Positions 1 to 45,658 of a stretch of DNA of 45,658 bases are shown here, piece after piece (positions within the stretch are counted from its first letter, which is position 1; every line of letters starts with the position of its first letter). The translations under genes and the position numbers were made by a program. The DNA comes from Alphaproteobacteria bacterium (GTDB taxonomy: Bacteria > Pseudomonadota > Alphaproteobacteria > Puniceispirillales > Puniceispirillaceae). The notes under the pieces were generated by a model, which worked only from the letters and a program-made list of their open reading frames with translations, ran no database searches and had not been told where the DNA came from. The stretch covers positions 1 to 45,658 of the forward strand of contig WTJA01000096.1 in the NCBI GenBank assembly GCA_011524995.1, in the 5' to 3' direction.

Positions 1-503
1 TAACCACCATTTATGTGACACATGACCAGATTGAAGCCATGACTTTGGCGGACCGTGTTGTTGTGATGAATAAAGGTGTCATTCAACAAGTGGGCTCACC
101 AACTGACATTTATGACAGGCCTGCCAATGCCTTTGTCGCTGCCTTTATTGGTAACCCAGCGATGAATCTGGTTGATGGCACTTTATCAAAAGGTACTTTC
201 AAAGCTGATGCCATTACGGTGAAAGGCCTTGAGGCAGCCGATGGACCTGTCACACTTGGTTTCCGCGCTGAGGATGCCACGATTGTTGATGAGACGGCAG
301 ACCACCAAATCCGTGCGTCAGTCTATACAATGGAGCTTCTTGGTGATGCGACGATGATTACCATCAAGGTAGGGTCATCCATGGTGTCAGTGAAGGCGCA
401 TAAAGATTATCGGTGCAACATAGGAGACGACGTCTGTGTGTCTGTACCATTATCAATTTGTCACCTGTTCTCGCAAGAGACAGGCGACCGGCTAGAGGCT
501 TAA
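1..503 (+). CDS. ABC importer ATP-binding protein, C-terminal part (MalK/UgpC type)
   Basis: This is the C-terminal 166 residues of an ABC ATPase; the reading frame is open to the window edge, so the Walker A, signature and Walker B motifs lie outside. The visible part starts at the H-loop ([12 protein letters not shown]), followed by the family-typical [10 protein letters not shown] strand and the [19 protein letters not shown] stretch. A TOBE-like regulatory domain completes the protein, as in MalK/UgpC sugar-importer ATPases. It would energise the two permeases encoded just downstream. The binding-protein gene follows after a gap of about 90 bases. The substrate cannot be read from this fragment. 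Confidence 0.93.
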
Positions 504-593
504 TCATGAGAGCTTTAGCATTTCCTATGTTTGGCAAGGCACGCCATGTCTGGTCATTCGAACCCGGTGAGGATAAATGTCAGGGAGGACATA

Positions 594-1808
594 ATGAAAT
601 TTAAATCCATTATCATCGCAGGCGCATTGTCTGTCATGAGCACAGGTGCCATGGCTGATTGTGCCTTTACTAATGTTAACACTGTGAAATCACTCTCAGC
701 AGCGTTTGAAGCTTGGAAAGCTGTCACATCTGCTATGGGTGAATGTGGTAATGTTGAAGCTGAACTTGACCAAGAGTTCCGCACAAAGCAGCCAGAAGCA
801 TTCGCGGCTAACCCATCACTTTACCATATTGGCGGTGTTGCTAACTCAACAGCTGTGCCGCTTATCGACGCGGGCACAATCCGTCCATTGGATGATTTGG
901 TTGCCAAATATGGCCAGCACCTCAAGCCAAACCAGCTTGTTGTTGTTGACGGCAAAATCATGGCAATTGCGATGATGGTGAACGCACAGCACATGATGTA
1001 TCGTAACGATATCTTGGCTGATCTCGGCATCGAAGCACCACAAACTTATGAAGAAGTTTTGGCAGCAGCCGAAAAGATCAAAGCAGCTGGTGTTGTTGAT
1101 TACCCACTAGGCGGCACATATAAGACAGGCTGGAACCTCGCTGAGGAATTCGTCAACATGTATATGGGCTTTGACGGCGCGTTCTTTAACGCTGACCTCA
1201 CACCTTCAATCAACAACGCAAACGGCGTTGCTGCTCTTGAAATGATGAAGAAGCTAACAGCTTACATGGACCCAGAATATCTAGTGTCTGATTCAACATA
1301 TGTTCAGCAGCAATTCCAGCAGGGCAAAATTGCTATGGCAAACCTATGGGCGTCACGCGCAGCAGCCATGGATAATGCGGAAGAATCACAAGTTGTCGGT
1401 AAGGTAACAATGTCAACAGCACCAACAGTTGGCGGCGGTTCAACACCAGCCTCAACCTTGTGGTGGGACGGTATCGTGATCGCAGCTAACATCTCAGACA
1501 GCGCTGCTGACAATGCGTTCCGCGTTGCCATGGAAGGCCTTGATAAAGAGATGGTTCAAGCCAACAATGACGCCGCTGTATGGTTGATTGATGGTTATGA
1601 GCCAACTGCCGCTGCTGCTGGTGCGTTTGCCACAGCTGAAAATGGTGCAAAGCCATACCCAGCTTCAAAGCAGATGAGCTTGATGCACACAGCATTGGGT
1701 AACGGTATCGCAGCTTACCTAACAGGTGAAAAGTCAGCCTCAGCGGCACTAGCCGATATCGAAGCGGCTTACACAACAGCTGCAAAAGAAGGCGGTCTTC
1801 TAAACTAA
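594..1808 (+). CDS. ABC transporter extracellular solute-binding protein (family 1)
   Basis: Periplasmic receptor of the importer, 404 residues. I chose the ATG at 594 because GGGAGG lies just upstream and the protein then starts with a clear signal peptide: MKFK, a hydrophobic core, then AMA before Asp22 as the likely cleavage site. The mature N-terminus carries Cys23 and Cys51, a plausible disulfide. Size and overall pattern, including the late WWDGIVIA segment, fit family 1 carbohydrate/polyol-type binding proteins. Asn codons are mostly AAC, unlike many downstream genes, which suggests strong expression. A hairpin separates it from the permease genes. The ligand is unknown; the downstream HpsN-like gene makes a sulfonated or polyol-like compound one possibility. 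Confidence 0.9.
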   Translation: MKFKSIIIAGALSVMSTGAMADCAFTNVNTVKSLSAAFEAWKAVTSAMGECGNVEAELDQEFRTKQPEAFAANPSLYHIGGVANSTAVPLIDAGTIRPLDDLVAKYGQHLKPNQLVVVDGKIMAIAMMVNAQHMMYRNDILADLGIEAPQTYEEVLAAAEKIKAAGVVDYPLGGTYKTGWNLAEEFVNMYMGFDGAFFNADLTPSINNANGVAALEMMKKLTAYMDPEYLVSDSTYVQQQFQQGKIAMANLWASRAAAMDNAEESQVVGKVTMSTAPTVGGGSTPASTLWWDGIVIAANISDSAADNAFRVAMEGLDKEMVQANNDAAVWLIDGYEPTAAAAGAFATAENGAKPYPASKQMSLMHTALGNGIAAYLTGEKSASAALADIEAAYTTAAKEGGLLN

Positions 1809-1822
1809 GACCTTTATCTTTC

Positions 1823-1849
1823 GGTAGGCACAGTCTCTTTGTGCCTACC
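1823..1849 (+). promoter_or_regulatory. Intercistronic hairpin after the binding-protein gene
   Basis: A perfect 10-bp inverted repeat (GGTAGGCACA / TGTGCCTACC) with a 7-base loop sits 15 bases after the binding-protein stop codon. No T-tract follows, so it is not a typical intrinsic terminator. Hairpins in this position commonly stabilise binding-protein mRNA or attenuate transcription into permease genes; that role is inferred here. Confidence 0.6.
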
Positions 1850-1910
1850 CTCACTACTTAATTACTTTTATGCAAATACACGTTTCTGTGTGAACAGACA
1901 GGAAAAGGGT

Positions 1911-2936
1911 ATGAATAAAAAGACCTTTGCAGCATTTGTTGGGCCATCCGTTGTGATGATGATTTTATTCATCGCAATTCCCCTGATTTTTGTTCTCATC
2001 CAATCCTTCCAAGTCACACAACCTGTTACCGAATTGGTTGAGGTGGAAAAATGTACCCCTGGCTTCACTGGACAGATTTGCGAGACTAAAATTGAAACAC
2101 GCCAGATGTTTGACGACGCTGGTAACCCCTTGCGTCAAACGAAATTTGTTGGCTTTGATTCCTATAATAAGGTTCTAGAGCTACAGCGTGCTGGCGCGGC
2201 ACTTGCCGAGGGAAGCCTCAAAGCCTTTTTGCAGATTGATTTCTGGAAAGCGCTTCGTTTCACACTGACGTTCACGCTTATCACCTTGCCTTTGGTGCTA
2301 GGGGTTGGGCTGTTGATCGCGCTAGCGGTGAATAACGCCACGCAACGCATCAAAGGGCCGATTATTTTCATCTCTCTTCTCCCCTTTATCATCACGCCTG
2401 TGATTGGGGCGCTCGCTATTCGATGGCTCTTTATTGGCGATGGCATTTTGACCGCCGCTATTGAATGGTATCTGGCACGTGATGTGGCCTTGTTTGCGCA
2501 AGGCTGGACGATTGAATTAATGATGCTGTTCTATCGTGTGTGGCATGTGGCGCCATTTGCCTTTGTTGTCTTTTATGCGGGCTTGCAAACGGTAAACCAA
2601 GACACCATTGAATCAGCGATTATTGACGGGGCAAGCCGGTTCGAGCGCCTGCGCTATGTGATCATCCCGCATATGATGCCTTTGGTTGTATTTGTGGCTT
2701 TGATCCACCTCATGGATGCCTATCGCGCATTCGAAGAGATTGTTGGCTTCTCATCCCAAGCGCATATCATCTCGCTGCAGTGGCTAACTTATGATTTTCT
2801 TCAGGCCGATGATTCAGGCAACCGGTCGATTAGCCGGGCATCTGCGAGTGCGATGTTGACCATGATCGGTATTGTATTGCTGTTATTCCCGCTGCTTCGC
2901 AAAACGTGGCAAGATTATCGTGGAGGCAAGATTTAA
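1911..2936 (+). CDS. ABC transporter permease (MalF-like)
   Basis: Inner-membrane permease of 341 residues. The ATG at 1911 was chosen over an in-frame upstream start because AGGAAAAGGG directly precedes it and the protein then opens with a normal first membrane segment (about residues 8-32). About six membrane segments are visible. The cytoplasmic EAA loop, which docks on the ATPase, reads IESAIIDGASRFERLRYVI. Between the first two membrane segments is a long periplasmic loop (about residues 35-110) with a close cysteine pair, Cys48 and Cys57, not typical of MalF-type sugar permeases of this size. It ends one base before the next permease start. Confidence 0.92.
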   Translation: MNKKTFAAFVGPSVVMMILFIAIPLIFVLIQSFQVTQPVTELVEVEKCTPGFTGQICETKIETRQMFDDAGNPLRQTKFVGFDSYNKVLELQRAGAALAEGSLKAFLQIDFWKALRFTLTFTLITLPLVLGVGLLIALAVNNATQRIKGPIIFISLLPFIITPVIGALAIRWLFIGDGILTAAIEWYLARDVALFAQGWTIELMMLFYRVWHVAPFAFVVFYAGLQTVNQDTIESAIIDGASRFERLRYVIIPHMMPLVVFVALIHLMDAYRAFEEIVGFSSQAHIISLQWLTYDFLQADDSGNRSISRASASAMLTMIGIVLLLFPLLRKTWQDYRGGKI

Positions 2937-2937
2937 G

Positions 2938-4095
2938 ATGTCTGTTCCAAAGGCGCTTGCGCAACCGCTTTCTCTCAAACTCGCCTCTGCTGGCTTCCTC
3001 GTTTTTTGGTGTGTGCTAGCCGCATTCCCTATTCTTTGGATTGCTGTATTGAGCTTCAAAGAGCCGATTGATTCCTTCTCAGCGAACCCGTTCAATGTAA
3101 TTTTTGGCCCTGTGACATTGGCTAAGGGCAAAGGCCTATCTGCGATTGATATTTTGGCAGGACTAGCTGTGATGTATTACGCCGTTCGTATTGCGGTTGG
3201 CCCGCTCAAGCGTGCTGTAGAACACATGACACCAAAAGGGTTTTTGGCCTTTGGGTGGCTTGTGGGCGCGGCGTTCTTTGCCACCGGGTTCTTAATCGTC
3301 TTTGTTGGTTTCTTGCCCCTTGTGACATCCTTTTTAAATGGGGTATTAGGGCCTCTTGGCACCCCTATCCTTGGTATGACGATTGAACATTACCAAGCGG
3401 TGTGGATTGAAAATGGGTTCTCACGGAATTTCATGAACTCCATGATTGTGACAGCTGGCGTAACAACGGTGTCACTCACCGTTGGGACATTGGCCGGCTA
3501 TGCGCTGGCGCGTGCTGGTACAATGCTGGCCTTTAGCATTTTGATTGCAGCCTTGATTTTCCGTGCGCTGCCCCATTCGGTCCTCGTTGCCGGCTATTTG
3601 CCCGTCTTTATTAATTCAGCAGAAATCCTGGCCCCAATACTTGGTGAGAATGCGCCGACCTTATATGGCCAGCCCGTGGCCGTTATTGCCGTTCTTGTGG
3701 CGATTAACCAGCCCTTTACCATTTGGATGTTGCGGTCATTCTTCCAGAATATTCCCGCTGAATTGGATGAAGCGGCCCGTGTTGATGGCTGCACCCATTT
3801 CCAAGCCTTCCGTTGGGTCATTATGCCTGTCATGTGGCCTGGTGTTATCACAACAGGGCTATTCTCATTCCTATTGGGTTACAATGATTTCCTTGTCACA
3901 AGCTTGCTGCTTGATGCCCAGAACCAGACAATGGTACCGGCGATCACTGGTTATTTTAACCGCGAAACAACCACAACAGACCAAGTTGAAGCTGTAGCAG
4001 CCGCGGTCTCTATCACCGCCCCTCTCTTCTTATTGGTTATGATTTTCCAAAGACAAATCGTGAGCGGCCTTACCGCTGGCGCTGTGAAGGGGTAA
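2938..4095 (+). CDS. ABC transporter permease (MalG-like) with membrane insertion
   Basis: Second inner-membrane permease, 385 residues from the ATG at 2938, preceded by GGAGG about 15 bases upstream. The conserved MalG-type N-terminus (WIAVLSFKEPIDSF) and EAA loop (LDEAARVDGCTHFQAFRWV) are clear. MalG-like proteins are usually near 280 residues. The surplus lies at residues 60-148, where two extra hydrophobic stretches (about 68-89 and 102-127) separate the FKEP region from the TIEHYQAVW segment that normally follows closely. This looks like an inserted pair of membrane helices rather than a frame error, since the frame stays open and its composition fits. It works with the preceding permease and the ATPase. 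Confidence 0.9.
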   Translation: MSVPKALAQPLSLKLASAGFLVFWCVLAAFPILWIAVLSFKEPIDSFSANPFNVIFGPVTLAKGKGLSAIDILAGLAVMYYAVRIAVGPLKRAVEHMTPKGFLAFGWLVGAAFFATGFLIVFVGFLPLVTSFLNGVLGPLGTPILGMTIEHYQAVWIENGFSRNFMNSMIVTAGVTTVSLTVGTLAGYALARAGTMLAFSILIAALIFRALPHSVLVAGYLPVFINSAEILAPILGENAPTLYGQPVAVIAVLVAINQPFTIWMLRSFFQNIPAELDEAARVDGCTHFQAFRWVIMPVMWPGVITTGLFSFLLGYNDFLVTSLLLDAQNQTMVPAITGYFNRETTTTDQVEAVAAAVSITAPLFLLVMIFQRQIVSGLTAGAVKG

Positions 4096-4098
4096 GCG

Positions 4099-4626
4099 AT
4101 GAAGGGTTCTCGTCCAGAACAAGCCGTCTTAACACGTGAGACTGACCTCTCAAAGACAGAGGAAACACGCGCAGTCATCGAAGGTATGGTCGATGGTCTC
4201 AATGACCACCGTATTGCTGATATTGGCGAATTTTTCTCAGAATCATTTCGCTGGATGGGCAATCAAGGATGCGGCACAAAAGACGGTTTGCGTGAATTCC
4301 AAGAGAATTGGCAAAAACCCTTTCAAGCGGCCTTCTCAGATAAGGTCTGTGTTGATGAGGCGCGTCTCTATATGGGCGAATGGGCCGCCGCCTTTGGGCG
4401 CCAAGAAGCCAAACATTCAGGAACCTTCATGGGTGTCGCCCCAACGGGCAAGACAGTCGAAATTCGTTACATGGATTTCTGGAAAGTCGTTGATGGCAAA
4501 ATCGTTGATAATTATGTCATGGTCGATTTCCCCCATGTTTTGGCACAGCTCGGGGTAGACGTCTTTAACGGCGAGGGCTGGGAAGCATTCGACAAGGGTG
4601 AAAAGCAACCACCATCACCTGCATAA
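4099..4626 (+). CDS. SnoaL/NTF2-like protein (ester-cyclase family), single domain
   Basis: A 175-residue protein of the NTF2-like alpha+beta cone fold, SnoaL-type polyketide cyclase group. This fold provides a hydrophobic pocket for isomerases, cyclases, dehydratases and hydrolases. Its C-terminal half has a distinctive block, DFWKVVDGKIVDNYVMVD, followed by HVLAQLGVDVF. The same block recurs in the C-terminal domain of the larger protein encoded at 6014-7066, so the two are paralogues. It starts 3 bases after the permease stop and is therefore part of the transport-catabolic operon. The reaction is unknown; a role in isomerising or hydrating the imported compound is inference. Confidence 0.8.
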   Translation: MKGSRPEQAVLTRETDLSKTEETRAVIEGMVDGLNDHRIADIGEFFSESFRWMGNQGCGTKDGLREFQENWQKPFQAAFSDKVCVDEARLYMGEWAAAFGRQEAKHSGTFMGVAPTGKTVEIRYMDFWKVVDGKIVDNYVMVDFPHVLAQLGVDVFNGEGWEAFDKGEKQPPSPA

Positions 4627-4703
4627 GTGATGGCTTGGGATTAAAGTGAAATTTTGGGCACCGGATAGAATAACGTAAACTCAGATGTGTGAAAGATATT
4701 AAG

Positions 4704-6014
4704 ATGACAATTCGCTATCTAAAAGAAGGTAAACCACAAACAGAGCGTGCAGAAGATGACGCAAAAGTGCGCGCCATTGTTGAGGCAACTTTGGCCGATA
4801 TTGAGGCACGAGGTGACGCCGCAATCAGAGAGTTATCTGAGAAATTTGATGATTATTCACCAGCCTCCTTCCGTTTGACTGAGGATGAAATTCAAGCGCT
4901 TATCGCCGAGGTCAGCCCGCGCGATATGGAAGATATTAAATTTGCGCATGACCAAGTTCGTAAATTTGCGGAAGCCCAGCGCGCATCGATGACAGACATC
5001 GAAGTTGAGCCTATGCCAGGTGTGATTTTGGGCCATAAGAACATCCCTGTACAATCTGTCGGATGCTATGTGCCAGCTGGCAAATTCCCAATGGTTGCCT
5101 CAGCGCATATGTCTGTCCTCACCGCATCTGTCGCAGGTGTGCCGCGCATTGTCGCTGCGACACCGCCCTTCCAAGGCAAGCCAAATCCGGCTGTTGTTGC
5201 TGCCATGCATCTTGGCGGCGCCCATGAAATTTATGTGCTAGGCGGCATGCAAGGTGTTGGCGCCATGGCCATTGGGACAGAGACGATTGAACCTGTGCAC
5301 ATGCTTGTTGGACCTGGCAACGCGTTTGTGGCTGAAGCCAAGCGCCAACTTTTCGGACGTGTGGGCATCGATCTATTCGCAGGACCAACAGAAACAATGG
5401 TGATTGCTGATGAGACGGTTGATGCTGAGATTTGCGCCACTGATTTGCTTGGGCAAGCTGAGCATGGCTATAACTCGCCTGCTGTCTTGCTGACAAACTC
5501 TGAGACATTGGCAAAAGACACCTTGGCCGAAATTGATCGCTTATTGGAAATCTTGCCAACGGCTGATACAGCGTCGGTGTCATGGCGTGATTATGGCGAA
5601 GTGATTGTCTGTGATAGCTATGATGAAATGCTTGAGGTGGCCAATGATATTGCCTCTGAGCATGTGCAGGTGATGACTGACAGAGATGATTGGTTCCTCG
5701 AGCATATGACATGCTATGGCGCGCTATTCCTTGGCCCGCGCACGAATGTGGCAAATGGTGATAAAGTCATTGGCACAAACCACACACTACCAACAAAGAA
5801 GGCTGGTCGTTATACAGGCGGCTTGTGGGTCGGGAAATTCCTGAAAACACATTCCTATCAGAAAGTGACAACTGATGAAGCGGCGGCAGAGATTGGCGCT
5901 TATTGCTCTCGTCTATGTATGCTGGAAGGCTTTGTAGGTCATGCCGAGCAAGCCAATGTTCGTGTGCGTCGCTATGGCGGCCAGAATGTGCCTTATGGGG
6001 AGCGTGCTGAATAA
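4704..6014 (+). CDS. Histidinol-dehydrogenase-family enzyme, probable HpsN-like sulfopropanediol dehydrogenase
   Basis: NAD-dependent, zinc-containing dehydrogenase of 436 residues, expected to oxidise a primary alcohol to a carboxylate in two steps. I prefer the ATG at 4704 ([10 protein letters not shown]); a GTG at 4689 is also possible. All HisD active-site residues are present with near-identical spacing: zinc ligands Gln251, His254, Asp353 and His413, and the catalytic pair Glu319-His320. The setting is not histidine biosynthesis, and HpsN, which converts 2,3-dihydroxypropane-1-sulfonate to 3-sulfolactate, is the best-known catabolic branch of this family. It overlaps the next start codon by one base (TAATG). 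HpsN function is inferred; another aminoalcohol or polyol is possible. Confidence 0.8.
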
Positions 6015-7066
6015 TGGCTGACCTGCATCACCATCACAAAGACCTCATCGCCCCCTTCCGCGCTGCCTTTTATGAGGGTGACCAAAGCGCCCTTCGCGCC
6101 GCAATGGATACGCTTTTTGCGCCTGATTGTGTCTTCCATATGTGCCACCCATTCGGTGATATCATTGGGCCAGATGCCTATTTTACACAAGTTATCGCGC
6201 CTCTCTTTGCGGCGATCCCGGATTGTGAGCGTCGTGACTTTATTGTGATGGCAGGCCAAACCGAACATGGCGGCAATTGGGTTGGCTGTGGTGGTAATTT
6301 TATGGGTGTATTTGCCGCGCCCTATCTGAATATTCCGCCAACAGGTCACATGGCGCATATGCGGTTTCATGAATTTTATCAGTTTGAGAATGATAAAATC
6401 GTCGAAATGCAAACCATCTGGGACATTCCTGAATTGATGATGCAAGCTGATGCCTGGCCTTTGGCCCCATCGCTTGGCAGAGAATGGTGTATCCCCGGAC
6501 CAGCTAGCCAAGATGGGCTTGCCATTGGCCCAAGAGATGCTGCCCATAGCGATGCCGCCTGTCAGCATATTGTCGATATGCTTGAACATATGAAACGCCA
6601 CCCAAGCCAAGGCGGGGCTGAGGTAATGGAAATGCCGCGTTTCTGGCATGATAAAATGAGCTGGTATGGCCCAGCTGGTATTGGCACAGGCCGCGGCATT
6701 GCTGGCTTCCGTCATTGGCATCAAATCCCCTTCCTATCAGGCATGCCTGATAGAGGGGCTTATGTGGCTGATATCACCTATCATTTCTTTGGTGATAATG
6801 ACTATGTTGCGGTGACAGGTTGGCCAAACATGTTACAGACACATACACATGATGGCTGGTTAGGTTTGCCACCAACCAATCAAAAATTAGAAATGAGATC
6901 GCTTGATTTTTGGCGCCTTGAGAATGGTAAGATTAGAGAGAATTGGGTCACTGTTGACCTGCTCCATGTCTATGATCAGCTTGGCATTGATATCTTTAGG
7001 CGATTGGAAGAGTTCAACAAAGCCCGCTTTGGCATGACCGCCTATAGCCCCCTGAAAGCTGATTAA
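6014..7066 (+). CDS. Double SnoaL/NTF2-like protein
   Basis: A 350-residue protein made of two SnoaL-like domains (about residues 10-150 and 205-340). Each shows the family pattern of an early acidic/aromatic helix and late DFW or HEFYQFENDKIVE-type strands. The C-terminal domain carries LDFWRLENGKIRENWVTVD and HVYDQLGIDIF, closely matching the single-domain protein at 4099-4626. The N-terminus is His-rich (MADLHHHHK), which could bind metal or be incidental. Its ATG overlaps the stop of the HisD-family gene by one base, indicating translational coupling, and the SDR gene starts one base after its stop. Enzymatic activity is unknown. Confidence 0.78.
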   Translation: MADLHHHHKDLIAPFRAAFYEGDQSALRAAMDTLFAPDCVFHMCHPFGDIIGPDAYFTQVIAPLFAAIPDCERRDFIVMAGQTEHGGNWVGCGGNFMGVFAAPYLNIPPTGHMAHMRFHEFYQFENDKIVEMQTIWDIPELMMQADAWPLAPSLGREWCIPGPASQDGLAIGPRDAAHSDAACQHIVDMLEHMKRHPSQGGAEVMEMPRFWHDKMSWYGPAGIGTGRGIAGFRHWHQIPFLSGMPDRGAYVADITYHFFGDNDYVAVTGWPNMLQTHTHDGWLGLPPTNQKLEMRSLDFWRLENGKIRENWVTVDLLHVYDQLGIDIFRRLEEFNKARFGMTAYSPLKAD

Positions 7067-7067
7067 T

Positions 7068-7835
7068 ATGACACAGATGCATAAAACACCCTCATTTGAT
7101 CTCACAGGCAAAACTGCTCTCATCCCTGGTGGTGGGGGCGGCATTGGATTTGGTTGTGCCTGCGCCCTTGCCGAAGCAGGGGCATCTGTTGTGATTACAG
7201 GCCGCACTGAATCCGCTATTCAAGAGGCAGCTGAGACCATCAATGCCGCCGGTTATCAAGCCAGCAGCCTTGTGATGGATATTGCTGATATCCCTGCTAC
7301 CAAAGCGATCTTAGATGAGCATGGCCCTTTTGATATCATCGTTAATTGCGCTGGCATTGCGCGCCATAAGCCAGCCTTGGACTCCCAACAAGATGAAGTT
7401 GAAATGGTGGTTGGCATTAATTTGACCGGAGCTTATTTCCTTCTGGTGCATGCCGCGCAGCAATTAATTGATGCTGGCAAAGAGGGCAGCTTTATTACCA
7501 TGTCGTCTCAGATGGGGCATGTGGGTGGCATTGACCGGTCAGTCTATTGCGCCACAAAATTTGGCGTGGAAGGCTTTACCAAGGCGATGGCTATTGAATG
7601 GGGCCCGCACAAAATCCGTGTCAATACGATTGCGCCTACCTTTGTGCGTACCGCGCTTACCGCCCCCACCTTTGCCCAGCCAGAGCGCGCCAAGTGGATT
7701 TTAGATAAAATCAAATTAGGCGAAGTGGCCAATATCGAAGATATCATGGGGGCAACACTCTATCTCGCTTCTGATGCCAGCCGCATGGTCACTGGTACAT
7801 CTCTATTGGTTGATGGAGGCTGGACAGCTGATTAG
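7068..7835 (+). CDS. Short-chain dehydrogenase/reductase (SDR)
   Basis: Classical SDR of 255 residues. The N-terminal dinucleotide motif is slightly altered (PGGGGGIGFG, residues 20-29). The structural NCAG motif is at 93-96, and the catalytic triad is Ser147, Tyr160 and Lys164 in the YCATK context. The C-terminus (GTSLLVDGGWTAD) is typical of gluconate/polyol dehydrogenase-like SDRs. In known dihydroxypropanesulfonate operons an SDR (HpsO) accompanies HpsN to interconvert enantiomers, which would fit here; this is inference from context. It lies between the double SnoaL gene (1-base gap) and the LacI regulator (2-base gap). Confidence 0.88.
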   Translation: MTQMHKTPSFDLTGKTALIPGGGGGIGFGCACALAEAGASVVITGRTESAIQEAAETINAAGYQASSLVMDIADIPATKAILDEHGPFDIIVNCAGIARHKPALDSQQDEVEMVVGINLTGAYFLLVHAAQQLIDAGKEGSFITMSSQMGHVGGIDRSVYCATKFGVEGFTKAMAIEWGPHKIRVNTIAPTFVRTALTAPTFAQPERAKWILDKIKLGEVANIEDIMGATLYLASDASRMVTGTSLLVDGGWTAD

Positions 7836-7837
7836 TC

Positions 7838-8863
7838 ATGTCACAAGATCGCGTTACTTCCATTGATGTTGCCAAAGAAGCTGGAGTGAGTCAGTCAGCG
7901 GTTAGCCGTGTCTTTTCCAAGACTGGCTCAGCCTCGCAAAAAACCATTGATAAGGTGCAAGAAGCCGCGAATAAGTTGGGATATCGCCCTAATCAGCTTG
8001 CCCGAACCTTAATCACTGGTAAAAGCCGTATCATCGGGTTGCTTGTCGCCTATCTAGATAATTATTTTTATCCCGAGGCCTTAGAAATCCTATCACGTGA
8101 GCTGCAGAAAAAAGGCTATCACGTGTTGATGTTCCTCGCCTCTCAGAAAGAGGGGAATCTCGATCAAGTTGTGCAAGAGATTTTAGACTATCAGGTGGAT
8201 GGCATTGTCACAGCCTCAGTCTCCATCTCCTCTGATTTAGCACGTCAATGCCGTGAGGCCGATATCCCTGTTGTGATGTTCAATCGCACTGACGATAGTC
8301 AAATTTCATCAAGCGTCACATCTGATAACCATCATGGTGGTTATCAGGCAGCAGAATATTTCGTCGCAGCTGGCCATGACAAAATCGGTTATATTGCCGG
8401 CTGGCACGGCGCATCAACACAGCGCGATAGAGAGGCTGGATTCCGCGATGGTCTGGCGGCCCATGGACGGGACATCTCTCACTATGCAGTTGGGAATTAT
8501 GACCTAAACGAAGCCAGACAAGCCGCGCATGCCTTATTTGGCGGTGATGACAGGCCTGATGCGGTTTTTGTAGCAAATGATCATATGGCTTTTGCTGTCA
8601 TGGATGTCATTCGCCATCATTATGGGCTGCGCATCCCAGAGGATGTTGCCATTATCGGCTATGATGATGTGCCGCCTGCCTCTTGGCCCGCCTATAATCT
8701 CACCACGTTACGTCAGCCAGCTCATCGCATGGTTGAGGCAACCATTGCGACTTTGATGCGGCAAATTGAACAAACCAATATCAAGCCCGAGCATATCACA
8801 CTATCTAGCCCGTTGATTGTTCGTGGCAGCACGAAATTACCCTCTCACCAGAAAGGCGCCTGA
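7838..8863 (+). CDS. LacI-family transcriptional regulator
   Basis: DNA-binding repressor of 341 residues. The N-terminal helix-turn-helix is at about residues 8-27 (SIDVAKEAGVSQSAVSRVFS), followed by the hinge (RPNQLARTLITGKSRIIGLL) and a periplasmic-binding-protein-like sensor domain (VDGIVTASV, VAIIGYDDVPPASW). It lies inside the operon, 2 bases from its neighbours on both sides, so it probably autoregulates the operon and senses the imported substrate or a product. I found no convincing LacI-type operator in the visible gaps; the main promoter is probably upstream of the window. Confidence 0.93.
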   Translation: MSQDRVTSIDVAKEAGVSQSAVSRVFSKTGSASQKTIDKVQEAANKLGYRPNQLARTLITGKSRIIGLLVAYLDNYFYPEALEILSRELQKKGYHVLMFLASQKEGNLDQVVQEILDYQVDGIVTASVSISSDLARQCREADIPVVMFNRTDDSQISSSVTSDNHHGGYQAAEYFVAAGHDKIGYIAGWHGASTQRDREAGFRDGLAAHGRDISHYAVGNYDLNEARQAAHALFGGDDRPDAVFVANDHMAFAVMDVIRHHYGLRIPEDVAIIGYDDVPPASWPAYNLTTLRQPAHRMVEATIATLMRQIEQTNIKPEHITLSSPLIVRGSTKLPSHQKGA

Positions 8864-8865
8864 TT

Positions 8866-9840
8866 ATGTCACTTCAAGGTTTTGACCCGAAATTCAAAGA
8901 CTTCCCTGATTATATCATCGGCATCACCAAGGAGATTTGGGAAGATCGCAAGATCGCGACGTTGCATCACTATTACACAGATGACATCATTGTGCGCTCA
9001 CCTGCGTCTATCGTTGTCGGAAATCAAGGTGTGATTGCGGCCACAATGGCAACACTTGCTGAATTCCCAGACAGAACTCTATTTGGAGAAGATGTGATTT
9101 GGTCAGGCTCTCCCGAAGAGGGCATGCTGTCTTCGCATCGCATTATCTCAACCGCTACCCATTCCGGTGATGGTGTCTATGGCGCGGCAACAGGCAAGCG
9201 TTTGCAATATCGGATCATTGCTGATTGTCATGCCATTAATAACGCCATTAATGATGAATGGCTTATCCGTGACCAAGGCGCGATTGTCCGTCAGTTAGGC
9301 TGGGACCCAAAAGAGTATGCTATGGCGATGATTGCAAAAGAAGGTGGGGCCGAGGCCGCCTCTTATCCCTTCCATCCCAAAGATGATATCCCAGGACCAT
9401 ATAAAGGCCGCGGCAATGACAATGAATTTGGCCAGCAATATGCCGATATTTTAAACCGCATTATGGGGGCCGATATGGCAGTCATCCCATCTGCGTATGA
9501 TAGAGCCTGTCAGCTCGAATATGCCGGTGGCCAAACAGGATATAGCCATGGCTTTGCCGATCAATTCTGGATGGGGCTGCGTGCTAGCTTCCCATCAGCA
9601 ACCTTCACAATTGATCATCAGATTGGCCGTAATGACGATATGATGCCGCCGCGTGCCGCCATTAGATGGTCCTTGCATGGTAAGCATGATGGGTGGGGCA
9701 GCTTTGGCGCACCAACAGGGGCAGATGTCTATATCATGGGCGCTTGTCATGCCGAATTTGGGCCATGGGGGCTGCGTCGGGAATATGTATTATTTGATGA
9801 AACAGCGGTTTGGAAACAAATTGCCCTGCAAACAGGGTAG
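8866..9840 (+). CDS. Double SnoaL/NTF2-like protein, divergent
   Basis: A 324-residue protein whose halves (about 15-150 and 190-320) each resemble the SnoaL/NTF2-like fold, with features such as HHYYTDDIIVRSPASIVVGNQG and HAEFGPWGLRREYVLFDETAVWKQI. It lacks the DFW..NGKI..N block shared by the other two SnoaL-like proteins, so it is a more distant member and probably not redundant with them. It starts 3 bases after the LacI stop. The assignment rests on secondary-structure-like pattern and context and is less secure than for the other two. No catalytic residues can be assigned. Confidence 0.65.
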   Translation: MSLQGFDPKFKDFPDYIIGITKEIWEDRKIATLHHYYTDDIIVRSPASIVVGNQGVIAATMATLAEFPDRTLFGEDVIWSGSPEEGMLSSHRIISTATHSGDGVYGAATGKRLQYRIIADCHAINNAINDEWLIRDQGAIVRQLGWDPKEYAMAMIAKEGGAEAASYPFHPKDDIPGPYKGRGNDNEFGQQYADILNRIMGADMAVIPSAYDRACQLEYAGGQTGYSHGFADQFWMGLRASFPSATFTIDHQIGRNDDMMPPRAAIRWSLHGKHDGWGSFGAPTGADVYIMGACHAEFGPWGLRREYVLFDETAVWKQIALQTG

Positions 9841-9866
9841 GTCATCTTAAAAGGGGGACGACGGTT

Positions 9867-10844
9867 ATGATAACACCAGCAGAAATGGAAAAGCGCATCG
9901 TCAGATATGGTGACCTTGTACCATGTCGCACCGCCTTTATTGATGCCCATACACCAGGATCTGATAAGAAAGAAAATTTCACCATTATCGGCGGTGGTGT
10001 ATCTGAGTCGGCAGACCAGCATGTGCATATCCAAGACACACCTGGTTTTAACATTGGGGCAGCAGGACAGCCACCTTTCTGTCGGAACTCGCTCCATACG
10101 CATCGCACAGCAGAAGTCTTCTTCGTCCTCTCAGGTACATGGCGGTTTTTCTGGGGTCGGTGGGGTGATGCCGGTGAGGTAACGCTTCAAGAAGGCGATA
10201 TCATTAACATTCCCACAGGCATTTTCCGCGGCTTTGAGAATATCGGGACTGACTATGGTATGATCATGGCCATCTTAGGCGGCGATGATGCGGGCGGCGG
10301 TGTTTTATGGGCCCCGCAAGTGATTGAAGATGCCAAAGATCACGGTCTCATTCTCGGTGAAAATGGCACCCTCTATGACACCAAAAAAGGTCAGGCACTG
10401 CCAGAAGATGTGGCACCAATGCCGGTCATGGATGACGCCGCGCTTGCGCAAATTAAAGAGCCGTCAGTCGCTGATTTCGTACCAAATTATGTGGCACGTT
10501 ATTTAGATCTGATGGCCTATGCCAAAGGTCAGCCCGTCTCTGTCATCTCCGAAACCGGCCTGTTGCGTGACAAGCCTGGTTTTGACGTAGAATTTCTATC
10601 TCATGCCTCTAGCGATGGACAAGACTACCAAACAGATAAGCATGAGATTTTGATGATTATGCGCGGTCATTGGCGGCTAGACTATGAGGGCGGCACAACG
10701 GCTCTTGCCCCCGGCGATGTCGCGGCCATACCCCCTGGATTATCACACAGCCTGAAACCAGCGATGAGCGGTGAAGCCAGCTTATATCGTGTGTGGTCTA
10801 ATGATGACCCAGCAGGCCCCACTTGGACAGAATGGCAATCATAA
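9867..10844 (+). CDS. Bicupin protein (cupin-domain enzyme)
   Basis: A 325-residue protein with two cupin domains. The start is the ATG at 9867, with AAGGGGGACG just upstream; an upstream in-frame ATG would overlap the previous gene. The N-terminal cupin has a complete first metal motif (HTHRTAEVFFVLSG, giving His, His and Glu), but its second motif (PTGIFRGFEN) has Arg where the third His is expected. The C-terminal cupin shows the reverse: a His-Glu in KHEILMIMRG and an intact PPGLSH. Bicupins include dioxygenases, isomerases and decarboxylases, and some DMSP lyases are single cupins; nothing here decides between these. It belongs to the same operon. Confidence 0.85.
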   Translation: MITPAEMEKRIVRYGDLVPCRTAFIDAHTPGSDKKENFTIIGGGVSESADQHVHIQDTPGFNIGAAGQPPFCRNSLHTHRTAEVFFVLSGTWRFFWGRWGDAGEVTLQEGDIINIPTGIFRGFENIGTDYGMIMAILGGDDAGGGVLWAPQVIEDAKDHGLILGENGTLYDTKKGQALPEDVAPMPVMDDAALAQIKEPSVADFVPNYVARYLDLMAYAKGQPVSVISETGLLRDKPGFDVEFLSHASSDGQDYQTDKHEILMIMRGHWRLDYEGGTTALAPGDVAAIPPGLSHSLKPAMSGEASLYRVWSNDDPAGPTWTEWQS

Positions 10845-10855
10845 AGGAAAAGAAA

Positions 10856-11977
10856 ATGATCAAGACCACACATGTTGGCTCGCTTCCGCGCAAGCAAGAC
10901 GTTGTTGATTTAATTTTCGCACGTGAAAAAGAACAACCCTACGACCAGGCCACCTTTGATGCGGCTATGACAGCGCATGTTGATGAAACAGTCGCAAAAC
11001 AAGTGGCAGCTGGCATTGATTTCGTCTCTGATGGTGAAACGTCAAAAATCTCTTATGCCACCTATGTCAAAGATCGCTATACAGGGTTTTCTGGCGATAG
11101 CCCGCGCAATGCGCCTGCTGACCTTCTGCAATTCCCTGGTTTCTTGCAGCGTCAGGCTGATTCCGGTGGTACACCCACCTATGCACGTCCCATGTGTACA
11201 GGTGAGGTTACTGTCAAAGATCAAAGCGACCTTCATAAGGATATCGCCAACCTGAAGGCAGCTATCGCCAAGCATGGCGCGCATCAAGGCTTCATGAATG
11301 CCGCTTCACCTGGCGTCATTTCCTTATTCCTCCAAAATGATTTTTACCCGTCTCGCGAGGCCTATCTTGAGGCACTTGCCGAAGCGATGAGAGAGGAATA
11401 TCGCACGATCATCGAAGCCGGCCTTCATCTGCAGCTTGATTGTCCAGACCTCGCATTATCGCGTCATATGCTGTTTACAGATATGAGTGATGAGGAGTTT
11501 GTGAAGATTGCGGACATGCATGTAGAGGCGCTGAATTATGCGCTATCTGGTTTGCCGAAAGACCACATCCGTGTCCATATTTGTTGGGGCAACTATGAGG
11601 GGCCGCATACCTGCGATATCTCTATGGATAAGGTGTTTTCAACATTGATGAACACGCATGCTGGCTATGTATTATTTGAAACATCAAACCCGCGCCATGC
11701 GCATGAATGGACTATTTTCCGTGACCGTAAGGCTGAGATCCCAGATGATAAAATCTTGGTGCCAGGCGTGGTTGATAGCACCACAAACTTTGTAGAACAC
11801 CCTGAATTAGTGCGTGAGAGAATTCAAAGATTTGTTGATATTGTTGGGGCTGACCGCGTGGTAGCTGGCTCAGATTGTGGCTTTGGCACCTTTGCCGGCT
11901 ATGGGGCTGTTGACCCTGATATCGCCTATGCGAAGCTTGCCTCTTTGGCAGAAGGTGCGGCAAAAGTCACCGGCTAA
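10856..11977 (+). CDS. MetE C-terminal/epoxyalkane:CoM transferase-like zinc enzyme
   Basis: A 373-residue protein of the cobalamin-independent methionine synthase C-terminal family, close in form to the group annotated as methionine synthase II or epoxyalkane:coenzyme M transferase. The N-terminal THVGSLPR motif is typical. The zinc-thiolate centre is visible as His241-x-Cys243 (VHICWGNYEGPH) and Cys341 (GSDCGFGTFAGY). Such enzymes activate a thiol for alkyl or methyl transfer. The ATG at 10856 follows AAAGGAAAAG. It is the last gene of the operon, and its stop overlaps that of the convergent permease gene. It is too short to be a full MetE. The thiol substrate is unknown. Confidence 0.85.
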   Translation: MIKTTHVGSLPRKQDVVDLIFAREKEQPYDQATFDAAMTAHVDETVAKQVAAGIDFVSDGETSKISYATYVKDRYTGFSGDSPRNAPADLLQFPGFLQRQADSGGTPTYARPMCTGEVTVKDQSDLHKDIANLKAAIAKHGAHQGFMNAASPGVISLFLQNDFYPSREAYLEALAEAMREEYRTIIEAGLHLQLDCPDLALSRHMLFTDMSDEEFVKIADMHVEALNYALSGLPKDHIRVHICWGNYEGPHTCDISMDKVFSTLMNTHAGYVLFETSNPRHAHEWTIFRDRKAEIPDDKILVPGVVDSTTNFVEHPELVRERIQRFVDIVGADRVVAGSDCGFGTFAGYGAVDPDIAYAKLASLAEGAAKVTG

Positions 11978-13584
11978 TTTTGGCGTCTCGTCACTGAATA
12001 ATTTAATAAAATAACAGGAATTAGCCCTGCTAGGATAATCATCAAAGCTGGCAGGGCTGCTTCGGCAATCATCTCATCCTTGGCATATTGATACGTGAAG
12101 GTGGCAAAGGTCTCAAAATTAAAAGGCCGCAGCAATAAGGTCATTGGCAGCTCTTTCATAATATCAACAAAGACAAGCAATGCCCCTGCCCCGACTGATG
12201 AAGAAATCAACGGAATGATAATGCGCTGCAGACTTTGAGAAAATGATTTCCCTAACGTTTGGCTTGCTTCGAAGATCTGAGGCGCGATGCGGCCTATGCC
12301 TGTTTCCACAGCACCAAAGCCCACCGCATAAAACCGCACCATATAAGCGATGATAAGGCCAAACAAACCACCGGTCAGCAATGGTCCCCCAAAGGCTAGC
12401 ATCGCCTTGTTTAAAAGTCCCAAAAAGCCAAGGACGCCAATGGCAAGAATTGTCCCTGGCACGGCATAACCACAAGCAGCAGCCAGGGAAATATAACGCG
12501 ATGGCTTTCCTAATTTATAGGTAGTGATAAGGCCGATGATAGCCGCCATCGTGATAATGGCACATACCGCAATAACAGATACTTCAATCGTATTGAGCCA
12601 AAGTGACCAAAACGCATTCCGCGCCTCAGCACCAATACCAGCCATCACATGAGATAGCAAAATCAACACAGGGGTCACAAACCCGACCATCACTGGCAGC
12701 ACACAGACCGCTATCGCACCAAGAGCGTGCCGCCCACGAATAGGCAGAGTAGGTACACCGCGGGCCGTGTTGCCGATATTTTGGAATGACCGCCGGGAAC
12801 GGGCAAATAATTCAGCGGCTAATAGCGCCATCATCACAAGCAAAGCAATAAGAGATAATTGCGCAGCCGCTGGCATGTTATTCATCCCAAGCCAGACATT
12901 AAAGATACCTAAGGTGAGCGTTTCAATGGCAAAATAATCAACGGTACCAAAATCTGATACCACTTCCATGAGAACCAGAGATAGACCGGCAATGATGGCC
13001 GGCCGCGCCAATGGCAAACCCACATGCCAGAATAAATGACGGCCTGATACCATCGCCGCCTCAAATAACGCGCGTGACGTATTATGAAAGGCCGTGCGTG
13101 CCATGATATAAATGTAAGGATATAACACCGCTGCCATCAGCACGGAGGCAACAGGCAAAGAGCGCACTTCAAAAAACCAATAATCGCGCGCTGATTGGAA
13201 CCCAAATAGGCTACGAATAGCCGTCTGGATAGGGCCTGCATATTCCAAGAAATCAGTATAGGCATAGGCAATAAGATAAGCAGGCATCGCAGCTGGCAGC
13301 ACCAACAACCAGCTTAAGACCTTACGCCCTGGAAAGCGGTACCGGCTGACGACCCAGGCTGATGATACCCCAAATAATAGCGCAATCAGACCCGTTCCCA
13401 TCATCAATAACAGGGTGTTGCCGACATAACGTCCTAGCACCGTTTCAACGAGATGGAAAAAGAGCGGCTCAGATGGGGTCAAAGCCACCAAAATAATCAT
13501 CGCTGGCGGCGCCAATAACAGGCTGCATAACGCCAATTGTAAGAGCCCCCAACGTGACCGCAATGGATTTGAAACACGTATCAT
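11974..13584 (-). CDS. Iron(III)-type ABC transporter permease (FbpB/SfuB-like), orphan
   Basis: A 536-residue inner-membrane protein with about twelve hydrophobic segments arranged as two binding-protein-dependent permease domains in tandem, as in FbpB/SfuB/HitB. Each half ends in an EAA-like loop: LFEAAMVSGRHLFWHVGLP in the first and IFEASQTLGKSFSQSLQ in the second. It would import ferric iron, or possibly another metal chelate, with a periplasmic FbpA and an ATPase FbpC; neither is encoded next to it. It starts after the comE terminator, so it needs its own promoter. Its TAG stop overlaps by 4 bases the stop of the convergent plus-strand gene. Confidence 0.87.
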   Translation of the reverse strand: MIRVSNPLRSRWGLLQLALCSLLLAPPAMIILVALTPSEPLFFHLVETVLGRYVGNTLLLMMGTGLIALLFGVSSAWVVSRYRFPGRKVLSWLLVLPAAMPAYLIAYAYTDFLEYAGPIQTAIRSLFGFQSARDYWFFEVRSLPVASVLMAAVLYPYIYIMARTAFHNTSRALFEAAMVSGRHLFWHVGLPLARPAIIAGLSLVLMEVVSDFGTVDYFAIETLTLGIFNVWLGMNNMPAAAQLSLIALLVMMALLAAELFARSRRSFQNIGNTARGVPTLPIRGRHALGAIAVCVLPVMVGFVTPVLILLSHVMAGIGAEARNAFWSLWLNTIEVSVIAVCAIITMAAIIGLITTYKLGKPSRYISLAAACGYAVPGTILAIGVLGFLGLLNKAMLAFGGPLLTGGLFGLIIAYMVRFYAVGFGAVETGIGRIAPQIFEASQTLGKSFSQSLQRIIIPLISSSVGAGALLVFVDIMKELPMTLLLRPFNFETFATFTYQYAKDEMIAEAALPALMIILAGLIPVILLNYSVTRRQN

Positions 13585-13694
13585 ATGTGATGAAGAGACC
13601 TGTGATTGTTGTGGCTGCGTCCCTCGTACTATAGCGAGCTATCCTCATGGCGCAACAAGAGATGGCTATTCCCTAACCAGCGCAATCAGAGCGC

Positions 13695-13725
13695 CTAAAA
13701 AAACAGGCAGGAAATCCTGCCTGTT
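13695..13725 (-). terminator. Rho-independent terminator of comE
   Basis: On the minus strand a 10-bp GC-rich stem (AACAGGCAGG / CCTGCCTGTT) with a 4-base loop is followed at once by a run of seven T. It lies about 30 bases past the comE stop and should end comDE transcription, separating it from the downstream permease gene. Confidence 0.85.
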
Positions 13726-13753
13726 CTATCTGTCTTACTTCGAAAAGGGGGGC

Positions 13754-14308
13754 TTATTTTGCCACTTCTTTCATGAAGCGTTCTTTAATCATCACAGGGT
13801 CATGTTCAATCACTGGGACTTTAATGTTACCAGATTCACATTTTGAGATAATGATTGTCATCTCATCAGCTTCGAATGCTGCTTTGACCACATCAGCGGT
13901 TTCTTCAGCGCTACATTCAATAACATTCTCACAGCCACACGCACGCGCAACCTCAGTCATATTAGTCTTTTTACCTGAATAAGTAATTTGGTCGCCTGTT
14001 GAGCCATAAGAGCCATTATCAATAATCAGAAGAATATAATTCTTGGCCGGGTTATTGGCGATGGTTGGGAAGGTACCAAAATTCATCAAGACAGACCCGT
14101 CACCATCAATCACAAGGACCTTCTTCTCTTGGGCCAGTGCGAGGCCTAGACCAATAGAGGAGGCAAGACCCATGGTACCGAGCATGTAGAAATTGCTTGG
14201 CTGATCATCAATGAGATGCATCTCTTGGCTAGGAAGCCCGATATTTGTGACAACTAATTTATCAGAAATAAATGGGACAAGTGTTTTAATCACATCAGAG
14301 CGGATCAT
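13754..14308 (-). CDS. comE: Sulfopyruvate decarboxylase-like beta subunit (TPP-binding)
   Basis: A 184-residue C-terminal-type TPP-binding subunit. The pyrophosphate/metal motif is GDGSVLMN at about 69-76, with the second ligand region NGSYGSTGDQ at 98-107. Split alpha and beta chains of this size are typical of sulfopyruvate decarboxylase ComDE of coenzyme M biosynthesis and bacterial sulfonate catabolism. Phosphonopyruvate decarboxylase is usually one chain and has an ESVGGQ-like motif where this protein has GSTGDQ. It would decarboxylate 3-sulfopyruvate to sulfoacetaldehyde. The start overlaps the alpha-subunit stop by one base. Position next to phoB keeps phosphonopyruvate as an alternative substrate. 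Confidence 0.82.
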   Translation of the reverse strand: MIRSDVIKTLVPFISDKLVVTNIGLPSQEMHLIDDQPSNFYMLGTMGLASSIGLGLALAQEKKVLVIDGDGSVLMNFGTFPTIANNPAKNYILLIIDNGSYGSTGDQITYSGKKTNMTEVARACGCENVIECSAEETADVVKAAFEADEMTIIISKCESGNIKVPVIEHDPVMIKERFMKEVAK

Positions 14309-14808
14309 TATTCAGCTCCTTTCCAGAATGTTGCATCAGTCAAGATTGCCACTGGCTTACGAGACATGAAACAGTGATTGAGGATGCCATCTAACTCATT
14401 CACATCATCTTTGTGATGGAAGTGATAAGTTGGAATGCGAAGCTGATTGAGCAAATCCTTGGTATGTACTGCCATTTCAACCTGACATGCCACAGGCTCA
14501 CCCACTTCACCACGATAGCTAATGAGCATCGGGAGTGGCATGCGATAAAATTGCGTTAATGTCACAAGGGCATTGATGGTAACGCCAATCGCTGTATTCT
14601 GCATGATAATGGCTGAGCGTTTGCCTCCCATAGTCGCGCCAGCACACAGCCCAATGCCCTCATCTTCGCGATTGCACGGCACATGTGTAAAGCTGTCTGT
14701 AGCATCGATTTTATCAAGTACACCAGCGAGCTGTTTACAAGGAACAGATGTAATAAATTCGATTTTGTTTTTCACAAAATCGGCAACAATTTGGTCATTA
14801 ATTGACAT
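14308..14808 (-). CDS. comD: Sulfopyruvate decarboxylase-like alpha subunit
   Basis: A 166-residue PYR-domain subunit of a TPP-dependent decarboxylase. I start it at the ATG at 14808 (MSINDQIVADF), which gives the usual ComD length; an extended frame adds ten unlikely residues. The activating glutamate lies in CNREDEGIGLCAGA (about 45-58), followed by MQNTAIGVTINAL and SYRGEVGEP, all standard for ComD/Ppd alpha regions. With the beta subunit it forms the active sites at the interface. It lies 131 bases after phoB on the same strand, but a short terminator-like hairpin intervenes, so co-transcription with the Pho genes is uncertain. Assignment relative to phosphonopyruvate decarboxylase is probable, not certain. 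Confidence 0.82.
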   Translation of the reverse strand: MSINDQIVADFVKNKIEFITSVPCKQLAGVLDKIDATDSFTHVPCNREDEGIGLCAGATMGGKRSAIIMQNTAIGVTINALVTLTQFYRMPLPMLISYRGEVGEPVACQVEMAVHTKDLLNQLRIPTYHFHHKDDVNELDGILNHCFMSRKPVAILTDATFWKGAE

Positions 14809-14853
14809 GAGATGCCATACCTTTTTGGTTAATAACAATGGCTAAAGTGAAAC

Positions 14854-14875
14854 AAAAAACTGGCACTGATGCCAG
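14854..14875 (-). terminator. Terminator-like hairpin between phoB and comD
   Basis: On the minus strand a 6-bp stem CTGGCA / TGCCAG with loop TCAG is followed directly by six T. The stem is short but GC-rich. It could end or attenuate the phosphate operon before comDE. Only about 45 bases remain between it and the comD start for a separate promoter. Confidence 0.6.
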
Positions 14876-14939
14876 CAGAAATGATGAGACCAGATATATC
14901 ACATCACTGGCCATTGCTAAGGCAATAAAATATCGGGAC

Positions 14940-15641
14940 TCACGGCTGTTTTAAGGCGTAGCCAGCCCCGCGGACAGTTCGCACAATATCAGGTCGCTCA
15001 GCCTCACCATCTGGCGCTTGGTTGAGGGCTTTGCGCAGACGCGATAAATGCGCATCAACCGTTCTATCTTCTACATAGACCCCATGCCCCCATACGCGGT
15101 CAAGTAGTTGCTCACGGCTAAAGACTTGACCAGGACGCTCCATCAGAATTGTCAGAAGTTTAAATTCCTTGGGGCCTAAATGAATGGGCTGCCCAGAGCG
15201 TTCAACCGTCATTTGGGCATGATTGATAATCACATCATGAAAGGTTTGTACTTGCTGCGTTGCAGACGGGTTTGTCCGTCGCAATATGGCATGAATCCGG
15301 GCCACTAATTCACGAGGAGAAAAAGGTTTGGTGATATAATCATCAGCTCCTGTATCAAGGCCAAAGGTTCTATCACCCTCTTCCCCGCGTGCCGATAGCA
15401 TGATGATAGGAATAGCGTTCAACCTATCTGATTTGCGCAACATTCGACATACTTCGATGCCTGAATATTCTGGCATCATCCAATCAAGAACAATCAGGTC
15501 AGGCTGCCAGCCTTCTGCCAATTCAATGGCTTCACGGCCATCATGGGCCCGCATCACCTCAAATCCTTCTTTGGTCAGATTATAATGCAGAAGTTCAAGT
15601 TGGTTTGGCTCGTCATCTGCGATCAAAATGCGTGTGGCCAT
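14940..15641 (-). CDS. phoB: Phosphate regulon response regulator PhoB
   Basis: OmpR-family response regulator of 233 residues. The receiver domain has the acidic pair IADDEPNQ, the phosphoacceptor Asp in VLDWMMPEYSG, and the conserved Lys in TKPFSPREL. The C-terminal winged helix contains PGQVFSREQLLDRVWG and YVEDRTVDAHLSRLRKAL, the PhoB-like recognition segment. It should bind Pho boxes such as the one before pstS and activate phosphate-starvation genes. It lies 14 bases after phoR and is the last gene of the pst-pho cluster before a terminator-like hairpin. Confidence 0.95.
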   Translation of the reverse strand: MATRILIADDEPNQLELLHYNLTKEGFEVMRAHDGREAIELAEGWQPDLIVLDWMMPEYSGIEVCRMLRKSDRLNAIPIIMLSARGEEGDRTFGLDTGADDYITKPFSPRELVARIHAILRRTNPSATQQVQTFHDVIINHAQMTVERSGQPIHLGPKEFKLLTILMERPGQVFSREQLLDRVWGHGVYVEDRTVDAHLSRLRKALNQAPDGEAERPDIVRTVRGAGYALKQP

Positions 15642-15655
15642 GTCTCAATCCCTCT

Positions 15656-16720
15656 TTATGATGCCGCAGATTTAAGCAGTGGGAACTGCACCGTAAAGCT
15701 TGTTGATGCCCCGAGCTCTGAAGTGATTGACAGCTCACCACGATGCCGGTTGACGATATGTTTGACAATCGCAAGACCAAGGCCAGTCCCGCCCTTTTGC
15801 CGAGACCGTGCTTTATCCACCCGATAGAACCGCTCGGTTAAGCGCGGAATATGACGCTCCTCAATGCCATCACCTTGATTAGTCACAACACACCAAATTT
15901 GGCCTGACTCTGCTGGTATCATCTCGACATCAATTTTTGATTGGGGGTGTCCATATTTAATCGCATTTTCAATAAGGTTATGCATCACCTCAACAATTTC
16001 ATCGCGATCACCTTTGATGCGCGGTACAGGCGCATCCTCGACAAAGCCATCATGAAATTGAATTGTCATCTCTTGACGAGCGGCGCGATCTTTTAGGATC
16101 TCAATGACTGACATCATGACCTCACGTACAGCTACCTCCTCATCAGGGACAATATGTTCCTCAACCTCAACCCGCGAGAGCGAGATAAGATCATCAATCA
16201 GCCTTGTCATCCGTTTGGATTCTTCATCCATAATACCTAGAAAATGAGACCTCATATCGCTTGGCATATCGTCATCTGCCCGCATCGTCTCAACAAAGCC
16301 AATCAATGAGGTGAGTGGCGAGCGCAATTCATGAGATACATTGGCCACGAAATCGCGGCGCACCTTATCAAGATTACGCTGCAAGGTCATATCCATCAAA
16401 AGCACACTGACTTGTGTCTCAGACAAAGCTGTCAGCTTTACCCGAAATTGCCGCGTGATTGATTTTTGATGAGAATAGATAAATTCATGCGGTCGCTTTG
16501 CTGTGCCAATATTCTTTAGCACATCGTCAAAAGTCACCTGCGAAAATACCTCGCCTAACTGGCGATTAACCAATTCTTCACCAAGCATTTTTGAGGCTGC
16601 AGAATTGGCATAGCTGATGGTCTGATCAAACCCAACGAGCAATAACCCGTCATCAAGCAATTTTCCAAACTGCTCCACATCGGTAATGGTTAGGCCAGCA
16701 ATTTCATCACTTGGTGTCAC
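15656..16720 (-). CDS. phoR: Phosphate regulon sensor kinase PhoR, lacking membrane segments
   Basis: Histidine kinase of 354 residues. A PAS-like domain at about 15-115 (LLLVGFDQTISYANSAASKML) precedes the phosphoacceptor His in VSHELRSPLTSLIGF. The ATPase domain has the N box NLIENAIKYG and the G2 box GGTGLGLAIVKHIV. The start is a GTG; an in-frame TAA lies 9 bases upstream, so no N-terminal extension is possible. Unlike classical PhoR there is no transmembrane anchor, so it is predicted cytoplasmic. It should phosphorylate PhoB, encoded 14 bases downstream. With phoU absent, signalling from the Pst transporter may occur differently. Confidence 0.92.
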   Translation of the reverse strand: MTPSDEIAGLTITDVEQFGKLLDDGLLLVGFDQTISYANSAASKMLGEELVNRQLGEVFSQVTFDDVLKNIGTAKRPHEFIYSHQKSITRQFRVKLTALSETQVSVLLMDMTLQRNLDKVRRDFVANVSHELRSPLTSLIGFVETMRADDDMPSDMRSHFLGIMDEESKRMTRLIDDLISLSRVEVEEHIVPDEEVAVREVMMSVIEILKDRAARQEMTIQFHDGFVEDAPVPRIKGDRDEIVEVMHNLIENAIKYGHPQSKIDVEMIPAESGQIWCVVTNQGDGIEERHIPRLTERFYRVDKARSRQKGGTGLGLAIVKHIVNRHRGELSITSELGASTSFTVQFPLLKSAAS

Positions 16721-16804
16721 GGCTCGTTATTCCTTCACAAAACGCTAGGCCAGATGACGCAATGAGGCATGATGCTCATCTCAGTCCTAGCTTAACTATA
16801 TTAT

Positions 16805-16822
16805 GTGAAGAATTTATGACAA
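16805..16822 (-). promoter_or_regulatory. Possible degenerate Pho box before phoR
   Basis: On the minus strand TTGTCAT-AAAT-TCTTCAC has the 7-4-7 layout of a Pho box. The first unit is good and only the TCAC end of the second is conserved. AT-rich -10 candidates (TATAGT) follow. It partly overlaps an 8-bp hairpin (16818-16842) that may attenuate pstB read-through. It could support separate PhoB-dependent expression of phoR-phoB; the evidence is weak. Confidence 0.35.
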
Positions 16823-16849
16823 GCCCATGACTTTGGCTTGCCACATTAT

Positions 16850-17623
16850 CTAGCCAATCTTGCCAGAAATATACGCTTCTGTTTGGTCATTCTTAGGATT
16901 TGAGAAGATATCAACCGTGGTGCCATGCTCTACCAATTCACCGAGATGGAAATAGGCTGTCTTCTGAGAAACACGAGCGGCTTGCTGCATTGAATGCGTG
17001 ACAATCAAAATCGTGAATTTTTTCTGAAGCTCACTAATCAGCTCTTCGATAATGGTAGTTGCAATAGGGTCGAGCGCGGAACAAGGCTCATCCATCAACA
17101 ATACCTCAGGATTCACAGCAATTGCCCGCGCAATGCATAAGCGTTGTTGCTGCCCACCTGACAGGGCAGTGGCTTGGTCATGCAAGCGATCAGATACCTC
17201 ACCCCAAAGGCCTGCTTTTTTGAGCGAATCTTCTACCACATCTTGCTCTTCACGGCGTGATGTGACCAAACCATGAATGCGGGGGCCGTAAGCGACATTT
17301 TCGAAAATTGTTTTCGGAAACGGGTTGGGCTTCTGGAAGACCATACCGACCTTGGCGCGCAACAATACAGGGTCAAGCGCTGCATCATTAATTTCCGCGC
17401 CATCAAGCTGGATAGAGCCAGAGACTTTCGCTGAGGGAATGACATCATTCATCCGGTTAAAACAACGAAGAAAGGTAGATTTACCGCAGCCAGAGGGACC
17501 AATGAAAGCAGTTACTGTCTTTGCTTCAATATCTAATGAGACGTTATGAAGCGCTTGCTTGTCCCCATAGTGAACAGACACATCTGCGGCTTTGATTTTA
17601 ATCCCAGTCTTCTTGGCCATCAT
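16850..17623 (-). CDS. pstB: Phosphate ABC transporter ATPase PstB
   Basis: ATP-binding subunit of the high-affinity phosphate importer, about 258 residues from the ATG at 17623 (a second ATG follows directly). Walker A is GPSGCGKST, the signature is [16 protein letters not shown] and Walker B is [13 protein letters not shown], with the H-loop in IVTHSMQQA. The [12 protein letters not shown] and [23 protein letters not shown]-type stretches are PstB-specific. An in-frame GTG/ATG further upstream would overlap pstA. PhoU, usually encoded next, is missing; phoR follows after about 130 bases. Confidence 0.96.
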
Positions 17624-17634
17624 AATCTCTTTCT

Positions 17635-18942
17635 TTACCACTTCTTCTCAAACTTACGACGCAGCATGACAGCCGTCAGGTTCATCGCAATGAGGAATAA
17701 TAACAATACGACAATGGCCAATGATGACCGTTCATAAAAGGCACGCTCAGCCGAATCTGCCCAGATAAAAATTTGGACGGGCAAAGCTGTGGCTGGTGAT
17801 GTCACACTTGTTGGCACATCAACAATAAAGGCAACCATCCCGATCATAATCAAAGGAGCTGTCTCACCGAGTGCCTGTGCCAAACCAATGATTGTGCCCG
17901 TGAGGATACCTGGTGCAGCAAGCGGTAACACATGGTCCAATGCCGCCTGCATGCGCGAGGCCCCAATACCAAGTGCAGCATCCCTAATTGAAGTTGGCAC
18001 AGCGCGGATAGAAGCTCTTGTTGCAATGATGATTGTTGGCAAAGTCATCAATGCCAATACCATACCACCCACGAGTGGCGCGGAGCGCGGCAAGCCGAAA
18101 AAGCCAAGAAAGACAGATAAGCCTAGTAAACCGAAAACAATCGATGGCACTGCCGCCAGATTATTAATATTTACTTCAATAAAGTCTGTGACTTTTCCGG
18201 GCTTAGCGAAATATTCAAGATAAATGGCTGCCATGACCGCCAAAGGCAGTGACAAGATTACCGTCACCATTAGCGCTAAAGCCGAACCGACGACAGCACC
18301 AAGAATACCGGCACTCTCTGGTTCACGCGAATCAGCCGCGGTAAAGAAGGTCGTATTGAAAACTTTCCGAATTTTGCCATCTGCGACAAGCGCGTCTACC
18401 CAAGCAATCTGTTGGTCACTTAACCGGCGTTGCTGTTCTGGGAGATTGCGGTCCATACGCCCTTTCATAAGCATATCGACATCATCAGAAGTCTTAACCC
18501 AAAAACTAGTTGGCAAAGTGGCTTCTGGGCCCGCCGCTTCAACCAGCTGACGAAGCTCGAAACCGGCATTAGCCGATACAAGCTCCCCTAAAGCACGTTG
18601 CGCCATGCGGTCGGTTACATCTGGGAAATTTGTCCGGAATGACTTTTTGATGCTTGAACCCCAACCATAGCGACGCAGACGCTTCTCATCAAATTGCCCC
18701 TCATCATTGAGCAATTTCGCGATCGGGATTTCAAGGTCGATTTTCACTTGTGTTTGCTGCAAGGCTGTATAACCATTGCCGATCACAGTTGACAGTAATG
18801 TCACCAAGAACCCAATGGCAAAGATAATGGCAGCCACCCCATAAGCCCGCAGCCGCCGCTCTTTGGCATGGCGCTTCTTTAAGCTTGCTTCGATGATAGC
18901 CGCACGCTTTTTGGCGCCTAATTTTTGAACCACATTACTCAT
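17635..18942 (-). CDS. pstA: Phosphate ABC transporter permease PstA, long form
   Basis: Inner-membrane permease of 435 residues. The C-terminal 220 residues are the standard PstA domain, with the ATPase-docking loop [22 protein letters not shown] and the [10 protein letters not shown] motif. The N-terminal half adds one membrane segment (about 32-52) and a large soluble domain (about 60-200), as in the long PstA form common in alphaproteobacteria. It overlaps the end of pstC by 8 bases, so the two are translationally coupled. Confidence 0.95.
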
Positions 18943-20347
18943 AGCGCTGCCCCAAACGTCTAGCCGCTGTTAAAGCAGCAATATTCAATAGTAGCGTTGC
19001 CGTAAACAAGGTAATACCAAGCGCAAAAGCAGAGAGCGTTTTTAGCGAATCAAAGGCAGTATCACCTGTTAGCAACATCACAATTTGCACGGTCACTGTT
19101 GTGACAGACTCCAATGGATTAGCGGTCAATTTCGCAGATACACCTGCTGCCATCACCACGATCATTGTCTCACCAATGGCGCGGCTAATCGCCAGCAAAA
19201 AGGCGCCAACAAGGCCAGGGAACGCGGCTGGCAACACAACTTTGGTCACCATTTCACCACGGGTCGAACCGAGGCCAAGCGCCCCATCCCGCAAAGATTG
19301 CGGCACAGCGGTAATCACATCATCTGATAGAGAAGAGATAAAGGGGATAATCATAACCCCCATCACAGCACCTGCCGCCAAAGCTGATTGCGCTGACACA
19401 TCAAGACCAAGATTTAAGCCAATTGCGCGGAAAAATGGCGCAGCCGTCAAAGCGGCAAAAAAACCATAAACCACTGTTGGAACACCAGCTAGCACTTCCA
19501 AAGTTGGTTTTACCACATCACGCACACGCTTTGAGGCAAATTCAGCCATATAGATAGCCGCAAATAACCCAATCGGGAGCGCTACTGCCATCGCAATGGT
19601 AGCCACTAACAGCGTGCCAGCCATCACAGGCAACATGCCAAAGGAGCCAGTGGACCCGCCAACATCTTCATCAGCTGCGCCTGCTGCGACTTCGCGCAAG
19701 GCCACATTTGGCGACCAATGGGTACCAAAGAAGAAATCAAGCAAACCATATTGTGAGAAAAAGCGCACCGCCTCAATTAGCAAAGACGCAATAATTCCAA
19801 CAGTCGTTACAATTGCGATCGCAGCAGCAATGAAAAAGGCGCGACGAAGCAATGTTTCAAACAGGATGCGTGCTTTCAATGCAGGCGAGACGCGGCGATA
19901 GGCGTAAATAACAGCTACGAGCATAGCAAGAAGCACAATAGAGGTCCGCAGGTTTGACGCTTGCTGCAATGCTTCAGCATAATCATCAGCAAGTTTCAAT
20001 AACGTCTCATCTTGCGATTCGATAAGGCCAGCTGCAATATTTTGCACTTGCGCTAGCTTCAGATCTAGAAAGCCTTTTTCCAAATCTGGGTAAGCCTGCA
20101 CAAGCAAGGTTTGTACATTGGCATCGATGAAAGGCTGCGAGCCCAAGGTCCAAACAACCAAGACAAGAAAAGCAGGAAGGAGGGCCCATGCACCAGCATA
20201 GAGCCCATAATAGCGCGCCAGCGAATGCGGTTTAACATGGTCCGCGGCAGCAGCTTGGGTAACTTTACGACGGGAAAAAAGGTAAGTGGCAATCGCAATG
20301 ACTACAATCAGCAGAGCAAGGCTCGAAAATGATGTGAAGAACGTCAT
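18935..20347 (-). CDS. pstC: Phosphate ABC transporter permease PstC, long form
   Basis: Inner-membrane permease of 470 residues. The C-terminal permease domain shows SLRDGALGLGSTRGEMVTKVVLP (docking loop) and AISRAIGETMIV, both diagnostic of PstC. A long N-terminal region contains two to three membrane segments (about 8-25, 50-68 and 135-150) and a soluble stretch rich in Asp, Glu and Leu between 75 and 132. This matches the extended PstC found with long PstA in alphaproteobacteria. It is separated from pstS by about 137 bases containing a hairpin terminator or attenuator. Confidence 0.95.
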   Translation of the reverse strand: MTFFTSFSSLALLIVVIAIATYLFSRRKVTQAAAADHVKPHSLARYYGLYAGAWALLPAFLVLVVWTLGSQPFIDANVQTLLVQAYPDLEKGFLDLKLAQVQNIAAGLIESQDETLLKLADDYAEALQQASNLRTSIVLLAMLVAVIYAYRRVSPALKARILFETLLRRAFFIAAAIAIVTTVGIIASLLIEAVRFFSQYGLLDFFFGTHWSPNVALREVAAGAADEDVGGSTGSFGMLPVMAGTLLVATIAMAVALPIGLFAAIYMAEFASKRVRDVVKPTLEVLAGVPTVVYGFFAALTAAPFFRAIGLNLGLDVSAQSALAAGAVMGVMIIPFISSLSDDVITAVPQSLRDGALGLGSTRGEMVTKVVLPAAFPGLVGAFLLAISRAIGETMIVVMAAGVSAKLTANPLESVTTVTVQIVMLLTGDTAFDSLKTLSAFALGITLFTATLLLNIAALTAARRLGQRYE

Positions 20348-20429
20348 GTTGCTTTGTCCTACTTAACCAATGACCGCCTATCGTTTCTCTCGCCTTATAT
20401 CAGGGGAGGTAATAGGAGTGCAAGTATGG

Positions 20430-20462
20430 AAAAAGCACCATAGCCTAGATTGGCTATGGTGC
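20430..20462 (-). terminator. Terminator/attenuator between pstS and pstC
   Basis: An 11-bp perfect stem (GCACCATAGCC / GGCTATGGTGC) with a 6-base loop is followed on the minus strand by five T. It lies 23 bases beyond the pstS stop. It probably lets pstS be made in excess over the membrane subunits by partial termination, a usual arrangement for binding proteins. Confidence 0.8.
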
Positions 20463-20484
20463 CTTTATTATCTAAAGGTCTCTT

Positions 20485-21522
20485 TTATAGAGAAAATGCG
20501 GCTTCCACTTGCTCTTGGAAATCATCCTCTGACAAAGGAACAAGACCAGCTGGGAAGAGATAGCCATCCATGCCCATTGCTTCTTCAGAAATGAACGCCT
20601 CGATGAATTCCATCAAACCAGGCACAACATCAACATGTTGCTTTTTCACATAGAAAAATAGTGGGCGTGCACCAGGATATTCATATGATGCGATTGTTTC
20701 AAAGTTTAGCTCAACACCATCCAGGATAGAGGCTTTTACCTTGTCGCGGTTAGTGTCAAAGAATGAGTAACCGAAGACACCAAATAAGTTCTTGTCAGCT
20801 GCGAGCTTTTCGATAATGAGTGAATCATTCTCGCCAACTTCAATAGCAACGCCATCTTCACGAAGTGATTTGTAGAGATTCTTTGTTTCACCATCATAAA
20901 GACCAAGCTTCTTCCAGCCCTCTTTCATGAAAAGCGAACCCATCGCATCTCGCGTACCTGAGGTTGGTGGTGGTACCATCACTGAGATTGGCAAAGCCGG
21001 AAGACCCAGAGCATTTACCCCCATTTGTCCTGCCACAAAGGCATCAACCTGCGCCCATGTCTTCATGCCATTGGCTTGAATGTCAGCACCATTTGCAATA
21101 CCGCCACCAGGCAATTCTGCAGCTAGTGCTGCCGCGATATGTGCGATTGAGATTGAGAAAGATTCACCCTCGAGAGAATTGGCAAATGCGACGCCATCGT
21201 TACCAACAATAAATTCGACGAATTCAACACCGTTTGATGCACAAAGCTCTTCCTCTGAGGCTTTAATGGCGCGTGAGGCATTTGTGATATCAGGATGTGA
21301 CAGACCGACACCTGCACAAAATAGCTTCAGCCCCCCACCAGAACCTGTTGATTCAATCACAGGTGTCTTAAAACCCGAAGATTGGCCGAACTTTTCAGCA
21401 ACGATTGTTGAAAATGGATAAACCGTTGATGACCCAACAATTGAAATCTGGTCACGAGCCTGTGCAGCGCCTGAAACAGCCACCATAGCTACAAAACCAA
21501 CAAAACCATGAACGAAACGCAT
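20485..21522 (-). CDS. pstS: Periplasmic phosphate-binding protein PstS
   Basis: High-affinity phosphate receptor, 345 residues. A signal peptide (MRFVHGFVGFVAMVAVSGAA, cleavage near QARD) precedes the phosphate-loop motif GSSTVYPFS. Further ligand regions are ESTGSGGGLKLFC and SGTRDA. Good Shine-Dalgarno sequence AGGGAAGG precedes the ATG. A three-repeat Pho box lies 63 bases upstream, so expression should rise on phosphate starvation through PhoB. It delivers phosphate to PstCAB encoded downstream. Confidence 0.95.
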   Translation of the reverse strand: MRFVHGFVGFVAMVAVSGAAQARDQISIVGSSTVYPFSTIVAEKFGQSSGFKTPVIESTGSGGGLKLFCAGVGLSHPDITNASRAIKASEEELCASNGVEFVEFIVGNDGVAFANSLEGESFSISIAHIAAALAAELPGGGIANGADIQANGMKTWAQVDAFVAGQMGVNALGLPALPISVMVPPPTSGTRDAMGSLFMKEGWKKLGLYDGETKNLYKSLREDGVAIEVGENDSLIIEKLAADKNLFGVFGYSFFDTNRDKVKASILDGVELNFETIASYEYPGARPLFFYVKKQHVDVVPGLMEFIEAFISEEAMGMDGYLFPAGLVPLSEDDFQEQVEAAFSL

Positions 21523-21585
21523 TGGATAATCCTTCCCTATCGCGAACCTAAATCACTTCCGATGACGCCACAATAAGGGAGGTTT

Positions 21586-21614
21586 GTGACAATTTTGTTA
21601 CAAATAGGTGACAG
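21586..21614 (-). promoter_or_regulatory. Pho box upstream of pstS (three direct repeats)
   Basis: Read on the minus strand, CTGTCAC, TTGTAAC and TTGTCAC occur as three 7-base units separated by 4-base A/T-rich spacers (CTAT, AAAA), giving an 11-base period. This is the PhoB-binding architecture. A candidate -10 element (TTATTG, 21571-21576) begins 9 bases past the last unit, fitting a PhoB-activated promoter without a normal -35. Confidence 0.9.
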
Positions 21615-21822
21615 TTTTCAGACAAACCCTTTTTTTAAGAAGAATGCACCGCTATTTGCGCAGTTTGACCCGAATTAAAGTGACGGAGATTTCTGCCCGA
21701 AAAAGCATAACTTCACTCTTGCCCTTTTGAAAAAGAGAGCGTTAGAGTACAGAAGAATTTCCCTCACTTTCAGAGGGACGACGCCCCGTTAACCCGACTT
21801 ATGCATATCATAGGGATCTTAT

Positions 21823-23325
21823 ATGACTAACATTGCCCATTATATTAACGGCCAACTCACAGCTAGCACATCTGGTCGCTCGCAAGACGTCTTTAACCCT
21901 GCGACAGGTGAGGTTACCCATCAGGTTGCTTTGGCAAGTGAAGCAGAGGTTGATGCCGCAATTGCAGCTGCGAAGGCGGCATGGTCTTCTTGGGCAGCCC
22001 AACCAGTATTACGCCGCGCGCGCATCATGGATAAGTTCAAATATATCGTCAATGAACGTGCACAAGAACTAGCAGAAGCGATTTCAGCCCAACATGGTAA
22101 AACCGTAGATGACGCGCTTGGTGAAGTTACCAGAGGCGTTGAAGTGGTTGAATTTGCAACCTCTGCCCCCTCATTCATGAAGGGGGAGTTCTCTGAAAAT
22201 GTCGGCTCTGGCGTCGATAGCCATATGATCCGCCAGCCGCTTGGTGTTGTGGCAGGTATTACACCTTTTAACTTCCCTGCGATGGTGCCAATGTGGATGT
22301 TCCCTGTAGCACTGGTCACAGGCAACTGCTTTATCCTGAAACCATCTGAGCGTGACCCATCAGCCTCGCTTCTATTGGCGCAATGGCTCACAGAAGCTGG
22401 GCTTCCTGATGGCGTCTTTAATGTTGTACAAGGTGATAAATTGGCGGTTGATCGCCTCCTCACTCATGAGGATATCAGCGCTGTTAGCTTTGTCGGCTCT
22501 ACCCCGATTGCAAAATATATCCATCAGACAGGTACAGCGCATGGCAAACGTGTTCAGGCGCTTGGCGGTGCGAAGAACCATATGGTTATCATGCCTGACG
22601 CAGATTTAGACATGGCCGCCTCTGCGCTGATGGGGGCCGCTTATGGGTCCGCTGGCGAGAGATGCATGGCCATTTCTGTTGCCGTACCCGTCACAGATGC
22701 TGTTGCTGATGCCTTAATTGAACGCCTTGTGCCGCAAATTGAAGCGCTCAAAATTGGGCCGGCCTCTGATCCAAGCTCAGAGATGGGGCCGCTTGTGACA
22801 CAGGATGCGGTGGCAAGAGTGAATGACTATGTCACACGTGGCGAGGCCCAAGGCGCCAAAGTTGTGTTGGATGGCCGCGGCTTTACCCAAAATAAGCAAG
22901 GCTATGAAAAGGGTTTCTTTGTTGGCGGCACATTACTGGATAACGTCACCGAAGAGATGGATTGCTACCGGGATGAGATTTTTGGCCCCGTGCTATCAGT
23001 GGTGCGTAAAAAATCATATCAAGAGGCCGTCGACCTCATCCATGGTCACAATTATGCCAATGGCACAGCTATCTTCACAAGAGATGGTGATGCGGCGCGC
23101 AGCTTTGCCCAAGATATCGAAGTGGGAATGGTGGGTGTGAATGTCCCAATCCCTGTGCCGATGGCATTCCATAGCTTTGGTGGTTGGAAAGATTCTCTGT
23201 TTGGGGAACATCACATGCATGGGATGGAAGGGGTGCGTTTCTATACTCGCATCAAGACAACAACCATCCGCTGGCCATCTGGCATGCGAAGTGATCCACA
23301 ATTCACAATGCCAACATTAGGATAA
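21823..23325 (+). CDS. mmsA: Methylmalonate-semialdehyde dehydrogenase (CoA-acylating)
   Basis: Aldehyde dehydrogenase of 500 residues, probably converting methylmalonate semialdehyde, and malonate semialdehyde, to propionyl-CoA or acetyl-CoA with NAD and CoA. Features typical of MmsA are the N-terminal YINGQ, GVVAGITPFNFPAMVPMWMFP, the catalytic Cys281 in SAGERCMAIS, and IPVPMAFHSFGGWKDS near the end. In marine bacteria it serves valine, myo-inositol, beta-alanine or DMSP-derived C3 aldehydes. It is transcribed alone, divergent from pstS and closed by a terminator. The start ATG has AGGGA upstream. Confidence 0.92.
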   Translation: MTNIAHYINGQLTASTSGRSQDVFNPATGEVTHQVALASEAEVDAAIAAAKAAWSSWAAQPVLRRARIMDKFKYIVNERAQELAEAISAQHGKTVDDALGEVTRGVEVVEFATSAPSFMKGEFSENVGSGVDSHMIRQPLGVVAGITPFNFPAMVPMWMFPVALVTGNCFILKPSERDPSASLLLAQWLTEAGLPDGVFNVVQGDKLAVDRLLTHEDISAVSFVGSTPIAKYIHQTGTAHGKRVQALGGAKNHMVIMPDADLDMAASALMGAAYGSAGERCMAISVAVPVTDAVADALIERLVPQIEALKIGPASDPSSEMGPLVTQDAVARVNDYVTRGEAQGAKVVLDGRGFTQNKQGYEKGFFVGGTLLDNVTEEMDCYRDEIFGPVLSVVRKKSYQEAVDLIHGHNYANGTAIFTRDGDAARSFAQDIEVGMVGVNVPIPVPMAFHSFGGWKDSLFGEHHMHGMEGVRFYTRIKTTTIRWPSGMRSDPQFTMPTLG

Positions 23326-23330
23326 AACTA

Positions 23331-23357
23331 AAAGGCCCTCAGATGAGGGCCTTTTTT
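23331..23357 (+). terminator. Bidirectional terminator between mmsA and acetoacetyl-CoA synthetase
   Basis: Stem GGCCCTC / GAGGGCC with loop AGAT is followed on plus by six T and preceded by a run of A, so it can also serve the convergent minus-strand gene ending at 23375. It starts a few bases after the mmsA stop. Confidence 0.88.
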
Positions 23358-23374
23358 AGTCGTTTAGCGAGGTG

Positions 23375-25318
23375 TTACGATAAGTCTGGCAAATCCCGAA
23401 AATGATCGAGAGCCTCTGGATTCGCCAAGGCACCAACATTGTCGATTTCCTTGCCATGAACAATATCTCTGACCGCCAATTCTGTGATTTTACCCGATTT
23501 CGTGCGGGGAATATCAGCCACCTGTAGAATGATGGCAGGCACGTGACGCGGCGTCGCATTTTGCCGAATCTGCCCTTTGATTTTCGCGCGCAACCCGTCA
23601 TCGATGGCAAGGCCATCGCGCAATCTGACGAACAACACCACGCGTTGGTCATCATCCCAATCTTGGCCAATCACAACCGCCTCAACGACCTCATCTAGGG
23701 CTTCTACCTGACGATAAATCTCTGCGGTGCCAATACGAACACCGCCTGGATTGAGAGTCGCATCTGACCGACCATAAAAGATCATGCCACCTTGCGGTGT
23801 TAACTCTACGCAATCACCATGGTGCCAAATATTTTCAAATCGCGCGAAATAGGCTTTGTGATAGCGGGCGCCATCTTCATCATTCCAGAATGACACTGGC
23901 ATTGACGGATGCGCTGAGATACAGACAAGCTCGCCCTTCTCACCTTCAATCGGCTCACCAGCTTCGGAATAAACACGCACATCCATGCCAAGGATACGTT
24001 TCTGGCATTGCCCCCGATAAACAGGGTCAATGGGGCTGCCGCCAACAAAACAGCCAATAATATCAGTCCCGCCTGCAATAGAGGCAAGGCATAAGTCAGA
24101 CTTCCAAGCGTTGTAAATATAATCAAACCCGGCCGCTGCGAGGGGAGAGCCCGTTGAGAAGATAACGCGCAAATCATCTAAATTAGCAACGTCACGGGCT
24201 ACCAATCCTGCTTTGGCGCAGGCATCAATATATTTGGCAGATGTGCCGAAATGACTCACTTGTTCTGCTGCGATGATCTCAGCAAACCGGCTAGCCCCCG
24301 GATAGAAGGGAGAGCCGTCATAAAGGACAAGGCTTGCCCCACACATCAAAGCTGAGATGGACCAGTTCCACATCATCCAGCCACAAGTTGTGAAATAAAA
24401 GAGGCGGTCACCCTCTTGCACATCACCTTGTAATTGCAGCTCTTGCTTGTGACGTATCATCGTGCCACCCACCGAATGCACAATGCATTTTGGCAAGCCT
24501 GTGGTGCCAGATGAAAACATGATATAGAGCGGATGATCAAAGGAAACACGCGTAAATGTCAGCTCTTGCGGCTGATAGGGGGCACAAAATGCCTCCCAAG
24601 AAATAGCATCTTCATGGGTAGCTGTTGGCGCATCATCACAAAGCGAGAAATAAACAAGTTTCTGTGCTGAAGGGATGGCTTCTAGGAGCTCTTCTCCCAG
24701 CGGCAGAGAGGGAAATGATTTGCCATTATAATAATAGCCGTCAGCACAGAGTAATAAGGTCGGTTCAATTTGCGCGAGCCTATCCATCGCTGCGGCAAAT
24801 CCAAAATCGGGTGAACAGCTCGACCAAATCGCACCAAGCGAGGTAGCCGCTAACATAAAGGCAATCGTCTCTGCTGTGTTTGGCACCAAGCCAGCCACTC
24901 TGTCGCCTTGTGAGACACCAGCATCACGCATCGCTTGCTGCAAGCGAGACACCGTCTGCTGTAAGTCATCATAAGACCAGCTATGACGCGCACCGTCCTC
25001 ACGATGGAAAATAATCGCCTCATCTTCGCCTTGATAACGCAGCATATTCTCAGCGAAATTCACCTGCGCCTCTGGGAAGAAGGCCGCTTTTCGAATATCA
25101 TCATCATGATGATAGGCCACCTCACCAGGCACCCCAATCAGATCGGTAAAGTCCCAAACACTGCGCCAAAAGCTATCCTTATCAGACACAGACCACGCCC
25201 ATAGCGCATCATAAGATGAGAAGTCCCCTATCTCTTCTTCGCGCAGATAATTCATATAATGGGCTAATAAGCAGTCTTGTGATTGTTGGTCAGAAGGAGA
25301 CCACAGCATGTCATCCAT
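23375..25318 (-). CDS. Acetoacetyl-CoA synthetase
   Basis: AMP-forming acyl-CoA ligase of 647 residues, the length of acetoacetate-CoA ligases (AacS). The N-terminal ACAS-type domain, SFWRSVWDFTDLIGVPG and the ATP-binding motif MFSSGTTGLPKCIVHSVGG are characteristic, as are SCSPDFGFAAAMDRLAQIEP and GGTDIIGCFVGGSP. The C-terminal lysine of the adenylate-forming family is in PRTKSGKITELAV. It activates acetoacetate to acetoacetyl-CoA in the cytoplasm. The ATG at 25318 has GGAGG upstream. The HemL-like gene begins its operon about 30 bases upstream on the same strand. Confidence 0.92.
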   Translation of the reverse strand: MDDMLWSPSDQQSQDCLLAHYMNYLREEEIGDFSSYDALWAWSVSDKDSFWRSVWDFTDLIGVPGEVAYHHDDDIRKAAFFPEAQVNFAENMLRYQGEDEAIIFHREDGARHSWSYDDLQQTVSRLQQAMRDAGVSQGDRVAGLVPNTAETIAFMLAATSLGAIWSSCSPDFGFAAAMDRLAQIEPTLLLCADGYYYNGKSFPSLPLGEELLEAIPSAQKLVYFSLCDDAPTATHEDAISWEAFCAPYQPQELTFTRVSFDHPLYIMFSSGTTGLPKCIVHSVGGTMIRHKQELQLQGDVQEGDRLFYFTTCGWMMWNWSISALMCGASLVLYDGSPFYPGASRFAEIIAAEQVSHFGTSAKYIDACAKAGLVARDVANLDDLRVIFSTGSPLAAAGFDYIYNAWKSDLCLASIAGGTDIIGCFVGGSPIDPVYRGQCQKRILGMDVRVYSEAGEPIEGEKGELVCISAHPSMPVSFWNDEDGARYHKAYFARFENIWHHGDCVELTPQGGMIFYGRSDATLNPGGVRIGTAEIYRQVEALDEVVEAVVIGQDWDDDQRVVLFVRLRDGLAIDDGLRAKIKGQIRQNATPRHVPAIILQVADIPRTKSGKITELAVRDIVHGKEIDNVGALANPEALDHFRDLPDLS

Positions 25319-25348
25319 TATTGGAACCTCCGCAAATTTGGCTGCAGA

Positions 25349-26644
25349 TTATCCCATCGATTGATGGGACGCAACCTCCTGTGCCGCGAGGTGAATGGCC
25401 TTATCTGTGACCTCTAAATCATCATCTGTGAGGGCCAAAGAGGGGTAGAATTTACCAGGGCTTTTGAAGATACCATTGGCACGCAAGACTTTGTTAAAGA
25501 CCATATTTGACTTTGCATCAGCTGCCTTCACATCGCGGTAATTGCGCACATCATGGTCACAAAATAGCACATCAAACAATGTCGGTTGTCCCACGATCTG
25601 ATGGGCAACCCCTGCGGCATCAAGATGCGTTTCAATCATTCCCATCACTGTTTCACCCAACTCATAGAGCCGCTCATACGCCCCATCACGGCGCAGAATT
25701 TCCATGGTCTTCAAGCCTGCGATAGAGGCGACAGGGTTGCCTGACAACGTACCAAGCTGCATAAGCCAGCCTTCAGCGCCAACGGCTGATTTATCGAAAT
25801 GAGCCATGATATGTTTTGGCCCTGCAATCGCGGCAAGCGGGAACCCACCGCCAATAATCTTACCAAATGTCGCAAGATCAGGTGTCACACCATAATGGGC
25901 TTGTGCCCCTTCATAGGCAAAGCGAAACCCTGTTACCACTTCATCAAAAATCAACAAGATACCTGTTTCATCACAAATCGTGCGCAACCCTTCAAGGAAG
26001 CCGGGGACAGGCGGAATAATGCGCTGCAATGGCTCCACAATAATGGCGGCTAATTCATCTTCATATTCCGCAACTAATGAGCGTACAAATGCCAGATCAT
26101 TGAACGGCGCGACGAGCATATCAGCTTCAACGGAGGCCGGAATACCGGCTGAATCAGGTACAGCTTGCGGAAAATTCACCATTCTCTCAGGGGCAAGGCT
26201 CATTTGCGCCTCAGCACACATGCCATGATAGCCGCCTTCAAATTTGAGAATCTTAGACTTGCCGCGATAGGCTCTGGCAAGACGCATCGCATACATATCT
26301 GCTTCACCACCCGCAGAGACATACCGAATCTGTTCGGCACATGGCACCGCGCGGCAAATCTCTTCGGCAAGTGCCAAGCCATCTGGGTTATTCGCAAAGA
26401 ATGTCATCCCCTTGCCAACTTGCTCTTTGACGGCCTCTACCACTTCTGGATGGCCATGGCCTAACACCATGGGGCCAGACCCAATCAGATAGTCAACATA
26501 GCGGTTGCCCTCACTATCAAAGACATGCGCGCCGTTACCACCGGTGATGAAAATAGACGGGTCAAAATTCCCGAAACCACCAGCTGGCAAGACTGATTGC
26601 GCCCGTGATTTTAAATCAGCAAGAGAGGAGGAGATATGTGACAT
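25349..26644 (-). CDS. Class III aminotransferase, HemL-like (glutamate-1-semialdehyde aminomutase family)
   Basis: PLP-dependent enzyme of about 431 residues. Visible family features are the N-terminal AGGFGNFDPSIFITGGNGAHVFD, the cofactor loop SAGGEADMYAMRLARAYRG, the aspartate motif IFDEVVTGFRF and the Schiff-base Lys in ATFGKIIGGGFPLAA. True HemL makes 5-aminolevulinate; here the catabolic setting between an acyl-CoA ligase and an enolase-superfamily gene makes a substrate-specific aminotransferase or aminomutase more likely. A start six codons upstream at 26662 is equally possible. The substrate cannot be inferred from sequence alone. Confidence 0.85.
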   Translation of the reverse strand: MSHISSSLADLKSRAQSVLPAGGFGNFDPSIFITGGNGAHVFDSEGNRYVDYLIGSGPMVLGHGHPEVVEAVKEQVGKGMTFFANNPDGLALAEEICRAVPCAEQIRYVSAGGEADMYAMRLARAYRGKSKILKFEGGYHGMCAEAQMSLAPERMVNFPQAVPDSAGIPASVEADMLVAPFNDLAFVRSLVAEYEDELAAIIVEPLQRIIPPVPGFLEGLRTICDETGILLIFDEVVTGFRFAYEGAQAHYGVTPDLATFGKIIGGGFPLAAIAGPKHIMAHFDKSAVGAEGWLMQLGTLSGNPVASIAGLKTMEILRRDGAYERLYELGETVMGMIETHLDAAGVAHQIVGQPTLFDVLFCDHDVRNYRDVKAADAKSNMVFNKVLRANGIFKSPGKFYPSLALTDDDLEVTDKAIHLAAQEVASHQSMG

Positions 26645-26674
26645 AATACTGACGTTTCCCATTCAGCCTTGAGT

Positions 26675-27778
26675 TTAAGAGATATGTGACAAAGACGCGC
26701 CTAGCTTATCTTCATTTGGCGTCACGCCCAGACCTGCGCCATCTGGCACGGTGATACAACCCTGATTGCGCACCGGCAGGCTGTCATCCAATTTCGGCGA
26801 TACATAGGCAGATAGATCACAGACATTCATCACATAATGTGGTGGTGTTGATGCCCCCACATGCAATGCCGCAGACGTTGTGATGTCTGAACCCCATGTA
26901 TCTTCGATACACATCTTGGTTCCTAGTGAGACACATAAATCACGCGCCTTGCGCAGTGCGCTAACGCCGCCAAATTTTGATAATTTCAATGCGCCAGCAT
27001 CCATACAACCAGCCTCATAACCGGCAAGCAAGCTGTATGTATCAAAAATATTTTCGTCCAACTTCATCGGTAAGCCAGTGGCCTGACGCACACGTGCACA
27101 ATCAGTGATGGTGGCACAAGGTTGTTCCAACATAATATCAAGATGCGCCACAGCGCGGCCAACCCTTGTGGCATCAAGGCTTGTTGCGCCGCAATTCCAG
27201 TCACCATAGACCAAGGGCCCCGCGCCAACAGCCTCTCTGACAAGACGAAGCCGTGCAATATCAGCTTCGTTGTTCTTATCAGCCCCTAATTTGACTTGGA
27301 ACTGTGTCATACCAGCTGCTTGCTCTTCTTTGGCAATACGCGCCATCTCTTCTGGGGCAATACAGGTAATGGAATGATAAAGCGGCAGTGGCGCCTGATA
27401 ATGACCACCTAGATATTTATAAAGGGGCACTCCTGCCGATTTGGCAGCGATATCATGTAAGGCGATATCAAGGGCTGATTTCGCATAGAGGTGACCTTGC
27501 AAATAATGATCACAGGCCGCCATCACCACCTCAGGATGGGTGGGGTCAGCGCCGATCAAAACAGGTGCCAAATGCTCAATCGCAGGGATCACCCCATCGG
27601 CATAGGCTGGCAAATAATGCGGGATAGGACAAACCTCTCCCCAACCAGAGTGAGTGCTATCTGTATCAATACGAATAATCGTTGAGATCACTTCGTCACA
27701 TGTTTTCCCCTCAGCCATATAATATGTCTCATGGCTTTTTAGAGGCACCTGCCAACATGTTATTTGTGTGATTTTCAT
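26675..27778 (-). CDS. Enolase-superfamily enzyme, mandelate racemase/MLE type (copy 1)
   Basis: A 367-residue enzyme with N-terminal capping domain and C-terminal barrel. The MLE-subgroup active site is complete: Lys163 in QVKLG, metal ligands Asp193 (GDWNCG), Glu218 (LEQPC) and Asp241 (LDEN), and the opposite base Lys265 (ALKLSKFGG). Two opposed lysines allow epimerisation or racemisation alpha to a carboxylate. Members near Rieske and DMGDH-like genes include hydroxyproline-betaine epimerase HpbD and cis-3-hydroxyproline dehydratases; a betaine epimerase role is plausible. It lies between the HemL-like and the DMGDH-like genes on the minus strand. Confidence 0.9.
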   Translation of the reverse strand: MKITQITCWQVPLKSHETYYMAEGKTCDEVISTIIRIDTDSTHSGWGEVCPIPHYLPAYADGVIPAIEHLAPVLIGADPTHPEVVMAACDHYLQGHLYAKSALDIALHDIAAKSAGVPLYKYLGGHYQAPLPLYHSITCIAPEEMARIAKEEQAAGMTQFQVKLGADKNNEADIARLRLVREAVGAGPLVYGDWNCGATSLDATRVGRAVAHLDIMLEQPCATITDCARVRQATGLPMKLDENIFDTYSLLAGYEAGCMDAGALKLSKFGGVSALRKARDLCVSLGTKMCIEDTWGSDITTSAALHVGASTPPHYVMNVCDLSAYVSPKLDDSLPVRNQGCITVPDGAGLGVTPNEDKLGASLSHIS

Positions 27779-27804
27779 AGCACCCTCTCCTTTGCTAGGC
27801 TGGC

Positions 27805-30246
27805 TTACGCATCGGTGCGTGGCAAAGCGCTTGTTGGATCATATAACGCTTCGGCATGAACCGTGGCGCGGCGTGATTTGCCATGAATAATGACCTCTAG
27901 CTCTGTCCCCTCTTGGGCAGCATGTGGCTTAAGATAGGCAAAGGCCAAAACCTTACCAACCGTTGGACCATAGGCCACAGACGCTGTCGAGCCGACAACA
28001 ACCCCATCAAGGAGAATGGCTTCGCCACCATGCCCATAAATATCACCCTCTGTCTCAATAGAGAGATAGGCACAAATCCATGGCATATCTGCGCCTTGCA
28101 AGGCGATTGTGTTCTCTTTACCGACAAACGCTTTATCAAGTTTCACGAACCGCATGACATCTGCTTCTGGCAGCGTGACTTCATTTGTCAATTCACCAGC
28201 GCCTTTAAAGGCCTTTTCCATACGCATCGCATTCATCGCAAATGAGCCATAATCTGCCATATTATGGGCTTCACCAGCGGCTGATAGGGCTTGATAGACA
28301 TCAACCATACCATCGCGCGGGATATGAAGCTCCCAGCCTAATTCACCGGCATAGGACAACCGAAGCGCCCAAAGCTTATGACCAGCAATGGTTATTTCTT
28401 GTGCTGATAACCATTTGAAATTGGCGTTATCGAGCGGCGCATCTGTTACTTGTTGCATGATAGCGCGGCTTTGTGGCCCGTTAATGGCCAGAGCACCCCA
28501 GCTTTCTGACAGGCATGTCACAGCGATATCGGCATCACCTTGATGACGCGCAATATGGTCTAACAAACGCTGTTCAAAGAAGGCAGCACACACAAGATAA
28601 TAGCGTGCGTCATCAAGCTTAACGATGGTTGTCTCTAGCTCAATCCGACCTCGTTCATTCAGCATATGTGTGAGGCCAATACCACCAACCTTTTGCGGTA
28701 GGCGGTTTGCTGTTAGGCGATCTAATAACTCGGCCGCATCTGGTCCAGACACTTCAATCTTTGTAAAAGCAGAGATATCCATGATCCCAGCACTTGTGCG
28801 GACAGCTGCCACCTCTGCTGCCACAAGGTCATCTACCACTGTGTGGCGGAATGAGTAATGATCTTCTTGTGCGACACCATTTTTGGCAAACCAGCGCGGA
28901 CGCTCATGACCATACACCTCTTCATAGACCGCACCTTTTTGCTTTAACAGATCATAAAGCGGGCTTGGCTTGATGGGACGACCGGCCAAACGATTGAAAT
29001 GCGGGAATGGGATTTCATGGCGTAAACAGTAATCTTCCTTCGCCTTAATGACCTGCCACTCTTTATTCGCATAGCTGCCAAAACGACGTGGGTCATAATC
29101 ACGCATTGAAATATCAGCGGCGCCATGCACCATCCATTTGGCAAGCTCACGCGTCAGGCCTGGGCCCCAACCAATCCCAATTTGCGTCCCACAACAACAC
29201 CAATAATTCTTGACCCCTGGCGCAGGACCGATCAAAGGGTTGCCATCTGGCGGATGGCTGATAGCGCCATGTACTTCACGCTTAATCCCAAGCTCGGCAA
29301 ACAGAGGCATCCGCTCCATCGCATTTTCAAGCCATGGCATGATGCGATCATAATCAGCTTCAAACAGCTCATTCTCCGCTTCCCATGGGCAATGATCTTC
29401 CCAAACAGTATTTGGGTTTTCTTTTTCATAAATACCAATAAGACCTGATTTCTGTTCCATACGGATATAGCCAGATACCATCTTATCATCACGAATCACG
29501 GGCAATTCTGCATCCAAATTTTGAAACTCAGGCACGGTATCTGTCACAAGATAGTGATGCGTCATGGATGTCATCGGCAATTGTAGCCCTGACCATTCCC
29601 CCATCTGGCGCGCATAGGTACCGCCGGCATTCACAACATGTTCACATGTAATAGAGCCATAGGGAGTCTCAACCAACCATTCACCTGATGGTAAGCAGGT
29701 GATGTTTGTCGCTTGGCATCGGCGAATGATTTTGGCGCCTAATTGACGTGCGCCTGTTGCCATGGCTTGCGTGACACCTGACGGGTCAACATGGCCATCA
29801 TCTGGTGTATGCAAAGCCCCTAGTACCCCATCAAGGTTATAATAGGGATGCAACTCTCTGATCTTGGCAACATCGACCATCTCAATGTTAAAGCCAAGCG
29901 ACCGACCAACAGATAAGGTATGACGCAGCCAGTCCATCTCATCTTCGGTGTAAGCCAAACGAAGGGAGCCACAACCGTGCCATGTCACAGAATGACCTGT
30001 CTCAGCTTCTAGGGCGCCAGAATAGAGGTTAATGTTGTAATCAACACATTTCCCAAGCGAGTAGCTAGATGTTGAATGCGTGATTTGCCCTGCCGCATGC
30101 CATGTCGAACCTGATGTTAATTCTGCCTTTTCCAACAGAACCACATCGCTCCACCCTTCATGCGCTAGATGATAGGCCAAACCACAACCCATCACACCAC
30201 CACCGACAATCACAACACGAGCATGAGACGGTACTTGAATATCCAT
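27805..30246 (-). CDS. Dimethylglycine/sarcosine dehydrogenase-like flavoenzyme with GcvT domain
   Basis: An 813-residue two-part enzyme. The N-terminal DAO domain (about 1-400) has the FAD motif VVIVGGGVMGCGLAYHL and the STWHAAGQ segment that in this family holds the covalently flavinylated His. The C-terminal half (about 430-800) is a GcvT/aminomethyltransferase-type folate domain (MDISAFTKIEVSGPDAAELL; YAGELGWELHIP). Such enzymes oxidatively demethylate N-methyl amino acids and pass the carbon to tetrahydrofolate. It starts the minus-strand operon, divergent from the RpiR regulator and Rieske oxygenase, which could supply its substrate by removing a first methyl group. The exact N-methyl compound is unknown. 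Confidence 0.9.
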   Translation of the reverse strand: MDIQVPSHARVVIVGGGVMGCGLAYHLAHEGWSDVVLLEKAELTSGSTWHAAGQITHSTSSYSLGKCVDYNINLYSGALEAETGHSVTWHGCGSLRLAYTEDEMDWLRHTLSVGRSLGFNIEMVDVAKIRELHPYYNLDGVLGALHTPDDGHVDPSGVTQAMATGARQLGAKIIRRCQATNITCLPSGEWLVETPYGSITCEHVVNAGGTYARQMGEWSGLQLPMTSMTHHYLVTDTVPEFQNLDAELPVIRDDKMVSGYIRMEQKSGLIGIYEKENPNTVWEDHCPWEAENELFEADYDRIMPWLENAMERMPLFAELGIKREVHGAISHPPDGNPLIGPAPGVKNYWCCCGTQIGIGWGPGLTRELAKWMVHGAADISMRDYDPRRFGSYANKEWQVIKAKEDYCLRHEIPFPHFNRLAGRPIKPSPLYDLLKQKGAVYEEVYGHERPRWFAKNGVAQEDHYSFRHTVVDDLVAAEVAAVRTSAGIMDISAFTKIEVSGPDAAELLDRLTANRLPQKVGGIGLTHMLNERGRIELETTIVKLDDARYYLVCAAFFEQRLLDHIARHQGDADIAVTCLSESWGALAINGPQSRAIMQQVTDAPLDNANFKWLSAQEITIAGHKLWALRLSYAGELGWELHIPRDGMVDVYQALSAAGEAHNMADYGSFAMNAMRMEKAFKGAGELTNEVTLPEADVMRFVKLDKAFVGKENTIALQGADMPWICAYLSIETEGDIYGHGGEAILLDGVVVGSTASVAYGPTVGKVLAFAYLKPHAAQEGTELEVIIHGKSRRATVHAEALYDPTSALPRTDA

Positions 30247-30322
30247 AATGACACCATTTTCATAACTATTTGCCTAAGCCCACTAGGATGAAACGATGCA
30301 GACCATCACCCCAATCGACGCC

Positions 30323-30372
30323 ATAACCAAACAGTTATACCAATATTTTTAAAAAGCAAAACATTTGTTTGC
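30323..30372. promoter_or_regulatory. Inverted repeats in the divergent gap before the RpiR regulator
   Basis: Two dyads lie between the divergent DMGDH-like and RpiR genes. ATAAC-N6-GTTAT is perfect (30323-30338). An imperfect 17-bp repeat GCAAAACATTTGTTTGC spans 30356-30372, directly before the regulator's start region. Either could be an operator for the RpiR protein; this is inferred from position only. Confidence 0.4.
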
Positions 30373-30404
30373 TTATCATGTCAGGCTGCGGTAATTTTTA
30401 CAGC

Positions 30405-31283
30405 ATGGAACAAGCACGCATAGAACATATCATCGATCATATTAGCCAACGATTTGAGAGCTTTTCGCCGCAATTGCGAAAGGCGGCTCGCTATGTCATG
30501 GATAATCCCCAAGATGTGCCAATTTCATCAGTGCGCGTGCTGGCAGATGCAGCCGATGTCAAACCCAATAGCTTTGTGCGTCTGGCGCATGAACTTGGCT
30601 ATGATGGTTATGATGAGTTTCGCGAGCTATTCCGCAATCAGTTGCGCAAAGGCAGCGCTGATTTTCCCGACCGTGTCAGATGGCTTCAGACCATTCGCCA
30701 AACAGGTGATATGGGTCAGCTTTATGCGAATATGGTCAATGATGCGATTGGCAATCTTGAACAAAGTTTTGCCGGCATTGATGAGGCGTCAATGCGCGCT
30801 GCGGCAGAGACCATTTGGCAAGCGCGTCATGTCTATGTGATGGGCGTTGGTGTGAATTATACAAATGCGGCCAATTTTGCCTATCTCGCTTCAACTGGCA
30901 TGAATGATTTCACAGCGATTCCGCGCCCTGCATCAACGGCAATTGATGATTTGTCGCGCGCCACAGACGATGATGTTTTGATTGCCATTACCATGAGCCC
31001 TTACCGCAAGGAGGTATTGGAAACAGCCCGATTTGCCAAAGAACGTGGCATGAAATTAGTGTCGCTGTCTGATTCATTCGCGTCCCCCGTAATCACGCAA
31101 GCGGACCATCCTTTCATCATTCACATTGACACGTCCCAATTTTTCCCATCATCTGTTGCGATTATCGCTGTGTTAGAGACGCTCTTATCTTTTGTTGTCG
31201 CTGTCGCAAGTGATGAAATTGCAGACCGTGTTGAAAGCTTCCACCAGCATCGCCATGAGCTGGGCCTATATCATGAGGACTAA
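30405..31283 (+). CDS. RpiR/MurR-family transcriptional regulator
   Basis: Regulator of about 292 residues from the ATG at 30405 (MEQARIEHIIDHI). An ATG at 30378 is also in frame, but neither has a strong ribosome-binding site. The N-terminal RpiR helix-turn-helix (about 5-75) contains FSPQLRKAARYVMDN and VRVLADAADVKPNSFVRLAHELG. A C-terminal SIS domain (about 120-260) with MGVGVNYTNAANFAYL normally binds a phosphosugar or other ligand. It opens the plus-strand operon that includes the Rieske oxygenase and two enolase-superfamily genes, with a 2-base gap, and faces the DMGDH-like operon. It probably controls both. Confidence 0.9.
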   Translation: MEQARIEHIIDHISQRFESFSPQLRKAARYVMDNPQDVPISSVRVLADAADVKPNSFVRLAHELGYDGYDEFRELFRNQLRKGSADFPDRVRWLQTIRQTGDMGQLYANMVNDAIGNLEQSFAGIDEASMRAAAETIWQARHVYVMGVGVNYTNAANFAYLASTGMNDFTAIPRPASTAIDDLSRATDDDVLIAITMSPYRKEVLETARFAKERGMKLVSLSDSFASPVITQADHPFIIHIDTSQFFPSSVAIIAVLETLLSFVVAVASDEIADRVESFHQHRHELGLYHED

Positions 31284-31285
31284 AA

Positions 31286-32386
31286 ATGACTGACTCCCCC
31301 ATCCTGTCATTAGACGCGCGTTACTATACAGACCCTGCCCTATTTGCGCTGGAACAAGATAGCCTTCATGCCAAAACCTGGCAGTTTGCAGGCCATCAAT
31401 CCTTGCTGCAAAAGCCTGGGGATTATTTTACCTTTGAAATTGCCGGCCAGAATTTATTCTGTGTCATGAATCGTGATGGCAGCATCAACACCTTCTATAA
31501 TGTATGTCAGCATCGCGCCCATCAATTGGTCTCTGGCGCCGGCTCATCACGCGTGATCACATGTCCCTATCATGCGTGGACATATGATTTGGATGGCCAA
31601 TTCCGCGCCGGACCCAATACGAAATCTGTTGCTGGTTTTGATGGTTCTAAAATTTGTCTGACAAGCGTGCGCACAGAGATCTTCTTAGGCTTTATCTTTG
31701 TTAATCTTGATGATGATGCCGCACCCATGGATGACTGGTTCCCCAATGTCCGCACAGAGCTTCAAGCCTTTGTCCCCCATTGGGAGGAACTACGCCCACT
31801 TGAATATGTCGAAATTCCAGAGAATTGTAACTGGAAGGTTTCTGTTGAAAATTATTCAGAATGTTATCATTGCTCATTAAATCATCCGACATTCTCAACC
31901 GGTGTTGTGAAGCCAGAGACCTATGATATTCAGCCGCAGGGCTATTGCTTGCGCCATATGACAGAATGCCAAAATCTTGACGATATGACCTACCATATCG
32001 ACACATCAAAATCACATGCCACAGACTATTCAAGCTGGTTCTTATGGCCTTTATTCTCGTTCCAGGTCTATCCCGGCAATGTCATCAACACCTATCATTG
32101 GCGCGCGATTGATGCTGACCATGTGGTGGTCTATCGCGGCTGGTATATAGGGGGCGGTCATGACGCTGATGTCATTCATAAATTGGCTATCCAAGATAGA
32201 GAAACCACAGTTGAAGAAGATATCCATCTTGTGGAATCAGTGCAGAAGGGCTTGAAGTCACGCGGCTACCGCCCTGGCCCATTGGTTGTCGACCCTGCCT
32301 GCGGCGTAAACTCAGAACATTCGATTAAAGCCCTGCAAAGCTGGATGCGTAGCGCGATTGATGAACCTGACCTGCCGCGCCCATAA
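31286..32386 (+). CDS. Rieske non-haem iron oxygenase, alpha subunit
   Basis: A 366-residue ring-hydroxylating-type oxygenase. The Rieske cluster ligands are Cys74-x-His76 and Cys93-x2-His96 (CQHRAH, CPYHAW). The mononuclear iron site is His195 and His200 in NYSECYHCSLNH, with the third acidic ligand expected in the C-terminal third. Size and motif spacing fit the GbcA/HpbB group that oxidatively N-demethylates betaines, more than aromatic dioxygenases, and no small beta subunit is nearby. It needs a reductase partner; none of the ferredoxin-NAD reductase type is visible, though the MDR and FrhB-like genes lie downstream. It starts 2 bases after the regulator. Confidence 0.9.
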   Translation: MTDSPILSLDARYYTDPALFALEQDSLHAKTWQFAGHQSLLQKPGDYFTFEIAGQNLFCVMNRDGSINTFYNVCQHRAHQLVSGAGSSRVITCPYHAWTYDLDGQFRAGPNTKSVAGFDGSKICLTSVRTEIFLGFIFVNLDDDAAPMDDWFPNVRTELQAFVPHWEELRPLEYVEIPENCNWKVSVENYSECYHCSLNHPTFSTGVVKPETYDIQPQGYCLRHMTECQNLDDMTYHIDTSKSHATDYSSWFLWPLFSFQVYPGNVINTYHWRAIDADHVVVYRGWYIGGGHDADVIHKLAIQDRETTVEEDIHLVESVQKGLKSRGYRPGPLVVDPACGVNSEHSIKALQSWMRSAIDEPDLPRP

Positions 32387-32408
32387 CCTCGATTAGGAGA
32401 TAGTGATT

Positions 32409-33497
32409 ATGACTGATCAGATGAACGCATTCGTCCTTATGGGTCACGGTGATTTTGACCAATTGCAATGGCGCGAAGATTGGCCTGTGCCTGTACCAGA
32501 GGCCGGTGAAGTCCTTATCAAGGTGGGGGCCTGCGGCCTCAATAATACAGATGTGAATACGCGAACTGCTTGGTATTCCAAAGCCGTATCAGAAAACACC
32601 ACTGGCGGTGCCTTTGATGACGCCAATGACGAAGATGCCACATGGGGCGGGGCTGCTATTACCTTCCCGCGCATTCAAGGCGCGGATGTGGTTGGTGAGG
32701 TTGTTGGCCTTGGCGCTGATTGTGATGCGTCTTTGATGGGCAAACGCGTGATGATCGACACATGGCTACGTGACTGGTCAGACCCCACCAATATGGATAA
32801 ATGTGGTTATTATGGCTCTGAATGTGATGGTGGATTTGCACAATATACCAAAATCGATCAGCGCCATGTCCATGTGGTAGAGAGTGATCTCTCTGACGCA
32901 GAACTTGCCACTTTTGCAACATCTTCGATCACAGCTGAGAATATGCTCGAACGCGCTGCTGTCACAGCAGGAGACCGCGTCTTGATCACAGGCGCTTCTG
33001 GCGGTGTTGGCTCAGCATTAATCCAACTTGCCAAGCGGCGCGGCGCGATGACCATTGCCCTCTGCAGCAAGAGCAAGATGGATGCCGTAAAAGAAGTTGG
33101 CGCTGATGTTGTGCTTGACCGGGATACCGCTGATCTGAAAGCGGCATTGCGTGAGGCTACAGGGCATGAAACAGTCTCTGTTCTAGCCGATGTGGTAGGC
33201 GGTGATGACTGGCCGAAATGGCTTGACCGCATTGAGCGCGGCGGTCGTTTGACCTGCGCCGGTGCCATTGCTGGGCCAATGGTGACCTTTGATTTGCGCA
33301 CCTTCTATCTCCGCGATCTCGTCTTTACAGGCGCGACGATTGTCCCTGTTGGTCTTTTTGCCAATCTCGTAAGCTATATTGAGAAAGGCGAGATCAAGCC
33401 TCTCCTCGCAGAAACCTTCCCGCTATCAGAGCTACATGATGCGCAACGGGCTTTCATTCAGAAAAGCCATATTGGTAATATTGTGGTGACACCATGA
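32409..33497 (+). CDS. MDR-family NAD(P)-dependent alcohol dehydrogenase/quinone oxidoreductase
   Basis: Medium-chain dehydrogenase/reductase of 362 residues, start ATG at 32409 preceded by AGGAGA. The cofactor-binding motif is GASGGVGSALIQLAKRRG, and the catalytic domain begins with VPEAGEVLIKVGACGLNNTDVNTR. That GLNNTD pattern and the absence of the structural-zinc cysteines place it with the quinone-oxidoreductase/crotonyl-CoA reductase-like branch, not classical zinc alcohol dehydrogenase. It has an insertion rich in acidic residues around 60-80. Its last bases overlap the next gene by 4. It may oxidise or reduce an intermediate in the betaine-type pathway; the substrate is unknown. Confidence 0.87.
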   Translation: MTDQMNAFVLMGHGDFDQLQWREDWPVPVPEAGEVLIKVGACGLNNTDVNTRTAWYSKAVSENTTGGAFDDANDEDATWGGAAITFPRIQGADVVGEVVGLGADCDASLMGKRVMIDTWLRDWSDPTNMDKCGYYGSECDGGFAQYTKIDQRHVHVVESDLSDAELATFATSSITAENMLERAAVTAGDRVLITGASGGVGSALIQLAKRRGAMTIALCSKSKMDAVKEVGADVVLDRDTADLKAALREATGHETVSVLADVVGGDDWPKWLDRIERGGRLTCAGAIAGPMVTFDLRTFYLRDLVFTGATIVPVGLFANLVSYIEKGEIKPLLAETFPLSELHDAQRAFIQKSHIGNIVVTP

Positions 33498-34606
33498 AAA
33501 TCACAGGCATAGCGATTTATAAAAAAGCCCTCCCCTATGTTGGTGGCACTTATTATTGGGGGGCAGGTAATGTCATTGATATCGCTCATGCCTCTGTTGT
33601 TGTTATCCACACAGATACAGGCCTCTTCGGCACCGGTGAATTCACCCCCTGCGGTGAGAATTATATGATTGCCCATTCTGAGGGGGTAGAAGCCGCTGCG
33701 CGCCTCTTAGCACCTGTTCTTATTGGCCAAGATCCACGCCAAGTAGCTGCTATGGAACAGCTCATGGATAAGACCATTCAGGGACATGGCTATGCCAAGG
33801 CCCCATTTGATGCGGCTTTCTGGGATTTATTGGGCAAAGCAAGCGGCCAGCCTGTTTGGATGTTGATGGGTGGCAAGCTAACAGATGGGGCGCCCATGTA
33901 CCGGGTCGCGCCACAAAAAGCCACTGATGAAACCAAAGCTGAATTACAAGCCCATCGCCAAGCTGGCTATCGTCAGTTCCAAATCAAAGTGGGGGCCAAT
34001 TGGGCCGAGGATATTGAGCGGATTCGCGCCGTTGTGCCATTATTGGAGCCCGGTGAAAAAGCGCTGGTAGATGCCAATCAGGGCTGGCGTGTCGATGATG
34101 CCATTCGCGTCGTGCGCGCGACCAGAGATCTTGACTATATCTTAGAACAACCTTGCCATTCTTATGAAGAATGCCAACAGGTGCGCGCCAAAACTGATTT
34201 GCCGATGAAACTTGATGAATGCATCACCGATTTGAAAATGGCAATGCGTATTGTGCATGACAAAGGCACAGATGCGGCTTGTTTGAAAATTTCCAATCTT
34301 GGCGGGCTTTCAAAAGCACGGCGTGTGCGCGACTTCTTTGTCGCGAACCGGATCCCGGTTGTGTCTGAAGATAGCTGGGGCGGTGAAATCACCACAGCGG
34401 CCGTATCTCATTTTGCGGCCTCAACCCCAGAAGAGTTTTTGCTAAACTCAACTGATCTTCATAACTACAACACCGCTTCTACAGGTAAGCCAGGGCCGGC
34501 AACAAAACAGGGCAAATTATATGCCTCTGATGCGCCAGGTCTTGGCGTCACACCATGCTATGACAGCCTTGGCGATCCTGTGGCAACCTATGGGGATGTT
34601 TCATGA
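33494..34606 (+). CDS. Enolase-superfamily enzyme, mandelate racemase/MLE type (copy 2)
   Basis: A 370-residue paralogue of the enzymes encoded at 26675 and 34603. Active-site residues: Lys165 (FQIKVG), Asp193 (DANQGW), Glu218 (LEQPC), Asp241 (LDEC) and Lys265 (CLKISNLGG). The 20s loop (YVGGTYYWGAG), which helps set specificity, is Tyr/Trp-rich and could form an aromatic cage for a quaternary ammonium group; this is inference. ATGA overlaps couple it to both the upstream MDR gene and the downstream copy 3. The reaction could be epimerisation or dehydration. Confidence 0.9.
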   Translation: MKITGIAIYKKALPYVGGTYYWGAGNVIDIAHASVVVIHTDTGLFGTGEFTPCGENYMIAHSEGVEAAARLLAPVLIGQDPRQVAAMEQLMDKTIQGHGYAKAPFDAAFWDLLGKASGQPVWMLMGGKLTDGAPMYRVAPQKATDETKAELQAHRQAGYRQFQIKVGANWAEDIERIRAVVPLLEPGEKALVDANQGWRVDDAIRVVRATRDLDYILEQPCHSYEECQQVRAKTDLPMKLDECITDLKMAMRIVHDKGTDAACLKISNLGGLSKARRVRDFFVANRIPVVSEDSWGGEITTAAVSHFAASTPEEFLLNSTDLHNYNTASTGKPGPATKQGKLYASDAPGLGVTPCYDSLGDPVATYGDVS

Positions 34607-35715
34607 AAATCACAAAGATCACCGTTTTTCAAAAAGATTTGCCACTCGCCAAACCGTACTATCTCTCAGGTGGGCGTTTGCGCTTTGACGTCTTGGATGC
34701 CACCTTTGTTAAGATTGAGACAGATGAGGGTATCACAGGCTGGGGTGAAGGCACGCCATGGGGCCATACCTATATCCCAGCGCATGGCCCTGGTATCCGT
34801 GCCGGCATTGAAACCATGGCCCCGCGGCTGATTGGTTTGGACCCACGTGCGCTTGAGACAATCGAATATGCGATGGATAAGGAATTGCCAGGCCATCTCT
34901 ATGCGAAATCAGCCATTGATCTGGCATGTTGGGATATTTTGGGTCAAGCAAGTAATATGAGCCTCACTGAGCTTCTCGGCGGTGATAGAGGCGGCGGTGT
35001 CCGCATTATGTCGTCTATCTCAACAGGCACACCGCAAGAAATGCTTGCCCTTATTGATGAGTATCGTGCCCAAGGCTATGAAGGTCATTCTGTGAAAGTC
35101 GGTGGCGACTACGAAAAAGATATTGAGCGCATCCGCTTCCTCGAAAGCCAGCGCTTACCAGGTGAGCGCATTTTATATGATGTGAACCGTGCCTGGTCAC
35201 GCCGGGAAGCCTTACTTGTTATGAATGCTGTCTCTGATTTAGCCGTCTCGTTTGAGCAGCCTTGTGAGACATTAGAGGATATTGCGAAAATCAGACCTCT
35301 TACCTCTGCCCCTATTTCAGTTGATGAAACATTAGTCACTTTGCAAGATATGACACGTATCGCCGCTGAGGGATTGGCTGAGATTGCTGGCATTAAGATT
35401 AATCGTGTGGGCGGTTTAACAAAGGCGCGGCGCCTGCGCGATATGGCACTAGCACATGGCATCCAGATTTATGTGATGGCAACTGGTGGGTCAGTGATCG
35501 CTGATACAGAAGCAAGCGCACTAGCGCTATCTATTCCAGAAGAAATGCGCCTTGGCGGCTGGGCCTGCCAAGATATGCTCACCGTTGATATTGCAGAAGG
35601 GCGCGGCATGCGCTCGCAACAAGGATATCATTATGCGCTTGATGCGCCAGGCCTCGGCTTCCAGCCTGATGAGCCCCTCCTTGGTAACGCTGTGGCAGTG
35701 TATGAGGCGGCCTAA
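34603..35715 (+). CDS. Enolase-superfamily enzyme, mandelate racemase/MLE type (copy 3)
   Basis: A 370-residue paralogue with Lys165 (SVKVG), Asp193 (DVNRAW), Glu218 (FEQPC), Asp241 (VDET) and Lys265 (GIKINRVGG). The catalytic positions fall at the same residue numbers as in copy 2. Specificity regions differ: the 20s loop is YYLSGGRLRFD and the last barrel strand region is MATGGSVIADTEASALAL rather than EDSWGGEITTAA, so it probably takes a different substrate or stereoisomer. DVNRAW resembles cis-3-hydroxyproline dehydratase-like members. It overlaps copy 2 by 4 bases, and cysQ by 1 base. Confidence 0.9.
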   Translation: MKITKITVFQKDLPLAKPYYLSGGRLRFDVLDATFVKIETDEGITGWGEGTPWGHTYIPAHGPGIRAGIETMAPRLIGLDPRALETIEYAMDKELPGHLYAKSAIDLACWDILGQASNMSLTELLGGDRGGGVRIMSSISTGTPQEMLALIDEYRAQGYEGHSVKVGGDYEKDIERIRFLESQRLPGERILYDVNRAWSRREALLVMNAVSDLAVSFEQPCETLEDIAKIRPLTSAPISVDETLVTLQDMTRIAAEGLAEIAGIKINRVGGLTKARRLRDMALAHGIQIYVMATGGSVIADTEASALALSIPEEMRLGGWACQDMLTVDIAEGRGMRSQQGYHYALDAPGLGFQPDEPLLGNAVAVYEAA

Positions 35716-36488
35716 TGACAAGCTATCAGGACCTCATCACAGCGCTGACGCCTGCCATCTATGAGGCAGGCGCCAAAATCATGGATGTCCATGAGACATT
35801 TATTACCGCGAATATCAAATCAGATGGCTCACCGGTCACAGAGGCTGATGAAGCAGCAGAAGCCATTTTGCTGCCTGCGCTGCGCGCTATCGCGCCAGAT
35901 ATTCCCATTATCTCAGAAGAAAATGCCGCCTCGCATCAGCTGGCGCCGGCTGATAGCTTTTTTCTGGTAGACCCGCTTGATGGCACAAAGGAATTCATCA
36001 AGCAGGATGGCAAAGGCAGCTTTACGGTTAATATTGGACTGGTTGTGTCTGGGAAACCGGTCATGGGCATGGTGTATGCGCCAGCCTTTGACCAGCTCTT
36101 TACCGGCATTGTTGGTGACGGCGCCACGCTGATGGAAGCGGGACAGGAGACCAGACTATCAGTGCGGAATGTACCGGCCGCTGGCCCGGTAGCAGTCGCA
36201 TCTGCGTCCCATCGTGATGAGGCCACAAATAACTGGCTCACCGCCCACCATATTACCCAAACAACGTCAATTGGGTCCTCATTAAAATTCTGCCTTGTGG
36301 CGCAAGGTATCGCCGATGTGTATCCCCGCTTCGGTCCCACCATGGAATGGGATACCGCAGCAGGCGATGCGGTACTTCGTGCCGCTGGCGGCCTTGTGAC
36401 AAGGCCAGATGGGACGCCCTACCCCTATGGCAAGGATGAGTATCGTAACACGCCCTTCATTGCATATGGTGGACTGCAACCAGATTAA
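35715..36488 (+). CDS. cysQ: 3'(2'),5'-bisphosphate nucleotidase CysQ-like (inositol monophosphatase family)
   Basis: Magnesium-dependent phosphatase of 257 residues. Family motifs are EEN (metal site), DPLDGTKEFIK and WDTAAGDAVLRAAGG. FIKQDGKGSFTVNIGLV and the overall length fit CysQ, which hydrolyses adenosine 3',5'-bisphosphate from sulfate assimilation, more than inositol monophosphatase. Its ATG overlaps the copy-3 stop by one base, so it is expressed with the enolase-superfamily genes, although no sulfur-assimilation gene is adjacent. In this setting it may serve another phosphoester. Confidence 0.88.
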   Translation: MTSYQDLITALTPAIYEAGAKIMDVHETFITANIKSDGSPVTEADEAAEAILLPALRAIAPDIPIISEENAASHQLAPADSFFLVDPLDGTKEFIKQDGKGSFTVNIGLVVSGKPVMGMVYAPAFDQLFTGIVGDGATLMEAGQETRLSVRNVPAAGPVAVASASHRDEATNNWLTAHHITQTTSIGSSLKFCLVAQGIADVYPRFGPTMEWDTAAGDAVLRAAGGLVTRPDGTPYPYGKDEYRNTPFIAYGGLQPD

Positions 36489-36503
36489 ATAGCGGAGGCT
36501 GGT

Positions 36504-37508
36504 ATGGACAAAGACACACATCCCACACCAAAAGGGTGGCATCAGACCCCGCCCTTGCCTCTGACGCAAGCCCCCTATTGGCACCGCCCTTTTAGCTTCG
36601 GTGGGGCGCTTTTCTATTTCATACGCTCGTGGCGCCCCGTCAGCGAACGTGTCATTTTTCTCATTCTTGCCACTTTGATTTGGCTCTATGCCACGCCTGA
36701 GATGGCGCGCATGCAAACCCTCTCATTTGATTGGATGGCAGAGATTTGGCTGCGGAATATGATGTTGATCATCCTCATCGCTGGCGGCCTTCATTTATGG
36801 CTTCATCGCTTTAAAAAACAAGCTGATGATACCTTATATGAAACCAGACCATTCCTTAAAAATAATGGGCGCTTTACCTTTCGAAACCAGGTTTATGATA
36901 ATATGTTCTGGTCATTATCGTCAGGGGTTTTGGTATGGACGGCTTATGAAGTCTTGATGATGTGGGCCTATGCCAATGGCTATGCCACAATGATCTCAGT
37001 TGCCGATAATCCCTTGGCATTTGGTTTGATTTTACTCGCTATTCCCTTTTGGGCGGGGGCCTATTTTTATGCGCAGCATCGCCTCCTCCACATTGGGCCG
37101 CTTTATCGGCATATTCATTCTTGGCATCATAAAAATATTCAAACAGGGCCTTGGTCTGGCCTAGCCATGCATCCTGCAGAACATGTCATTTTGATGTCTG
37201 ATTGCCTCATTTTCTTGCTAATCCCCTCCCATCCTATTCATGTGATTTTCAACTTGCTATTCCATGGGTTAGGGGCGCCAACCTCGCATGCGGGATTTGA
37301 CAAATTGCGACTAGGCCCCGTTCCTGATTTACAATTAGGTGATTTTTTTCATCAGCTTCACCATAAATATTTTGATTGTAATTATGGCACCACAGACACA
37401 CCCTGGGATAGCTGGTTCCACACCTTTCATGATGGCACAGATGAGGGGACGAAACAGATCTCTGAAAGGCGCAAGATGCTTGCGAAATCACAAAAGTCAG
37501 GACGATAA
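36504..37508 (+). CDS. Sterol desaturase/fatty acid hydroxylase-family membrane protein
   Basis: A 334-residue integral membrane di-iron protein. About four to five hydrophobic segments surround the histidine clusters HRLLH, HSWHH and FHQLHH, with an extra HPAEH. These bind two irons that activate oxygen for hydroxylation or desaturation of a lipid-like substrate. The N-terminal 40 residues are Pro-rich and presumably cytoplasmic. It starts about 15 bases after cysQ with GGAGG upstream, and is followed 2 bases later by the FrhB-like gene, suggesting a paired function. The substrate is unknown. Confidence 0.9.
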   Translation: MDKDTHPTPKGWHQTPPLPLTQAPYWHRPFSFGGALFYFIRSWRPVSERVIFLILATLIWLYATPEMARMQTLSFDWMAEIWLRNMMLIILIAGGLHLWLHRFKKQADDTLYETRPFLKNNGRFTFRNQVYDNMFWSLSSGVLVWTAYEVLMMWAYANGYATMISVADNPLAFGLILLAIPFWAGAYFYAQHRLLHIGPLYRHIHSWHHKNIQTGPWSGLAMHPAEHVILMSDCLIFLLIPSHPIHVIFNLLFHGLGAPTSHAGFDKLRLGPVPDLQLGDFFHQLHHKYFDCNYGTTDTPWDSWFHTFHDGTDEGTKQISERRKMLAKSQKSGR

Positions 37509-37510
37509 CC

Positions 37511-38755
37511 ATGCACGCCTCCTTAGATAAAATTGTAGATGATGGCCTTTGTTTGGGCTGCGGATTATGTGCGGCTGTTGCTGGCCCTGAGGCAATTGAA
37601 ATGGGGCGTGGCACAGATGGTGATTTGCGGCCCTTTGCCAAGGAGGGACTAACCAATGATGATGTGACCCTCATCAATCAGATTTGCCCCTCTCTTCGTA
37701 TCGAGGGGCTGCCTGCAACTCGTCAGGCCGAGGCCACAAATCATGACCTCATCTGGGGTCCCTATGAAGACATGATGCTGGCACATGCCACACCTGAGGA
37801 TGTCCGATATGAAGCCTCAACCGCCGGCATCCTCACCGCGCTTGGTATTATGTTGCTAGACACCGGCAAAGTGGACGCCATCTTGCATGTGAAAGCCGCA
37901 GACAATCCTGCCAATTTTGGACAAGCCACACTGAGCCGTACCGCCGCAGAGGTGCGCGCCGCCGCCGGTTCTCGCTATGGTCCGACCGCTGCTTTAGCGA
38001 GCATTAACGACGTGCTGGATAGTGAGAAAGCCATTGCTGTGATTGCCAAGCCATGCGACCTCAATGCGTTGCGTAATTTGGCACATCATGACAAGCGCGT
38101 GAATGAGACAATCCACTATTGGCTAACGATGATTTGCGGCGGCTTCCAACCAGATGCCTCCTTCCGGGAATTTGTCACAAATCATGGCCTTATCCCTGAA
38201 GAGATACGCAAGGTGCGCTATCGTGGTTATGGCTGTCCAGGCCCGACAACAATTGAGAGCCCTCATCAGGTGATGGACTTCCATTATCTTGATTTTTGGG
38301 GCGAAGATGAAAGCCAATGGTCCATGCCGCTTCGCTGCAAGATTTGTGCAGATGGTATTGGCGAGGCCGCTGATATTGCCGCTGGCGATGCCTGGGATGG
38401 TGCCTCACCTGATAGGCAAGACAGCCTTGATGATCCAGGATTTAATTCGGTTATTTCTCGCACCGCAGCAGGACAAGCGCTCCTCAATGAGGCCATGGCC
38501 CGCGGCTATATCACCAAAACTGAAGAGGTAGACCCAGATTTCATGAGCCGGGTTCAACCTCATCAAGTAGCCAAGAAAAAGGCCGGTCTAGCGCGCATGC
38601 AAGGGCTCAAAGAAGCGGGCTCTGTTGCACCTGAAATTGTGAATATGCGCGCTGAAGAATTGTCTGCTTTATTGGATGAGGACGCCTATCAAAGCGAGTA
38701 TGAGGGCGCAAAGAGACGGGCACACGCAGCCCGCTTTTCCCCATCTGACACATAG
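37511..38755 (+). CDS. FrhB-like protein (coenzyme F420 hydrogenase/dehydrogenase beta-subunit family)
   Basis: A 414-residue iron-sulfur flavoprotein-type protein. An N-terminal ferredoxin-like CLGCGLC (Cys14, Cys17, Cys20) and a later CKIC segment (LRCKICADGIGEAADIAAGDAW) plus scattered Cys suggest one or two [4Fe-4S] clusters. KVRYRGYGCPGPTTIE and AGDAWDG are typical of the FrhB/FdhB C-terminal domain. The family reduces deazaflavins, ferredoxins or other carriers and also includes vinyl reductases. Its pairing with the membrane hydroxylase (2-base gap) makes an electron-transfer or lipid-modifying role conceivable. The organism probably lacks F420, so the name is only a family label. Confidence 0.87.
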   Translation: MHASLDKIVDDGLCLGCGLCAAVAGPEAIEMGRGTDGDLRPFAKEGLTNDDVTLINQICPSLRIEGLPATRQAEATNHDLIWGPYEDMMLAHATPEDVRYEASTAGILTALGIMLLDTGKVDAILHVKAADNPANFGQATLSRTAAEVRAAAGSRYGPTAALASINDVLDSEKAIAVIAKPCDLNALRNLAHHDKRVNETIHYWLTMICGGFQPDASFREFVTNHGLIPEEIRKVRYRGYGCPGPTTIESPHQVMDFHYLDFWGEDESQWSMPLRCKICADGIGEAADIAAGDAWDGASPDRQDSLDDPGFNSVISRTAAGQALLNEAMARGYITKTEEVDPDFMSRVQPHQVAKKKAGLARMQGLKEAGSVAPEIVNMRAEELSALLDEDAYQSEYEGAKRRAHAARFSPSDT

Positions 38756-38772
38756 AACCTGATACCTAGGGC

Positions 38773-40248
38773 TTAAGTAGCAGAAAATTGGGCTGTTCGC
38801 CCCATCGCCTCTGCCAATAATGTAAAGCGCCGCATGGAATGCTTATCCATCATGTCTTGTTGCATGCGAGGATAACGGCATACCAGCTCTGTTTCAGTAA
38901 TATTCAGCTCCACATCTGCCAATAGGTCTGGCAGGCCCGCACAATATAGCCGTGCAAAGCGAATAGCGAGCCCAATGGCCTTCGCGGCCTTGATCTGTTT
39001 CTTCGTCAATAATTTGCCAAGCGTTGCTATTTGGGCCTTATGCTTTTTGACACCAACATACCGATGCAAAATGATCTTTGCTAACATCGCTCGATCGGCA
39101 TGTGATAGGCTATAGATAGGCAGCGCTAAAATACGATCCACTGCCAAAATGCCTTGCATATCTGGATGTTCGTTCCAACAAATATCGGCCAATATAGCAG
39201 CTGAGCGGATAATCGTCTCATCCATAACATCTTGATAATAAGACGCTAACGGCGAGAGCCAGTCAGCGATAGCTTCATCCACCGGATCCAAAACTGATTG
39301 ATGATTGGCAATGGCATAGGATGATGCCAATAACGGATTGACCTTTAGCGCTTCTTTATGGTGACTATCCGCAACCACACCGTCACGCAGAGATGTGCCT
39401 GAGATAAATAGCCTATCCGCGTTGATATAGCTGGTTAGTGCGCTGATAATTGTCACCGCTTGCGAAATAGAGGCCATACGATCAGCCGGAACACCAGAAA
39501 AATCAGATTTCGGCTTAGTGAAACTCGCAAGTAATTTCGCCTGTTGTTTGCGTGATAATGTTAAGCCATGCAGCATAAAGAGTGGATAGTCTGTTCGCTT
39601 AACGAAGGCTGCCCCTAAGGCCCGAAAGCTACCACCAATGCCAAAAAGAGCTGTATCTTGGCATGCTTTCAACCATGGCACTGCGTCAAAGGCCTTTGTT
39701 ATTGCGGCTTCATCAATTGATGATAGATGCCCAAAATTAAGACTGATGGCCTCTTCAGCAACGCCTTTTGATACCTTTACAAGCTCAAGCGAGCCACCAC
39801 CTAAATCAGCCACTACACCAGAAAGAGCAGGCATATTGGCTGTCAGGCTAAGCGCAATCAAACGTGCTTCTTCCTCTGCTGGCAGAACCTCAATCTCTTG
39901 ACCTAAAATCTTAGTCGCGGTGTCAAGAAAGACCGAAGCATTCTGTGCGCGCCGCGCGGCTGCAGTGGCGACAACACGCACACTATCGGGTTGCAAAGAT
40001 TGTAATATGACCGCAAAACGACGAAGGGCAACAAACGCTGCCTCCATATTCTCTTGTGCCATTTCACCTGTCTTATCAAGCGCTGCACCTAAGCGGCATG
40101 TGACGCGTTCATTAAAAACAGGAAAGGGATAGATGCCGGCATTATGATAGATCACCATGCGAATAGAATTTGAACCAATATCAATAATAGCCAGACGCTC
40201 ATCTCGTATGGCTGACATCACATGCTGTGCGGTATCTTGATTATTCAT
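38773..40248 (-). CDS. ppx: Exopolyphosphatase (Ppx/GppA family)
   Basis: A 491-residue phosphatase of the actin-like ATPase fold. The first phosphate motif is AIIDIGSNSIRMVIY and the second is GVVADLGGGSLELVKVS; a C-terminal HD-like helical domain (about 300-480) follows. It hydrolyses terminal phosphates from polyphosphate and may also act on pppGpp. It overlaps the ppk stop by 8 bases and is translated after ppk in the same minus-strand operon. It converges with the FrhB-like gene, with 17 bases between the stops and no obvious terminator. Confidence 0.93.
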   Translation of the reverse strand: MNNQDTAQHVMSAIRDERLAIIDIGSNSIRMVIYHNAGIYPFPVFNERVTCRLGAALDKTGEMAQENMEAAFVALRRFAVILQSLQPDSVRVVATAAARRAQNASVFLDTATKILGQEIEVLPAEEEARLIALSLTANMPALSGVVADLGGGSLELVKVSKGVAEEAISLNFGHLSSIDEAAITKAFDAVPWLKACQDTALFGIGGSFRALGAAFVKRTDYPLFMLHGLTLSRKQQAKLLASFTKPKSDFSGVPADRMASISQAVTIISALTSYINADRLFISGTSLRDGVVADSHHKEALKVNPLLASSYAIANHQSVLDPVDEAIADWLSPLASYYQDVMDETIIRSAAILADICWNEHPDMQGILAVDRILALPIYSLSHADRAMLAKIILHRYVGVKKHKAQIATLGKLLTKKQIKAAKAIGLAIRFARLYCAGLPDLLADVELNITETELVCRYPRMQQDMMDKHSMRRFTLLAEAMGRTAQFSAT

Positions 40249-42373
40249 TGGTGATATTTTCTTGATGATTGGCCAGCGACCCTTGACCCGACAGGCTTGG
40301 GTTTTTCATGAAATAAGTATGGGCACAGAAAGCATTATCTCCTGCCTCACTTTTTTCATAGGAACCATCACCACGCAAATACCAGCTATTCGCCTCATCT
40401 TTTAACTGAGCTTCGATAATCTGGGATAGCACCTGTTGGCGAACTGTTTTATTTTCGAGCGGAATAATCGCTTCGACCCGCTTATATAGATTGCGCGGCA
40501 TTAGGTCTGCTGAGGACATATAAACCTTATTTTTTGGGCTTTGAAACGCCCCGCCATTGGCAAATACGAAAATACGGCCATGCTCTAAAAACCGGCCAAT
40601 GATAGATTTCACAATAATCGTCTCGCTCAACCCCTTAATGCCGGGACGCAAGCCACAAATGCCCCTGACAATCATATGAACAGGCACTTTTGCAGCTGAG
40701 GCTTCATATAGTTTTTCGATTAAAAATGGATCAACAATCGCATTGCATTTAATCCAAATGCCAGAGGGCTTTCCCTCTTTTGCCGCAGCGATTTCCTGAT
40801 CAATCTGTTTCGCAAACCACGCCGCTGATTCATCAGGGGAAATGATAAGCTTCTGCAGTTTATCAGGCCGCACTTGCGAGGTGAGATAATTAAAAATATG
40901 ACGAACATCATCGCAAATTGCGACATCACAGGTAAAGAATGACAGGTCAGTATAGATCTTAGCTGTCACCGGATGATAGTTACCAGTGCCGCAATGGGCA
41001 TAGGAAACTAATCGTGTTCCTTCGCGGCGTATCACATGTGATAGTTTCGAATGAACCTTCAAGTCAGCAAGCCCATAGGCCACCTGTACCCCTGCCCGCT
41101 CAAGCAAACGAGCGAGCTTAATGTTATTCGCCTCATCAAAGCGCGCTTTTAACTCAATCACTGCGATGACTGATTTCCCTGCCTCTGCCGCAGCGATTAG
41201 CGCAGATACAATTTTTGACTGCGGCGCGGTGCGATAGAGGGTTTGACGTATCGCCATCACATTGGGGTCTTCTGCAGCTTGCTCTAGAAACCGCAACACA
41301 ATATCAAAACTTTCATAAGGGTGATGGACGACAAAATCTTTGTTGCGAATGGCTGCGAAGCAATCATCTTTAAAATCAATTACACGTTGGGGATGACGCG
41401 GGTGAAATTTGCGATAGAAAAACTGCTTTGGAAGATAGTCAAGTAATTGGCTAAAATCCCCAAGGCCAACATAACCTTGCGCGACAAAAATGAGATCAGG
41501 ATCAACTTGCAAATCACCACGGAATAATGTCCGTGCCCCAGCAGATAAATCTTGTGACAATACCAGCGAGACCACATTACCGCGACGACGGGCACGTAAA
41601 GCTGATTCAAACTGATTGATTAAATCATCAGCTTCATCATCAATTTCAATTTCTGAATCACGCAGAATCCGAAACATGCCAGATTCAACCAGGTCATAGC
41701 CCGGATAAATCATGGCGAGATGATGCATGATCACTTGTTCTAACAGAACAAATCTGGTCTCTGCGCTTCCTTGCGCCTGCGGCAGCCGAATAAATCGCTC
41801 TAGATTTTCTGGCAGCAAAATAACCGCACGTGCTACCTCGTCTGATTTGTCCCGCAATTCAAGTAATAAGCCTTTGCCTCTATTTTGAATAAAAGGGAAA
41901 GGATGGGCAGGGTCTAAAGTTGTCGGCACTAAGAGAGGTAAGATATTATCTGCAAAATGTGTATCAAGCCATTTGCTTTCTGAAGGCGTTAATGCCTCGA
42001 TTTCACACAAAGAAAACCCTTGGTCAGACAAGGCGTGTAAAACAGCACCAAGAGTCTTTTGTTGATCTCGCTTCAATGCCTCAGCTCGCGTTGCGACTTG
42101 CGAGATCACCTCTGCCAAATTTGCTTCTTCATCTGGCATATTTTTATAGCCGCGTTCCCGCAGCTGAAGCATCCCTGCCAGACGCACCATATAGAATTCA
42201 TCGAGATTGCCAGCAGAGATAGTTATAAAGCGAAGCCGCTCACCAAGAGGTAGCGTCTCATTCTGCGCATTGGCAAGAACTCTCTCATTAAAGGACAGCC
42301 AACTTACATCACGATTAATATATCGTGAGGCCTCATTTTCAGCTTCAAAATCTGGTGCGGTGACTAACATCAA
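40241..42373 (-). CDS. ppk: Polyphosphate kinase 1
   Basis: A 710-residue Ppk1. It opens with RYINRDVSWLSFNERVLANAQN, the standard N-terminal domain start. The catalytic phosphohistidine is in LKVHSKLSHVIRREG and the second PLD-like element is AHCGTGNYHPVTAKIYTD. MRQTLYRTAPQSKIVSALI and the C-terminal RNLYKRVEAIIPLENK are also conserved. It reversibly transfers the gamma phosphate of ATP to polyphosphate. It heads the ppk-ppx operon; I saw no clear Pho box in the 95 bases before it. Confidence 0.96.
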   Translation of the reverse strand: MMLVTAPDFEAENEASRYINRDVSWLSFNERVLANAQNETLPLGERLRFITISAGNLDEFYMVRLAGMLQLRERGYKNMPDEEANLAEVISQVATRAEALKRDQQKTLGAVLHALSDQGFSLCEIEALTPSESKWLDTHFADNILPLLVPTTLDPAHPFPFIQNRGKGLLLELRDKSDEVARAVILLPENLERFIRLPQAQGSAETRFVLLEQVIMHHLAMIYPGYDLVESGMFRILRDSEIEIDDEADDLINQFESALRARRRGNVVSLVLSQDLSAGARTLFRGDLQVDPDLIFVAQGYVGLGDFSQLLDYLPKQFFYRKFHPRHPQRVIDFKDDCFAAIRNKDFVVHHPYESFDIVLRFLEQAAEDPNVMAIRQTLYRTAPQSKIVSALIAAAEAGKSVIAVIELKARFDEANNIKLARLLERAGVQVAYGLADLKVHSKLSHVIRREGTRLVSYAHCGTGNYHPVTAKIYTDLSFFTCDVAICDDVRHIFNYLTSQVRPDKLQKLIISPDESAAWFAKQIDQEIAAAKEGKPSGIWIKCNAIVDPFLIEKLYEASAAKVPVHMIVRGICGLRPGIKGLSETIIVKSIIGRFLEHGRIFVFANGGAFQSPKNKVYMSSADLMPRNLYKRVEAIIPLENKTVRQQVLSQIIEAQLKDEANSWYLRGDGSYEKSEAGDNAFCAHTYFMKNPSLSGQGSLANHQENITNE

Positions 42374-42468
42374 CTATCTCATATATGGGTCTGCACATGA
42401 CTAGCACTATGCTCACTTATGATAGCCTGTTGCGCGCCTATTGTTAAGCCACCAGAGCCAAAGTGAGA

Positions 42469-44025
42469 TTATAGATCTTGGTTTAGCGCATCCATCGCCG
42501 GGATTTCACGCTCACGCCGTGCGATATAGTCAAGCAATGCTTCGTTAATCGCAGGGTCAAGTGCCGGGGCCTCATAATCTTTTAGCATCTGTCTTGCCGT
42601 CTTCAGAGCGCGCTCTGTGATATCTTGCTCGCCTTCTGCGACCCATTGCTCATAAGAATTATTGTCGAATAATTTCGGCATAAAGAATGCTTTTTGGAAA
42701 TTTTCCTGTGTATGAGGGTGGCCTAGATAATGCCCACCTGGCCCGATATCACGGACTGCCGCTAGGGCCTCATCAAAATCATCCCATTGCAGCCCTTCTG
42801 CCATGCGATAACCCATCGCACATTGTTCAGCATCAACAATGAATTTGGCAATTGAACAATGCATACCAGCCTCGTTCCAGCCAGCCGAATGCCAAATATA
42901 ATTGGCGCCTGATAGTAATACAGCCATCAATGTGGTTGCTGATTCATAACCAGATTGCGCATCCAATGTCTTAGCCCCGCCTAGCGTGTTTGATGTCCGC
43001 CACGGAATTTGATAATGGCGCGCCATTTGGCCAATCATGAAATTCATCAAGCTGATTTCTGGCGTGCCGGCCATCGGCGCCCCTGATTGCATTGAAACAG
43101 TTGATAAATAATGACCATAAATCGCAGGACAGCCGCGTCTTGTGACTTGTGTATAGGCAAGCGCTGAGAGGGCTTCTGCGTTTAACTGTGCGACCGTTGG
43201 GACGGTGGATGCTGGCGTATTCGCCCCGCCCAACACAAAAGGTGAGCAGAGAACTGGCTGATTGCGACGATTAAAGGCACGCATTGCAGACAGCATCGTT
43301 TCATCCCACACCAGCGGGGAATTGCCATTACAATTCCCAACAACAACCGGATGGGTTTCAAGATACTCCTCACCAAATAAGATAGCGCACATATCCAAAA
43401 CATCTTCGGCATTTTTGCCAGAGGTTGTCATCCCCATAAAGGTCTTATCAGAATGAACCATCGAAGAATGCGTGATACGCAAATGGCGATGCGACACCGG
43501 ATGATCCATCGGCTCCACAATATGATGAGCTGAGGAATGCAAAGCCGGTAACATATGAGATAATTTATGGAAATCTGCCAAATCAGCGAGCGTTGGCGCG
43601 CGTCTCATATCGTCAAGGTCACGCAGATAGGGCGCCCCTGTCATTGGCACGAAAATGGAATTGCGACCACCAAGCGCCACTGATTTCTCTGGGTTGCGCG
43701 CATGAAGTGTGATTTCTGACGGAATAGTGCTGATCAAATCTTTGACCAGGGCACGATCTAAATGAACCGTCTCGCCTCTGACGTCTGCGCCAATGCGGCG
43801 CCAATCATCAAGCGCAATATCATCGCGAAAGACAACACCAACCTCTTCTAGAATGTCCAATGATGCCGAATCGATCTGCTCAATCTGATCTTGAGACATG
43901 GGTTCTGTTAGAGGAAGCTTACCCGTCAAATGCGGCAGCATCTCATGATTAGGCTTAGTGCGTAACGCGCGGCGTTCACCTCTACCACCACGGCGCGCTG
44001 GCGCTGCTTCATTCTGCTTTTCCAT
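42469..44025 (-). CDS. MttB-family (trimethylamine/betaine) corrinoid-dependent methyltransferase
   Basis: A 518-residue MttB-like protein. The ATG at 44025 is preferred over one seven codons upstream because GAGAGG sits just before it. A short basic N-terminus (RRGGRGERRALRTK) precedes the family body, with LEEVGVVFRDD, ITHSSMVHSDKTFMGM, NCNGNSPLVWDETM and FNRRNQPVLCSPFVLGGAN. The frame is open, so it has no in-frame amber pyrrolysine codon; non-pyrrolysine members such as MtgB demethylate glycine betaine, and others carnitine or proline betaine. A partner corrinoid protein is not visible in the window. It is divergent from a GntR regulator. Confidence 0.9.
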   Translation of the reverse strand: MEKQNEAAPARRGGRGERRALRTKPNHEMLPHLTGKLPLTEPMSQDQIEQIDSASLDILEEVGVVFRDDIALDDWRRIGADVRGETVHLDRALVKDLISTIPSEITLHARNPEKSVALGGRNSIFVPMTGAPYLRDLDDMRRAPTLADLADFHKLSHMLPALHSSAHHIVEPMDHPVSHRHLRITHSSMVHSDKTFMGMTTSGKNAEDVLDMCAILFGEEYLETHPVVVGNCNGNSPLVWDETMLSAMRAFNRRNQPVLCSPFVLGGANTPASTVPTVAQLNAEALSALAYTQVTRRGCPAIYGHYLSTVSMQSGAPMAGTPEISLMNFMIGQMARHYQIPWRTSNTLGGAKTLDAQSGYESATTLMAVLLSGANYIWHSAGWNEAGMHCSIAKFIVDAEQCAMGYRMAEGLQWDDFDEALAAVRDIGPGGHYLGHPHTQENFQKAFFMPKLFDNNSYEQWVAEGEQDITERALKTARQMLKDYEAPALDPAINEALLDYIARREREIPAMDALNQDL

Positions 44026-44106
44026 GACATCCCTCTCTTTGCTCATAAAGGCCCCTATCTCAGTGATGATAGTGGCCCAGCTCTGACTATACGCAAATAA
44101 TACATA

Positions 44107-44116
44107 TTGTATACAA
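44107..44116. promoter_or_regulatory. Probable GntR/FCD operator palindrome
   Basis: A perfect 10-bp palindrome TTGTATACAA lies in the 140-base gap between mttB-like and GntR genes. It fits the TNGTNNACNA pattern that FadR-subfamily GntR proteins bind, and it sits within an AT-rich stretch suitable for overlapping divergent promoters. Confidence 0.65.
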
Positions 44117-44167
44117 AAACAATCTGGTTTATGCTAGCCAAAATAGACGAGGCGCTAGCCTTATGTT

Positions 44168-44875
44168 ATGGGACGGCAAAAGACAATAATAATGGCAATT
44201 AGCAAAGATGAGATTAGTGACCAGATAAAGCGGCAAATCTTGATGCTAGAGTTAGCGCCAGGAAGCCCGCTTGATGAGGTAAGTCTCAGCCGGCAATTTG
44301 AAATCTCACGTACGCCAATGCGTGATATCTTGCGGCAATTAGCTGGCGAGGGTTATGTCCAATTGCGTGAGAATAAAGGGGCCATTGTCGCGCCGATGGA
44401 TGCCAAATCCATGCGCAATTTCTTCCTCACAGCGCCGATGATTTATGCCGCTATCTCGCGTCTCGCAGCGCAACAAGCCACGGCGGCGCAAATCGATAAA
44501 TTACGTGAGACGCAAGCACAGTTCAAACAAGCTGTTAGCGCGCAATCTGTGGAGCAGATGGTATTTTTAAATGATGCCTTTCACTACCAAATTGGTGAGA
44601 TGGCAGATAACCCCTATCTCACGCCAAGCTTGCAACGGCTCCTGATGGAACATGCGCGCATTGGCCAGACATTCTGGCAAACAGGACGACAAGAAAACCA
44701 GAGCGCGATCCAAGAAGCGTGCGATCATCATGACCAGTTTATCGATATCTTTGCGAGCCATGATGAAGAGGCCGCTGTAGAATTAACATTGGCGCATTGG
44801 GATCTATCACGCGCAAAAATGGACGAATTTATCCGACCTGACCCGCTATCACTTTCGATTGATATGGCAGGCTAA
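44168..44875 (+). CDS. GntR-family regulator, FCD (FadR) subfamily
   Basis: A 235-residue transcription factor. The N-terminal winged helix (about 10-75) includes ISDQIKRQILMLELAPGSPLDE, SRQFEISRTPMRDILRQLAGEG and the wing VQLRENKGAIVAP. The C-terminal all-helical FCD domain (about 85-220) shows NDAFHYQIGEMADNPYL and HHDQFIDIFASHDEEAA, with the Asp and His residues that usually bind metal and an acidic ligand. A start eight codons later at 44192 is possible. It probably represses the divergent mttB-like gene and the downstream DapA-family gene through the palindrome at 44107. Confidence 0.92.
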   Translation: MGRQKTIIMAISKDEISDQIKRQILMLELAPGSPLDEVSLSRQFEISRTPMRDILRQLAGEGYVQLRENKGAIVAPMDAKSMRNFFLTAPMIYAAISRLAAQQATAAQIDKLRETQAQFKQAVSAQSVEQMVFLNDAFHYQIGEMADNPYLTPSLQRLLMEHARIGQTFWQTGRQENQSAIQEACDHHDQFIDIFASHDEEAAVELTLAHWDLSRAKMDEFIRPDPLSLSIDMAG

Positions 44876-44891
44876 CATATAAGGTGGCATG

Positions 44892-45658
44892 ATGGAATTT
44901 AATGGTATTTACACACCTGTTATCACCCCTCATTTTGATGATTTTTCAATCGATGAAGCAGGTTTTGCCCGTATGATTAACCATCTCATTGATGAAGGTG
45001 TGCATGGCATTATAATTGCAGGCACAACAGGGGAATATTACGCCCAATCCATGGAAGAGCGCCAAAGGCTGTTGGCACTTGGCACTGAAATTGTGGGCGG
45101 CCGGGTGCCTGTCATTGGGGGCACAGGCGCCATGCGGACAGAAGATTCTATCACGCTTGCAAAGGCTGCGAAACAAGCTGGTGTCGATGCCATTTTGGTG
45201 GCCACCCCGCCTTACTCTGTGCCAACAGGACGTGAAAACGCCCTCCATGCTTTAGCGGTGGAACGTGCTGTTGATCTGCCAGCGATGTTATATAACTATC
45301 CGGGGCGTATGGCCGCAGAGATGGATGAAGAGTTTCTTGATCGTGTGGGACAATCTTCCAATTTCCGCGCGATCAAAGAAAGCTCAGGCGATATTAACCG
45401 TGTGCATATGTTAGCGAGGCGTTATCCCCATATTCAGCTATCTTGCGGAATGGATGATCAAGCCTTGGAATTCTTTGCATGGGGCGCGCGATCTTGGGTT
45501 TGTGCTGCCTCTAACTTTGCGGCCTCTGCGCATATTGCCCTATGGGACACATGCGTCAATCAAGGCGACTTTGCCACAGGGCGCCGGATTATGACAGCGA
45601 TGCTACCTTTGATGCAGGTACTAGAACAGGGCGGCAAATTTATCCAATCAGTAAAATA
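44892..45658 (+). CDS. DapA-family (dihydrodipicolinate synthase-like) lyase/deaminase, cut by window end
   Basis: The first 255 residues of a DHDPS-superfamily barrel enzyme, open to the window edge. Residues typical of the family are GTTGE at 44-48, the catalytic Tyr136 in YNYPGR and the Schiff-base Lys162 in IKESSGD. The family includes lysine biosynthetic DapA but also pyrroline-4-hydroxy-2-carboxylate deaminase of hydroxyproline catabolism. Regulator and methyltransferase neighbours favour a catabolic role, for which the hydroxyproline-type deaminase is one candidate. The start has AAGGTGG upstream; an ATG at 44889 is adjacent. It follows the GntR gene by 16 bases. Confidence 0.88.
   Translation, partial: MEFNGIYTPVITPHFDDFSIDEAGFARMINHLIDEGVHGIIIAGTTGEYYAQSMEERQRLLALGTEIVGGRVPVIGGTGAMRTEDSITLAKAAKQAGVDAILVATPPYSVPTGRENALHALAVERAVDLPAMLYNYPGRMAAEMDEEFLDRVGQSSNFRAIKESSGDINRVHMLARRYPHIQLSCGMDDQALEFFAWGARSWVCAASNFAASAHIALWDTCVNQGDFATGRRIMTAMLPLMQVLEQGGKFIQSVK

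Follow-up and report, generated by a model that had tools for sequence, protein, structure and literature searches.

The locus described here raises the question of which compound is broken down by the gene set at the end of the window (the whole stretch of 45,658 nucleotides that was analysed), where a methyltransferase gene of the MttB superfamily faces genes for a GntR/FCD regulator and a DapA-family enzyme. Marine bacteria hold many MttB-superfamily proteins to which, to our knowledge, no substrate has been assigned. A sequence-only reading of the same DNA had suggested hydroxyproline betaine, on the ground that the deaminase of the D-hydroxyproline pathway belongs to the DapA superfamily.

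The divergent genes at the window end

All three genes are found where that reading had placed them, each supported by Pfam matches, with MttB transcribed divergently from GntR and the DapA-family gene across a gap of 121 bp (Table 1). MttB is an open frame of 525 codons that matches PF06253 over cut-off along the entire model (positions 1-500 of 500, 706.5 bits). Since no in-frame stop interrupts it, MttB is indeed a non-pyrrolysine homologue. It falls short of the trimethylamine methyltransferase model (TIGR02369), with 290 bits against an equivalog cut-off of 525. The DapA-family gene runs into a scaffold gap that forms the window end (100 Ns, after which roughly the last 55 bases occur again). 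The contig (C82) extends beyond this gap to 55114, and genes for an aldehyde dehydrogenase (ALDH) and an FAD oxidoreductase follow 3' of the DapA-family gene. Genes of lysine biosynthesis or sialic acid use, which the sequence-only reading had named as evidence against itself, did not turn up in the DNA beyond 45658.

The perfect palindrome TTGTATACAA, already pointed out in the gap, has one match in the window while 0.01 is expected by chance. It is found in exact form upstream of GntR in 7 of 59 regions, and the GTATAC core in 33 of 55 (shuffles gave a mean of 4.7 and a maximum of 11), a count that omits three upstream regions of less than 400 bases and locus L014, which is on the same contig as L019. 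The palindrome fits this recurrent operator core, and TTGTATACAA is a putative GntR site through which the regulator would control both divergent genes.

Table 1. Features of the MttB module and of the 25-36 kb locus in the window.
Feature	Position	Strand	Basis
Third MR/MLE enolase gene of the 25-36 kb locus	26675..27778	-	258.7 bits to 4mgg; 34% to annotated HpbD
DAO-GcvT (dimethylglycine-dehydrogenase-like) fusion	27805..30246	-	PF01266+PF16350+PF01571+PF08669
Rieske oxygenase alpha subunit	31286..32386	+	PF00355+PF00848; 30% to Rieske protein of P. pantotrophus hpb cluster
Linked enolase-superfamily (MR/MLE) gene	33494..34606	+	634.6 bits to 2rdx; 34% to annotated HpbD
Linked MR/MLE enolase gene	34603..35715	+	519.5 bits to 3eez; 36.5% to HpbD
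MttB-superfamily methyltransferase, non-pyrrolysine, 525 aa	42469..44046	-	PF06253, 706 bits
TTGTATACAA, putative operator	44107..44116	.	in MttB-GntR divergent gap
GntR/FCD regulator	44168..44875	+	PF00392 + PF07729, both above cut-off
DapA/DHDPS-family class I enzyme, first 256 codons	44889..45656	+	PF00701, 180 bits; gene enters 100-N gap

Gene neighbourhood in relatives

In this marine bacterium, the genes for MttB, the regulator and the DapA-like enzyme make up one end of a cluster that is widely conserved. Relatives of MttB in the best 80 named loci are 77-93% identical to it (76-77% in five plasmid copies). Forty-one of these loci are well flanked, MttB having over 9 kb of sequence to either side, and all four partners (GntR, DapA, ALDH and FAD oxidoreductase) lie within 9.5 kb of MttB in 36 of them; a GntR relative is likewise present in 36 of the 41. 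Among 240 alphaproteobacterial genomes, MttB was detected in 8 (E <= 1e-230) and DapA in 14 (E <= 1e-75), including all 8 MttB genomes. The two genes are at most 12 kb apart on one contig in only 4 of these 8; of the remaining genomes, two have both genes on the same contig but at a large distance, and two have them on different contigs. MttB is present in Phyllobacterium and Alisedimentitalea, and the DapA cassette is absent from the stretch read there. The cassette is also found without MttB, in R. etli, R. leguminosarum and A. vitis, where it adjoins a 4-hydroxyproline epimerase gene (score 581 against a cut-off of 376 in R. etli) and a betaine ABC transporter.

Genes of the HpbD family (4-hydroxyproline-betaine 2-epimerase) lie near MttB in 13 of the 41 well-flanked loci and in 18 of the best 80, directly behind it in 17 of these 18 (17/80 overall). 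Their products in the 18 loci are 60-73% identical to the C. sphaeroides enolase, whose gene follows MttB by 54 bp and which scores 671 bits to 4e8g. The high identity of MttB-trailing enolases to annotated HpbD (78% in C. sphaeroides, 71% in Alisedimentitalea and 57% in Mesorhizobium) places these enolases of the relatives in the HpbD family. Moreover, Aminobacter holds in one run MttB (52%), a B12-binding protein (80% identical to the MtgC-like protein of the window genome) and an HpbD homolog (56.5%). It is the only one of five HpbD-family plasmid loci inspected for which the gene table, which is incomplete, lists MttB; the DapA cassette is listed in none of the five, Aminobacter included, in the same incomplete table.

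These associations recall the hydroxyproline/proline betaine (hpb) pathway, reportedly described by Zhao in 2013 and Kumar in 2014, with a Rieske demethylase, HpbA and HpbD. Besides the HpbD-family genes that accompany MttB, the cassette locus of R. leguminosarum also contains a Rieske gene and a gene whose product is a 74% homolog of HpbA. In contrast to the hpb pathway, corrinoid methyl transfer would here stand in for oxygen-using demethylases; a Rieske protein, HpbA and formaldehyde dehydrogenase are listed for the P. pantotrophus hpb cluster, and no MttB.

Corrinoid genes and the linked 25-36 kb locus

No corrinoid partner had been visible from the sequence, and this holds for the window and its contig: a genome search for B12-binding-domain genes gave two matches, on C3 and on C52 (a 659-aa frame), and none on the window's contig, so that a local corrinoid gene was rejected. 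A set of five genes on C3 (L101:5553-11512), outside the window, encodes MtgC, DUF1638, MetF-like, MtgD and RACo proteins. A corrinoid protein, a pterin-binding methyltransferase and a reductive activase, as in an MtgBCD-type system, are present at genome level, the MtgC-like protein scoring under the curated MtgC cut-offs (202 vs 370; 182 vs 310). The precedent is the MtgBCD cobalamin system of marine bacteria (PMC12478193). It resembles the present case in its MttB-type subunit and in the MtgC, MtgD, DUF1638, MetF-like and RACo proteins, which are split from MttB in the window genome, but the clade of the window MttB is associated with genes for imino acids, not with those for glycine betaine. 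The window genome carries seven further MttB paralogs, 22-41% identical to the window MttB. The finding of a single corrinoid cluster for eight paralogs suggests that several of them share one corrinoid protein.

The proposed link of the module to the locus at 25-36 kb is real. The enolase genes found here at 33-36 kb lie tail to tail with MttB, directly next to it, in three close relatives, and the module hence belongs with this locus. The first of the two plus-strand enolase genes lies in one cluster with MttB in loci L013 and L017, and the ortholog of the second shares a 4-bp tail-to-tail overlap with the end of MttB in L013 and L014. HpbD orthology was rejected for all three window enolases (34.2, 34.3 and 36.5% identity); no close HpbD was found in the window genome, where a search gave 31-35% identity for the best relatives (5 matches), and no proline-racemase-family gene either. 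HpbD had no match at 1e-110 in the 240 alphaproteobacterial genomes. The DAO-GcvT fusion is a candidate second N-demethylase, and genes like it are found in 4 of the 6 retrieved stretches on which the remaining seven MttB paralogs lie. The Rieske oxygenase alpha subunit may be an alternative oxidative demethylase.

Pathway and substrate

The deaminase argument for hydroxyproline betaine found no support. The DapA-like protein shares 24% identity with S. meliloti HypD (Pyr4H2C deaminase) and is no closer to it than to other family branches, and HypD orthology was rejected. The S. meliloti genes used here are presumably HypO, HypD and HypH, names that fit the 4-hydroxyproline epimerase and aconitase X neighbours in the record; ALDH is 27% identical to HypH and the FAD oxidoreductase 27% to HypO. 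The DAAO, DHDPS and ALDH superfamilies together make up a hydroxyproline pathway (PMC4113996). The window cluster shares these three superfamilies and a GntR regulator with HypO-HypD-HypH, but its enzymes are only 24-27% identical. Lysine biosynthesis and sialic acid use were rejected as well: the genes next in line encode ALDH and FAD oxidoreductase, and another DapA, encoded on C102, scores better (305 bits to PF00701, 180 for the window protein). On the lysine-biosynthesis model TIGR00674 (cut-off 206), the truncated window protein scores 180.9 and three full-length relatives 191, 179 and 169.

The context argument, in contrast, stood: HpbD-family genes behind MttB and the 4-hydroxyproline epimerase beside the rhizobial cassette point to (hydroxy)proline-betaine catabolism. 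We consider it probable that the cluster (GntR, DapA, ALDH, FAD oxidoreductase and MttB) catabolises a hydroxylated proline betaine, 4-hydroxyproline betaine being the most likely one; we infer the substrates and reactions as follows. MttB would take one methyl group off the quaternary nitrogen and load it onto the cobalamin carried by the trans-encoded MtgC, MtgD would hand it to tetrahydrofolate, and the MetF-like protein would oxidise it, with the RACo-type activase and DUF1638 reactivating the cobalamin. C2 would then be epimerised by an MR/MLE enolase (of the HpbD family in other alphaproteobacteria, a relative here), and the second methyl removed either by the DAO-GcvT fusion or by the FAD enzyme of the cassette. 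The FAD oxidoreductase would oxidise the ring amine, the DapA-family Schiff-base enzyme would open or cleave the hydroxylated keto acid, and ALDH would oxidise the resulting aldehyde.

Judging from their genes, bacteria with the cluster most likely feed on hydroxyproline betaine, which protects against salt, and do so without the oxygen-dependent demethylases that are usual for it. MtpB of Eubacterium limosum, reportedly a proline-betaine enzyme, is comparable in superfamily and in proposed substrate class, but its host is an anaerobe. A literature search at the level of titles and abstract openings found no report of an MttB for hydroxyproline betaine. The compound itself was found in two marine plankton holobionts (PMC11965087). 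The cluster suggests a route that runs alongside the Rieske/HpbA one, needs no oxygen and conserves the methyl group, and an operon with an HpbD-family gene, if fixed, would give one whole MttB clade a testable substrate.

The same cluster could act on plain proline betaine, 3-hydroxyproline betaine or another cyclic betaine, with DapA, ALDH and FAD oxidoreductase serving a neighbouring pathway, which we regard as possible but unlikely. It would suit the Aminobacter run of MttB, corrinoid protein and HpbD homolog, listed without the DapA cassette, and the proline betaine racemase that the HpbD-type enolase group also includes (PMC5144071). Against it, DapA and ALDH are kept with MttB in 36 of the 41 well-flanked loci, and the cassette without MttB accompanies 4-hydroxyproline epimerase in three rhizobial records. 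We know of no place for DapA or ALDH in proline-betaine breakdown. A doubtful variant of the preferred hydroxyproline-betaine pathway makes DapA a retro-aldolase: 4-hydroxy-2-oxo-5-(methyl)aminovalerate would be split to give pyruvate and an aldehyde, (methyl)aminoacetaldehyde, and ALDH would convert the latter to glycine or sarcosine. The low identity to HypD is consistent with it, as are the DHDPS active-site residues Lys169, Tyr141, Tyr115, Thr53 and Arg146, invariant in 60 of 60 aligned DapA rows (59 distinct; L058, L077 and L087, whose frames lack the motif, frames with Ns and frames below 250 residues were omitted). When the predicted structure of a DapA relative (pLDDT 87.1) was compared with PDB folds, DHDPS enzymes ranked first and YagE, which we take to be an aldolase, came at rank 20, a result that does not tell an aldolase from a deaminase. 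Arg146, which we equate with Arg138 of E. coli DapA, usually binds a carboxylate, however, and the amino aldehyde has none. The best ALDH models, PuuC (541 bits, cut-off 850), betaine-aldehyde and aminobutyraldehyde dehydrogenase, would also fit, but all score below cut-off and separate nothing firmly, since on the alpha-ketoglutarate-semialdehyde model even S. meliloti HypH scores no more than 87 bits. In its full form, which we hold rather improbable, this enzyme would be the aldolase of a pathway by which aerobic marine bacteria degrade hydroxyproline betaine, starting with corrinoid methyl transfer. An (N-methyl-)4-hydroxyproline-derived keto acid would there yield pyruvate and (methyl)aminoacetaldehyde, and the pathway would end in pyruvate and sarcosine or glycine, not alpha-ketoglutarate.

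That MttB is a glycine-betaine demethylase (MtgB) with unrelated neighbours is very improbable. MtgBCD is a glycine-betaine route of marine bacteria and mtgC homologs are reported from SAR116 (PMC12478193), but the genome has the seven other, distant MttB paralogs, and the fixed neighbourhood is kept in the clade of the window MttB. Pipecolate, polyamine or homarine catabolism is just as hard to credit. The FAD enzyme is nearest to the L-pipecolate oxidase model (110.5 bits, cut-off 600) and ALDH to that of PuuC, yet the quaternary-amine methyltransferase and the HpbD-family and hydroxyproline-epimerase neighbours would be left unexplained. For homarine, Mgd is reported to take part in the breakdown (PMC13390433). 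Mgd is presumably N-methylglutamate dehydrogenase, and the N-methyl group therefore seems to be kept.

Organisation and conservation of the MttB cluster

The MttB, GntR/FCD and DapA-family genes described in the sequence-only reading are present at the positions that it gave, as is the palindrome TTGTATACAA, which occurs once in the window against 0.01 expected. No internal stop interrupts the 525-codon MttB frame, and the PF06253 profile is covered entirely. At the window end, the DapA-family gene is interrupted by a scaffold gap of 100 N. Since about 55 bases on the left of this gap are repeated on its right side, the contigs on both sides probably overlap inside the gene. The window ends at base 45658 of a 55114-base contig, so that the downstream sequence could be read. 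An aldehyde dehydrogenase (ALDH) and a DAO-type FAD oxidoreductase follow DapA, and no lysine or sialic acid genes were recognised in the stretch past the window end. A second DapA gene, which scores higher than the window's DapA-family gene, lies separately on contig C102.

Features of the MttB cluster, its surroundings and related loci
Feature	Position	Strand	Remark
Five genes between enolase part and MttB module	window 35715-42373		phosphatase-like to polyphosphate-kinase-like (by eye)
MttB	window 42469-44046	-	
GntR/FCD regulator	window 44168-44875	+	
DapA-family gene	window 44889-45656	+	
100-N gap	window 45658 / L012:2660-2759		inside DapA gene
Aldehyde dehydrogenase	C82:45973-47475	as DapA	after DapA gene
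DAO-type FAD oxidoreductase	C82:47482-48840	as DapA	after ALDH
Amidase		opposite	beyond FAD oxidoreductase
TRAP-transporter-like genes		opposite	beyond FAD oxidoreductase; judged by eye
Stand-alone MtgC-like, then DUF1638, MetF-like, MtgD-like pterin-binding methyltransferase, RACo-type activase	L101:5553-11512		window genome, contig C3
Tandem SDR genes	L111:12655-14165 and similar		beside MttB/HpbD
R. leguminosarum cluster	L118:3003-24897		HpbA homolog, ETF, formaldehyde detoxification, GntR-DapA-ALDH-FAD, betaine ABC transporter, 4-hydroxyproline epimerase, Rieske gene
Aminobacter plasmid run	L134:7803-15993		MttB, substrate-binding protein, B12-binding protein, HpbD homolog, FAD enzyme, P5CR-like gene

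Named bacterial genomes were scanned, giving at least 579 MttB relatives; the best 80 loci (77–93% identical) were kept, and their ORFs were compared with proteins of the window and with some reference sequences. Among these best 80 of at least 579, GntR, DapA, ALDH and DAO were all present in 36 of the 41 loci where over 9 kb flank MttB on both sides, and in 53 of the 80, many of which are incomplete at their edges. An HpbD-family enolase was found in 13 of the 41 well-flanked loci and 18 of the 80, immediately behind MttB in 17 cases and 2 kb behind it in the last (L063). An SDR gene pair at least 57% identical to that of C. sphaeroides, found in 26 of the same 80, perhaps inverts the C4 hydroxyl by oxidation and reduction. 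Annotated plasmid copies of MttB with DapA, ALDH and FAD oxidoreductase occur in Yoonia, Leisingera, Cereibacter, Phaeobacter, Ruegeria and Mesorhizobium, with no GntR gene adjoining in Ruegeria and Mesorhizobium; the cassette was absent near MttB in the stretches read from Phyllobacterium and Alisedimentitalea. Across 240 alphaproteobacterial genomes, the 8 with an MttB ortholog (E <= 1e-230) all belong to the 14 with a DapA ortholog (E <= 1e-75); treating the genomes as independent, although they are not, gives a P of about 1e-11. The two genes lie within 12 kb on one contig in 4 of the 8 and not in the other 4.

Evidence for the substrate

The conserved cluster most likely serves the catabolism of hydroxyproline betaine in a corrinoid-dependent variant; we infer this substrate from the HpbD-family enolase, the rhizobial gene context, the Aminobacter run and the enzyme superfamilies of the cassette. 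The C. sphaeroides enolase, 54 bp behind MttB, scores 671 bits to 4e8g and 525 bits to 2pmq/4h2h, which we take to be HpbD structures from Paracoccus and Pelagibaca. Independently of these structures, the enolase is 78% identical to a P. pantotrophus protein annotated as hpbD, 4-hydroxyproline betaine 2-epimerase. In Rhizobium etli, R. leguminosarum and Agrobacterium vitis, the same GntR-DapA-ALDH-FAD cassette without MttB (DapA 61% identical) is accompanied by a betaine/proline ABC transporter and an annotated 4-hydroxyproline epimerase; the R. etli epimerase reaches 581 bits, well over the cut-off (376). The R. leguminosarum locus also has an HpbA homolog (74% identity), a Rieske oxygenase and genes for formaldehyde detoxification; demethylation would be oxidative there, whereas the window cluster has MttB instead. 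Paracoccus methylovorus likewise carries DapA-ALDH-FAD with a betaine transporter and epimerase. The Aminobacter run combines a B12-binding protein with an MttB (52%) and an HpbD homolog, and resembles a self-contained proline-betaine operon of the corrinoid type. According to PMC4113996, the known cis-4-hydroxy-D-proline pathway uses enzymes of the DAAO, DHDPS and ALDH superfamilies, the same three as the cassette's FAD, DapA and ALDH enzymes. Within the literature excerpts retrieved, the known parts were not found described in this combination.

The argument from the D-hydroxyproline deaminase was not supported, the DapA being only 24% identical to S. meliloti HypD. Orthology to the S. meliloti enzymes that we take to be named HypD, HypH and HypO was rejected for DapA, ALDH and FAD oxidoreductase (24%, 27% and 27%). 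The DHDPS catalytic set is kept in 60 of 60 aligned DapA rows (59 distinct), and one Arg of this set is absent from HypD in the alignment. Because of these differences from the Hyp enzymes, the last steps may depart from the known pathway; the boldest reading left is a retro-aldol split by DapA to pyruvate and an amino aldehyde. For the ALDH, the nearest models are those of PuuC and betaine-aldehyde dehydrogenase, with scores below both cut-offs, and they separate little since HypH is also low on them and on the alpha-ketoglutarate-semialdehyde model.

No close HpbD was found in the window genome, where three relatives within the window and two outside it reach at most 35%. Therefore, either one relative would epimerise the betaine or the substrate would be a different isomer. 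Of five HpbD-family plasmid loci examined (Paracoccus pantotrophus, Paracoccus sp. TOH, Shinella, Aminobacter and Paracoccus sp. MA), none lists the DapA cassette and only Aminobacter lists MttB.

Link to the enolase locus and putative operator

The proposal that the module shares a function with the 25–36 kb locus is supported by synteny, since MttB adjoins enolase orthologs in three close relatives. It lies tail to tail, with a 4-bp overlap, with the ortholog of the window enolase 34603-35715 in G002 (L013) and G001 (L014, the same contig as the named L019), and about 30 bp from it in L017. The quinone-reductase-like gene adjoins in all three and the ortholog of the window's second enolase in two. 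The five-gene separation in the window would be either an insertion there or a loss in the three relatives.

GTATAC was found in 33 of 55 full-length regions upstream of the cassette GntR (base shuffles: mean 4.7, maximum 11), ahead of TGCGCA, the runner-up palindromic hexamer (19 of 55), and in 3.2% of random 400-base windows from the same loci. Exact TTGTATACAA stands in only 7 of 59. Where MttB and GntR are divergent, the shared gap holds GTATAC or TTGTRYACAA in 8 of 9 loci, or in 7 of 8 once the duplicate contig is left out. This recurrence of a putative operator supports the suggested joint control of both genes in the window's divergent arrangement. Upstream of MttB, the core is absent from all 15 loci that have MttB inside the operon; it is present in 3 of the 35 where MttB stands apart and in 8 of the 24 unclassifiable ones. 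GTATAC sites also precede MttB in L041, L062, L034 and L038, stretches without a GntR relative, which hints at a regulon.

Corrinoid protein and MttB paralogs

B12-binding domains were matched twice in the window genome, on C3 and in a 659-aa frame on C52. In PMC12478193, a gene set like that on C3 is described in R. pomeroyi and mtgC homologs are described for SAR116. The 1.96-Mb genome holds eight MttB paralogs (L001-L008; mutually 20–45% identical) and one recognised MtgC/MtgD set. The eight paralogs thus face one recognised corrinoid protein, the MtgC-like one on C3, which they may share. Dimethylglycine-dehydrogenase-like genes were seen in 4 of 6 stretches fetched around the other paralogs.
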